Assembly: GCA_950295325.1 (NCBI GenBank)
Contig: OX485807.1
Coordinates: forward strand, 26,259,666 to 26,323,665
Length of the DNA stretch: 64,000 bases
From: Polytrichum commune
Taxonomy: Eukaryota > Streptophyta > Polytrichopsida > Polytrichales > Polytrichaceae
Direction: 5' to 3'
This document shows positions 1-64,000 of this stretch, piece after piece. The notes beneath the pieces are model-generated. The model saw only the letters and a list, made by a program, of their open reading frames with translations, did not search any database and had not been told where the DNA came from. The translations under genes were made by a program, and so were the position numbers. The first letter of the stretch is position 1; each line of letters begins with the position of its first letter.

Positions 1-284
1 ATTCAATCTTGTATTCAATAATGATCCCATGACTTTAGGGTTTGACTTAGGGTTTTGCATCAAACCTTAATAATAGGTTCGATTGTATGGGTTTCGTAGT
101 TTGTGCTCGACGATATATGTGCAAATATAAAGTCGAAATCATAATTGGCATTCAGATCATGCCTAGAATATGTTGTCCTTTGAATGAACAAGGCTCTCTC
201 ATCTTGCTGCCTCCAATGCTTTGTAATTACTAGCTATAGTTTTGAATGACTTGCAAATGGTTGCACAATACTAAGCACTTAAGA

Positions 285-615
285 CTACACAAAGTATGAT
301 ACTTAGTGTTTGATACACTAAATACGAAGTACGAATGCATACACTAATATCAATAACCCTATGAAAGTAAGTAACATTAAATGCAAACTCAAACACTAAA
401 TATCAACTATGGTCCTATGTGGAAGTTACATGTTTGAATTTAGTGTTAGTAAGAATATGAAATATGTGACATAATAAGGGAGGTGGCAATAAGGAAGGTA
501 GCGGCATATTTATGTCTTACACTAATTGTCAAAGAATTGAAAATTACCGTTGAGCATGGTAGGGTGGTAACACACATTAAATACAGTCGAACACTAAATA
601 TCATACTTTGTGTAG
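285..615. repeat. MITE with ~24-bp terminal inverted repeats
   Basis: The left end at 285 begins CTACACAAAGTATGATACTT and the right end at 615 is its reverse complement with about one mismatch in 24 bp. The 331-bp element has no coding capacity. Its ends contain a CACTAAATA-like core shared with the elements at 1755, 10041, 33099 and 39741, so they may be related. I saw no convincing target-site duplication. Confidence 0.7.
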
Positions 616-785
616 CGCTCCGCTCATGTGTCCCAGCTCATCCTCGGCGAAACACAATGCATACATGAACCCTCTTCAAAACACACAACTTATTAAATTG
701 GGGTCGAAGTTGAATCAAAACCCACAAAAAATCCTCCTTGCAACCAGCGACGATCTTTGCACAAAACTTGTTTTCAATCGAATAT

Positions 786-1493
786 GGCTGGTTCACATGG
801 GATCCCAAGTCCTATGTCACTTGAGGTCAATTTGTGCAATCTCAGCCATTGAGAGCATGCAAGTTGGGACTCACCACTTCACACGGGATCCCAAGTCCTA
901 AGTCCCAAACACGACGTGAATATCTACATGGCAACACTTTTTGGGAGGTTGGCCTTGCAACTTGTGTTCGGTCGAGCAAAAGACTATACCCAACACTCAA
1001 GAAAACCTTAAAATACCTAAAAGAGAAATCAAAACACTTATGAAACAAATACACCAAATTGTCATTAAATACCTCACATTCTTGATATTAAATAAAAGAA
1101 AACTAGACAACAAACAACCCCCCGTTGACCCCCCCTAGAGGCTAGGGACTAAATCAATGTGTAAACTAAAGGAGCCCACCTCCTGAGAGGGAGGAAATAC
1201 CCCTTACAGTGACACTTGGTCAAACATGATCACGGTAAAGAGGAACGGGCTCCCATTCATGTCAGGGTAAAAGAAACCCACACATTGTTTTTATTTATTT
1301 CTATTTGATTTGTTATAAAAAACACTCAAGACAAGTCCCGCGAATATTATTGCATAACATAATCATGATATGAATTTAATGAATATTAACCATATTTTAA
1401 TGGTTTCTTGAGGGTTCAAAAGTTGCGACTTCACCTCCATGTTGGGATTTGGTAACATGAGTTGGGAGTTGGGACCCCATGTGAATCGGCCCT
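786..1493. repeat. MITE family D, copy 1 (long)
   Basis: The ends are imperfect inverted repeats around GGTTCACATGGGATCCC (left) and the complement of CCGATTCACATGGGGTCCC (right). The interior shares long stretches with 35144-35444: the ACTTGAGGTC, CAATCTCAGCC and GAGCAAAA segments appear in the same order. This copy is about 400 bp longer and probably carries an insertion between about 1040 and 1310. It is non-coding. Confidence 0.65.
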
Positions 1494-1754
1494 AAGACTC
1501 ACAACATGAATCCCTTGTTGAAGTTGCAATGGGCTCTTGACGTCCAAGAAAATAGACACCGAATAGACATAATGAGCCGCTTCATAGTGTGTACATGATG
1601 TCTAATGCCGCCTTCCTAAACAATGTTCATGTCCAAGGGACACCTTGGCTCCTTATGATGGGCAACAACCCCCCTTACCCTAATGAACAAACCGTCAAAG
1701 TGTTGCTTTATAAAAAAACCATGACTTGGCAAGTTGAGCCAATGCACATCAAGA

Positions 1755-2117
1755 CACACTACAATATATATTGTATTTGATGTCACTGTGGGTAACTTTT
1801 TTTTAATGACATTTCTTATTCATAAGTTTACAAGTACCATCATCCCGACTTACCTTTTAGTTCATCCACTTCTAGTTTGGTATAGTTTGCATCCTCATAA
1901 CTTTCTAATGAAATATTGTCTTGGTTAATCAAATTTTGGATTAGAAATCACTTCACAAGTGACAGTAATTGTAACATTATTAATATATAATGCCCAAATT
2001 TCTTTACAAGGAATGAAAATATAATTTTGGGTTTACATTTAGGGTTGATGCCACTACACATGTGGTTTACCATTAGTAATGAGCAAGACGCATTACACTA
2101 AATACAATATTTAGTGT
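1755..2117 (+). repeat. MITE family A, copy 1
   Basis: This is a diverged member of a dispersed ~370-bp family also present at 10041-10413, 33099-33492 and, inverted, at 39741-40015. Shared landmarks in order are a GATGTCACT block near the left end, TCATAAGTTTACA, a GAAATATTGTC block, a CACAAGTGACAGTAA block, and a right end ending TTTAGTGTAC. It has no coding capacity. Confidence 0.6.
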
Positions 2118-2449
2118 ACTTACTTGGTGCCCAAGTTGAACCTCGAAAACCGCCCAACATTGGCTGGTGAGACCCGTTAGAATCCTACGTGGACGTTACA
2201 AATTCGACGTGGACGTTCCAAAAAATGAACCAGCCGCAGGACGGTAGTTGAGCATGGGAAGCTGCCTTGTATGTGGAAGGCCCCCGATATCCAAGATGAC
2301 GTGGCAACAATGAGGCAACGTAGCGTTACGAGCGAAGTGAACGAAAAGGGGCGGCGCGGACCTGAGGTGGGAGGGCGTCGTGTAACTTAGTCGTCCGTCC
2401 GTCCGTCCGTCCGTCCGTAACTACCCTTCCTATCCTGTGTTGGCTTGCT
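2118..2449 (+). promoter_or_regulatory. Upstream region of gene copy 1, with G-box-like site and GTCC microsatellite
   Basis: This GC-richer stretch lies just before the 5' leader of the gene starting at 2750. TGACGTGGCA at 2297-2306 contains the ACGTGGC core bound by plant bZIP factors. A GTCC tetranucleotide is repeated six times at 2393-2418. Neither feature is present upstream of the second gene copy, where homology stops near 12628. I saw no clear TATA box, and the promoter role is inferred from position. Confidence 0.4.
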
Positions 2450-2562
2450 GTGCTGGATTGATTCAGGATTTAGGGTTTGGAGCTTCGCAGGCAGCAGGAC
2501 CACCGCCATCGCCACTGCGCACGACTCTCACGGGGGAGGAAGGCACAGGGCCGGGCGAGTAC

Positions 2563-2748
2563 ATGATCGCCGATCACAGGCAGCAGGAGGCTGGCCGCGC
2601 TACTGGGGAGCGTCGCCGCACGGAAGGAGGAGGATTATCGCGGGTGCGGCTGGTGGTGGTGCTTGCGGGCAACAAGCAACGACGGAGCGGTTGGGGTTTG
2701 GAGAGGCGAGCCACGTTGAGAGGAGGCGAGGGTTGCAGGAGTAGCTAG
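2563..2748 (+). CDS. Upstream ORF (61 aa) ending 1 nt before the main start, copy 1
   Basis: An ATG at 2563 opens a 61-codon frame ending in TAG at 2746-2748. One base later comes the main ATG at 2750. Copy 2 keeps the same arrangement and length at 12752-12937, with only two residue differences visible. The peptide is Arg/Gly-rich with no recognisable domain. A ribosome finishing this frame would release almost on top of the main start codon, so reinitiation or attenuation is plausible. Because the duplication is recent, conservation between copies alone does not prove function. Confidence 0.4.
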   Translation: MIADHRQQEAGRATGERRRTEGGGLSRVRLVVVLAGNKQRRSGWGLERRATLRGGEGCRSS

Positions 2749-2749
2749 A

Positions 2750-5033
2750 ATGGTCGGAGGGGGAAACAACAGGAAGGACGATGGAGTGCCGGCAATAAGC
2801 AGCACCAACATCTTCGCCGCGCTTGAGAGGAAGAGGTCGAAGTCATCCTCCAGGAAGAAATTGGAGCGGGAGAAGTCGAAGGGCAAGCCGAGCGAGGGAG
2901 ACGACGCGAAGGCAGCCGAGGAGCCGGCGCAGTTCTGGTCGGCCACGCAGGTGTCCGTGAAGTCGTGGGCAGACTGCGACGATGAGGACGACTACTACGC
3001 GACAACGGCGCCCCCTGCGGATCACGGCGTGGAAGCCGCTGCCGCCACGGAGGAACAGAAGGAGGTCGTGAGCCAAGGAGAGGTAAGGGTTTTGGGGGAG
3101 CCATTTTTGAGTGGGAACAGGTTGAGAATGAAAAGGGGCTCTTGTTTGCACGACAATAGAGGTACATGTGGGAACATAGGACGCGGAGATAACAGTGCGG
3201 TGGTAGCATTTACGTGAGCACGAATTCGTGGAGGATCGATAAATGATCATGGGGTTCTGGATTGAGTCGAATGCGCATGTGGTGTAGCGAGCATTCTTAG
3301 GCGGGTTGGGACGTGTTTTTAGAACGGATCATGCAGGTGAGGAGGAATGAGATCCAGTGAGTGGGAGTGTGAAAAGCCGTAGTGATGAAGCATGTTATGA
3401 AAGGGTGATGCATGGGTGCAAGGGAATTGAACACATGCAGTTGTAGGTTTGATTAATATACGTGGTCGGAGGAGTTTTTTTGTACATTTATCGAGAGAGG
3501 TGAAATTCGTGTGGCTTTGCTTCAATATATACATTAGCTAACAATCTCGTCCTTCTGTGTCGGATTCTATAGAGGTTAAACAGTAGCTTTTAGGTGATCA
3601 GGGCTTGCTTTATTAGGGTTCATCAGGATATGTCTGAACCCAGCAATGTAGGCGGTGGGTTGCATGTCTTGCAAAAGTAGATGGATCTGGAATCAACAAT
3701 TGCGATGGTCCGTGCAATTTTTTTTAACTCCTGCAAGTAATTACGGCCAGCTGATTATTGCACTGAACGGTTGCGTCTAGAAGAAACCATAAAAAATGAT
3801 TTTGTCCAAATAACAAACTTTGCCATATTAATTTTCGTATCGATATGAAAGCGGCAGATGGTATAGAATTCGAGGTTGCTCTAGCCAACGACATGAGCCT
3901 GCTGGTCGATTCTTAGGACCAGTAGAAGGTTTGTGGGTTAAGTGTTGAGATCGTGTCGACAATGTCCGACCTAATTAGGGTTTGATTGCTAATTATGGCT
4001 TCTTTTTAAGATAATTCCTCATATGATGTCTTCATTTAATTGAGTAGATGGATGACATATTCAGCCATTCAAATTTCTAATAAGAGGGCAGATTTCATTT
4101 AAGTGTAGATTGCTGTTCTTCTTTGCTTGTTCAGTTGGCATTATGTTCACAATGCTTTGGTGTATCCCGGAATATCTTGTAAGCCTCGATTTCACTTGCA
4201 GGAAAGTGATGTTGATGAAGAGGGAGAAGAAGAGGTCGATGATGAAGTTGAGGATGAAGGAGAGAACGAGAGCAAGGCAGATGCTGGTGCTGATGATGTT
4301 CCAACTAAGATGGACTTTGTGCCCACAGTAGCGAGGGAGCCAGAGAGGCAGCTGTCAAAGAAGGAGCTGAAGAAGAAGGAGCTGGCTGACTTGGAGGCAG
4401 TTCTTGCAGAGTTAGGACTGGACAAGAAGGAAGAGAAAGAAGAAAATGGTGATTTCTTTCTTCATGATGTGATCAGAATCACGATTTAGTTGCTGAGTAT
4501 GTCTTTGTAGATATTTGGATGCTTGTCAAATTTTGGCTTAACATACCCTTCATGATGTGAACTTTTTAGTTGATTGCAAAAGTAATTAAGGTTGCTACTT
4601 AACTGGAAAACTGGCTTGCTGTCCCTTGTTGTTCCCAGGCTCTGATCCACACTCTGAGGATAAAAAAGCTGAGGAGGCTGGAGATGGCGATGATGATTGT
4701 AGAACTGGGGAAAATCCTTCATTGACAAATAGCAAAAGCTCAAAGAGGAGGAAGGCAAAGAAGGAGAAGTCGTTCAAGGAGAGGGATGGTGAGGTGGTGC
4801 CCACCCCGGACAGTGAACAAAAAGAGGAGGATCCTGTTGAAGAGATCGGGGAGCCGTTGGACCCCAAGGAAGTTTTGAAACGGATGCAGTCATTAAAGAA
4901 AAAAAAGTCATCAAGTGCCGGTGAAACGACCGCAGCAAAGGCTGCAGCTGCTGAGGCTGCGGCAAGGGCTGCGAAGCTTGCTGCTGCCAAGAAGAAGGAG
5001 AAAAGCCACTACAACCAGCAGCCAGTGAGGTGA
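2750..5033 (+). CDS. Conserved plant lysine/glutamate-rich protein, copy 1 (3 exons, 324 aa)
   Basis: Exons are 2750-3082, 4202-4448 and 4639-5033. Donors are GAG|GTAAGG and AATG|GTGATT; acceptors are TTGCAG|GAAAGT and CCCAG|GCTCTG. The joined frame is 975 nt. The protein starts MVGGGNNRKD, has an N-terminal block with FWSATQ, VKSWAD and YYATTAPP motifs (residues 62-89), an acidic stretch (about 112-145), a charged helix with RQLSKKELKKKELADLEAVL, a basic Lys-rich segment (KSSKRRKAKKEK) and an Ala/Lys C-terminal helix ending KSHYNQQPVR. From memory this matches a plant-wide family annotated in Arabidopsis as translation initiation factor-like (At1g44780 type); its biochemical role is not established by the sequence. 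No catalytic domain or membrane segment is visible. The low-complexity charged composition suggests a nuclear or RNA-associated protein, which is inference. Confidence 0.85.
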
Positions 5034-6618
5034 ATGGAGAGTATACTGGTGTGAAGTGCATGTGCTAAAAAGCATATGCTACGACCATATATTTGCCATG
5101 CGATAAAAACAGGCATGGGCATTTTTTCTTTAAAGTATGTACTGGTTCCACCATTTGCTAGAGCCAGATTGTGAAGGTTAGTTTCTGTATTGAATCATGG
5201 GGGTTTGGTGAAGTGGGCGACTACATACTTCCAAGGGGAATCCTGTAGTAGCTTGTTAGTCTATATTCACGTCTTTCTCCTGTAGTTTTATTTCTAATAT
5301 GTAGCAACTCTTGAGGTAATGCTGAAAATATATATGGAGGTCTAGGAGGCTGGTAGATTATCAGCAAGATTCGGACTGGCCATGCCCAGCACAGCAAACA
5401 TGTCTCATCAGAAGGTTGGATGGGCAGTACGGGAGTGAGTGTTCATGTCTATAAGGATCCTCTCCTTCTGGAACTTCAATCATCCAGATAGAAATGCTCC
5501 TAAGGCATTCTTTGAAGAGGCGGAAGTTTTTCGCAGAGATGAACTTCCCTTGTTACGGTGGTTGTTAGATAGAAGGGTTTAGATTATACTTCATGCGGGG
5601 TCTAGTACCATTCTTAGGAAACCTTGGAGTAAAGAGCAGCTACTTTTGCCATTATGGAATGATGAGTGGTCTGTAAATGAAACGGAAAGTTATTGGTGAG
5701 GTTGATCTGATTGTGAGAGAATGTTATGAAATAGTGAAGTGATGAGAAACCTTTTGTTGATATTTGATGATGAGGTTATGCTGTGGATGTGGTGGCTTTG
5801 CGGTGTTTGGCCGGTATTCTTCTGTTGTTTTGTGACTTGGTTGACATGAAGACTTGTAAGTATTGTAATGTTTGAGGAGTTCCATGTATAGAGGTGATTA
5901 AAACGTGTGGAGGTAAGCCAAGAAATGTATTTGAGTTGTTGAGGATTAGTTCTGACAAAGATGTAAAAGTTTGTTTTGAAAATTACCTTGCTTTAGAACT
6001 CTCTTCATGAAATGCTCTGCCCATTTCATTCTGTATGAGATATTGTGTACCATGTTTGAATTATCTTGCATTGTTAGTTTGTGAGGAGTGTGCAATCATC
6101 TCCAAGTATAATTGCATATAAGGTATATTGGTGAAATCTGGATCAGAGATTTCAAAGGGGAGAGTGAATCTCAAAGGATGTTGGTTTGTGGAATATCTAC
6201 ATTTATTGTAATGAGGTGTAAGATGTGCAATTGGATATTCACGAGTAACACCAACCATTCACTAAATATAAAGGAAAACGCTTTGTGGTAGTTTAGCATG
6301 CCCCTAATCTTCAAATGCCTGCAAATCTATGGATTCAATAGTGAGCAGATTTCATGGAGCTATTTTTCCCAGTTCCAAACTATTGCTATCCGCTAAATAT
6401 TGTATGTTATGTAGCCTCTTTTCATTGTGTGGTTTCTGGATTGTGGACCCTGGTCACACAACCCTGGTATTTTGATCACAACTTAACAATCTGATATTAT
6501 TGGCAACTGTAAAGACACCATTGTCGATGGTGACTGGGTATCAGTAGACCCAGCTTCGTCATCATAGGATGTTATCTTGGAGCTATAGTAATGCTAGCTT
6601 GGAACTATAGTTACCAAC

Positions 6619-6752
6619 GAGGCATGTTACTTTGGAAGTATCAGACCTTCTATATATGCTTGAGTAGAAGGTTAACAAAGAAAGAAGTGATCTCGTGCTC
6701 TCTTCCTCGTAGAGTTTCACCCATTCTGATACTTCCAAAAGTAACATGCCTC
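6619..6752. repeat. Short hairpin-forming inverted repeat
   Basis: GAGGCATGTTACTTTGGAAG at 6619 and its complement ending at 6752 form arms of 27-28 bp with a single-base indel, around an ~80-bp loop. It directly precedes the Copia-like remnant and could be a small foldback element or a rearranged piece of that retrotransposon. Confidence 0.55.
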
Positions 6753-7000
6753 GTTTGGAGTATCAGACCAGGCAATTAATTGCACTCTTAATAAAAGATT
6801 TTGACAAACCACTTATCTCATGGACATGCATCTCATTGGAGAGAGATTTGAGGATAGAAAAAAGGATATTTCCTACATTTTCCACATATAATCAGCTTGC
6901 AGACATTATTACCAAGGCATTATCACGCGACAGGTTCATGTGTCTCTGCAACCACATCATCGTCACTTCACTCAAAAAAGACATACAAAACTCTACTTGA
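6746..7000 (+). pseudogene. Ty1/Copia polyprotein remnant (end of RNase H)
   Basis: The + frame ends with TYNQLADIITKALSRDRF, the conserved motif closing the RNase H domain of plant Copia polyproteins (usually TxxQLADxxTKxLPRxRF). Only about 85 codons remain. The upstream RT and integrase are absent in this frame. The frame stops at 6998-7000 and no LTR could be delimited. It is a dead fragment. Confidence 0.75.
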
Positions 7001-7519
7001 TACCAATACAATCACAAACATCACCCAAGAGAATGTTATGAAAAGTTAGCTTCATGAGCCACAAAATAAATTGACGCATCCTAGTGATTCCTCCATATAT
7101 TGTTGTTGTATTAGATCATGATCCTCACAGTCATCACACCTTTCTTCCTTCCACCTTACAACAACTAAGTAAAAGACCACTTCAACAAAAATCCACCAAA
7201 CTAACAAAAACATTTGTTAGAGCTTCATGTTGATAATGTTTTTCAAAAATAATGGTAAAAGATGTTTGGTAGGACAATTGAATCCATGTAGTGATTTGAA
7301 CTCCAATGTTTCATCTACTCTAAGCATGTTTCCAAATTCTTGTATCCAAGAATGCAAAAGAGAGGTTAAATGCATTCTATATTTGATTTAATTAGCAAAT
7401 AGACTACCTTATTCATTCAATGAGGCAACAAATGTGACTAAGTCACATATTCCTATCACCAATGGTCATGCTCATTTAGAGATACATGTTGTTCAAACCA
7501 CACCCATGAAAATAAGTCA
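7001..7519. other. No gene seen
   Basis: AT-rich sequence following the Copia fragment. It probably includes further degraded retrotransposon sequence, since TGTTATGAAAAG near 7034 could be an LTR start, but I could not find the matching end. Confidence 0.3.
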
Positions 7520-8100
7520 TAGTGAAGATCATCAATCCGGCAAACGATGTATCCAAGTAGAGGTATATGTTGCATGTAAGAGTGTGCTTGAGCACGATGA
7601 TTTTGAAAGAGAAGCACTGGTTGATTCATTAGAGATTGCAATCAACTTTGTGAAAACATGAAAGATTTTCAACCCCACAAATGGTATACCCAGGTAGAGT
7701 TACATGTGGCACGCGAGGGTGTGCTTCCAAGCATTGAGTAGGATGATTTTGAAAGAGAAGCACCGGTTGATTCAATAGAGATTGTAATCAATTTTGTGAA
7801 GACGTGAAAGATCTTCAACTTGCAAACGACGGACCCAAGTGGAGCTATGTGCCGCATGTGACGTGTCCTTCCAAGTATTAAGCACAACGTCTTTAAAAGA
7901 GAAGCATTGGTTGATTTACTGAGAGACTACAATCAACCTTTTGTAGACATGAAAGATTTTCAACCCTACAAATGACGTACCCATGCAGAGGTACGTGCGG
8001 CACATTAGGATGTGTTTCCAAGCATTCAGTTGGATGACTTTGAAAGAAAAACATCACTTGATTCAACGTAGATTGCAAGAACTTTGTGAAGACATGAGAG
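7520..8100 (+). repeat. Four-copy tandem array, ~146-bp unit
   Basis: The landmark TTTGAAAGAGAAGCA (variants) recurs near 7597, 7744, 7889 and 8034, each time followed by a TTGATTCA-like block and, in three units, by CATGAAAGATTTTCAACC. Units are clearly homologous but diverged, with indels. Short in-frame pieces exist (for example in the first unit) but stops interrupt the array, so it is treated as non-coding. Confidence 0.7.
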
Positions 8101-9419
8101 CTATAGGACTGTACACAGGTAAATCTAGATGATACCTTTTGTTTGCATGTATCATAACTTTTAGACGATGATTGTGATTTGACTACTATAGCTGAGGTTC
8201 GCAGTCAAAGTGATTGGCTCACATGGGAAAAAACCATGAGATCTAAATAATGATGCAACTGTCAATGAACCCATTGAAGAAGTTGACCATGTACAATTTA
8301 GTGATGTGGTGATAGATAGAGTAGGATTCAAGGATGCTGAAAGTGCATTAGTGACCTTGAGACAAATATTGGAACACAAATATGATGATGTTACGCCTTT
8401 CATCTAGAGCATTCGAACACTTCAACAAGAATTAGGATATTGGCGTACACAAGAATCTCATTAAACCACTATAGGTCCGTTCTTCCATTACGCTTAGATG
8501 TGTGACAACATTTATATCTTATATACATTCATCCTTGGTTTACATGAGTGTTGTTTTTTAGAATTCTAGAGTCACAAAAGTGTTATTCATGTAAGTGTTA
8601 CAAATTGTCAATGCTAACCATGTTTAGTGTTAAAGTGTTAACAACACATAAGTGTTATAAGTTTCCTTGCTCCAAATTGTTAACAGATATCAAGGGTGGA
8701 CTGTATTGTGATACTTTGGAGATGCTTTTAAGTCCGTATTTTTTGTTTGCCAGACAGCTAATGTAAGACTTCCATGTGGTATATTTTAAAGAACAATCGA
8801 TCATAAAAAGCCAAGGCAGAAAGCACTATACGGATTACTACATATTCTTGTGTGCAGAAAAGTTTCGGATTGTGTCTGGGAATAATGAAAAAGGTCCACC
8901 TAGTATCCGGGAGATTTTGGGGCATAATCAGTCAAATTCCCGGTGTTTCCAAGTCCAACTGGTACATGTGTGATCTATAGGTTTTTCTTTATTAAAGTGA
9001 GTCACATTCCAATACATATACGGTCAGGCCTCTATAAATGTTACAGGTCAGGAGTACCAAAAAATAAACATATATAGAATTATAACAAGTAACACTTATA
9101 GAATTCATACCGATGATTAATAACATTTATAGAAATAACACTTAATTTTTTTGAAAATGAAGAACATAATGTTTTATGAAAATAAAAAATGAAAGTACAA
9201 ATGATAATACTTAATTCAACTGAACTAATCGAAAGAAATAATCTATATAGTAGTAACTTGACGAGATTCTTCCAACTAAACTAACTGAAAGAAAGAGTCT
9301 ATAGTAGTTTGACGAGAAGCTTTCAAATGATGAGATGAAACTTCTTTTTAGAGTCCTTGAATGCTCTTGATGTGTGATAGGGCATCATTTGGTCTTTGTT
9401 TAAAGTATTGTATCAAAAA
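8101..9419. other. No gene seen; probable degraded transposon sequence
   Basis: The plus frame just after 8161 reads like a polyprotein scrap (SQSDWLTWEK) before stops, too short to assign. Repeated AGTGTTA words occur at 8560-8680. The remainder is AT-rich with no supportable ORF or RNA gene. Confidence 0.3.
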
Positions 9420-9747
9420 ATGGTAGAGAAATGTTGTTATAATAAATTTGTAGTGATTTTCTCTAAGAAGTGAAGAGAAGTGCATACAAGAGAATGATGA
9501 AACTTAAATTTCTTTATTTCTTTATTTCTTTCAAAATTGCCTTTTGGACAATCAACACATTCACTGTTTGGTGCATGGTCATTCCTCTTCGTCCACATTT
9601 AGTTTACAACCAGTGAGGGGCCCAAAGACTTTGTGAATTGATTTTTTTAAGAAATTGGACCATAAAATTGTACCATCAAGTTGGACCATGAAAAAAATGC
9701 CATCTTTTGTGGTCCAACTTCATGGTCCATGGTGTAAACCGGCCCTC
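9420..9747 (+). repeat. MITE family F, copy 1 (5'-truncated)
   Basis: Homologous to the right half of the element at 45362-45925: the GTGAGGGGCCCAAAGA block, then GGACCATG-type palindromic words, and a right end at CATGGTCCATGGTGTAAACC. The left inverted repeat is not found, so this copy appears truncated or very diverged on that side. Confidence 0.6.
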
Positions 9748-10040
9748 AGTCCATGAGATCATCGTCGGTGACTTGACATCAACCTCTTCCACGTATTCTT
9801 CTCACTTGACTTCAACAAAGGCTATCATCTCTTGCATACCCAATTGGGTCCTATGTTGCTCCTTTGCGTTTGTGATATCTTGGCTTAGGTAGGTGCAATG
9901 CAAACATAGGTTGTTTACCTATGACTAACTTACTCCAAATGCCTTTGGTGGGGGGCTATGTTGTGGTGGAGGCAATAGAAGAAGACTTGCACATGACCCA
10001 CAACGAAAAGAGTGCAAAGGGCATCGACCCAAATTAGTTG

Positions 10041-10413
10041 CACTAAATATGATATTTTAGTGTCATATGGTATTTGATGTCACTATAGTAACGTTTCGGA
10101 TGACACTTTTTTATGAATAAGTTTACATATATTGTCATGGATGATGGATGAGTTCATCCATTGGCCAAAACCCTACCTTCTCTTGTCAGCAACTTGTGAT
10201 GAGATATTGTCATGGATGATTGAAATGTGGATGAAAAACCACTTGGTAAGTGACAGTAAATGCCACATTGTAAGTCTATACCCCCCCCCCCCGCGCGAAA
10301 TTACAAAGAATGACAAATGATGTTGGGTTAACATTTAGTGTTGGTGACACTACACCGCGATTTACAATTAGAATTGAGCAAGACAAATTGATTTTGGTGA
10401 CACTTATTTAGTG
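10041..10413 (+). repeat. MITE family A, copy 2
   Basis: The left end is CACTAAATATGATATTTTAG and the right end is the complement TGACACTTATTTAGTG. The interior is about 80% alike by eye to 33099-33492, including GATATTGTCATGGATGATTG, a poly-C tract (12 C at 10281-10292) and AATGACAAATGATGTTGGG. Non-coding. Confidence 0.75.
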
Positions 10414-12627
10414 TACTTAGTTAACCCCGTGTATGTGCCCATGGTTGATTACGTATTTTGTAGTGTTTATGTTAGTTATCCATACACTTTAATTTAATTG
10501 TTGAGTGTGTGTTGGGGAACTTACATGGTAGGTGTTTGATGTTGACATGTTGGACTATGGAACGCCACCGAGACTTCAATTCAAAGAAGGGCTTCATCAT
10601 TGTCTTTGAAAATGATTAGCTTGTGAGATGCATGCATTTTGGGGATCGTGTCACTTTGTTATTTGAAAGCTATGTCTTGTCGAGCTGATGGTTGGCTTTG
10701 TGGGGGCGTTGAATTAGTGGCTAACATCGCCACCGAGATCCACCACATTTTGGGAGCCACTCTTATTAGTTCATGGCATGGGCAACAATGAACCCTAACT
10801 TCCCACACAACCGATTTAGGGTTGATGGATGATTTCTTTTTTACATCAACCCCACTTAATTCATTCATTCACAATCAAAATAATCATAAACATCAAACCA
10901 ACATGGGCATCTACGCAAAGTCACATGAGCTGTGCAATTTATAGATGATTAGAATGTGAAAAATAAAATAAGAATGTCAAAGTGGGCAGTGGTCATGTTT
11001 TTGTGGTGTTGGGGAGTTCATGTGAGGATGTTGATTTCAATTAATAATTGCTACTTCAATGCAAGCTTTACATGAACATCAAAGATGTTTATTTTGGTAA
11101 AAGTGGGTTCTTTTTGAAGAAATTTTTGTTCATATAGAAATGGCCTTTATGCTCACATCAATTGTTTGATTCAACATTTGGACACTCTCAAAATTCGAAG
11201 GATTTTTTTTGCATATATGTGATTGAAAATATGGGATAGTTTACATACTCCAAAAGAAAGGTGGCGAGCCTATTGTGATTTGCACATATTGACATGAGAA
11301 TTTGTGGAGATGCTCGACTATTAAGTTGTTCCCATCTAGTGGATCACACAAGCTTGCCGCTCATTTTCCAGGTGAATTTGATGAGTCAAAGGTCATTTTC
11401 GAGGGATAAAACATGGCATGTTCTCGTGCATCACTTCCTTTAGTGGTATAATCTTAAACTCTCAAGAGTTATTCGTGCCCATTTTTTCCCCTCATCTCGC
11501 GTGCTTCAAGATCCTATGGACAAATCCCATTTTTACCTCAACACTTGCCCATGAAAACTCCACAACCGACATTGAGTGAAATGCAACTTGAAAGAATCCT
11601 TTCATGGCCTTGAGAGGTCAGTGTTAACTAAGGCTCGTGCTAGCCTATCCTTCGCCACTAACAACCCACATATTATTTTGCTACAAAATCAAAGCAAAAA
11701 ATTATGACATGACCAAGTGATGTCCCTGGCCACTACAACACCCAACTAAGCTTATTATTAAAATGCATGCCAAAATTATTATGAAAATTATTGAGTCAAA
11801 TTGCTAGAAATATGAAAATTGAGTAAATACCTACATTATAGATCTTGGTGTCATATTTCTCGGCTTTCATGCACGCCCAACATTTAGTTGGAAATCTTAT
11901 GTGTTTTCATGCAAGTATAAGAGTAACTTGGCAACACTGGTGGACAAGATAGCAATGATCCATCTGGATATCTGGGACGGAGTACTCGTAGTATCCACTT
12001 CGACGAAGTCTCATAGGTCAATAATTATGCTGAAACATATTTCATTGACCATGAGTTCTTCCTTTTTTTAATTTTAAAATTACCTCCCCATCAACAAAGA
12101 AATACAAATAGAAAAACCAAACCCAAACAAACACTTCTCATCCACCTTGACCCCGCAAAAAGCTATGCTTTATGGCATGAAGTCCACATGGGATGATCAT
12201 ACGGTGAGGATGAGGTTTGCTTTGGCTATGGTTATGATTGAAGAAACTTCACGAGTTGCATGTTTGAAACCTAAGCCAGTTTGATTCAAACCCTTTTGAC
12301 ATCACGTTTGGCACTTTTTATATTGTTAAAGCTGAAATTTCATACATATCTTAAATTTTGCCGCATCATATTTTAAATAAAATTTAATAATTATTTGATA
12401 AGGAGGCACTGAACTTGCTCTTAAAATACAACATTGTGCCAATGTAATACTACAACGTTAATTTATACCATTACATTGAAATGCGAATTCAATTACATTG
12501 ATTAGTGGGAGCGAGCTTCATGATGGCCATGCCATCTTGTGTTATGATGCTAACAAGGTTGGCACCCCAGCGGAAGCGGAGGGCGACCTCCCTTGTTTGT
12601 GGCCCGTGAGGTAACGGCTTTAGTAGT
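10414..12627. other. No gene seen
   Basis: About 2.2 kb of AT-rich intergenic DNA between the MITE and the second gene copy. Only short unsupported ORFs are present, with no recognisable domain, RNA gene or clear repeat structure. The last ~100 bp (from about 12530) become GC-richer as the gene leader approaches and would hold the promoter of gene copy 2. Confidence 0.4.
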
Positions 12628-12751
12628 GTTGGATTGATTCCGGATTAGGGTTTGGAGCTTCGCAGGCAGCAGGCCCACCGCCATTGCCATTGCGCACGAC
12701 TCTCACGGGAGCCTAGGAGCCTGGGAGGGAGGCACAGGGCCGGGCGAGTAC

Positions 12752-12937
12752 ATGATCGCCGATCATAGGCAGCAGGAGGCTGGCCGCGCTACTGGGGAGC
12801 GTCGCCGCACGGGAGGAGGAGGATTATCGTGGGTGCGGCTGGTGGTGGTGCTTGCGGGCAACAAGCAACGACGGAGCGGTTGGGGTTTGGAGAGGCGAGC
12901 CACGTTGAGAGGAGGCGAGGGTTGCAGGAGTAGCTAG
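12752..12937 (+). CDS. Upstream ORF (61 aa) ending 1 nt before the main start, copy 2
   Basis: Counterpart of the uORF at 2563-2748. Start, length, stop and 1-nt spacing to the main ATG at 12939 are all preserved. Differences from copy 1 are limited to a Glu/Gly and an Arg/Trp change. Translation is not shown. Confidence 0.4.
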   Translation: MIADHRQQEAGRATGERRRTGGGGLSWVRLVVVLAGNKQRRSGWGLERRATLRGGEGCRSS

Positions 12938-12938
12938 A

Positions 12939-15279
12939 ATGGTCGGAGGGGGAAACAACAGGAAGGACGATGGAGTGCCGGCAATAAGCAGCACCAACAT
13001 CTTCGCCGCGCTTGAGAGGAAGAGGTCGAAGTCATCCTCCAGGAAGAAATTGGAGCGGGAGAAGTCGAAGGGCAAGCCGAGCGAGGGAGACGACGCGAAG
13101 GCAGCCGAGGAGCCGGCGCAGTTCTGGTCGGCCACGCAGGTGTCCGTGAAGTCGTGGGCAGACTGCGACGATGAGGACGACTACTACGCGACAACGGCGC
13201 CCCCTGCGGATCACGGCGTGGAAGCCGCTGCCGCCACGGAGGAACAGAAGGAGGTCGTGAGCCAAGGAGAGGTAAGGGTTTTGGGGGAGCCATTTTTGAG
13301 TGGGAACAGGTTGAGAATGAAAGGGGCTCTTGTTTGCACGACAATAGAGGTACATGTGGGAACATAGGACGCGGAGATAACAGTGCGGTGGTAGCATTTA
13401 CGTGAGCATGAATTCGTGGATGATCGATAAATGATCATGGGGTTCTGGATTGAGTCGAATGCGGATGTGGTGTAGCGAGCATTCTTAGGCGGGTTTGGAC
13501 GTGTTTTTAGAACGGATCATGCAGGTGAGGAGGAATGAGATCCAGTGAGTCGGAGTGTGAAAAGCCGTGGCGATGAAGCATGTTATGAAAGGGTGATGCA
13601 TGGGTGCAAGGGAATTGAAACATGCAGTTGTAGGTTTGATTAATATACGTGGTCGGAGGAGTTTTTTTGTACATTTATCGAGAGAGGTGAAATTCGTGTG
13701 ACTTTGCTTCAATATATACATTAGCTAACAATCTCGTCCTTCTGTGTCGGATTCTATAGAGGTTAAACATTGGCTTTTAGGTGATCAGGGTTTGAACAGC
13801 TTACGTTATTAGGGTTCCCCAAGATATGTCTGAACCCAGCAATGTAGGCGGTGGGTTGCATGTCTTGCAAAAGGAGGAGATAGATTTAGAATCAACAATT
13901 GCGATGGTCCGTGCAATTTTTCTTCTTTTGGGAATAATCACGGCCAGCTGATTATGTCACTGAACGGTTGCATGTGGAAGAATCAAAATACTGATAATTT
14001 CTTCGGTGTTGAAGGACAATATTTTGCAATATTAGTTTTCTTATCGATAGGAAAGTTGTGCTTTAAATAGTTCTGTGGAGTACGAGGTTGCTTTAGCCAA
14101 TGACATGAGCTTGCTGGCTGATTCCTAGGATTAGGAAAATATGTAATGGTTAGGTCTTGAGCTCGTGTCGACAATGTCCGACCTAATTAGGGTTTACTGG
14201 GAGTTTTGGCTGTTTTAAACATGATCCTCAAAAGATCTCTTCAGTCATTTAGTAGGTAGGTGCCATCTTGAGCCATTCTAATATCCCATAAACCCGGAGA
14301 AACATGGCTGCCAATAAATCCTGCTTGCTGTTCGTTCTTCTTTGCATTTCCAGCTGGCAACATGTTCACCATGCTTTGGTATGTGATTGAAAGACCTTTT
14401 AAGCTTTGACTTTACTTCCAGGAAAGTGATGGCGATGAAGAGGGGGAAGGAGAAGAAGAGATCGATGATGAAGTTGAGGAGGAAGGAGAGAACGAGAGTA
14501 AGACAGCTGCTGGTGCTGATGATGTTCCGACCAAGCTGGACTCTTTTCCCACAGTAACGAGGGAGCCAGAGAGGCAGCTGTCAAAGAAGGAGCTGAAGAA
14601 GAAGGAGCTGGCTGACTTGGAGGCAGTTCTTGCAGAGTTAGGACTGGACAAGAAGGAAGAGAAAGAAGAAAATGGTGAATGTTTTCTTCATGATTTGAAC
14701 AGGCTTACGTTTTGATCTCAAAGTGTAGCTTCCCACACATCTCGATGGATGTTGATTCTGTTTTATTGCATCCTTCACATTCAGATGAATCTGTATAGGT
14801 AATTCCAAAAGTAATTATAAAATCAGTAATTGTAACAGCTACTTTTAGGTGGGATATTGACTTCCTGTGCCTTGTTGTTCCCAGGCTCTGACCCAAACTG
14901 TGAGGATAAGAAAGAAGAGGAGACTGCAGATGGCAATGATGATTGTAGAACTGGGGAAAATCCTTCATTGACAAATAGCAAAAGCTCAAAGAGGAGGAAG
15001 GCAAAGAAGGAGAAGTCGTTCAAGGAGAGGGATGGGGAGGTGGTGCCCACCCAGGACAGTGAACAAAAAGAGGAGGATCCTGTTGAAGAGATCGGGGAGC
15101 CATTGGACCCCAAGGAAGTTTTGAAACGGATGCAGTCATTAAAGAAGAAAAAGTCATCAGGTGCCGGTGAAACGACCGCAGCAAAGGCTGCAGCTGCTGA
15201 GGCTGCGGCAAGGGCTGCGAAGCTCGCTGCTGCCAAGAAGAAGGAGAAAAGCCACTACAACCAGCAGCCAGTGAGGTGA
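12939..15279 (+). CDS. Conserved plant lysine/glutamate-rich protein, copy 2 (3 exons, 326 aa)
   Basis: Exons are 12939-13271, 14422-14674 and 14885-15279; the joined frame is 981 nt with the same splice phases as copy 1. Exon 1 encodes the same 111 residues as copy 1. Exon 2 is 6 nt longer, adding two residues in the acidic stretch, with further substitutions there (SKADAG versus SKTAAG). Exon 3 differs by a few residues in the acidic part and keeps the basic helix and KSHYNQQPVR end. Both copies have all splice signals and no premature stops, so both look functional. They have different upstream sequences and so may be expressed differently. Function is as unknown as for copy 1. Confidence 0.85.
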
Positions 15280-16540
15280 ATGGAGAGTATACTAGTGTGA
15301 AGTGCATGTGCTAAAAAGCATATGCTTCGAACATGTGTTTGCCATGTGATTAAAACAGGCATGGGCATTTTTTCTTTAAAGTATGTACTGGTTCCACCAT
15401 TTGCTAGAGCCAGATTGTGAACGGTTAGTTTCTGTATTGAATCATGGGGGTTTGGTAAAGTGGGGGGCTACATACTTCCAAGGGGAATCCTGTAGTAGCT
15501 TGTTAGTCTATATTCACGTCTTTCTCCTGTAGTTTTATTTCTAATATGTAGCAACTCTTGAGGTAATGCTGAAAATATATATGGAGGTCTAGAGGCTGGT
15601 AGATTATCAGCAAAATTCGGACTGGCCATGCCCAGCACAGCAAACATGTCTCATCAGAAGGTTGGATGGGCAGTACGGGAGTGAGTGTTCATGTCTATGA
15701 AGGATCCTCTCCTTCTGGAACTTCAATCATCCAGATAGAAATGCTCCTAAGGCATTCTTTGAAGAGGCGGAAGTTTTTCGCAGAGATGAACTTCCCTTGT
15801 TACGGTGGTTGTTAGATAGAAGGGTTTAGATTATACTTCATGCGGGGTCTAGTACCATTCTTAGGAAACCTTGGAGTAAAGAGCAGCTACTTTTGCCATT
15901 ATGGAATGATGAGTGGTCTGTAAATGAAACGGAAAGTTATTGGTGAGGTTGATCTGATTGTGAGAGAATGTTATGAAATAGTGAAGTGATGAGAAACCTT
16001 TTGTTGATATTTGATGATGAGGTTATGCTGTGGATGTGGTGGCTTTGCGGTGTTTGGCGGGTATGCTTCTGTTGTTTTGTGACTTGGTTGACATGAAGAC
16101 TTGTAAGTATTGTAATGTTTGAGGAGTTCCATGTATAGAGATGATTAAAACGTGTGGAGGTAAGCCAAGAAATGTATTTGAGTTGTTGAGGATTAGTTCT
16201 GACAAAGATGTAAAAGCTTGTTTTGAAAATTACCTTGCTTTAGAACTCTCTTCATGAAATGCTTTGCCCATTTCATTCTGTATGAGATATTGTGTACCAT
16301 GTTTGAATTATCTTGCATTAGTTTGTGAGGAGTGTGCAATCATCTCCAAGTGTGCAAATCTTTACTCGTTGCCAAGTAGTTCGATGAAGAGTGGCATTCC
16401 ATGATTAGTGACCAGAATTCGTTGAGCTATTTTCTACACACTAGTGGCTAAATATGGCATGCATATTTAGCTTCTTTTCATTGTGTGGTTATCTGGATTG
16501 TGATCTGTGTATTTTGAGCACACCTAACAACCTAACGATA

Positions 16541-19227
16541 CTTTTATCAATTCGTCACTCAGGTGCAGTGTTCAAGTTTGAAGTGTGCATATGCATTTTA
16601 ATGTGAAGGGCTTCAAAATAATTACACTTCACTCAAACTTTCAAACTTTTTCCAACACTTCACAAAAAAAACTTGATATTGGCCGTTTTGTATTGAATAT
16701 GAAAATAATATGACTTCTTACTATGTTGAAGAAGTACATGGAATAAAATGATGCACTAACATTATTTACATTTCCTACATGATGCACTTAATCATCATCC
16801 AACTCCAAAGGCAAAGCCCTCTGGTTTTTGGTCGATTTCCAAGTGTCGAAAATTCTAGCCCAATCCATAATTTCCATCACACAACGACACTCGTATCAAT
16901 GCATCCAATGTTTCAAGTTTTAATCAACCTTTGCGATCACTCTTCACCCAATTATGTTGGGAAAATCCACGTTCACATATAGTTGTGCTTGCTAAGCCAA
17001 AGTTATAGTCAGTGCCGAGTCGCAATTGCAAGAGTTGTTGGAATTTGGAAGTGTCTACTAGAGTGCCAAGATTGGAGTCCAGCTATGTTTCTATTTGCAA
17101 GTTGTAGCCATTGCATTTTGTGACAAGCAATTCACTGTGAAGGCTGGAAACTTTGCAAAACACATTTTTGTGAAGTGCCCGAAAGAAAAAGACAAAGAAC
17201 TTTTTTGACGGCCAAAGTGGCATTTGACAGGTGTTGAAGACATCAATATTGAACAATGCTCGGGTGGCCTCACCTCCTCAGACAAGTTCAATGACAGACA
17301 TGCCAAGGACTACTTGGGTTTTGAATATTAGTTTTTCTTGTAGATACATCTTATCTGCTTCCCGTGTCAAAGCCATGGTTACTAAGAATGACACTTTCTC
17401 TATGGAAAACGCCATCTAAGAACGTTAGTCCACACCCAATATCCCCCCCCCCCTTTACTGGCTTACACGGGACCCAATACTAGATTAAAATGTTTAGATG
17501 CCCTTGCGTAACTAGCGACCCGATACTAGATTAAAGCGGATTATTACATTCACTTGTCAAAAATGCATGATATATGGGAGAGACATGTGAAAAGGAGGGA
17601 GATTTAAACTAAGCACATCCGTTCCCTAGGGTTTGAGGATGTTTGAGATGGAGTGACATCACAGAAGGTGATATTACGGAGGGTAGGGTGTATATGGATG
17701 TGATCCCTTGATGGTGCCTTATAACTTCTCTTATGTGATAAATCTCAAGAACGCCATAACGGAAATGGGAATGTAATCTTATAAAACGTCTTTGCACATC
17801 CCAAAAGGGGGATCTTTATTACAGCTGTGCTAATAAAACTCTTTGTTAAAATACTCATTCCCTAAATGTAGGCATTTTAAAAATTGTATGTGCTTTATTT
17901 CACATCAAATTACGGAAGGGAAGAAAAAGGAAAAACAAACAAAACCAAAAACCTTCAAATCCATTTTTCATGGTATTTGTTCTATTTTGCAATATTTGCA
18001 ATTTTTCTTAACATTTATTCACAATGGTGTGGGCCACCTAGCATGGGACATGGGTTTCCTCTATGTAGCTTACGATCCTTACAATGACCAATAAAATGTC
18101 ACAAAACGGGTGAAATTCATTTGCATATTGTGTCAATTATATGATCACGTGGCATTGACTATTGGGATCATTGCATGATCCTTGTAGTGAATGCTTATTG
18201 TACTCAGACCTTAACATGAGGCTTCAATGTCAGTTTTAGGTTAGTCATTAATGAAACTTTGAACCCTTATAACTTTTGCATATGGAATTCAAGTAAAGGC
18301 TAAAATTTAAGTATATTTGGATTTATGTATGAATTTTGGATAATTCTAACTACCAATACGACATACACTAGATCACAAAACTACACAAATATGATGGTTG
18401 GCAAAATGTGGAAGACAAACATTCAAAGTTGTAGTTGTTGTGTTGTTATTTTTTATTGTTGTTGTTTGATGTTCTTGTCCCCACAAGTGCATATCCCCCT
18501 ATTATCTTTGGACAAGTGGTTTGTCCAAATATACTTAAATGTCAGCCAGATGTACTTTTGGTGCTTTGGAACCCTTTTCAAATTCCAATAGTTAAAACCA
18601 ACCCATCAAAAACTTTATCAATATGATGATGCTACATATACCGTAGAGGCCTCTTTATTTCATCTTTATTTGTGCCAAAATGTAGTTTCCATGTGGGATA
18701 CAAGTGGATCTTAGCGAATATGAGCATGACATTTGGCAAAATCTAAGGGGGGGGGGGTAATTATTTGTCATTGGAATAGAGAGCCCTCTATGTTACTCAT
18801 GACTTAAAGTGACGATTTTAGCACCATCTACCAAATATTACAAAATATCATGAGTAGATTTGCAGATGAACGTACTATTCATATGAATACTATCCCATAG
18901 TTCAAGGTAGGAGATTAGGGCCATTTAACGGGCTTAAAGCACGATATGAGGATAGTAATGAAGGGGTTGCACCAATTTTGTACTTTTCTAAGCACATTGA
19001 CTGATGCCCATTGCCATGTCTTGTGTATTCATACTGAGCTTGCACCATAACAATACATTTGTATGTGCCGGCCAAGTCCACAAACATCATTAATTGACCA
19101 AAACCCTAATCCTTCATCCACATGAAATGGAGTTTTTTTTTTTTTTTTTTTTTCTTGTACTTGGAAATCAAGATATGTTAGTTGGATTCCACAATATTTG
19201 TAAAGAGGGGAGGGGGCGTTGAAGACT
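16541..19227. other. No gene seen
   Basis: About 2.7 kb of AT-rich intergenic DNA. Short ORFs of at most ~90 codons show no domain or codon pattern worth supporting. Poly-C (17443-17453) and poly-G (18747-18757) tracts of 11 nt and a ~20-nt T run near 19132-19153 are present. Confidence 0.4.
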
Positions 19228-19394
19228 CATAACATTATTCAGTATCATAACAATGTTTTGTGGGACTGACAATATTCGACATAATATTCCCGGATATTCC
19301 CCACATTTAGTCTGAATATGAGGAATATCCGGGAAAACTATGTAGAATATTGTTAGTCCCACTGAACATTGTTATGAATATGAGTAATGTTATG
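19228..19394. repeat. Foldback (hairpin) element, ~75-bp arms
   Basis: CATAACATTATTCAGTATCA at the left and its imperfect complement at the right end (19394) begin two arms of about 75 bp, separated by a ~20-bp loop around 19300-19320. Matching blocks include CAATGTT, GTGGGACT, AATATTC and CCCGGATATTCC. A transcript would fold into a long near-perfect hairpin. It looks like a small foldback MITE; a small-RNA precursor is possible. Confidence 0.75.
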
Positions 19395-22300
19395 CTAAAG
19401 GGGAGTTGGGTACCTCTCTAATTTGAAGTCTGGAATTGACTTTTGATTGAGCAGAATCCAATTGGGTTGTGCAAACATATTTGTGAGTTTGAAGTTCTTT
19501 TTCAAATCTTAAACCAAAAATTGTATTACTATCATATTTTAATTGTTCAAACTTTCTTGAAAGCTTTTGTATGTTTCGGTGTAGAATTTTGACATATAAA
19601 AGTTCAATAAATCCATTCATGCAACATTCAAAAGTACATAAATGATGTGGCGGGTGCATCCTCATTTGTGTGTTTGACAACAAGACAAATCTACTCTCTC
19701 ATGTGTTCACCCTCGAATCAAATCATATTTCAAACATCCGAACCTACAACAAACGTTTTCCAAGATCAACATGTTTCTCTAAGGACACTAAAAATGCAAT
19801 CAATACTCGATGATTAGCAAATCAAGTCATGGCCATACCCAGTTCCCACATTATTTCCAAAGTCATAAATGGCCAACACATACTCCAATATCTAGTGGTT
19901 TTTTTTTTTTTTTTTAAAAAAAAATGCCTTTGTCTTAAATCCATACATAACACTCATATGTGACTCAAATATGGGGTCTCCAATTGAATACAAAAATGGA
20001 CAAATTTAGTCTCGCTAATTCACATTAGGTGTCTAACTCAACATGACTTTTGGTCAAGAGTTGGTGTTTTGCATACTACACCTTCCAAGTTTGGTGAGTT
20101 TCTTTAGAAGTACATGTTGAGGTAGTGTTTGAATTTGAACGATGAACATTCTATATTGGGTTTATCGAGAAACGCACCCCTTTTGGCATCCCAAGAGGTG
20201 CTAAAAGGAGCTTAGCCCCTAATGAACCAAAATAGGTTGTTGTTCATACAAATTCAAATAGTAGTTCTAAGCACGCACCACAAAGGTTTAAAACAATTAA
20301 ATACAAATTGAATTGATATTATATGCAAAACAACCAACGGAAAAACATAGCACGGGGATCAACACCCGATGAAAAATACCATTGATTTGAAGAACACCTC
20401 CATTGGCAAGAATGGGGCAAAGTTGATGAATGTAGCATCAATTTTTGTCAACTTATACCGGACCCTTTTGGTCTAATGATAACTACACTAAAGATTGTAA
20501 TTAGAGTCACTTATTAATTGGAATTGCATGATGCTATATCTTTGTACTATTATTTTATTTCTATTTTTACCAAGCGAAAGTGTTAGTGTTCTATGATGTC
20601 TAAACAATCAATTTGACCTTTATTGATAACAAAAAAGTGAGATATATAGTAAATACTTATAGCATTGTGTAATTTCAAATAGGACGTGATACTGAGTACA
20701 ATATTAAGTGTAGTCAGGTGAGCTATGAAGTGGACAATTCTAAGACATTATCAGTGAGTGTATTGGTAAAGACATTTTCTAGAAGATGAATTACATGATT
20801 TAGCCATGCAACTACAGGAAGCTTGTTGAAAATTCTCAATTAAAATAATACAAAGCTCATATATATATATATAGTAATTTATCACAAAAGGGACAATTTA
20901 ATTCATTCTTGACCTCAAAAAAAATGATCTTTTGATATTGAAATGGGATCAACGCCATTGCCAAGAAAATTCCATGAGGAACACAATGATACCTATTATG
21001 ACCTTCTTAGCACCTTCTTTTTGGGATAAATTTGTCTTCAAGAGTCATTCATAAGCCAAAAAAAATGGCCTCTCATGAAGTTACGGGGTACCATACAAAG
21101 GGCTTGTTTCTACTAGAGCCTCTTCATCCATAATAGATGAGGTTACCAAGACCGCTACCCGTCCAACGAGAGGGAATTTTTGGATCAAAGCGGGCGAGAG
21201 GTAAATCGATTAGACTAATCTAGGATCTTTGAAGTTAATCTAGTCTCAAATGATCCCAACAATACAAATATTATTTCATGTCGTTTTTTGCCGATATTTG
21301 AGAAGTACACTTATATGTGAGAATTCTATCTTGTCATAATAACATCCCTTTCATAAATCCATATAAAATTTTAAAAAAAATATCACCCTCTATAAACTTG
21401 TGGTCAATTCATATAATAGTGTCTCTAGACTAATGCAGATTCTTTGAAACTTATCCGAAATGCAAAGTTATCTTGAAAAAGTAACATCCTGTGTTACATG
21501 TTATTACAGAGCAATGAATGGAGAGAACTGGCAACTAGTTACAGATGAACCAGTTGAGTTTGAAAAATAACTAGTCGAGGTTCAAGACTTCGGGATAATC
21601 ACTGATCATTTTAGAGGAATTTATAGAATATACCTCCATTTTACCAAGAATAACTGAAAGATGTCAACATGTAACCAGACGGACTTGGAAATACTAGGAT
21701 CTTGACTGATTGTGTCCAAAAATGTGCCCGGAATCTGTTTCAGAGCATGTTTCATTAAATGGATGCAAGGTACGTTTGCATATATGCAATAATTCTCTCT
21801 TGCCTCGAAGCCCCAGTATCATTGAACAGTGGGAATCTGACTTCATGTGGGTAAATGAGTTCAGTGCTGACAGCCTAAAATAAACAAAATAATATTTAGA
21901 AATTTAGAGGAGTGTTATATGCATATCCCCAGGTCAATGACCCAGGAGCATGTTCTACAGCCGTTGCACTATTTGTACCTGCTTCTTTTAATTTGCTTTT
22001 CTTCTCCCTTTCTTTGGCCTGACAAGCCTGCCACTTTGGTAGTGATGGGTGTAACTTGAACCATTATTTCACACGCAGCAATTTAAGAGTGTCCGTCCGC
22101 CTCCAAAAATAGGACAATAGAAACCCAAGAATGATTGCCGACTGTACTAATACCTCCTTGGTAGTATATATGTACCTCTTGAAGAATTCAAAGTGTTGAC
22201 TATGTTCATAATTTTGACTGTTTTCTGATTTCAAGACAAACTCTCATCTTGAAAAAGTTACGGTCATCTTGTCACGGAGTTGATAAAGTTAAGCAAGTGG

Positions 22301-22899
22301 CCAAATTGGGGATTGCCACCCACAAATTGAGCTCAAGCGCAAACTTGTAACAGAAATTGAGCTCTTAAGTAGCAGGCACGCCCCACAAGCGGAAAGAAAT
22401 TAGTAATATTGGATACAAAACGATTAATAACAAATCATACCTTAAACCCCGAAAGAGAAGTCCCATTGAGTTGAAGGATAACTCTAATGTTAACCGTCAC
22501 CACAACCCAAGTGCAGAAAGGATAGCCCCACAACAACTGGAAATACAGTAAGAAAAGTTGCAAAGAGAAAGAAAATCACTGGTTACTGGTCACACCGCAA
22601 GTCAAGAAGTGATGTTTATTGTGCAGAAGGCACAGGACGCCAGACTTCGTCATCGTACAAAGACAAATCGATGGTGGCCCAAAAAATCAGTAAATTTTTC
22701 TCCTACAATTGAGAGATTGTTTCTACAAGTGAGAGATTTGTGGTTGAATCCACTGCACAATGAATCCTCGTCTATGGAACTCTCTTGTACCTGGGCGGAC
22801 CAAAAATGTGGCACAATAATCGTCTCTGTCTGCAGCAATCGAGGGAATAGAGAGACTCGAGAGTCTAGGTAAAAATTTCTAAAAAAACTCCAGTCATCT
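19395..22899. other. No gene seen
   Basis: About 3.5 kb of mostly AT-rich sequence with short homopolymers and a small TA repeat near 20863. No supportable coding region, RNA gene or complete element was found. The part from about 22440 onward is closer to average composition and may include the end of the transcript of the minus-strand receptor kinase. Confidence 0.35.
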
Positions 22900-23493
22900 A
22901 TCTATCTGTCACTAAGAAAGATGACAGTGGCCACAATCAATCTCTGAGCCTTCCCTTCGAGCTATGTGTCTAAAACCCTGACCCCTGAACCCTGGACCTG
23001 GTGAACTGGATCTGACCAAACCTGGACCATTGAAACAAAACTGGCCTGAATAGCAAGATCACACATGAGAAGAAGCACAAAAAGCCGCGGGGAGGATTTG
23101 ACCACTTCTTCGACATGGACAAATTGTACACACAATCTTGGGAGGAATGCAGGAAGTTCCTTTCCCCAAGTCTGGGTTAACATCATACTGAAGAAATGAT
23201 GCATGCTTCAGTATGATGCTAATCCACACTGCAAAATCCCTACAGAAATTGCCAATGTGTGACGACTTCCTTAATTACCTGCAATGCCCTGCCAAAACAT
23301 TTGCAGGATGAGATTTGTGACAACATCTCAAAGAATGCACAAATGTCACCACTCACTCTTTCCAGGTTCCGGAGCTTCATCATCAACATGACCTCAAAAA
23401 AGGCGGCCGATGATGATGATGATGTTGATGACGATGTCATTTGCTGATGATGTTTTTGGAGAGAAAATTTTGAGAGGAGCATCATCATAAGCT
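22900..23493 (-). other. Probable 3' untranslated region of the receptor kinase
   Basis: Sequence downstream of the minus-strand stop codon at 23494. It contains a GAT/ATC trinucleotide-rich stretch at about 23408-23443. No polyadenylation site could be assigned with confidence. Confidence 0.35.
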
Positions 23494-26400
23494 TCAGACA
23501 GGTGAAGCTTGGTTGGTAGGTTCGGATGAAGAAGTTGGTATTTCCGGGCCCACTCGGCAGCCTTCCAACATGAAGACAACCTCGGTCATGGAAGGTCGGT
23601 CCATGGGGTCCGGGGCGGTGCAGAGAAGGGCGACTTTGACAGCGAGAAGAAACTCTTCCCACTCGGAAGACTCCGGATCTAAATCCAATAAACTCGGATC
23701 AAAAAGCTCCGAAACTTGGCCGACTTGAAGCTGCCGTTTCACCCATTTCACTATATCCTCTTCCTGAGATGTGAACATGACCGGTCTCCGACCTGTGAGA
23801 AGCTCAAGCAACACGATTCCGAAGCTGTACACATCGGCCGCGCTTGATAGCTGGCCGGACACGTTAGCCTCCGGGGAAACGTAACCCAACGATCCGACGG
23901 GGGTTGAAGAGGAAGAAGGGTCGGTCGGCGTGATGGACAATTTCTCTAACCCGAAGTCGGACAAATGAGCTTCGAAGTCGGCGTCGAATTGCACGTTGTT
24001 TGGTTTGACGTCGCCGTGGACGATCGGCGGGTCGCATTGTGTGTGTAGGAAGGATAGGCCTCTGGAGACACCGAGGGCAATGAGATGACGCATTGGCCAG
24101 TTGAGTACGTGGCCGTCTTGTTGTGAGGCTTCCTGGAGTAATGAGGCCAGGTTGCCGTTTGGCATATAGTCGTATACTAGAAGGCGCACATCGCCGTGGA
24201 CGTAGTAGCCCCGTAGGACGGTTAAGTTGCGGTGCTTCACTTTGCCTAGCATCTCCGCTTCTGCTTTGAACAGGCTCTCTTCCACTGCTCCGTCTGGTAA
24301 TCTTCGTACCGAAAGCACAGTTCCGTCCTACAGAAAAGTCCACAACGCAGAAGATTGAGCTCGAGCTCACGAAATATTGGAGACTTGGAAAACCCACAAT
24401 GACTTAAAAACTAACTTCCTCGCGAATTGTTGTTACACTAATCTTATAGCTCTGAAAATTCATCTCCAGCACACCAAAAATTAGATGGCTTGCAAAACGC
24501 ATGATGAGGTGAAACCTTCTCCCCCGAGTTGTTGTTACATAAAACCCGTAACTCAGAAAAATAATCTTGAGCACGCGAACTTAGGAGGCTTACAAAACCT
24601 GCAATGAGCTAAAACTTCTCCCGCGAATTGTTTGTGAACAAAACCCACAATTCGGAAAATTCAGCTCGAGCAAACTGAACGTTAGAAGGCTCACAAAAAC
24701 CCACAATAACATAAATCTCCCCCGCAAATTGTTCTGGATATCCGACTCTTGTCATCGCTTGCAATTCAAAATGAAAAGTGAACAAGACGAGAAGAAAAGA
24801 GTACCTGCAGAATGGCCTTGAACACAATGCCATGGCGGGTTCGACTAAGCACATGATCCTCATCAAACTGCCCAGTAGCCTCCTGGATGTTAGCCAGAGT
24901 GATGGGAGAGCGGAACATGATAACCTTGTCTTGAGGCGATGGCGGAGCCCTTGTTAGCCGTGGACCCTTCTTCTTGGCCGCACACCAGACACAAACACAA
25001 CAAAGAACCAAAACAGCCAACGCCAGAAACCCACCTCCACAAGCCACACCAGTTATTACTCTCCAGTTCCAGAATTTCTTCCCCCCAGCTTTTTCCGGCG
25101 ATCCAGTGCCATTACAGTACCCATTCGATGCTACAAGTGGTGGACCACAAAGGTTAGCGTTACCAACAAACGAAGAGGCGTTAAACTTCGTAGCGAGCGA
25201 TGTAGGAATTGCACCTTCCAATTCGTTGTGGGACAAGTCAAGCAGAACCAAACTGTTCAATTTCCCAAGCGACCCCGGAATTTCTCCTGTGAGATTATTC
25301 CAAGAAAGGTTTAAGTCTTGCAATACTGTCAGATTGCCCAATTCCGCAGGAATCTGTCCTGTGAAAGAATTATTCTGCAAGTCGAGCTCTATTAACCCTC
25401 GCAGCTGCTGTAACCCCGGTGGGATCACCCCTGTCAATCTGTTGCTATGCAAATCAAGCAACTGTAGAAGATTGCAATTCAACAGCGACAGAGGTATGCT
25501 CCCATGAAGTTCGTTCACACCCAAGTCCAAAACCTGAAGACTAGTTGCATTTCCAACATCAGGTGGGATTTCTCCGGTGAGTTCATTTTCGGCGAGGTTA
25601 AGAGTGGACAACTTCGGGAGGTGAAGGAGCTCCGGGGGAATAGAACCATTCAAGGAGTTTCTGCTCAATGACAAGATAGTGAGTCCAGAAGCATTTGCAA
25701 AAGAGACAGGAATGCTTCCACTCAAACCGTTACCCTCGAGAGAAAGCTCCTGAAGGTTGGTTAGGTTAGTGTAAGATGGCGGAATGCTACCTGTGAAGCT
25801 CTGTGCACTGAGGTTTAGGGTTTGCAAGTTTGTGCAGCTGCCAAGTTCAGGGGGTAAGGCACCGCTCAGATTGTTCCCACCGAGCTCCAGAATTTGCAAG
25901 TGCTGGAGCGATCCAAGGGACGGAGGGAGAGGGCCAGAGAATTTGTTCTCCCGCAAGTCAAGAATTTGCAGCTGTGTACATTGCGAAAGGTTGCCAGGAA
26001 CACTTCCGCTGAGGTTATTGAAAGCCACCGAGAGGCTGGTCAGGCTTTGAAGCAAGCTGAAATCTCCAGGGATGTCTCCAACAAGTGCATTGCCATCCAG
26101 AAGCAAAGATTGCAGGTTCAAGAGGCTGCCTAACCCTAGAGGTATTGCACCGGAGAGGTGGTTCGCGGAGAGGGAGAGACTCCGCAAGCTCACAAGCTGA
26201 GTGACACTGCTTGGGATTGCACCGCTGAAGTTGTTGTAACTTAGGTCAAGAGATTGGAGGTTGCGCAACTGACTCACCTCCGTGGCGATGTCGCCACTGA
26301 AAGAATTATGCGACAGGTTCAGTTTCTGGAGTTGAGCAAGGTTATGTAGTGTGTTGGGTAAGGCTCCCGAGAGCGAGTTCACAGCAACATCAACCTCTTG

Positions 26401-27976
26401 CAACAAAACAGTATTTCCTAAGTCAACAGGAAGCTCCCCGGTGAGATTGTTCTGTCCCAAATACAAAACCTGGAGAGATGGAAAGCTGCTGAGAAACGAA
26501 GGCACTCCACCAGTGAGGTTATTGCTCTGAAGCTCCAGCCTCAGCAATTTCGTCAAGTTTCCAAACTCCACAGGAACTGATCCCCCGATGTAGTTCAGGC
26601 TTACGTCCAAACGCTCCAAGTTGACTAAACCCCCGAGCTCGTGAGGCAGGTCTCCAGTTAAGAGGTTGTTTCCCAGGGCGAGAGTGGTGAGATTAATGCA
26701 GTTAGCAATCTGCACAGGTATGGTCCCGGAGATCATGTTGTTGGTGAGGTCCAGGACATGGAGGGAACGCAAGTTTCCAATCTCGGAGGGAATGTTTCCT
26801 TGTAACTTGTTGGAGGAAATACTGAGAGTCTGTAAACCCTGGGGCTTAACCAGAAGCTCCACAGGTATGGCGCCAGAGAACGAGTTCTCAAATAGGTAAA
26901 CAGCATGGAGGAGTGTGCAGTTTCCCAGGGAAGCTGGTAGGTTGCCGTTGAAGCTGTTTGTGTGGAGGTTGAGACGCCGGAGCTCCCCCAAGTTTCCCAC
27001 CTCCGCTGAACTCACAAAAAAATTTGTTCAGCCATGACTGACTGAAGAAAAGGACTGTCTCTCGGCTCTTGGCGCAACAACAACTTCGGAACATTACATC
27101 TACAACCAAAGAGATAGAAAGGATAGCACACATTGGCATTCCCTAAATTAAACGATGCAAGAGGACTAAGACGACTACAACTGCTCGCAAAGATTCTGTT
27201 CGGCCATGACTGACTGAGGAAAGGCATTGTCTCGGCTCCCGTTTTCAAGATAATTAGCGCAACAACTTCGGAGCAGAAGTCACATAGCCAACAAGCTCTA
27301 CAACAAAACACACATTGGCATTCCCTAAACTCGATGGTGCAAGAGGACGACGGCGACGACAACAACTGCCCTCTTCCTTGCACAACCTCGTGGAAATCAA
27401 CCACATTTCTCCAGAGGTAGAGTACTTTGCTATCAACTGAATTTTTTATAGGACTTATTTTGCAGCCAAGAGATTGTCTCGCCTACCTTGGGGAAACAGA
27501 AACTCGGAGAAGAGAAGACTAAGCACAGCCGACGGGCTACAAAAGATAGTACGCATTGACATCCACTAAACTAGAAAAACAAAAACAACTACCATCTTCC
27601 TTGCATAAGATCCAGATTTCTTCCGAAGAATAAGTAGAGAAAGAGAGAAGGAGCACTTTGGGAATTGGGAGGGTGACCTACCTGCCAAAGGACCCTGCAA
27701 GCCAGCGGCTTGAAGCCTCAACTCGGAGACTCGGCCGTTGGTGCACCAGACTCCTCTCCAGTCGCACGGCGCATTGGGTGTGGAGGTAGTCCAGTTGGTG
27801 AGGGAGCTCTGGGGATCCACCAACACAGCTTTGATGGCCAGAAGCGCCGTAATATCACCCTGGACATCTTGTGCTCCAACAACGACAACGCGAGCACTAA
27901 CACTTAGTAACAGGAGTGTTAGAACCAGCTGCAGGCGACGTTGTAGGGCCAGCGCCCTGCTGGCCCCCATAACCAA
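23494..27976 (-). CDS. LRR receptor-like kinase, MUSTACHES/MUSTACHES-LIKE type (3 exons, 1109 aa)
   Basis: Exons on the minus strand are 27976-27682, 27005-24805 and 24327-23494, with donors CAG|GTAGG and CAG|GTACTC and acceptors TTCAG|CGGAG and TGTAG|GACGG; the joined frame is 3,330 nt. The protein has a signal peptide (about 1-36), an LRR N-terminal cap with CDWRGVWC (71-78), roughly two dozen plant-type LRRs (to about 690), a transmembrane helix (about 748-775) and a kinase domain (about 800-1090). Signature stretches EVLGKVKHRN-like, LVYDYMPNGNL, LNWPMRHLIALG, DFEAHLSDFGL and VVFMLEGCRVGP match the Arabidopsis At4g36180/At1g75640 pair, implicated in stomatal symmetry and lateral root development. 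It should be a plasma-membrane receptor; no ligand can be inferred. Catalytic residues are atypical: Arg840 replaces the VAIK lysine, HRD is HGD (936-938), and the glycine loop is degenerate, while DFG (956-958) is kept. The first of these also occurs in the family. Confidence 0.93.
24340..24735. repeat. Minisatellite in receptor-kinase intron 2 (~101-bp unit, ~4 copies)
   Basis: The block CGCGAATTGTTGTTACA (variants) recurs at about 24421, 24524, 24621 and 24722, each preceded by an AAACTTCTCCC-like block and followed by ACCCACAA and GGCTCACAAAA words. The array fills most of the 477-bp intron (24328-24804). Confidence 0.8.
27012..27600. repeat. Tandem duplication in receptor-kinase intron 1 (~171-bp unit)
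   Basis: CCATGACTGACTGA occurs at 27032 and 27203, and the following ~150 bp align, including GCAACAACTTCGGA, CACACATTGGCATTCCCTAA and CAAGAGGAC blocks. A third, weaker unit lies at about 27460-27600 (GAGATTGTCTCG, CATTGACATCCACTAAACTA). It lies inside the 676-bp intron 27006-27681. Confidence 0.75.
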
Positions 27977-29730
27977 AGGGTGCCCCTGCCGATCACCTCT
28001 CTCTCGTCGTCTCCCTCACCATCATACTTGCAACACCTTGTCCCCACCGTTTGATTACCAATGCAAAGCTCAACCTCTCAAACTGTCCTACTTCAATTTG
28101 CACGCCTCATCAGCTGTCCCTGGCAAAAGCTTCAACCTGGACTGGAACCACTTTCAAATATACCAAAACTTGATCTGCGACACCCGGCTAGTCCCCGGTG
28201 TATAAGTGGGATTGAGTTCCTGTTTCCTGCCCCCCTTTCGCAATGAATCAAAATGCTCCTGTTGAAGAATGGAATTCATAACCTCCCCATCATCTTCGGT
28301 TTCCAACACTAGAACCCTACAATTTCATTCTGCTCTGCTTGAGCACTCATCGAGAAACTTAACACTGCATAGAGCTTGCTACTACACGCAATCACCTTAT
28401 TGAGTCCTCTTGTTTCTATAGAGGAAAAGCGCATTGTTACATAAAATCACACAAGTTGCCGCACCAAGAATATTCCTGAACAACATCGGAAACATAAAAG
28501 ACTTTCCATCGCCCTGACAAGTCTTGTTCCAAGCCTTCTTCTTCTCTTCTTCTTCACAGCATGAAGTCGGCCCCAAGCAGGACAACTAGCAAACAAAGAA
28601 GAGGGCGCCACCTTGTGCTTCCCCCCTGCACTACCTGCACAAACTCTCCACCCGCCGGCCTGACATTGCCGCAGCATCTACGATCAGTGCTACTACTGGC
28701 CCTTCTGCAACATCAACGGAAACCTCCCAACCTTCACATGGAAGATGACAAATCCCGCTTCCTGCACTGATCATTGCCTCCCGACCGACCGAGCCACCCA
28801 CCCTCCACAACGCCAAACCTCCTCAGTCCTGACCGTGTTGAACTAAGTGTAAATCGGTCCTTAACCCGAAAACCAACCCAACCCATTTACCATCACACAA
28901 ACTCCAACCGTAACCTCGGTAATCTCGTCATCGATCGTAACTTAAGTTAGTTAACTTAAGTGTTCCTCACACCATCGAGTGTTGTAGTGACCCAAATCAT
29001 CATCACCAATCCAGATGATCCTATGCGACGAAGTACCCTTCTTCCCTAAGTGTAGCATGGACTCGCAGGAGTCAAAACCGCCTGCAGGCCTGCCTAAGTT
29101 AGTTGTGTGCAGGTCAAATCTAAGTTAACTTGTAACCGAGCTTGCAACGGAACTTATTAGTAAAGCAAGGTTCTAGCCTAGCCAGTGCTGTCTGTCTGCA
29201 CCAAATCCATGCATATGAGGCCGACAGAGTGGTGCTACTTGCTGACCGAGGTTCTGAGCTTGTGATGCATGCCTGTCGCCGCTGCTGCGCAAGCTGGGGA
29301 GATGAAGTTGCTGTTGCTGTCGCTAAAATGCGAAGTTGTCAGATTGGCAACGGCAAGATCTGGCAGTCCACCCCTGGCCCATCGATGCAAGTCGACCAGA
29401 TGGAATCCGAGTGCGTTGCAGAGTCGTCGACGACGCTGGAGGATGGGAGGACGACGCAGGCGCCATGTCCTTACCCCCCCCACCAGTGTCCGGCCTCTCG
29501 AGTCGTCGTCTCTCTCTCTCTCTACCTGGTGCCCTCCTTCAACGGTAGAACGAAGGTAGGAATGATGGTGGTAATATTAATAATATCAAGCCTTACACAA
29601 AGCCTAGGCTCATGAGTTTGTCATCTTCTTTTGGAAGCCCTTGTTATTCGAGTGAATCGAGTCTTTTGTTTTTGGCTTTATTGGTAGGTAGGTGCTCTCC
29701 GTCGTTGCATGCTACACTCGAATGTGTTTC
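27977..29730. other. Upstream region of the receptor kinase; no other gene seen
   Basis: The part next to 27977 should hold the 5' leader and promoter of the minus-strand kinase gene. No TATA box could be assigned. Farther out the sequence is of mixed composition with a small CT-rich tract at about 29508-29524 and an inverted AACTTAAGTTAGTTAACTTAAG word at about 28939-28960. ORFs of up to 157 codons (29142-29615) have no domain and are not supported. Confidence 0.35.
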
Positions 29731-30100
29731 ACGTAGACTAGTGCTGAAATAAATGCCAAAAAACGGTCTCTCAAATACATAACATTGCTCATCATGAGGG
29801 TGCTACACCTCCAGTGCCAAGGATTTTGGAAGAATTGTTCTCCCCTTCTCACATAACTTAGCATGAAGACTGTTTGTTTTACAAGAGGGGGACCGGGAAC
29901 ATAGACCAATGCATAAGTGTGCCTAAAAAGATGTCGAAAATGTGGTTTTTGTAAGACATAACATTGCTCATCACTTAGGTATTGCATCCCTAGTGCCAAG
30001 GAATTTGGAATAAATTTTCTCTCCTCATGTTGGGCCACCCTTGTAAAATGAACAACACTTAGTCTAAAGATTGTGCATTTTACAAGATGTAAGCGGCAGT
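29731..30100. repeat. Direct tandem duplication, ~181-bp unit
   Basis: ACATAACATTGCTCATCA occurs at about 29777 and 29958. The next ~70 bp align, including a TAGTGCCAAGGA-like block and TTCTCTCC. A minus-strand ORF (29712-30125) spans both units but reads as two copies of the same non-descript peptide. Confidence 0.7.
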
Positions 30101-31266
30101 TGGGGTCGACGCATATGGTATTCAATTCAAAGAGTAATTTAAAAATTAATTATAATAATAATAATAATAACATTGAAGTCCAATTGATGTGTTGGTTGGG
30201 GCCCTGTGTGTGTATGGCCAATGGTTGTGTAGGTTGTGGTGACCCACTATGTCGTGGTTTGAGGCCAACATGTCATACATGATCAAGGTTCATCCCTTTT
30301 GGAATAAAGGTGAACAACCTAGCCATTGTGTAATGTTGCAAATATACCTCTCAAGGAAAAATACTTATGTTTGTATATAAGTTTTTTTATTTCTTGATTG
30401 CACTTGTATAGTGAGAAAGAATTATTGCATATGATTCTATCCCTCGTTCATCCAACATAAACCTTCAAATAGTATGCAATGTGAAATGTTATTTTTTCCC
30501 AGTTTATTTGACACCGTCATTATTATATTTGTAATACCTGAAGTAGTCTACTCCAAGTCCTTTGAAATGAAAAGCCCATAAACTATAGGACGTTGAGTTT
30601 TTTTGTGTTGGATGGATGAAATGTGCGCTCATATATGATAATATCTTGACACCCACTTGTATTTTAGTTTTCTTGTGTGTCAACTCTAATTAAGGATTAA
30701 GGTCTCCAACTTAGACCGACCCCCCCCCCCCCCCCACAAAAAAAAAGTATACTAGAGGGGAATGACTTTCAAAGACCCACTTGACACATAAGTGGTCACT
30801 CACTATTTTTTCAATAGCTTTGAACTCCTAGTTGAAATGGGAAAAAGAAGGCAATCAAATAAATATATAGAATGCATTTACGTTATGACTCGGAACTCAT
30901 ACAGGTTGGTGTTCTAGATGGTTGGGTTTGGGGAATGTAAAACTGGGGGGTAAGATTTAACTCCTTGTTAGAGGAATGAAAAGATAGAACTTGTGAATTT
31001 GACTCGTGGTTGGAAGAATGGAAACTTTGGTCACAAACTCTCTGCAAGCAGATCACTAACGTGTTGTTCGACTCTTCCTAATTAAGTTCCCTATTTTGGT
31101 GTTGCTGAGCTCCAAGTGAACTCGGGCTTCAAAAAGGAGAAAGAGACTCGTGACTATGATCAAAACGTATGAAATTTCTATATTGTGGACTCGAACGGTT
31201 TGGAATGTCCCCAAATGTAAGTCATGTCCAAATCTATACGGGAGAGATTGAATCATCGTATATGAG
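30101..31266. other. No gene seen
   Basis: AT-rich intergenic DNA with an ATA trinucleotide run at about 30150-30170 and a 16-nt poly-C tract (30720-30735) followed by an A run. No ORF, RNA gene or element is supportable. Confidence 0.4.
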
Positions 31267-31676
31267 CACGGGGAGGTCACTTCATTGTCAAGTTAACACC
31301 ACGTGCGGACAAAGTTTGCTACCCCTATATTACATGCCATATATAATTTTAAAATTTATGATATTTTTTCTACCTATACATAACCATTGATGGTATCTTT
31401 TGTATACTTTTTTGAAATTTTTAGTCATCTTTATTTTTTTTAGTAATTGTTTTAGTTCAATTTTGTGTCATTCTAGTTAGAAATGGTATGTTTTATGAAA
31501 AAAACAAATCATCAAATTTTGTCACCACTTTTGACTATGTCATAGGTACTGTGTATATCTACTCATGAAAAAAATTTGATAAAATTTTGACCCATTTTGG
31601 TGGTGCAACTTACCAAAAGAAGATTTTTTTTGGTCGCACGTGGTGTTCAACTTGACAACGGAGTGATCTACCCGTG
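31267..31676. mobile_element. hAT-type MITE with 8-bp target-site duplication
   Basis: A 410-bp element with ~46-bp imperfect terminal inverted repeats beginning CACGGGGAGGTCAC (left) and CACGGGTAGATCAC (complement of right). Both ends include an inner GTCAAGTT...CACCACGTGCG block. It is flanked on both sides by the identical octamer TATATGAG (31259-31266 and 31677-31684). An 8-bp duplication is the hallmark of hAT transposition. It has no coding capacity, so it is a non-autonomous copy. Confidence 0.9.
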
Positions 31677-32055
31677 TATATGAGTGTATCTCTCTATCAT
31701 CCAACGTAAAAGCCATGAAAAAGCATGCAGTCCAGAGGTAATTTCTTTAGGTTGATTGGACACTGCGATTAGTTTTAAAGACCCTGAATTAGTGTGCTTG
31801 TTGAGGTTATTTGAGATGAATCGGTAACAAACCTGCAAGGGGGGTCAAATTTTTGTGTTGGATGGACGAGGATATGCTCATATACAGAAATTCCCTCTCT
31901 CTCCACTTATCTAAGATTATATAGATGGAAAACATGGTAACTGAAGTAGTGCCGGCCAACAAAATCAAACTCTTCGATCACTTGTTCAAGTCTACCTTCC
32001 CTTTAAAAGCTCGTGCTCCGATCAAGACGTTATGGGAATCATGGCTCCTCAACAC

Positions 32056-32354
32056 CACACTAAATAGTTCATTGTTGTGGGCCACAATACTTTTCTAAAG
32101 TATACGCTAATTCTCATTATGAGAATTAATGTGAGCCACATAAATACTCGACCCATGCTAAATTTTTAGTAAAGAATTAATGCGGGTGATTATTTTAATT
32201 TGTGTTGCCTTTGTCCTATGAGTAATATTCATCATGTTGGTGGATCTGGGGTCTTGCACCACGTTAATTCCACATTGACTAGGAAATTAGCGTGGCTCAT
32301 GCTAATTATTTCCATGCTAATTTTCCACTAACACTAGTAGGATTGTTTAGTGTA
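32056..32354. repeat. MITE family B, copy 1
   Basis: The left end is ACACTAAATAG and the right end TTGTTTAGTGTAG. The interior is rich in TTAATGTGGGCC-type words (AGAATTAATGTGAGCCAC, CATGCTAATT). The same architecture is seen at 41786-42443 and 46468-46829. Confidence 0.6.
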
Positions 32355-33098
32355 GTTTCTCTTTCACTGGATGGTTTCATTTTATGATTTGCTTTTATAG
32401 AAGATTTCCAACGATATTCATAGATTTCAAACCCGTCTAGTAGAAGAGAAGTATGGGTAGGAAATTACCATTCCCGTAGTAAGTGTTTGTCTACGGGTTG
32501 TAGTTTGCAATAAATTCGTAGAATTGAATCAATCTAAAATGAGGTACACGTGCCTAAAAGTGACACTCCGACAACTTTATCTCTTTTAATGACATTCCGA
32601 AACTTGGAATTTTTTTCATAAAATCCCAACAACACTGCAAAAGTGCGAGGAGTGCACATAAAGAAACAAATGTCATATAAATAATTCATACGTCGACTAC
32701 AAAAGTTGTCGCAATGTCATTTTGGGTCTTCCATAGTTGAGTGTGGGGGTCCATCCCCACATACATTTGTACTATAAACTTACTTCTATAACCATTGTGA
32801 ACCTACCTTTATAATTGTTAGATGTAACCAACATAGATTACATGGGATCCATTCACAATGGTAGTGTGCATAGTTCTACACTCAAAACCACATGGTAGTT
32901 AAAGGTTGGCACACTTTTAGGCACATGTACGTCATGGTATATATTTGATCAATAAACACAACACATGGTACTCGTAGTACCCTTTTTTTTATCATAAATT
33001 TAGGCACTTTTGTTGCCGAAGTTGAGTTCAATTTCATGCCACATTGAGTTTTTCACACGTGACACCCTCGCTCAAGGAAATCACTATCGTGTGCCAAA

Positions 33099-33492
33099 AC
33101 TACATTAAAATATCATATTTAGTGTTGTATGGTATTTTCATGTCGATATGGCACCTTTTTGGATGACATGTCTTATGGACGAGGGAACAAATATTGTCAA
33201 TGGACGATAGACGAGTTTGTCCCATTGGGCAAAACCCTGGCTTCTCTCCTTGTCAGCAGCTTGTGATGAAATATTGTCATGGATGATTGAAAATTGGATG
33301 AAAGATCACTTGGTAAATGATACTAATTGCAACACTGTAAATCTATCATCCCCCCCCCCCAACAAATTTACAAGGAATGACAAATGATGTTGGGCTAACA
33401 TTTAGTGTTGGTGACACTATACCGTGGTTTACAATTGGTGTTGAGCAAGACAATTAGAATTGGTGACACTAAGATATGATATTTAGTATAGT
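33099..33492 (+). repeat. MITE family A, copy 3
   Basis: The left end is ACTACATTAAAATATCATAT and the right end complement is ACTATACTAAATATCATATC. The interior matches copy 2 at 10041-10413 closely and carries a poly-C tract (33350-33360) at the same internal position. Non-coding. Confidence 0.75.
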
Positions 33493-35143
33493 AAGGTATT
33501 ATGTTTATACATAGAAAACCCCACGTGTGACTTTGAACTACGTACAATGCTTCTAAATACTATGTTTATAGTTACCATAGTGATTTTTTGCTGAACCAAT
33601 GGGAAGCGTTGAATTTGATGTATTTTAAGATGTTGATTTCTTTCATGTACATAATACATAACTACAAAGAAGTACACACTTTTTCTTTTTTTCTTTTTTT
33701 TGGGGGGGGGGGGAGGTGCAAGTGTATCTTTAATGTCTTCGGTGCACTTTTCCAAATCTGGTGTCTGATATAGATGTGACTGGGTTCCGAGTTCCTATAG
33801 CCCATGCATATTTGTATATACATAACTCTTTGTTGTATTATAGTTGACAATTTTATAGAGCGGAGATGGTAAGACATGTTGTTGTTGTTGTTGATGATTT
33901 CACACGGTTCAAGCATTTGTAAATGATAAGCAAGGCTTTGGTTGGCTTAAATACCACGGAATGATGTTAGAGTATGGATTGGATAAAGGAGGTTAAAGGT
34001 CTCATAATTGAAGTACTTTGGTGGATGATTAATATCATGTAGCGCAACCTACGCATTCACTTGGCAAACGTGTTATTGCCAATTGTGGTCGCAATTTCTA
34101 ACACATCCTTGGATGGATGAAGAAGGTGGCGGTGGTCGTTTATGACAATAAGAAATTGAAAATTTTCATTCGAGAATTTGGATTGAAAATGGATAGTTTT
34201 TCATCCATTGACCACCATAAAATGCATTGTATACCTTTGCCTCAATATTTTTTTTCTCTACCTACTATTCCCAACCCTATTCTAGATTGAAAGAATTAGA
34301 TAAATTGATGCATTATATGATACCCTTATTTTTTTATACACACAACTTTGTAATTGAAGAGGTGCTTCATTATATTGAAGAATTGTATAAATTTTCTCAC
34401 AAATGAATAAAAAATACCCTACATTCTTTCTCACATGGTTTAATAAAATTTCGCGAGTGCCCTACCCGGGTTTCTACTACGTTGGGTATGAACACAAATC
34501 ACTTAATACTCTTGACATATGAATCAAGAAAGAGAGCAAGGAATCATAGAATACATTTTGAATTTCTACTAAATTTCAAACATACCACATACTTACGGTT
34601 CCGCATGCAACCTGAACCAGCGATGGCTGAGATGCCAGTGTGTACGGTAGACTTGAGATATGTATTGCACTATTTAGGCAAATTTAGAGTGCAATTTAAA
34701 GGGCCCCCATATATACCGGTGCACTATATATCAAGCCCTTTATTTGTAGAAACCCAACTCAAGCATCTCACTATAGCAGCTACATGAAAGCCATAAAGGT
34801 TCAAATGTCCGCCCTAAAGGTGTGGCACCAGCTTACCAAGAATTAATGCCAACAAAAATGACTAACTAACACCACTTGAACTCCATACTTAATTATAACC
34901 TAATCACCAAAAATGGGGTGCCCATAAGTGCACCCTTGAGTGCCGAGCCTACTAATAAGGTTTGTCATCCAATGGGGTGATGTCCCCATGGCTGGCTGCT
35001 TATCTGGCACTTGCCAATTTCAGTCTCAAGCTTTAAAGGCCACATCAGCTAATATAGAGGCCAATGTTAGATGGGCCTTGAATGGCCCCCCTCTCTCTCT
35101 CTCCTCTCTCTCTCTCTCTAGCCCACTTTGTCATCGGATATGA
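33493..35143. other. No gene seen
   Basis: AT-rich intergenic DNA. It includes a T-run/poly-G tract (12 G at 33702-33713), a GTT trinucleotide run near 33880 and a CT dinucleotide-rich stretch at about 35089-35119. Confidence 0.4.
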
Positions 35144-35444
35144 GGGTCGATTCACATGGGTCCCAAGTCACTTGAGGTCGATCCATGCAATCTCAGCCGT
35201 TGGGAGCATGGAAGTTGGGACTTGCCACTTCACACGGGTCCCGAGTATGAAGTATGACATGGATGCCTACGTGGCATCAGCACTTTTAGGAGGTGATCGA
35301 GGCTTGGGACTTCGTGTTGAGAGTTGGGTCGAGCAAAAAGCTAGACCCAACTCTCAATGCAAGTCCCGTAAATATTCTTGGGACTTTGCCTCCATGTCGG
35401 GACTTGCTAATATCTGTGGGACTTGGGACCCATGTGAATCACTC
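35144..35444. repeat. MITE family D, copy 2
   Basis: 301 bp with inverted ends containing GATTCACATGGGTCCCAAGT on both sides (as complements). The interior holds several shorter inverted words (GAGAGTTGGGTC...GACCCAACTCTC). Longer relative at 786-1493. Confidence 0.75.
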
Positions 35445-37384
35445 TTGGATAAATACGCAGCGAGTACAAGATGATGGATAGCAAATCCGAGTTGAGGTCG
35501 TAGCTGCTGTCCTCGTGATTTTCATAGCTCATCTGAATATCTCATTCATTAGGATTATCCGCAAAGTCTTTCAAAGAGGGTTGAAATCGCGGGTTTCGTC
35601 CTTCTTTGAGAAAAAAACACTTTATGTTAACAGCTTGTTCGCTCGTTGTGTATCGGAGCCTATTTTGAAAGTTGAGTGAAACTTTCGGGACCTCCTCTTT
35701 CCAACTCTCAAACTTTGAAAGAATTTTAAGATCTAAAATAAGGTATATGGATGGGACTCGTTGTTTTGAATTGTGGATCAACCTATGGAAGGCTAGCTTG
35801 GTGTGGCCATCCTAGTAGGAATAACTAGAAAACCGGGTTCTAATAGCATGACACCACTCTATGTGTTTGGTGATGAAAACTTGGGTGACTTTGTGTTAAT
35901 TCTCATTAACTCGTGGTTTGAGCCTAATCCCCATGGTTTCATATGCGTTACTTTACAAATAACTATATTGCCAAAGCGAACATTCTTGTGCTCATTAAAT
36001 GGCCATATAGCCCCCGCCCCCCCCCCCCCAATCACATCGACTACAACGTCTAGGATGATCAACATATTTTGAGCACCTAGCACAATCTCTTTCAAACACA
36101 TGTCTTTTTAGTATTTGTTATTAGAGCCACACCAAACCAAATACACTCAAATATAGGTGTCCGACTAAGATAAGTAATCAAATTAAGCACATCTACCTTA
36201 AGTATTGAAATCCACATTCAAATTATTATTATTTTTACTGTAGGTATGCATGGAGTCGGTGCAATCTCTTAAGGTAGATGAAGCCACTTTGGTTAGCTTC
36301 CTTAAATTTTGACACCTATTTTCGGCTCCTAATCGGCAATACAATCACTATAATTTGGTGGGTGAGTAATACTTGGCAATTTAGCTGCCGTCTTGATGAG
36401 ATTTAGGTATGTCACCTTCACAAAAATCCAAACAAAGGTACACATATATGGAAAACGGTGAAATAAGCTGATTCGGCCAAAAAGAGTGGCTTAAATTTTG
36501 TGCAGTGTCATTTTAGAGATGGAGTAGAGGAAACGATGAGCAATGCGAGTTGTTTCGTAACTTTGTTCCGATGAATACCAAATTTGATGTCAATTTGCTA
36601 GTGATGTCGTCCACTTACACAACATCGAAAGACGAAATAGTTGCCCCATATTACACCATATTGGGAACACAAAAGAATCTTTGATTGCAGAGCCTAGATC
36701 AACACCTTCCTCAACCCCAATTTCAACGATTTCAGACTCTTCGATCTCGCTTCGCAATTGCTAACCTGCTCAAGCTTCTAATGCTCAAATCCATCGGATG
36801 GATGACTCCACATAGTTGGAGGTGTCCACATTAGCCTCGTCTACGTCACATAACTTATTATAGTTGGCTCTCGTGATCATGGCTTTGGGATCATAGCGAC
36901 CTATGTAACTTCTTATCCTCTATATTTAAGGCTAAAGTAGTTCTAGAGTGGATGGCTGAAAATAGGAAGGAACTTGGAGCTGTGGGCTAGGGGGCTCACT
37001 ATGAGTTGGCAGCTTGGATACAGAAATCTGAGGGAGAAAATTGATTGGGGCCAGGGCTTTGAGCTGGGCCTTTAACCAACATTATCCGAGGTGAAAACGC
37101 AGTCAATTACTCCTTTGGTAAGATGAATTCAAATAAATGTAAACCCAATTTCATGATTTTAAAAATCAATCAAGAAAAACATGTTAAATTTTGAATTGAA
37201 ATCTGTGGACCAAGTTCACTGTAAAGATATCCAATTTAGCTTGAACTTTCAACCGATTTCACTATATATTGCAAACAATTTCATGATGGGGTGCCCATAT
37301 TTTCAACCTCGCAAAATCAATTCCATAAACTATGTAACTTTGTTTCACAAAGAACGGTACATCCTGTATAGGGTTCTCTTTAAT
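35445..37384. other. No gene seen
   Basis: Mixed AT-rich DNA with a poly-C tract (36017-36029). Part of it, toward 37384, may belong to the decayed transposon whose transposase remnant begins next, but no terminal repeats were found. Confidence 0.35.
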
Positions 37385-38170
37385 CGCTCTCCACAACTAG
37401 CCCTACCAAAATTTTGAATGACCTCTCTTATCCAACCTTGGATCGTGTCTGCACGGATTGCTCGAATGTCATCGTTAATGTGATCTAATAATGTTTGATG
37501 ATTTTGAAGATTCATTTTGTCAGACACGACTATTGATGTGTTGAAATACTCATTCCGCGACATTGAGAAATGGACTATATCGTGCAAATGGTAGTAGATG
37601 TGCCCACAAGGATAAACCTTTGTCTTTCGAGGCCAGGAATGGGCTTGGTTTGAATGAACTCTAAAGACTTGTCTATGTTGTAGGCACCAAATGTGATATT
37701 GTGTGCAACGATTCTTTCACTACCAACTGCAACCACCAAAGATAAATTTCAACCCCTTTGAGTTGGACAAATTTGTTGGTGTTTGTGTCCTTGACGAGCC
37801 TTTCCAAATAAATGTGAAAAATGTAAATTGAAACCAACCTCATCCACGTATACAACATTGGTTATACTACCACCGAGCTCTAAAAAGTTTTGACACCACT
37901 CTATATGCTCTCTAAGACGTTCTTTATTATCATAATCCTTTGGTTCATAGCGCATCAACTTAAGGGTAATTCCAACTTGACTTCAAATGGCTTTTGAAAC
38001 ACAACTGATAGATATAGGACCCCAAATTCAACTCACTATACTATCTTTGGGTCTTTAACAATGTTTTAGGTGTTTTATTATGAGTATAATATCCACCGGG
38101 AATTCTTGCATTAATCACCTTGCCCTTCCCCCGGTTCATCCTCTCCCTCCGTAGACGTTGTGAGCATTCA
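37385..38170 (-). pseudogene. IS630/Tc1-mariner-type (DDE_3) transposase remnant
   Basis: Reading the minus strand from about 38170 gives, in shifted frames, a KVINARIPGGYYTH piece, a CVSKAI...QVGITLKLMRYEP piece, then LREHIEWCQNFL, VVYVDEVGFNLHFSHLFGKA, VVAVGSERIVAHNITFGAYN and GWIREVIQNFGRASCGE. The YVDExGFN motif holding the first catalytic Asp, followed by an AxxxxGxxxHxxxxGAxN strand, is typical of DDE_3 transposases in the IS630/Tc1-mariner superfamily. Stops and frameshifts throughout show it is dead. No terminal inverted repeats were located. Confidence 0.75.
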
Positions 38171-38274
38171 CCCAACAACATGTTTTGTAGTAGCTTTGTA
38201 GTATCACATATATCACTTAATTTTCCTAATTTTGTGTGATAACTTATTAGGAGTTAATGTGAGTTGACAGTTAC

Positions 38275-38470
38275 TTTAGAGTCTACGACTAAATAAACTC
38301 CCAAAACTAAGCAATTCTAGTGGTCAAGAGCAAAAAAATGGACTCAAGAAGTTTAGACTGAGGTCGAATTCAAAGATTGGAAAAGTGAAGTGGCTCTAAT
38401 GTGCACCACTTTCTTGTCAAATCTTGTTGGTCTTGATCCAAAGAATAGTACTCCACCCAATTTGAGAAAC
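38275..38470. repeat. Repeat family C fragment 1
   Basis: Shares ordered blocks with 40740-40935 and 46845-47410: AATAAACTCC, GGTC-AGAGCAAAAA, GAAGTGGC-CTAATGTG, CACTTTC-TGTCA and CTTG-T. The element ends are unclear. Confidence 0.5.
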
Positions 38471-39740
38471 CAAATTCCAAGCTCTTTAAATGTAGTTGGG
38501 TTTTCAAATGTTTTATGCAGAAGCTTTGACTAATCTAAAGCTTTACAATGAAGTGAAATTTTACCCTCACCAAAACATTTCCATAAGAGCAAATTTGTTC
38601 CAAATTTTAAAAAAAGAACGAAAGAATCCCAAAAATCTTCTCATAATAAGCAAGAATGACACTTCTAGTGAAACTGAGGCTTCCTCTATCCAATGAGGTA
38701 TAATTATGTAGCTTGTTGCCCTCCCCCCCCCCCCCCCACAACAACAAAACAAAACAAAACAAACCAAAATAACAATAAGAAGAAGAAGAAGAAGATATTA
38801 GTGTTGAGCATTGTTTTTTTGACCATGTGAACCAAATTCCGAGTTGTCATCTTGGTTCTTACAATAACATTGTACAATTTCCATTTACACTTAGCAATTG
38901 CCAAAGTCAAAGGTGTTTGTTTCATGTTTCATGACGGCCATCATTTTTGACACTTCATGCCTCGATCATAGAGAGATTGGGGTTGACTTGACGTGTGCGA
39001 AATTGCAAAATTGTGTAGTTGTGCCCAAATCCAAAACCCCAATCATTGGAATTGAGATGTTTAGAGCATTTACTTTCACACACACATGTCTTTGTATAAT
39101 AACATATCGTTATAGGGAACGACATGAGGAGGATATATACGTGGGTGAAGGTCGTCTCGTTTAGAGAACACGTCACTCATGACACGAGTCCATGAATTTC
39201 CCCATGACTTCAATTATAGGCAAATGAAGAACAAACACGACGGAAGTGACAAATCATCATTGCACACACCTTTTGGCAAAGATTTGGATCAATCCAGGCT
39301 CATTAAGAGCTACTTAGGTGACTCCAAATGATTTGTGCACATAACTTACTTGCCCCCGGGCACATTTTGGGGTTAAGTGAGATGCTATTCAATAAGGTAG
39401 CTAGTCTCTCGAAGCATTACCTAAGTGTGTACTTTTTTTTCAAGTGAATGCAAAGTACTCACCTTGTCATTGCACGGATACATTTTCATGGACCTTAAAT
39501 AGTCTAGAGTCTAGACTAGAAGTGGCAGCCTTAAGGTATACTTAGTAGACTTCAATGGACACATACAAAACATATAAGACCGTATAAGGAGCGAGCGATG
39601 AATCTATGGAAGTTTACTACATAACTCAAACAACCAACGCCTTGAGCTTCCCATCGATATGTGAACTCATTGACGATGGAGCTCAATGAAGAAACCAAGT
39701 TCATTGTAGATGTATGGTCAATCGTTTAAAACCTCGGTTT
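38471..39740. other. No gene seen
   Basis: AT-rich DNA with a 15-nt poly-C tract (38723-38737) followed by CAAAA/AAGAAG simple sequence. No supportable gene. Confidence 0.4.
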
Positions 39741-40015
39741 CACTACACTAAATATTATGTCTAGTGTCACCGATTCTATTCATCTTGTGAAAAAAAAAAT
39801 TCTACATTCCATAGATTCACAACATTGTAATCTCTGTCACTTACTAAGTGATTTTTCATCCAAGCTTCAATCATCATAGAATTGTTAGGATGCATAATGA
39901 ACTAGGAGTGGATGAACTAAAAGTAAATTGGGATGAGTGTTTGTAAACTTATTCATAAGAAGTGCCGTTATAAAAGTTATCACCGTGACATACAATACCA
40001 TATGACACTAAATAC
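39741..40015 (-). repeat. MITE family A, copy 4 (inverted)
   Basis: The complement of the family A consensus: right-end word CACTACACTAAATATTATG at the left, ACATTGTAATCTCTGTCACTT internally, and ATACCATATGACACTAAATA at the right. The central part is shorter and diverged. Confidence 0.65.
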
Positions 40016-40978
40016 GAGTAGTCGGTATCATCTTTGGCCAAATTGACTTTTAGTCAATTTAAGTTTACAAAATAGTTAGTTGCATTTTCACATTTCAAAT
40101 AGGGCGTTTTTGCACAGTTCCATGACACCCACCATGGGGGGAGGGCCAAAGTGCAAATAAACATTCTATAGTCTAATGTGTCTAAATCGTCTCCCAAATC
40201 ACGTTCAAAGACCCACAAAAAAAAAAACTAACATTGGGAAATCCAATGTGAATTTGAGTCCGTTGGCCCTACCCTGCTCAAGAATTCCCTTCAAGTTGGT
40301 GCAAGGTGGGGTTTATTGCCTATCTTGTTGTGGGTCTCAAAGACCCATGCGCAGCTAGTAGAACGAACATGAAATGATGTACGATTAATTACGAGGGGCA
40401 AGTTTTTAATGTGTCCCATGGTAGGTGTCTTGAATCGAAATCACTCGTGGGAAAAGCTCTACAACATGTGTACTTATTGTGGGCACTTCCAATTCCACGC
40501 ATCAATTTGGTTGTTGGATCAACAATCTACATAATGCATATTGCTCGCAATTTTGAACAAGGGAGAAAACATGTGAAATTTTTATGCCATTTTCGGAATT
40601 GGTCACAAAGTTCATATGCCATTTTATTCAATTCTCGACATCAAGTACCACAACTGAAAGTGGACATCTGCTACGAGGTTGTACAATTATGCCTAGAGTG
40701 GCATGATCACCTGTGATATACACGAGATTTATAGGATGATCAATTTAGGGTGGATTTAGACTCGGGTCCGAGACCCAATAAACTCCAAACTTGAGCAAAC
40801 CTATTGGTCTAGAGCAAAAATTTGGGCCCAAGTTTATAGCATGGTCTAGATTGAAAGCGTCGAAGTGGCGCTAATGTGACATCACTTTCATGTCATATCT
40901 TGCTAACCCCACTCAACAAGATACTAGTGTTGGAGTAGTACGACCTTTTTGACTATACCATTCGAGTATGTGTAATGA

Positions 40979-41019
<41 letters not shown>

Positions 41020-41409
41020 TAGGGTGCATGTATTTGAGTATAATTTTGTTGTTGGTAGCATTCATTATCCACGAACCATGTTATTAATGTGGCCTTATGA
41101 TGATACCGACCCATATATGACTTCGGTGTACAAAGGTGTTCTCAACTTGTGATAAGCATCATTAATCAATGATAAATGGCATCAATATTTTGGTAACGAT
41201 CGGGTAGGTTCTTTAATTCTATAATAATTATCCTAGATCGATAACATGCATCCACCTACAGACCAATCCAACGTTGGAGAATACTCCTCTCCCATCTCCT
41301 CCACCAAGGTAAACACTAGGTGTTATGGACCCTAATGTAAACACGACCTTATGTGTCCAATCAAAACTCCAAACTAGCTAACCACGTAACACAAGTAACC
41401 ACATAAAAC
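40016..41409. repeat. Gene-free stretch with family C fragment 2 and AT microsatellite
   Basis: 40740-40935 is a family C fragment (AATAAACTCC, GTCTAGAGCAAAAA, GAAGTGGCGCTAATGTGACA). 40981-41016 is (AT)18. A 101-codon + frame at 40411-40716 has no recognisable domain. Nothing else is supportable. Confidence 0.5.
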
Positions 41410-41785
41410 ACACATAGCTTAGAGTGGATTTTCATTGGGATTTGGCTCCAAGAAACTTGAAGTTCAAAACACTTTAAGTTAATTGCTTACAAAATGAAGA
41501 TTGGTTTCTCAAATTATAAGGAGTTATTCTCAAGAGTAGGGATTGTGGAGATTTAGAGGGAATATGATACCACTTTAGCACCACTTCATTCGACCTGGAC
41601 CTTAGTGTAAACTCCTCGGGTCCAAAATTTTGCTCTTGACTAGTAGGATGGCGAGTCCATTTTGGTGTTTCTTTGGTCTTGGACCCTATTGTAAAGCCAC
41701 CCTTAGTTAGGGAAGGGCTAGTCCAAACATACGACCATGATTGCATATGAGTCCACACCAAGGCAACTTCCTACCCTTTATAAGT
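41410..41785. repeat. Repeat family C fragment 3
   Basis: Shares TAGTGTAAACTCCT-GGGTCC, TTTTGCTCT, and CTTTGGTCTTGGACCCTA-TGTAAA blocks with 47030-47410. Ends resemble inverted GGGTGGATTT / AAAGCCACCC words. Confidence 0.5.
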
Positions 41786-42443
41786 ACACTAAATAGTCCT
41801 ATCAATGTGCATTGAAAACTAGCATGGAAATAATTAGCATAGGAAATGAAGGTGGGAAGTAATGCGGGTACAAGACCCCATGTCTTCATAAAGACTTATG
41901 ACCAACACGTTGAAACTCATATTTAAGTAAATATGGACATATTCTCAAAATTTGGACTTTTTGGTTGCTTTAATTCTTTTGGCAAATATGATGATATACT
42001 TCTATCCATACCTAGATGCAAGGGAGATGTGTAAATTCTTGGTGACCACTTCAATGTTACGATTTTACAATATGCCGGAGGAAATCAAATGTGTATTATT
42101 TGATGTTGAGTAAACATATTTAAATGCTAAGAAACGATTATTTAAATATATATAATAATCAAATATGCATATTCTATTGGAGAATTGTACAATCCTATTG
42201 GAGGATCCTAAGATAGAATTCAACATGTTATAATTTTGGACTTGGTCTTAGTTTAATTTTATTTACATATCAATTATTGATAATTAGTTATAGAACAAAA
42301 AAATTGTAAACTAAAAGAAATAATCACCCGCATTAGTTTTCTATAAATGCAACTAATGTGGCCCATGCTAGTTTTTCTAGTAAAAACGTAACTTGGGCTC
42401 TAGAAAATTAGTATAGCCCACAATAATAGGTTTGTTTAGGGTT
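41786..42443. repeat. MITE family B, copy 2
   Basis: The left end is TACACTAAATAGTCCTAT and the right end CACAATAATAGGTTTGTTTA. Both subterminal parts carry CCCATGCTAGTTTTTCTAG/CTAGCATGG-type inverted words. It abuts the family E element starting at about 42442. Confidence 0.55.
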
Positions 42444-43150
42444 AGTTTCCATGTAGGCCGCTCACCCATGGCAATTTTAGTGGCAATAAAGACAAACTTG
42501 TCCAAATGTAGCTACTCTCATCTTCTCAAATCCAAGCCCACCTACTAACCTCCTATAGGTTAAATCTCCTCATCCTCTTCCTAAAACTAGTCTTCAATAC
42601 TTCGGTGACCAACACATGTAAGTTAAAAAGTGCTTTAGTGGATGCATGGAAGTCTAGCAGCCGGTATCCACAACCCTCCACATTCTAGTAGGCCACCATA
42701 ATGTGGTTGGTCAAGGGCTTGTGCGCATCTACATGCAAACACCTCCAACCCATCATTATCTAGAATCGAGTGGGCGAGCGGCCTACATGAAAACTCACCT
42801 GATTCTAGTGTGAAAAAAGAACAAACATGTCCAAATGTAGAGGAAATCTAGTGGGGTAGGGTTCGTATGTGCCAACTAGCTACTCCCATCTTCCCAAATC
42901 GTGGCCCACTTATTAACCTCCTCCTCTTAAAACCGGCCTTTAAAACCTTTAGCGACTGGCACATGTAGGTCAAAAAATGCTTTAGTGGACGCACAGAAGT
43001 CTAGCAGCATGTATCCACAACCCTTCGCATCCTAGGACACCACCATAACGTGGTTGGTCAGAAGCTTCTGCTTATCTACATGCAAACACCTTCTACCCAC
43101 TATTATCTAGAATCTAGTGGGCGAGCGGCGTATATGGAAACCCACCCTTT
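42442..43150. repeat. MITE family E dimer: three terminal repeats, two tandem interiors
   Basis: GTTTCCATGTAGGCCGCTCA at 42447 is repeated inverted at about 42769-42800 (GTGGGCGAGCGGCCTACATG) and again at 43117-43148 (GTGGGCGAGCGGCGTATATG). Two interior units align with a 347-bp offset (AGTCTAGCAG at 42651 and 42998), sharing GTGCTTTAGTGGA-like and CATCTACATGCAAACACC-like blocks. The second interior lacks its own left terminal repeat. Confidence 0.75.
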
Positions 43151-43632
43151 AGTGTACTGTCCTGGTCAGCTATATATGAATGCTGAATGAGAATCCATTA
43201 AAGACACAGAGCTGCCAACTCCGATTCGGTCAGAATGTGGAATTTCTTCAACGGGCAGCGTCAAAATAGTTTTTACTCTTGTACCCATGCTTGGAGTTAC
43301 ACTATAAAGGAAACTGTCCTAGTTAAGTACATCCCAAATTGCCTTTCACATTCTTACTTTTATAGACATCTGACAAAGAGGTGGATAAACTACTCCATGC
43401 ACTTAACCAAAAACCATTTGAAACATGCCCATTGCGGCTCCTTATTAACTTAGGTAACTTATCAAGCAAGGAACTCTACCTCTGCAACAAGGGGACTCTT
43501 GAACATGATAGGGTCAATGGGCTCACATTCATATCAGTTTTCAATCTTTATTTTTCTTTTCTTGGAGTTGGAGAGCCTTGCAAGTTTTGTTTTGGATTAA
43601 TGAAGCTAGAATATGAGTGTGTGGTGTATTTC

Positions 43633-43663
<31 letters not shown>

Positions 43664-45361
43664 CAAAACTACACGACGTCTTTTTAGGAGTCCATTCTTA
43701 ACTACATGCCTTGTCACATGCCACTCAAACATAGGTGTCCAATTTAGAAGACTAACCACATAAGATCCATGTACATTGTGCTAAAACAAGGTTTAGAATT
43801 CACACCATTCATGTGAGGGATCTAGTAAAAACCTACCCCCTGTAGGTTAATGGTTGGTTCATCTCAACTCAATCTCACTATACTAGTTTGGAGTCTTCAA
43901 TGCTAATCATGGGGTCAAATATGCTTTAACTAAAGAAGAAAAATTCCGAGCTATAAGTTGTTATCAAAATTTTCATCTTGACCTTACATATAGGGCACAC
44001 GAATCCTTGTGAGGGTCATATGGACCATGAAATTGTGAGGGTCCATCCAAAGGTTGTACCATGAAAAATTTGATATTGAGCATTCTGTGCTCATGGACAT
44101 TCAAATGTAGTGTAAAGATACACATGATTGGGACTCTTTATTGAATGCTATTTCATTAACACCCTGTTCATATGGGCCCATTCCACATAATACGGTATAA
44201 TAAATAAGGGGTTTGTGAGGGATTTCAAGTGTCGTGGTCATGCAAACTCTAGTAGATCACGAGTTGTTATCACATGGGACTCCAACGGGGTTTTTTCATC
44301 CATTCAAACTTCCTTGGTTGTTACATCCTCACACTACAACGCAAAGTGAATGGATGATCTTGGGCCTCGCCCACTAGAGAGAGAGATTATGGATTTCAAT
44401 AGTCTCATGCCCTCAAACTCTAGTGTAAAGTAGCCCTTGAGGTTAGTGAGTATTAAAGAAACATTTTTCTCTTCACACACACCTCTTGTAGGATATGCAA
44501 GAAGCAATTAGTGTGAGGTGATTAGCAAATCCAAATCGTGTCTATAACCACTTTTCCTCAAAATTGTGGAACTCATCCTATTCACTATCATAGTGAAGAT
44601 TCTATGTATTGTAAAATGTTCGTATGGGTGCCCTCCCCCAATTATGTTGACTATAGCCTCTAGAACGGTTAATAAACTCCGCGCATGTAGTCTAATTTGT
44701 TTCAACAAATGTCATTTTGGTGTATATTCATAGATCCACATCCAACCATTCACTGCTTAAACATAGGTGTATGTTTAGGACCAGGCATTTGAATTACACG
44801 CATTTGAAATATATGTTGTCATGCTGCCTGACAATGTGCCTCTTTGTTGAGCTCTAAGAAACAATGTACGAAATTGGGGTTTCTTATCTTAACCCCTAAA
44901 CACTTTTAGCATGTTCATACCAACTATATATTCTCTCTTTGCCTTGGATGACATGAAATCTTCATCAAACTCTATTAAGCTTAATATATGTGAGTGTCAA
45001 GAAGAATAACCTTGCAAGACAATAAACTATCACTATCTACCAAAAAATCACATCAAAATCTTGATTCACGTTGTACAATTTGAAAACACCGTATGTATGA
45101 GAAGCCCAAATTAGGCTTGGGGTTTGTGGCAGATATGTAAACTCATCCATTATGGATGAAAAGGCTCTAGTAAAAACAAGTCCCCCTTATAAGGTTGAGG
45201 GTCGATTCATTCCAAGTGAAGTGCACCAAACTAATTTGGGGTCTCCGAAGCCATTTCAAGAGTCAATTGATATAAAAATAGTTATTTCAAACTACAAAAG
45301 AATTCAATGCGTTAACCACCTTGCTACTGGACGAGTTTACGTAGACACCGTGAATCCCCCT
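43151..45361. other. No gene seen
   Basis: AT-rich DNA with a striking 10-T plus 21-G homopolymer junction (G at 43643-43663). Scattered GGACCATGAA words near 44020-44060 recall family F ends. No supportable gene. Confidence 0.4.
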
Positions 45362-45925
45362 CAAGGGTTGTTTGCACCATGGACCATGAAGTCATCCCAA
45401 GGCCATGTAAAATTTGTGATTGGATGTTGAACTCGTTCCCGGACCACTTCGGTTTGCACCAAGAAAAGTGACCATGGAGTTCGAGGTCCCCCAAAACCAT
45501 ATTTTAAGGCCTACATTATCCATTGACATGGTACAAAGGGTTTTGCATCGGGAGAGGCAAAATAGGTGATGTAGTAGAAAATTAAAGGCAAGGGCCCATG
45601 GCAAAGAAATGATGTTAAAATAACTTTTCAATGAAATGTTTTTTTGAAGAAGAGAAGACGGCAACAAGAGAAGACAAGAGAATGGTCAAACTTGAATATT
45701 TTTTCCAAAACTATCCTTTTTGAGCATACATTAGAAAAAAATCAGCACATTCATTTTTGGGTGGATGGTCAATCCTCTTGGTCCACATATGGTTTACACC
45801 TAGTGAGGGGCCCAAAGAATTTGTAAATTGGTGGATTTAAGAAATCAGACCATGGAAGTTGGACCATGGAAAAAAACTCCTCTTTCATGGTCCGACCTCA
45901 TGGTCCACGGTGTGAACCCGGCCCT
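45362..45925. repeat. MITE family F, copy 2
   Basis: The left end AAGGGTTGTTTGCACCATGG and the right end (complement AGGGCCGGGTTCACACCGTGG) form ~30-bp imperfect inverted repeats, followed inward by the GGACCATGAAGTC / GACCTCATGGTCC pair. The right half is shared with 9420-9747. Non-coding, 564 bp. Confidence 0.7.
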
Positions 45926-46467
45926 ATATAAGCCCCCAAATTGGGCTCCTAATTAAGCTCCTCAAAAGGATTTTAAAAAACAAGAGGGAATTCCGTATTC
46001 CGGGTCCCATACGGACTTGAGCTGACGGTATAAGATTGATTGCAAAGATTGGCACGGGTACGGGGCCTTTTAAATAACATGAGATACTTGAGATTTGACT
46101 TAGGCAAGTGATTAATTAACTTCCTTCAAAGAACCCGCCCACTGCACCGGAGTTGCAGCTTTAATTTCATTCTCTTGAATGTATAACTAAGTTATATAAA
46201 GAGTAGATGCCGTGAACAAGAACACGTAATAAATGTCGGCTCACGCGAAAACCCCGCCAAATTTCATATCACTTTAGATGGACATCGGTTGCGATTCCAC
46301 TCTTAAGTTAAAGTTAATGAGCACCAACCTTTTGGCGCTCTAACTAGCCTCCTCTCTAACTTAATACCCTAGAATAGTTAATTGCTAGCGATAAATGTGG
46401 CCACTAATTGGGCGGAGCTAGCTATGTCCTCCACATAACTTACTTAATGGTATGAAGCAATTTAAGC

Positions 46468-46829
46468 TACACTAAAATAGGTCTTATTGCTATGGGTGGA
46501 GTATAAAGTGTGGGGAATAATTAGCATGGGTTGGTCTAGTTCTCTAGTTAGGGTGGAATTGAAGTGGGTCCAAGATCCCAAGTGTTTCTTTTAGTCTTTC
46601 TCGAGACTTTCAGCTAACATCTTACATGAAATAAAAATTACTTCAAAAGTAGCACAAAATAAAGTAAAATCACCCACATTGATTTTTTAGAAGAAAAAAA
46701 ATCAATGTGGCCCATGCTAATTTGAACTAGAAAATTAGCATGGGTTTGATGCAACCCACGTTAATTATTGTTATTAGAATTAATGTGGGCTCTAGAAAAT
46801 TGCCGTGGCCCAAAGTAATAAGACTATTC
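46468..46829. repeat. MITE family B, copy 3
   Basis: The left end ACACTAAAATAGGTCTTATT is matched by the right-end complement AATAGTCTTATTACTTTGGG. The interior has several AATTAATGTGGGC and CATGCTAATT inverted words, as in the other family B copies. Confidence 0.65.
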
Positions 46830-46844
46830 GAAGTATGAAAAAAC

Positions 46845-47410
46845 TTGAAGTGGCGCTAATGTGACGTCACTATCATGTCAACTTTTGTTGGTCTTGACTC
46901 AAGGAAATATTGCTCTTGGAAAGAGTGTACATTAGGGTCCAAGAGACTCTTATACTATGCCTCACTTTTGGACTCAAGATTGGGACCAAAGATTGTAAAT
47001 TGGATTCTCAAACCATCATGAGTATTTTCTTGAATTGAGACCACTGAAATTTTGGCAGGAAAGTGGTGGCATTTTCACGCCACCTCGTTTTCTCATGCCG
47101 TGGACTTGGACCCAACTAGTGTAAACTCCTTGGGTCCAGATTTTTGCTCTCAGCCAATAGGGTCACTCAAGTTTGGGGTAAATTTCTTTGGTCTTGGATC
47201 CTAGTGTAAACCAACCCATAGTTACAGGAACCAATCTCCCAAGCATAATTGTTGGAAAGTGGTATTGCATTATTGCGACTTCGTTTTTCATACATGAACT
47301 TAAACCCTAGTGTAGACTTTTTGGGTTCACGAATTTTCATTTGACCAATAGGATCGTGCAATGTTGGAGTTTATGTGGTCTTGGACCCTAGTATAAACCC
47401 ACCCCAAGGG
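46845..47410. repeat. Repeat family C, longest copy with an internal 195-bp tandem duplication
   Basis: GGAAAGTGG at 47058 and 47253 start two aligned units sharing AACCCTAGTGTA-like, TTTGGGTTC/TTGGGTCC, GACCAATAGGATCG-like and GTCTTGGACCCTAGTATAAA-like blocks. The first ~80 bp match fragments 1 and 2. Confidence 0.6.
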
Positions 47411-49168
47411 CATGCCAGACCACCTCCGCCATAATTTCCTCCAAATCCTATCCCACAACAACAATGGAAGAGTTTGTGGAGTATTGTGAGGAGGGGCCTT
47501 CGAACAATAAAATATGTGGGCCTAATGTGGTCAATCTCCTACTTATATTTGAGTGGTGCAAGGCTAGGCTTGTAGCTAAGAATGGACACCGACAAGACAT
47601 TTGTTAACAATATGCTTGGACTATGTGCACTACGAACACCATTCATGGTACGATACTTAGCACAACTTGAGAGGGCCTATGTGATTGACTAAAGAGAAAT
47701 AACCTAAGCAATGCGATCTCTTATAAGTTTTGCATCTCAACCTTAATTTGAGGAACTTGACATGACAATCTTTGTGATTCGCAAGTGCTAATCAAATGAC
47801 TTAAATCATGATCCGATCAAAAGGCCAAAATTCTTTGTGGAGCTGGCAGTCCCCACAAATAGGATGCATGCCTTAGTGGCAAAGTTACCACCATTGCAAT
47901 GTCCACTAGTACTTTATCAATAATATTACATCTCCATATTGTGTATGAAAAGAATGTGTTTGTGGTCATATCCATACATATAGATATAAATGCAACGTCC
48001 TATGGTTGCAAGCATAAATGAAGAGCATATTGATGTCAGTAAAGTAACCATGTAGATGTAAAATGTAAAGCATCAAGTGTTATGAAGCAAGTACTCTCTA
48101 GCATTGAAAGAGCCTTGAGCATGACATACGACCCTCTTTATTGCTATGTCAAAATGGATTGCCATCTTTATTTTGGTCCCTCTGAATATTGTGTTGACTA
48201 CTGTAGATGGAGATGCAATAATGATCGTTATCCCTCTGCTCCCTCTAAAGTAGTGTTGTGGCAACAACAAAGATGCCGCAATGCAATGGCCACTTATCGA
48301 GTTCATTTTACTTCCCTTGTGACTTTGTCAACCATCTCGATTGTTTGCATGTGCCTATTATACTTAATCTTCGTTTTCCAACAGTGGATCAAATTAATGA
48401 TATTCCATAATATGTAGGGAAAGAAGAAGCCCCATTCGAAATGGAGCTGCTGAGAGTTCCGTAAATCCTGGTGAGGTGAGCGACGAGAGAGGTAGCCACT
48501 GGAGATTTATGAGTGTGCTGCTAAGGAGCTGGCCTTGCAGTGACCCCGCGCTCATTAGGAACCAGACGGCCAATATTGTTTGGGGAGGTGTTTGGATAAG
48601 TGTTGAGGGGTACCGTGTAAGTGCAGTTTTAGATCTGGTGATTTAGGGTTGTGGAAATGCAAGTTCTTAAAAGGGGAGCATTCTGAAGAGCTGGGGCTCT
48701 ATATGGTTGTGATTAGAAGAAGTGCATTTCCCTATTGATATTGCTTAGATCTGAAACTGTATGTATCACATTGGGAAGGGGAAACGAGCACCAAGGATTC
48801 AAACATACTGTCCCTCCGAATCGCCACACTGAGCCAGGAATACACTCTTCAGAATAGACAGAGAATCGCATAGGAGAAGCCGAAGGCTCCTTCTTTCCTT
48901 CATACACATTGTCATTACATTGTCTTTGCTTCTTTCACATAGCATAGATGCATGTCAACTAGGTCTAGAACCATATTTACAGTACATAGGAGATTTGCAG
49001 GTGGAGGGTTCAGCCACATGCGGAGGAGAACCATACAACACCAACATTCGGAGCAGTGTAGGGGTCGCAGCAGAAGATCGAGGAGGTGGTGAAAAAGGAG
49101 GGGATCCAGCAAAACAACAATGCCCATATCTACATCAAAGATCTACACCTAAGAGCGCAGATCCACCC
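47411..49168. other. No gene seen; unknown 5' boundary of the LINE
   Basis: Composition rises toward average after about 48420. A 111-codon frame at 48082-48417 ends with a hydrophobic stretch but has no family resemblance I recognise. The 5' end of the large retrotransposon probably lies somewhere after 48420, but no target-site duplication can be tested because its 3' end is outside the window. Confidence 0.3.
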
Positions 49169-49169
49169 A

Positions 49170-49965
49170 GACCGCCAAACTCCCAGCAGCGACCTAACCC
49201 TCTCTGCATCGCCGAACTCCCAGCAGCGACCCAGCAAGAGGAGCCGGCGTGAGGCAGACCGCGAAGAAGACCTTCACCAAAAAAGTAAACAGATTGAAGA
49301 AACCAGCAAAGATCTACATCAGATCTACCAAAAAAACCTTCATAGCAAACACCACCGAACTCTCAGCAGCGACCAAACTCTCCCTACATCGCTGAACTCC
49401 CAGCAACGACCCAGCAAGAGGAGCCAGACTAAAGCAAACTTCGAAAAACTACACCAAAGAAGCAGTGAAGATCTACAGCAGATTTGTCAAACCTCTAACC
49501 TCGCAGGTCCACAGAACAAACACCGCCGAACCTCCAGCAGCGACCGAACTCTCTTTGCAGCGTCGAACTCCCGGCATCGACCCTGGAAGTGTAGCCGGAT
49601 TAAAGCAAATCGCGAAGAACACCTACACCAAAGAGACAGGAAGCAGATTGTAGAAGTCAGCGAAGCTCTGCATCAGATCTACCAAACCTCTAACCTAGCA
49701 GATCTACACAGGGAAAAACGCCAAACTCTCAGCAGCGACAAAACCCTCAACACCGAACTCTCAGCACCGCCGAACTCTTGGCACCACCGAACTCACAACA
49801 GCGACAGAACTCTCTCTACGCTGCCGAACTCCCAGCAGCGACCCAGCAAGAGGAGCAGGACTGAAGCAAAGTGCGAAGAAGGCTGTGCAGTGCTACACCA
49901 GATCCCCCTCGCAACCAACCTCGGAGGTCCAAGGAACAGACGTACTACAACCCTGCACCGAAGGT
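49170..49965 (+). repeat. Tandem-repeat leader of the LINE (~171-180-bp units)
   Basis: The phrase GAACTCCCAGCAGCGACC (variants) recurs at 49214, 49394, 49565 and 49826, with a partial earlier copy near 49178. Each is followed by CAGCAAGAGGAGCC and GATCTACA-CAGATCT blocks; offsets are 180, 171 and 261. The array lies immediately upstream of ORF1, where some LINEs carry promoter monomers. An open + frame of 293 codons crosses it but only repeats the same Ser/Arg/Gln-rich peptide, so coding is doubtful. Confidence 0.75.
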
Positions 49966-50123
49966 GAAGAGTAACCAACATAGCAGGCCCAAAGAGCATA
50001 CGAACTACAACCCTGCACCGTAGACAAGGAGATAGAGGAGTCGAGAGAAGGAGAACCCGAGAGGCAAAGTACACACAGAAGGAGCGGGCTCGGGACCTAG
50101 TGAGCTCGGGCTCCGGGAGCAGA

Positions 50124-51901
50124 ATGACCCAGCCAAAGACCTCTCACCGAAAGGGCTCGGGAGTCGAGGGGGGAGGACTAGCCCCAATCACCCTATCAAA
50201 ATTTTTTGGAGAGGACGAGGATATCATGGAGGTAGACTCTCCAGCTCAAAGTCTAAAGAGACTTTTAGAGGAAAAAGCAAAAAATCAAAGCAAAAGCGTA
50301 GCTCATGGTAAACGGACTAGAGAATTCACCAAGGGAACACCTAGTCAAAAGGTCACAGCTGAGGAGTCCGCCCTCGTACACCTAACCAAATTCAAATTTT
50401 GGTTAGGCTTTGAGACCATGGAGAAAATTGCTAAGGAGCAAGGCATTGAGGAGCTCTTCACAAACGAGTCCATTGCCGATCGAATTACGAGAGGCATCCC
50501 CCGCAAAGAGGCCGAAGAATTAGAGAGTGTAAGTATCTCTTATCCAAGAGTCCCTCAAACCCTTTACCCAAGTGAGAGGAGCGATGGCATAATGGGACAA
50601 CACCTTAATCTAACCCAACTCCCACAAGAGATAGAAATTGACCCCATTTCTAAACTCTCCATGGATTTTCACATTGCAATCCACTTTCAACTCCCCAACA
50701 ACCCTCTCTTGCACAACCACGTCAAAGAGCTAGTCAAAGAGAGGCTAAATGAGATGAAAATCCCATTAGGCACTAGCCTCATAGAGCCTATCTCAATTCT
50801 ATGCATGAGTGTGAAAAGGGGAGGAATGAAGGGAGTATGGGCCGGAATTATTAAACTCCACCTCCTCAACCCCCATATTGACGGAATTGCCTTGCTTACC
50901 GGACTTAGAGCCTTCATCCTTCACCTTGAGCCTCACTCAAGTGTTGGATGCCTAGGGAAAGTGTGTAAATCCTACCATACTATCGCTAGGATCAACAACC
51001 TATCAATCAAAATTACGAATGAAGCACTAGTGGGTATAACCGCCCACGACCTCTTTCTAGATGTCCTAGAAAATAGTTTTAGGAGAGGGCACAATTTCGA
51101 AATTGTGGAAGTCCAAAAGGGTGCCGCTAATAACCATGCCTACCTTGTCGCCCCCACCCCCTCCCAAGCAAAAAAGATACAAACCCTTCAAGTCTCTACC
51201 AACCATCTAATACTAGAGGGTCAAACTAAAAAGGGCCCCTCTCTTACCTTAGAACAAAAGGCTAAGAAAGAGGCCCTTCTTCTTACCTTCTACAACCTAC
51301 CTATCCGCATGAATATTGTGGATACCACCCTAGAGATCCGTAGAATCCTAGGGGCAAAAAACGTAGTGTCAATATGGTTTCATAAGGAGGATGGCCTAAG
51401 GCACAATGGAAGTGCTAATGTGGAGTGTCTCAACCCCTTTGTCTATAGAAAATTCCTAGGTAAAGAAAGATAGGGGCCTACCACGTAGAAATTACCCCGC
51501 ACCGGCGAAGTCTAGAGGGTAGCGAAAAACCCTCTAAGGAGTTACTAGCCAAATTTGGGTTTGAAGACACAAATACGTGTTTGGTAAACACGATCGAGGC
51601 TATTCAAAACCAAACAAATGGAGAAGCAAGCGCTACTAAGGAGGATGTTTTTACCGTGATGAAAGAGGCTATCGAGGAAGGTAATAAAAAACTTAAACTC
51701 GAACTTCATAAGGATATGAAGGAGCTCAAAAATGACATTGTAAAAGAAGCGCATATTTATGCGGATGAAATTAATGAAAAGCTCAAAATACAAATGTTGG
51801 ATATTCAAAGTACCCTAACCTTGGCGCTTAGGGGCATGCAACAAATTATGGGAGTGAGTAAATCAAACCTCTTGCTCAAAGATCAACCAAATGTGGAGTG
51901 A
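50124..51901 (+). pseudogene. LINE ORF1: RRM-like nucleic-acid-binding protein with C-terminal coiled coil, one frameshift
   Basis: An open frame from the ATG at 50124 runs 449 codons to TAG at 51471. The continuation lies in another frame, from about 51480 to TGA at 51899-51901. Before the break there is a C-terminal RRM-like segment (LTFYNLPIRMNIVDTTLEIR, then NVVSIWFHK and GSANVEC, as beta strands around helix 1). After it comes a heptad-rich region (KEAIEEGNKKLKLELHKDMK) predicted to coil. RRM plus coiled coil is a common LINE ORF1 layout, giving a trimeric RNA chaperone that packages element RNA. The N-terminal ~300 residues are not recognised. A single frameshift near 51473 separates the parts, so this copy would make a truncated product. 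Confidence 0.7.
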
Positions 51902-54666
51902 CCACAAATCGCCTAGAACCCAAAAAGTATTTACCAAAATACTATACTATACAAATCTACGTATATATACGTATACAATACATACATACTACAATAAACA
52001 CAAAAGGTATTATACAATACCAAATAAACCGTATGACGTACAAAAACAAAATACGGCCCCTATACCCAAACAAATACAATACAAAACAAAAAACCATTTA
52101 CCATATACTCATACCAAAATACAATACTCCAAATAACCGTATGATACACAAATACGAAATACGTCCCCCGTACCCAACAAAATGCAATATACAACAAAAA
52201 ACTACTACTCAACCAATACCCAAGCAAAAATACAAAATCCACACACAAAACAAAAAACATAGAAAACACCGCCATACATTACACAACAAAGACTCAAATC
52301 ACCCCTCTAACCCAAAATACCTCCAACTACATTCAAGAACCAACCGTCAAACAAAACACCGAAAAAACCTAAAACAAATACTTCATCCAACTAACAAAAT
52401 ACACCCAAAAGACACATTTTTTCCAAAACGGAACTCACATCCAAAACAAGAAATACATCCTAACTCAAAAACATACCCACAAAATGTATTACACCCTAAA
52501 CACCACCCCCATCCAACCCCCAAACAATGCCCCCCCACAAAACCCAACTCAATAACAAAAAGATATAAATCACAACCCATACCTAATAAACTACCGTTCT
52601 CAACACCAAACTACCACTCAAATTACAAATACCCAAAAAAAAAAATGGCCTCGGCCTACCGGCCTCGCCATAAAACTAAATACAAAAATAACTTTACACA
52701 ATATTGGGGAACTAACCTAACTACAAGCAAACATACAAAATTACAATCCATACCTAAACAACTAAAAAACATTATACCCACCCCACCCATCACCCCCCCT
52801 ATAACAAAATCCACACCAAACAAATACCACAAATCAAACAAGAACAAACCAAAGATACCTTCATCATGCATCCAAATCAAAGATACCTTCACCATACCAA
52901 CAAACAAACTTCATCTTACATCCAAACCACATCTAAAATATAAGTTGCATCCTAAACAAAGGACGTACTCAAAACTAAATCCCTCCCTCACACCTAAACA
53001 ATCAAATAACATAATACACAACCCGAACTCCGTTAAATACTCAAAATTCATACCACATCCAAGGCACCTCCTTCATCCAAGACGCGGATCCCATCCAAAA
53101 TACATAAACTACCCAAAATACATATCTCATCCAAAACATAACCCACATTATGAACTAGGAACCTACCCTAACCTAATCAATTACCCTCCGCCCAATCAAC
53201 TAAGAAATATAACATCCCCCCCACAACAACATACCCACCCAAAACAAAAACCACCACGGCCCCACCCAATATACTACCCTCACATAAGATATAGTCCCCA
53301 CTTAAAGCACAATCTCCATCCAAGAAACAAGCTACATCCAAATTATAAAGTCCACCTAAAACATAAACTTCATCCAAAAACCAAACTATCCCCAAACCAC
53401 AAACACCCCCAACTTCGCTCACAATACATACCTCATCCAAAACATAGACTCCATCTAAGACACATCTCTCATCCAAATAATAAACTTCATCCGAAATATA
53501 GAATACACTCAAAAGTTAAACTCTACCTAAAAAACAAAGTGCATCCACAACAATGCCCAAAACATAATACCCACCCAAAGCAAGAAAACCAACCTAACCT
53601 AGAGCCCCATCCACTATCTAAAATACATCCCAACCTAAGCTCAAAAAGCACACCATACCCTAGCTCCAAACCCAACCTCCACTCGAAAAACAAATTATGT
53701 CAAAACTACGAAATGACCGTGACCTACCATCTTCATCACAAACCAAACCCTATCACAACCAAATGGAAACCAAGCACAACTACAAAACACGTACTCCAAG
53801 ACAACTCCCATACACACCTAACAACTAAATACAACACCCACCAAAACCACAAACCATTCCCCAAAAACCACCCCTACCCAAAACTAAATATACATATTAA
53901 ACAAAAATTCAACCCGAAAAACAAAGCAACCTCAACATACCAACCTCACCTCTCAACAAATGCCAAAGCACACCTACAAAACAAATGCTCCAAAAATAAA
54001 CCCTACCCTAGCTTCGAACACCATAACAAAATCAAACACCTATTAAGCCCTCATATAAAATACCAACCCCACCCAAAAAACACAATGGCCTCGGCCTACC
54101 GGCCTCGCCACACAAATAATAACAAATACCACTTCATAAATAATTGGAAACCTAACTCAATAACAAGCCAAAAATCTACAAATAATACGAAACCACACTT
54201 CTCACCCATACAAATAGAAAAAACCATACCCGCTATACCTAACCTATTTTCCACAACCAAATGTACAATCACAATATATCTAAAAACAAACATGAAAAAC
54301 CCCAAAATAATTCACTTCCACGGATACTACTTCATTAACAAACTAGAATTACTAAAATGCGGAGACATAGAATCCAACCCCGGACCAATGCCTAACATCC
54401 TACATACGCATCCTGCTACACACAAAAAGAGAGCCAAGATATACTTCATTCCAAACACTATCAAACTACAACCTGAATACCAACACATAGCAAATACATT
54501 TGCTCCCATACTAAGAAATACACACCCTCTACACCATCAAGCAATAATTACCCACCCACATCTACACCAATACATCCAAACACAAAGGCAATCACCACCA
54601 ACCCATATGCTATATGCTATATGCTATAGTCATCACCATCCACCCCTCAATAGACACATGCAATAG
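51898..54666 (+). CDS. LINE ORF2 N-terminal part: HPK-repeat protein ending in a 2A motif (922 codons, open)
   Basis: Open from a GTG at 51898, overlapping the ORF1 stop; the first ATG in frame is 52033. The plus strand here is A/C-rich and almost lacks G (one G in 52501-52560). TAA should be frequent in such sequence, yet the frame is open for 922 codons, so it was under coding constraint. From about 52400 to 53700 the product is built of degenerate hexapeptides of type [LIVS]HP[KR]xK, giving a very basic His/Pro/Lys-rich protein. A MASAYRPRH module occurs twice (52645 and 54085, 480 codons apart). Residues 816-830, LELLKCGDIESNPGP, fit the 2A consensus D-[VI]-E-x-N-P-G-P, so the ribosome would skip the bond between Gly829 and Pro830. 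No known domain elsewhere. The frame is lost near 54605 in a 7-bp tandem repeat. Confidence 0.8.
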   Translation: MTTNRLEPKKYLPKYYTIQIYVYIRIQYIHTTINTKGIIQYQINRMTYKNKIRPLYPNKYNTKQKTIYHILIPKYNTPNNRMIHKYEIRPPYPTKCNIQQKTTTQPIPKQKYKIHTQNKKHRKHRHTLHNKDSNHPSNPKYLQLHSRTNRQTKHRKNLKQILHPTNKIHPKDTFFPKRNSHPKQEIHPNSKTYPQNVLHPKHHPHPTPKQCPPTKPNSITKRYKSQPIPNKLPFSTPNYHSNYKYPKKKMASAYRPRHKTKYKNNFTQYWGTNLTTSKHTKLQSIPKQLKNIIPTPPITPPITKSTPNKYHKSNKNKPKIPSSCIQIKDTFTIPTNKLHLTSKPHLKYKLHPKQRTYSKLNPSLTPKQSNNIIHNPNSVKYSKFIPHPRHLLHPRRGSHPKYINYPKYISHPKHNPHYELGTYPNLINYPPPNQLRNITSPPQQHTHPKQKPPRPHPIYYPHIRYSPHLKHNLHPRNKLHPNYKVHLKHKLHPKTKLSPNHKHPQLRSQYIPHPKHRLHLRHISHPNNKLHPKYRIHSKVKLYLKNKVHPQQCPKHNTHPKQENQPNLEPHPLSKIHPNLSSKSTPYPSSKPNLHSKNKLCQNYEMTVTYHLHHKPNPITTKWKPSTTTKHVLQDNSHTHLTTKYNTHQNHKPFPKNHPYPKLNIHIKQKFNPKNKATSTYQPHLSTNAKAHLQNKCSKNKPYPSFEHHNKIKHLLSPHIKYQPHPKNTMASAYRPRHTNNNKYHFINNWKPNSITSQKSTNNTKPHFSPIQIEKTIPAIPNLFSTTKCTITIYLKTNMKNPKIIHFHGYYFINKLELLKCGDIESNPGPMPNILHTHPATHKKRAKIYFIPNTIKLQPEYQHIANTFAPILRNTHPLHHQAIITHPHLHQYIQTQRQSPPTHMLYAICYSHHHPPLNRHMQ
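54361..54387 (+). other. 2A ribosome-skipping motif GDIESNPGP
   Basis: Codons at 54361-54387 read Gly-Asp-Ile-Glu-Ser-Asn-Pro-Gly-Pro, preceded by a helical LELLKC context as in active 2A sequences. 2A-like peptides are known in picornavirus-like genomes and in some animal and trypanosome non-LTR elements, where they separate an upstream product from the endonuclease-RT. The position here is equivalent: about 200 codons before the endonuclease. Confidence 0.85.
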
Positions 54667-54669
54667 CAT

Positions 54670-55806
54670 ACTAGCCCAACCCCAAAACTACCACTTTAAC
54701 GACATATGAACCAACACACTAATTATTAGACTAGCTAACCTCACCAACCCCCCCGAAAGACACATACAGACACCGCACCCCTACACAATATTCATAGAAA
54801 ACAATCAACATATAATACTCTCCCAAAACTCAATACACACCAAAATATACGATTTCATCCACAACCAAGCCACCACACCCACACCAATCACCCTCAAGAA
54901 AGAATTCCCCTTCCTTCCAAACCAGTTAATAACCGAAACACTTAGATGTTTAGAAAATATAAGCGAATACTCACACCCACGCCCACTCCCGGCCGCTCCC
55001 ACACCAATCACAAGAATAAACTCTAACACCGAGCACGAAACAAGCATAATAACTTGGAATGCGTCATCGCTCAACACATCACTACCAAACTTACAAGATT
55101 TAATCAACAACTCTCTAAATAACACAGCAATCATTCATATCCAAGAAACCAAACTCACTGCAAACAAATCTACTAAATATATACAAAACTTATTTCCGGA
55201 ATTCAAACTCACTTTCAACAACACACACGCACTCACGAGGTGCATCCAACAAAGAATGCCCTATACCCCGGAAGAGGTGGCCTACTCACACTTATCCATC
55301 ACAAATATGCATTCCCAGGAAATGTCACCAAAATTCCCACACCAGCAAACATCTCCCCGTACCTACAAGTAATAAAAATAAACAACCATCCACTAACACC
55401 TTGGCTAATTATACATATGTATATGCCTACGCACCTAGAAGACACATGTCTTATCCCACACCTTAAGAATGAAATCACTAAACAAATCACTACACACCCC
55501 AATCACATATACACACTGTGCGGTGACTTTAACAGAGATATTGCACTTAAGGACAGACAAAATAACAACACTACTACCCCCCCCACAAGAAGAGGACTTC
55601 CAATGGAAAAATTTTACAACATCTCTCGACTTAGAATATATCACTACCAACACTAGTATCTCCAGACAAGGTGGCTACAACTACACATCAACAAGCCTAA
55701 TAAATGGTTTCTACATTCACTCCCCTGACAACAGCAAATTTACCTCCACTACAAATACAAACATGAATCTAAATTCAGATCACTACCCAGTCACATTACA
55801 CATCCC
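54670..55806 (+). pseudogene. LINE APE-type endonuclease domain, frame-broken
   Basis: Motifs appear in the expected order across changing frames: IITWNASSL (about 55046), IQETKL with the metal-binding Glu (55139-55156), GRGGLLTLIHH (about 55270), CGDFNRD (55519-55539) and NSDHYPV (about 55772). These define the apurinic/apyrimidinic-type endonuclease that nicks target DNA for target-primed reverse transcription. Frame changes near 55240 and at an eight-C run (55577-55584), plus a stop near 54704, inactivate it. In intact relatives it would be N-terminal in the product released after the 2A site. Confidence 0.85.
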
Positions 55807-58470
55807 ACACAACACACTTATAGCTAGACCTCCGCCCTCTACAAACACCACACCAACTAGGATACTGAACCCGATATCACCGGAAAACCTAGAAAAATTT
55901 AACATAACATTCTTCGAAGAAAACTCCACCCAACTTAAAGAACTTACCACACTATTAGAAGACAACCAACACTTAACACCTGATCAATGGCAAAATGCCT
56001 GCACATCATTGGACTACATTATAAACAAAATCTCAGAAACAATTGGAAAAACCTGCAAAGCAGACCCTCTACCCAACCTCACAAACAAAACATCACAACA
56101 AGGTGGTTTTTTACCACGCAAACTAGCTAGAGAATGGAAAAGACACCTCAACACATATCACCTCATCAGGAAAACCATTTACATTGTACAAAATGACCCA
56201 AGCTGGCAAGTACACCCCATCCTAAACGATATCCGAAACCACCAACACGTCAACATCCCGCACCCACTTACTACAACAACATCTCCTATCGAATGGATTG
56301 ATACCATAGCAACTATCGCAAAAACGGCAAATAAAGAAGCCAGGAAAATTACCACAAAATACACCAGAGACTACATCCTAAAAGCCGTATCAAAATACCG
56401 TCAAATGTATGAAAAAAACCCCAAGAAAATAAATCGGAAAGTCTTCAAGAACACTGAAACCTCACCTCTTGACTCCATCATTGATAGACAAAACAACATA
56501 TTAACCAACCCTGAAGACATTGCTTCAGAGATTTACGCACAACAATCCATCAGTAACCGCCCAACAGTCCCCACATGCCACTATCAAAATACACATCCAA
56601 TTCACTGTTCATGTGGAGTAAGGCAATACCCTTGGCACGACTTAGATGGATACATAATCGACAGACGAGGAGAACCCCAAATCCCCTTGCACACATACTT
56701 TGATCAAGAAACATACGACTTTTGTCTTAAAAACCTAAGCAATAATAAAGTCCCAGGTCCAGACAAAATCCCCAACTCAATTCTAAAAAATTGCCTCCAC
56801 GCTTTCACAAAATATTGTTTCTATTCTTTAAACACTGCTATAAACAAAAACAAATCCCAGCATCATGGAAAACTAGACTAACAGTTTTACTATATAAAAA
56901 AGGTAACCCATCACAACAAACAAATCACAGACCTATTGCACTAGCTAACACTATATATAAATTATACACAAGCACATTAACCTCTATCCTATCAGCATAC
57001 GGAGAAAGATACCAAATACTAAACGATAGCCAAGAAGGGTTCAGAGCAGAAATAAGCATCTCCAGACAAATCCAAATACTAATTGCAGCGCTTGAAGACG
57101 CCAGACTCACAAATCAAGATATATATATACATTCTTTACATTGACTTCAAAAACGCCTTTGGTTCCATTGACCACGCCAGACTATTAGACATAATGAAAG
57201 ACCTGGGTTATCCCAATGACTCCATAAACCTCATAGGAAACATATACTCACAATCATCAACCATATTTACCAACGAACACTTCGGAAAAATTCTACTAAT
57301 CCACATCCAAAGAGGTACAATACAAGGCGATACCCTTAGCCCATATCTATTAATCATATTCTTGGAACCCCTACTTAGATGGCTGCAACAAGGAAATAAT
57401 GGATATACCTTCGGTACGTCGAGAGTGAAAATCTCATCAGCAGCATATGTAGACGATCTTGCAGCAATCGCCAACAAACTAGAAGCATTACAAACACAAT
57501 TAAACAAACTAGATAAATTCTGTGAATGGACAGGAATGGACCTAGGTATATCAAAATGTGCAGTGACTGGATGCCCAAACAAATCTAAACTTAACCCCAC
57601 AACCTTCAAGGCCCTAATCCAATCCACTAACATAAATTATAGAAACCAACCTATACCAGTCCTAAACTAACATGAACCCTATACATACCTAGGAATAAAT
57701 CTTGCACCATCATTCAAATAGAAAACACAAATAAATACCATCACAGCTAAAGTAATCAAACAATGTCAAGCCCTCGTAGCTTGCCCAGCTACTATGAAAC
57801 AAAAAATCAACATGGCAGACACAGTCATACGTGTTGGAATAGCATATAGTTTTTATGCAGTACTATACTCCATACCAGCCATAAAAAAACTAGACAAAAA
57901 AATCATCGCACTCCATAAAACAATATGCGGAATACCTAAATGCACATCTAATATTGCCACGCAACTCCCCCACAACCTATTTGGAATTGAAGCATTTTCA
58001 TTACAAAATGCCTATCTAAGGTGCATTGGAGAACAATTACAAAATGCCCTCAATGACAAAGGGAGAATTGGGAGAATATATACCAGTCTAGTACAATTCA
58101 TACTCGCCACACATGGGGGCTCTCAAGAAATCACTCGCATTAAATACCACCACTGTGTTAGGTCACCCATCACTAGAACATTGTTCCTGCTAAAACATAA
58201 AGCCGGAGTCCATCTAAAAAGCATAATAAATAACTTTCTACTAACCCCATCCTCACTTGAAACTGCTTGGATGCAAGAAGCACAAATGCTACATGGCCTA
58301 AACTCCAACATCTCACTTAAACTACTACACAAATTACTTATACATAATATAACCACACTAGACCAAATTACCTTGCCTAATGGTACCACTCTGATGAACA
58401 AGGACGAATTCAAAATCTACCACTTCACTCCTTCTAAACTTATCCAAAGCGCACTTAACATAGCTAATGA
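55807..58470 (+). pseudogene. LINE reverse transcriptase, frame-broken
   Basis: After a linker of about 300 codons, RT motifs run NNKVPGPDKIPNSILKN, LTVLLYKKGN, NHRPIALANTIYKL, QEGFRAEIS, YIDFKNAFGSIDH (motif A), GTIQGDTLSPYL (motif B), AYVDD at 57443-57457 (motif C, catalytic Asp pair) and YTYLGI (about 57680). It copies element RNA at the nicked target. The thumb and connection region follows to about 58470 (LDKKIIALHKTICGIPK). Frame changes lie near 56840 in an A-rich run and near 57125 in an AT repeat; stops are at 57668 and 57719. All catalytic residues are still legible, so decay is fairly recent. Confidence 0.9.
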
Positions 58471-58477
58471 ACTATTT

Positions 58478-58525
58478 TGCCACCCCCCCTGCAATCAATG
58501 CCCCCTACCCTGCCAACAACACCAC
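58478..58525 (+). other. Cys/His cluster after the RT (putative zinc-binding)
   Basis: Codons spell CHPPCNQCPLPCQQHH, four Cys and three His in 16 residues, embedded in a Pro-rich stretch. C-terminal Cys/His clusters are common in LINE ORF2 proteins, where they bind nucleic acid. The spacing here is not the standard CCHC knuckle. Confidence 0.5.
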
Positions 58526-58813
58526 CCACCAAGATCCCTCAAAAACAAATATATAATAAGAAATCACAACATTCTACCTCACACACCGACCGCCCCCGTA
58601 CACCCTCTTAACCCCCCCATCCCCCATCTACCTCCTCCCCCCAACAACATGCTTAAAGACCCCCGACAATTTCCCATACACAAAATACTCGATCACAAAC
58701 AAAAACAATCTAACGACCACAATGGAATAAAAAGAACAGTTACGTCATATATGTGTCAATGGACCACAACAAATAACAACACATATAATAAATGGCGAAC
58801 CCAAAGGGACCTA

Positions 58814-59756
58814 CCGTAGGTTCATAGCTGGTTCGACACATGTTAGCCGAATAATTAATTAAATTTAAAAAAGTCCGTTCGGCACCTAAAAATAGAATAT
58901 TCATATTTTTGGCAATTTTCTCTTTCAATTTTAAAATTTCGGCTTAAATTCATTTTCTATCTTCTATTTAAGCTTATATCTTGTACATATCTCTTGCATT
59001 GAATGACAAGTAAGATGTGAGTGAAGAGTTGAGAATGCTCTGTGCTTTATGCAAGTAGAGTGGAGTTGTGTTCAACAATGCATATGGGATATGTAAACTT
59101 TGAGGTGAAGCACCGAGTTAGACTTCATTTTTATATCACGCATAACTTTTGCATAGAGTCTTCAAATGACATAAAATTTGTTGGAGGTGGAAGATTACTT
59201 GATTTCTAAACTTTTCTTAGACCAACAAAATTCCAAAAAAGTTGATCTTCTATGCACAAATGAGCTCCGAAAAACTGTTATGAACGCATTTTAATTTTTT
59301 GATCTTTACACGGCTGCAATGTTTTGTCCATATCTTTTGCATAAAGACTTATTTTGACACAAAACTTGTTGGAGGTGGAAGAAGGATTGATTTCTCAACT
59401 TTTGTTAGTTGGACAAAATTCTATAAAACTTCATCTTCTATGCTCAATTGGACTCCAAAAATTTGTGTACAACACATTTGAAAAGCCTCACCTAGAGTCT
59501 TGCTACTTCTTAACCCATATTCTTTGTGGACTAATGTAAGTGAGCTTGATTACAAAAGGAGCACCTTCTCTCTTTCAAAATTCACATATGCTTCCACTGT
59601 AAGTAAAAACTCTAGTGAGAAGTAAAAATTTCTTACTTTTCAGAAATTTTGAAAAATAATTAATTTCATATTCGGCAAAAAATGCCAATAATATTCCAAA
59701 TTTTTCGGCATCTATTTTTAGAATTATTTTCTGTCGAACCAGCTATGAACCTACGG
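58814..59756. mobile_element. TA-flanked inverted-repeat transposon (MITE, 943 bp) inside the LINE
   Basis: CCGTAGGTTCATAGCTGGTT at 58814 is repeated as its exact complement at the right end (59756); the perfect inverted repeat is 25 bp. TA dinucleotides flank both sides (58812-58813, 59757-59758), as for Tc1/mariner-type insertion. Removing the element with one TA rejoins the LINE frame without a shift. The interior contains a ~189-bp direct duplication (GTTGGAGGTGGAAGA at about 59179 and 59368) and no transposase. Confidence 0.9.
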
Positions 59757-59758
59757 TA

Positions 59759-60868
59759 TACCCCTACTGTGAAGCCAACATATGCAATCACAACACAAAC
59801 CTGCTTATCCAATATTACACAGAAAGACAACACAATCATTTTTCAAACATCATTAACGCTTACTTCACCACGGAACAACACCGAGACACAAGATACATCA
59901 CACCATCCACAATAATTCCGCTAGCACATATCTCTATTAGTGAATGCAACCCATAAAACGACATTGAAACAAATTCTGATAATATCCAAACACAATTCGA
60001 TGTCGCCCACATATACGAAGACAATGGAAGGCATCTCATCACCATCCCGAAAGCTAGACTAACATGGCTATGGAAACAATACCAATTGGCAAAAAATACC
60101 ACACATGGTCTAGAACCATCTACCCAATCATTCGAAACTGAAATTGTCTGGCTATACCAAAGATACAAATACCGTATCCCAAAGAACGATCCACTCAAAA
60201 GAGCCCAATATACAATACCAACTCAAATACTGGATCTACTAATTAGAACATTCAATATTACCTACTCATACTTTTCATCCCCAGTTACATGTCCTACACA
60301 ATTCATCCAATTCTACTCACCCTTTTCACGAGACATAATATTTGGATCCTTAGGAAAAATGTTTGACTATAAATGGCAAGGAATTGGATATGCACATCCT
60401 CACACCTCAACATACCTACAACAAGCCATTCACTGGGCACGCATGGCGGCCCAAAATGACCCTTACACAATCACTATAATTATATCCCCAGACATTGACT
60501 GGTACCAAAACTCGAACCCACACACAGGCCCATTCCCAGACACACATGTCATTGCCCATTTTGCTGCTGACACAATCACATACGAAGAACCAACAATACC
60601 CCCCGAACTCAATACTACAAGGAAAGAACCATCTACCATGCAAATATTCTGTATCCATCACCAAAATAATAACATAGGTACCTACGAACAAATAAAGCTA
60701 ATACACGACACAGCAAATAACCTCCAAATATTACAAAGCCACACTCAAATTGCACCACCCACCCCTCCGAACATCACCGTTAACCCTAGTAAAAAATGGG
60801 CTAAATCAAACTACCCAAACACACCCCTATACAATAATAACCCCACCCCACAACTCCCAAACTACTAA
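59759..60868 (+). pseudogene. LINE ORF2: unrecognised domain between RT and RNase H
   Basis: In the same frame as the upstream RT part, about 300 codons continue here, clean from 60086 to a stop at 60866 apart from an earlier stop near 59955. The segment TYSYFSSPVTCP, FYSPFSRDIIFGS, YKWQGIGYAHPH, AIHWARMAAQNDP and TITIIISPDIDWY alternates predicted strands and helices like a Rossmann-type enzyme. The order SP...FGS...W-G-AHP...A-WA-AA loosely recalls N6-adenine methyltransferase-like proteins, with AHPH where NPPY/F would be. That resemblance is weak and only suggestive. I do not recognise the family firmly. Confidence 0.45.
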
Positions 60869-61239
60869 ACCAACTTACCACTAAAATTCCACCCCCAATT
60901 TAGCTACTACACAGATGGATCCTTTATAAAACCCAAAGAAATTGCCCCTGGAGTATGGAGAAGAGAAAGAGCTGGATACGGTATCTATAGCCCCAAAGGC
61001 TTAAATATCGCTAAAAGACTCCATGGACATCAAAACATACTATGTGCAGAAATGATGGCTATACACAAAACACTAAGAATCATCAATACACAATTCCCTA
61101 ATGAACCCGCATTTATATTCACAGACAGTCTAAATGTACTATATCTACTCAACACACAAATTAAACACCCCACTCTCCATAATAGTCACCCAGACCAAAC
61201 CACATTCAACTCCATGGTAAAAATCCTCCAAGACCGTAC
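60869..61239 (+). pseudogene. LINE RNase H domain, 5' part (interrupted by LTR insertion)
   Basis: In the ORF2 frame: SYYTDGSF (60905 onward, first catalytic Asp), ILCAEMMAIHKTL (Glu at about 61049) and FIFTDSLNVLYLL (Asp at about 61122). These are the D-E-D residues of RNase H type 1, which removes template RNA after reverse transcription. The domain stops abruptly at the solo LTR; the final His/Asp part lies at 63749-64000. Confidence 0.85.
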
Positions 61240-62848
61240 TGTGGAGGGCACCTTCAACCTTCCAGCCTCAGACGGTGTAACCCGCTGCTGAACCGGTTTA
61301 CATGGAAGTTACTCCCACCAAAATTAGATCTTCTCTTCTCTAAGTCTCGTGAAGGTGTTTGCATTCTTCTGTATCTCAATTCCGTAACATGCAGTTCCAA
61401 TATCCTTATAAACTCTCTAAGAGTAGTTGGTCTAAGACTTATGTTTCCCTGAATCTAATGTCAAGGTTTGGTGTTCCTAAACCTTTAAATAGGTTTAGTA
61501 ACACAATGCTTTTCTTAATCAAGAATATTGTGTTCAAGACCCTTTTATAAATCCCTAGGGATAAAGTGTCCAAGTTGTCAAGTTTATGTTCCCCGAAAGT
61601 GCCCTTAACGAGAACACTTCTACAATATCTCTCAGTATGTAGTTCCTTTTAAATAATCTCTTAAATGGATAGGTACCTTAGACCTTAAGCTAATGTTTCT
61701 CAAACGTGTAATGTCAAGGTTAAGTGTTTCCCCGAGAGAAACATCCTCATACCATATCTTTCATGATTGAATTCATCTAAAACATATTTCCAAGTTTATA
61801 ACTCTCGTAATTTGAAACCATCTAAATTCTTCTACCCACAATATCTTTCATGTTTTGAATTTAGACCCTATCGATTTATAATCTTATATAGGATACTTAT
61901 TCATTCCTTTAGATTCCAATGCAATAATCTCTATTCCGTTCAAGTCTTCACACACATTGCCTAAATACCTTCATAAGGTAGCATACTCCCTCGCTAAGTC
62001 AAGACAACCTAGCGCGTGGAAGATACTTAGGCATAATTAAAATCCCTTTTACATTCCGTAATTTATAAGTGTATGCTCTCGAGCCAAATCTCTAAGGCTT
62101 AGCACATAATTGCTACTCCTTAGAAGATTCCAAATATTTGACTAAGGCCGGCTAAATCCCCAGAATATTCTCTTAGGCCGCCAAAATCCCTAAGTGCTAA
62201 GGTAGGGGATTTTGATGACGAGGTCACATCTCGGCCACCTTTGGTTCCAATCCTTTGCTTGCTTTATGATTTGATTAGTCTTATCAAGTCCTCTCAAGCA
62301 AACTAATCTCGGTGCCTCAAATCCAATGGCGTGAAAGGTAATGATGTGAACTTATGCTAAGGTGTCAAGCTTCGGCTTGAGGCATCATCACCTTTTCCAT
62401 CAATGAGCACTACCTAGGTGATTTGGTTTTCTTAGCTTAGATCCTCTTGCCTCAACCTCTTGCCAAGTACGAATAAGGTTTTAGGTGTGTAGTATCCCTT
62501 TTTAAGCTCAAGTGTTGCTACATTCATTCTCAATCATTTCCAATCATATTTCATATAAGATAATTTTCTTAATTGTTTTCTTAGGTGAATATGGTGTTCA
62601 CTTTCCTAAGGTCTTTTGAAAATCCCGCATACTCCAAATTCCTCCGTTATGCGGCCTCCTCCGAAATTTTGATTTACTAAGTCTTCAACTCCTTGTACGG
62701 ATTCTCAATCTCGCACGTTGCGTGATAACACTTTGTGAGCTCGCTCTGCTAACCGTGGTGAATGTCTTGCTCTCGCGAATGCGCCGCGGTACGCTAAAAA
62801 TCTCCCAACGTACCAAGTTCGCTCTGCCAATCCAATTGGAATTACTAA

Positions 62849-62990
62849 GGCACCGCGGGTGCCTATATGTAATTCCAATGCACCGTGGGTGCCTATGGAA
62901 TTCCTAATGCGCCTCGGGCGCCTATGAATTTCCTAATGCACCTCGGGTGCCTAAGATTTCCTAACGCGCCTCGGGCGCCTAATGCGAACT
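62849..62990 (+). repeat. Degenerate ~31-bp tandem repeat in the solo LTR
   Basis: Units of CCTAATGCGCCTCGGGCGCC type (variants CACCGCGGGTGCCTAT, CACCGTGGGTGCCTAT, GCGCCTCGGGCGCCTA) recur about five times. Each contains a small GGCGCC/GGTGCC palindrome around CGGG. Confidence 0.7.
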
Positions 62991-63496
62991 CAAGACTCAA
63001 GATACGGGAGCTCGGACACTCATGTGAAATTTGCGGAATAGAATGAAGTGTATTAGGGCCCTCAAGTGGCCTCCTTATATAGTCTCACAAATCTACGTTT
63101 TCCTAGGATTTTTGTAAATGTTAGCTCGGCTAAATTTAGCAATTTATCTAATAATAGCCTGATTAAAAGTCTTTAACTCATAGAGATTAAATTTAAATAG
63201 TTTGAAATGTACTTCCTACCTACATGTGCTATGGTTGGATTCTCATCCATCCACCCCTAATTAAACATGTGCTCCTACACGGAATTATGTTCATGCCTTT
63301 TCATTTCTCAAATTGGGCCCTTTTTACATTCATTTCCAGTTACTATTTCGACCTTGTGGACTGGGCCCTATTCCCGGCCATAACTAGTTCGTTTGGTCCT
63401 ACTAGTAACCTAGCCTAGCTCGGACTAGTTCGTCCTTATAAAGGACCCGGCAGTCTGCATTCGTTTGATAACCGGCTCTCGCCTCCCGATACTCGG

Positions 63497-63620
63497 CCAG
63501 CTCGTCTTCCTCTGTTGGCCGGTCTTGCCAGCTCGTCTTCTTTCGCCGGCCGGTCCGCCAGCTCATCCTCCTTCGTCCGCCAGCTCGTCCTCCTCACCCT
63601 GGCCAGCTCGGCCTCGCTAC
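63497..63620 (+). repeat. CCAGCTCGTC tandem repeats in the solo LTR
   Basis: Five spaced copies of GCCAGCTCGTCTTC-like sequence at intervals of about 22-31 bp follow the TATAAA word at about 63436. This pyrimidine-rich block would fall in the transcribed part of the LTR. Confidence 0.6.
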
Positions 63621-63748
63621 CATTTCGCTCCTTGCAGCTTCCTAACGGCCCCGTTCTCACTTCGCTCTTCGCAGCTCCCAAACTCTCTTTTCCTGTCTCT
63701 GCCTTCTCACCTTCCCTGTTGCTGTGACGATCACTTGGTGACACTACA

Positions 63749-64000
63749 CGTACACAACCTATCACACTATACAAAGTCAGAGCACACGTCAACATTGACG
63801 GTAATGAAAAAGCGGATAAACTAGCAAAAGACGGGTTAGAATTAGAACACAGAATCGCCATACACCAATACGAACATGCCCACGCCACCCCATACTATTA
63901 TCAAAAGGACGTATGGGCCTCAATGGAAGAAGTCCCAGACAAAGGTCCAGTAAGATTCTTAGAAAAACAAATTAAAAAATATGACAGGGAAACCAATATA
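63749..64000 (+). pseudogene. LINE RNase H domain, 3' part (runs off the window)
   Basis: In the ORF2 frame after the target duplication: LYKVRAHVNIDGNEKADKLA, carrying the conserved late His (in RAH) and final Asp (in KADKLA) of RNase H, then about 60 further open codons to the edge. Together with 60869-61239 all five usual active-site residues are present. Confidence 0.88.

Follow-up and report, generated by a model that had tools for sequence, protein, structure and literature searches.

A group of large, LINE-like retrotransposons of the Polytrichum commune genome very probably carries a working-type 2A/StopGo signal. One copy lies within the window, that is, the whole stretch of 64,000 nucleotides from contig OX485807.1 that was analysed; there, FHGYYFINKLELLKCGDIESNPGP is the translation of positions 54316-54387 of the plus strand. 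Its last fourteen residues, ELLKCG-DIESNPGP (54346-54387), join a L-rich hexapeptide to a full 2A/StopGo core, and the canonical 2A motif that a preliminary description had read in ORF2 was thus borne out by translation, being also the sole full core match when all six frames of the window were scanned. The predicted point of release would follow Gly (54382-54384), with the downstream product starting from Pro (54385-54387). Both the window and the genome copies show the core pattern (D/G/C/N)(V/I)ExNPGP. The features of the window copy are collected in Table 1.

Table 1. Features of the retrotransposon copy, numbered from the first letter of the window.
Feature	Position	Strand	Evidence or remark
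Degenerate tandem repeats ahead of ORF1	49171..49881	+	self-comparison
ORF1 region	49968..51901	+	open 49968-51470, then other frame from about 51479, TGA 51899-51901
ORF2 N-terminal part, basic His/Pro/Lys-rich, imperfect 6-residue (18-base) repeats	51862..54363	+	frame analysis
Upstream hexapeptide ELLKCG (p6-p11), L-rich, CG at end	54346..54363	+	translation
2A/StopGo core octapeptide DIESNPGP	54364..54387	+	translation; intact in 67/80 copies chosen blind to the motif
7-base tandem repeat at frame break between 2A and endonuclease	54605..54628	+	window copy
Endonuclease region (WNA, ETK, GDFN, SDHYP)	55043..55810	+	motifs by eye; three stretches, two frames
Reverse transcriptase (RVT_1, YVDD)	56690..57660	+	E 2.1e-25; frame broken in window copy
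Inserted TIR element, 947 bases	58812..59758	+	27-base perfect inverted repeats, flanking TA counted
PCIF1-like domain between reverse transcriptase and RNase H	59957..60865	+	Pfam PCIF1_WW
RNase H domain, first part	60869..61239	+	E 2.6e-11, both parts together
Solo-LTR-like insertion, 2,509 bases	61240..63748	+	TG...CA ends, 5-base CGTAC duplication, within RNase H region
RNase H domain, second part	63749..64000	+	element continues beyond window end

The order of the parts in the window is an ORF1 region, a His/Pro/Lys-rich (H/P/K) leader, the 2A, a linker of about 220 residues, an endonuclease, a reverse transcriptase (RT), a Cys-rich stretch (recognized by eye), a PCIF1-like domain and an RNase H. 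The tandem repeats ahead of ORF1 are possibly the 5' untranslated region, and the ORF1 region itself gave no Pfam family at the curated cut-off. The endonuclease matched Exo_endo_phos_2 below the curated cut-off (E 0.0026; 18.1 bits against 27.4) and its start weakly resembled ExoIII (E 0.25), while a Pfam scan of the 1776-aa natural frame of sister copy L012 returned no match. Among solved proteins the nearest relatives of the RT were R2 proteins, L1 ORF2p being weaker. Judged by its sequence features the element is LINE-like: it has an RVT_1 reverse transcriptase, its copies are dispersed across the host genome, and an RNase H follows the RT, as in elements of I/ingi type, with both parts found in 19 of 20 copies and the twentieth truncated where the analysed stretch ends. 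The copies of family A, one of four families compared below, continue to the end of the ten kb analysed. The window copy is dead, having several frame breaks and five in-frame stops, and two insertions (the TIR element and the solo-LTR-like piece) interrupt it, the short flanks staying in frame across both.

The open stretch that carries the 2A runs from 51862 to 54663 and comprises 934 codons with 0 stops, as compared with 44 and 50 stops in the other two plus-strand frames and with 209 codons for the longest open stretch among 500 dinucleotide shuffles. Its composition over the full length is 13.5% K, 13% P and 10.4% H. The upstream product predicted from the first in-frame ATG (52033) to the Gly has 784 aa, a pI of 10.4 and a charge of about +133. 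That ATG is more than 130 bases downstream of the ORF1 end, which was counted against the 2A explanation. The preliminary description had placed the 2A between a repeat-rich N-terminal protein and the endonuclease-RT; the order held, but a shared frame did not in the window copy, where the 2A frame stops at 54663, ahead of the endonuclease, with the frame changing at the 7-base repeat.

The shared frame was recovered in sister copies. Among twenty copies analysed over ten kb, the 2A frame stayed open as far as the first endonuclease motif in fifteen, and in five all three endonuclease motifs lay in the 2A frame; four of those five also carried >900 codons in frame ahead of the 2A. Two of these four, L015 and L016, are oppositely oriented some 20 kb from each other; their figures were identical, and they may represent one duplicated copy. 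In none of the 20 ten-kb copies did the 2A frame stay open up to the RT motif QGDTLSP, and a fully intact ORF2 was not seen among them.

We examined if the motif is retained in copies selected without regard to it. The host genome searched has 64 contigs totalling 408 Mb; seven of the contigs are 42-78 Mb long. In the first blind set, for which the window endonuclease DNA was the query, 40 of 402 candidates were scored, the window copy among them, and the copies were distributed over the seven large contigs plus a single small contig. In the second, 40 of 354 candidates were scored using as query the DNA downstream of the 2A of L003, a locus of another family which itself came from a motif search. 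The octapeptide was intact in 67 of the 80 copies, 11 others having lesions and 2 being without the region. The first set contributed 38 of 40 intact octapeptides, the other two each having one fixed-position residue changed; the second contributed 29 of 40 (6 shared with earlier-examined loci plus 23 of the 34 others), the remainder being nine copies with one or two changes (one of these a stop) and two without the region. Arg replaced Gly at p11, immediately ahead of the core, in three of the copies counted as intact (two from the first set, one from the second). The preliminary description had looked to an absence of NPGP from related intact copies as evidence against itself; the motif stood at its expected place in 78 of 80 copies (67 intact, 11 lesioned), a comparison that rested on decayed copies, none of the twenty ten-kb copies being fully intact. 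In one of the 80 (L010), a second, variant 2A-like peptide, GDNETNPGP, lies upstream of the main 2A in a different frame, around position 1074 of that locus, and is perhaps a piece of an older copy.

These counts bear on the simplest alternative, that of a chance match in a low-complexity ORF. Given the window composition, about 7e-5 matches to D[VI]ExNPGP would be expected in the window. Genome-wide, the pattern C-G-D-I-E-[ST]-N-P-G-P in any codons gave 67 sites, and its reversed control 0. Chance matches do seem to arise elsewhere, as two exact pattern matches in IMG/VR look like chance, one lying within a long ORF of a viral contig and the other in a reading frame opposite an ORF of greater length. 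The number of genome sites, the retention in blind-chosen copies and the pN/pS comparisons across families refute this alternative here, and its probability is negligible. In the first of the two IMG/VR matches, GDIESNPGP at 3593-3618 of L002, the long virus-contig ORF by eye encodes a phage structural protein; the core alone proves nothing.

Selection was assessed over 76 rows representing four families, leaving out of the 80 copies L010 (outside the groups), L079 and L087 (region absent) and L091 (indel-shifted). The octapeptide was intact in 65 of the 76 rows. These rows are related and do not amount to 76 independent events; the case for selection lies in the agreement between the four diverged families. 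For p11 plus the core minus p15, pN was 0.011-0.029 at pS 0.40-0.65 in all six comparisons of the four families, whereas the next 32 codons after the core gave pN 0.14-0.23 at pS 0.54-0.84, and for the dozen codons before the hexapeptide pN was near pS. Purifying selection has therefore acted on exactly the 2A residues, and the comparison of the core with its neighbours that had been proposed earlier came out with the core sharply held and the flanks less so. Positions p6-p9 vary between families (pN 0.11-0.63 at pS 0.34-0.65) and are still L-rich; p6 and p9 differ, every one of the 76 rows has L or I at p7, and p10 is mostly C or S. The free motif position p15 is occupied by S, T, L, P or I; p12-p14 and p16-p19 are nearly fixed. 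LLLLSG and similar hexapeptides take the place of ELLKCG in another family.

The peptide might have been conserved for some other reason, as a fixed segment at the N terminus of the enzyme polyprotein, needed for binding, folding or proteolytic processing and 2A-like without skipping. Residues just after the motif (MPNIL, HP, YFI) are also conserved, as they would be if the motif were a segment of a larger conserved block, but conservation of the core is much sharper than that of the downstream block, and the pattern of freedom (p15 free, p10 mostly C or S, p6-p9 loose and L-rich) is the one described for 2A in the part of a viral survey drawn on here (PMC12846837). We consider this reading quite unlikely and retain that of a 2A/StopGo signal. 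In that survey, by Li et al. 2026, nearly 10,000 viral StopGo sequences are covered, and its text as drawn on here describes motif classes 2/6 as L-rich hexapeptides ending in (A/S/C)G with D at p12 and S at p15, and states that representatives of motifs 1, 3, 4 and 6 were active when assayed in reticulocyte lysate (PMC12846837). ELLKCG and LLLLSG fit that wording for motifs 2/6, an assignment made by eye and not via the MEME models. The plant sequences thus resemble the viral classes in the L-rich hexapeptide with (A/S/C)G, the D at p12 and the frequent S at p15, but the host here is a cellular retroelement, whereas in the sections of the survey used the hosts are RNA viruses (PMC12846837).

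The H/P/K leader behaved differently from the 2A and the enzyme. Its pN/pS was 0.86 within family A and 1.11 between A and one B copy, and these comparisons showed no purifying selection at residue level. The long segments after the 2A gave a pN/pS of 0.12-0.47 within A and 0.06-0.24 for A against one B copy; the RT_a segment (46 codons) gave 0.33 within A and 0.22 for A against L030. Leader indels showed no preference for lengths divisible by three (209 of 742 gaps), although the alignment is unreliable through the repeats, which vary in extent from copy to copy. Within the leader of the window copy, an identical 26-base GC-rich block occurs at 52645-52670 and 54085-54110 and reads MASAYRPR in frame, the leader being otherwise A/C-rich; no third match was found within the window with up to 7 mismatches allowed.

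Further families were sampled at 27 loci (20 sites with unlike codons and 7 first loci), and as these were chosen by the motif their core is fixed by construction. All 27 share the same join, with unlike sequence before the 2A and a common block, PMPNIL...TYFIPxTIK, following it; of these loci L057 has diverged furthest. Across 30 representatives (27 of them motif-chosen), mean pairwise identity was 13% at 24-40 residues ahead of the 2A and 57% at 14-45 residues after it. Since the leader is without residue constraint and unlike between families, whereas selection maintains the enzyme and the 2A, the leader is just as likely to be disposable or exchangeable as to be a gag-like protein. One version of the 2A explanation, rather than an alternative to it, is that skipping occurs, that the upstream polypeptide is a disposable leader with no function of its own, and that the 2A serves to free the enzyme. 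The lack of constraint, the 13% identity between families and the differing extent of the repeats are all consistent with this, but the leader is open for at least 784 codons in 9 of 21 copies (the window included), and the basic composition and twin 26-base block of the window copy hint at some role. We put the likelihood of this version at somewhat short of even.

We also considered if the elements could be recent horizontal arrivals from animals, in which case the plant would not be showing a long use of 2A. Use of 2A by LINEs is known in trypanosomes and other non-plant species; within this one genome, however, there are many diverged families, the 30 representatives forming 15 clusters at 80% DNA identity downstream, some of which were possibly split by insertions. 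A recent arrival is, on this comparison, rather improbable. LINE relatives beyond the host genome were not found in viral contigs (RT and endonuclease/RT queries), genome contigs, phages or plasmids; the plasmid search gave three weak matches, at a gene annotated cas1 in Arcobacter plasmids. Elsewhere in the window, an LRR receptor kinase gene lies on the minus strand (23497-27027), the best solved matches of its kinase part being BRI1 and BAK1, which supports a plant host. A direct repeat of about 3.7 kb, 91% identical, is found at 2450-6107 and 12626-16351 and is perhaps another mobile element.

PCIF1 is a cap-adjacent adenosine methyltransferase. The domain between the RT and the RNase H resembles it in matching PCIF1_WW above the cut-off (49.8 bits against 31.1; 3.8e-13) and, weakly, two solved PCIF1 chains (E 0.0021 and 0.0032), and it was present in 20 of 20 ten-kb sister copies. 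It is constrained, with a pN/pS of 0.33 within A and 0.16 for A against one B copy. The domain differs from PCIF1 in being set within a LINE polyprotein and in its residues at the position of NPPF, which we take to be the catalytic motif of PCIF1: the window copy has HPH there, and so do the 18 sister copies, out of 20, for which this part of the alignment was read. Structure prediction of this part gave a mean pLDDT of 36.9. The domain is probably no longer a methyltransferase, judging from these residues, and a role in RNA or cap binding would be a guess. Among the literature matches listed there was no precedent for a PCIF1-like domain lacking the catalytic motif in a LINE enzyme. The nearest comparison comes from retrotransposons bearing DNMTs: as far as the sections of that paper used here go, DNMTs were taken up by Symbiodinium LINE and DIRS elements and in charophytes (PMC5890265). 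Those elements, as described there, likewise have a methyltransferase-type domain within a retroelement, but theirs are C5 cytosine methyltransferases in other elements, whereas the domain here is PCIF1-like and probably non-catalytic (PMC5890265).

In the proposed mechanism, ORF2 would be translated as a single frame until, after the L-rich stretch and (C/S)GDIExNPG, the Gly-Pro bond fails to form. The basic H/P/K leader would then be released at ...NPG, and translation would resume at Pro to produce the enzyme polyprotein (linker, endonuclease, RT, PCIF1-like domain and RNase H). The 2A marks the point where a leader that changes fast meets an enzyme part under constraint. The motif, its position, the frame it shares with the endonuclease in sister copies and the selection on the 2A residues are shown by the sequences; that the plant's ribosomes skip here, how efficiently they would do so and what the leader does are inferred.

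Other 2A-bearing non-LTR elements reportedly include L1Tc of Trypanosoma cruzi (attributed to Heras 2006) and APE-type elements of multicellular organisms (attributed to Odon 2013). The present elements are like these in having a 2A with the core D(V/I)ExNPGP in frame with LINE-like proteins; they differ in their plant host, in the long fast-changing H/P/K leader and in the PCIF1-like domain between RT and RNase H, the last two being features that the others are not known to have. No plant LINE with a 2A was found among the literature titles and abstract openings listed, a partial coverage that was without the key surveys of eukaryotic and LINE 2A sequences. The viral survey, in the sections drawn on, gives no evidence of use by plant viruses and describes cellular use as rare (PMC12846837). 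From the portions used of two other papers, 2A is functional in plant systems (PMC12371167, PMC4981915), and a 2A-like signal of sea urchin NLR proteins, with the core NPGP, is active in Nicotiana cells (PMC4981915). The latter resembles the present signal in being a cellular 2A with an NPGP core; it differs in that theirs, by the same partial account, is in an N-terminal signal sequence, whereas here the 2A stands between a long leader and the enzyme (PMC4981915).

The wider proposition, that plant LINEs have long used StopGo as a modular joint, with the 2A under selection, the leader free to change or be swapped, and the enzyme released unharmed, has in our judgement about an even chance of being correct. 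If so, it would represent a native plant use of 2A and would account for the turnover of N-terminal proteins in these elements. Plant ribosomes would naturally meet the 2A signal if a plant genome holds a conserved set of such sequences. Plant biotechnology, according to the portions of the sources used, employs viral 2A/StopGo sequences (PMC12846837, PMC12371167); the present elements would supply native sequences and be a source of plant-adapted 2A peptides, and they would offer LINE biology a clear case in which a 2A separates a rapidly changing module from a constrained one.
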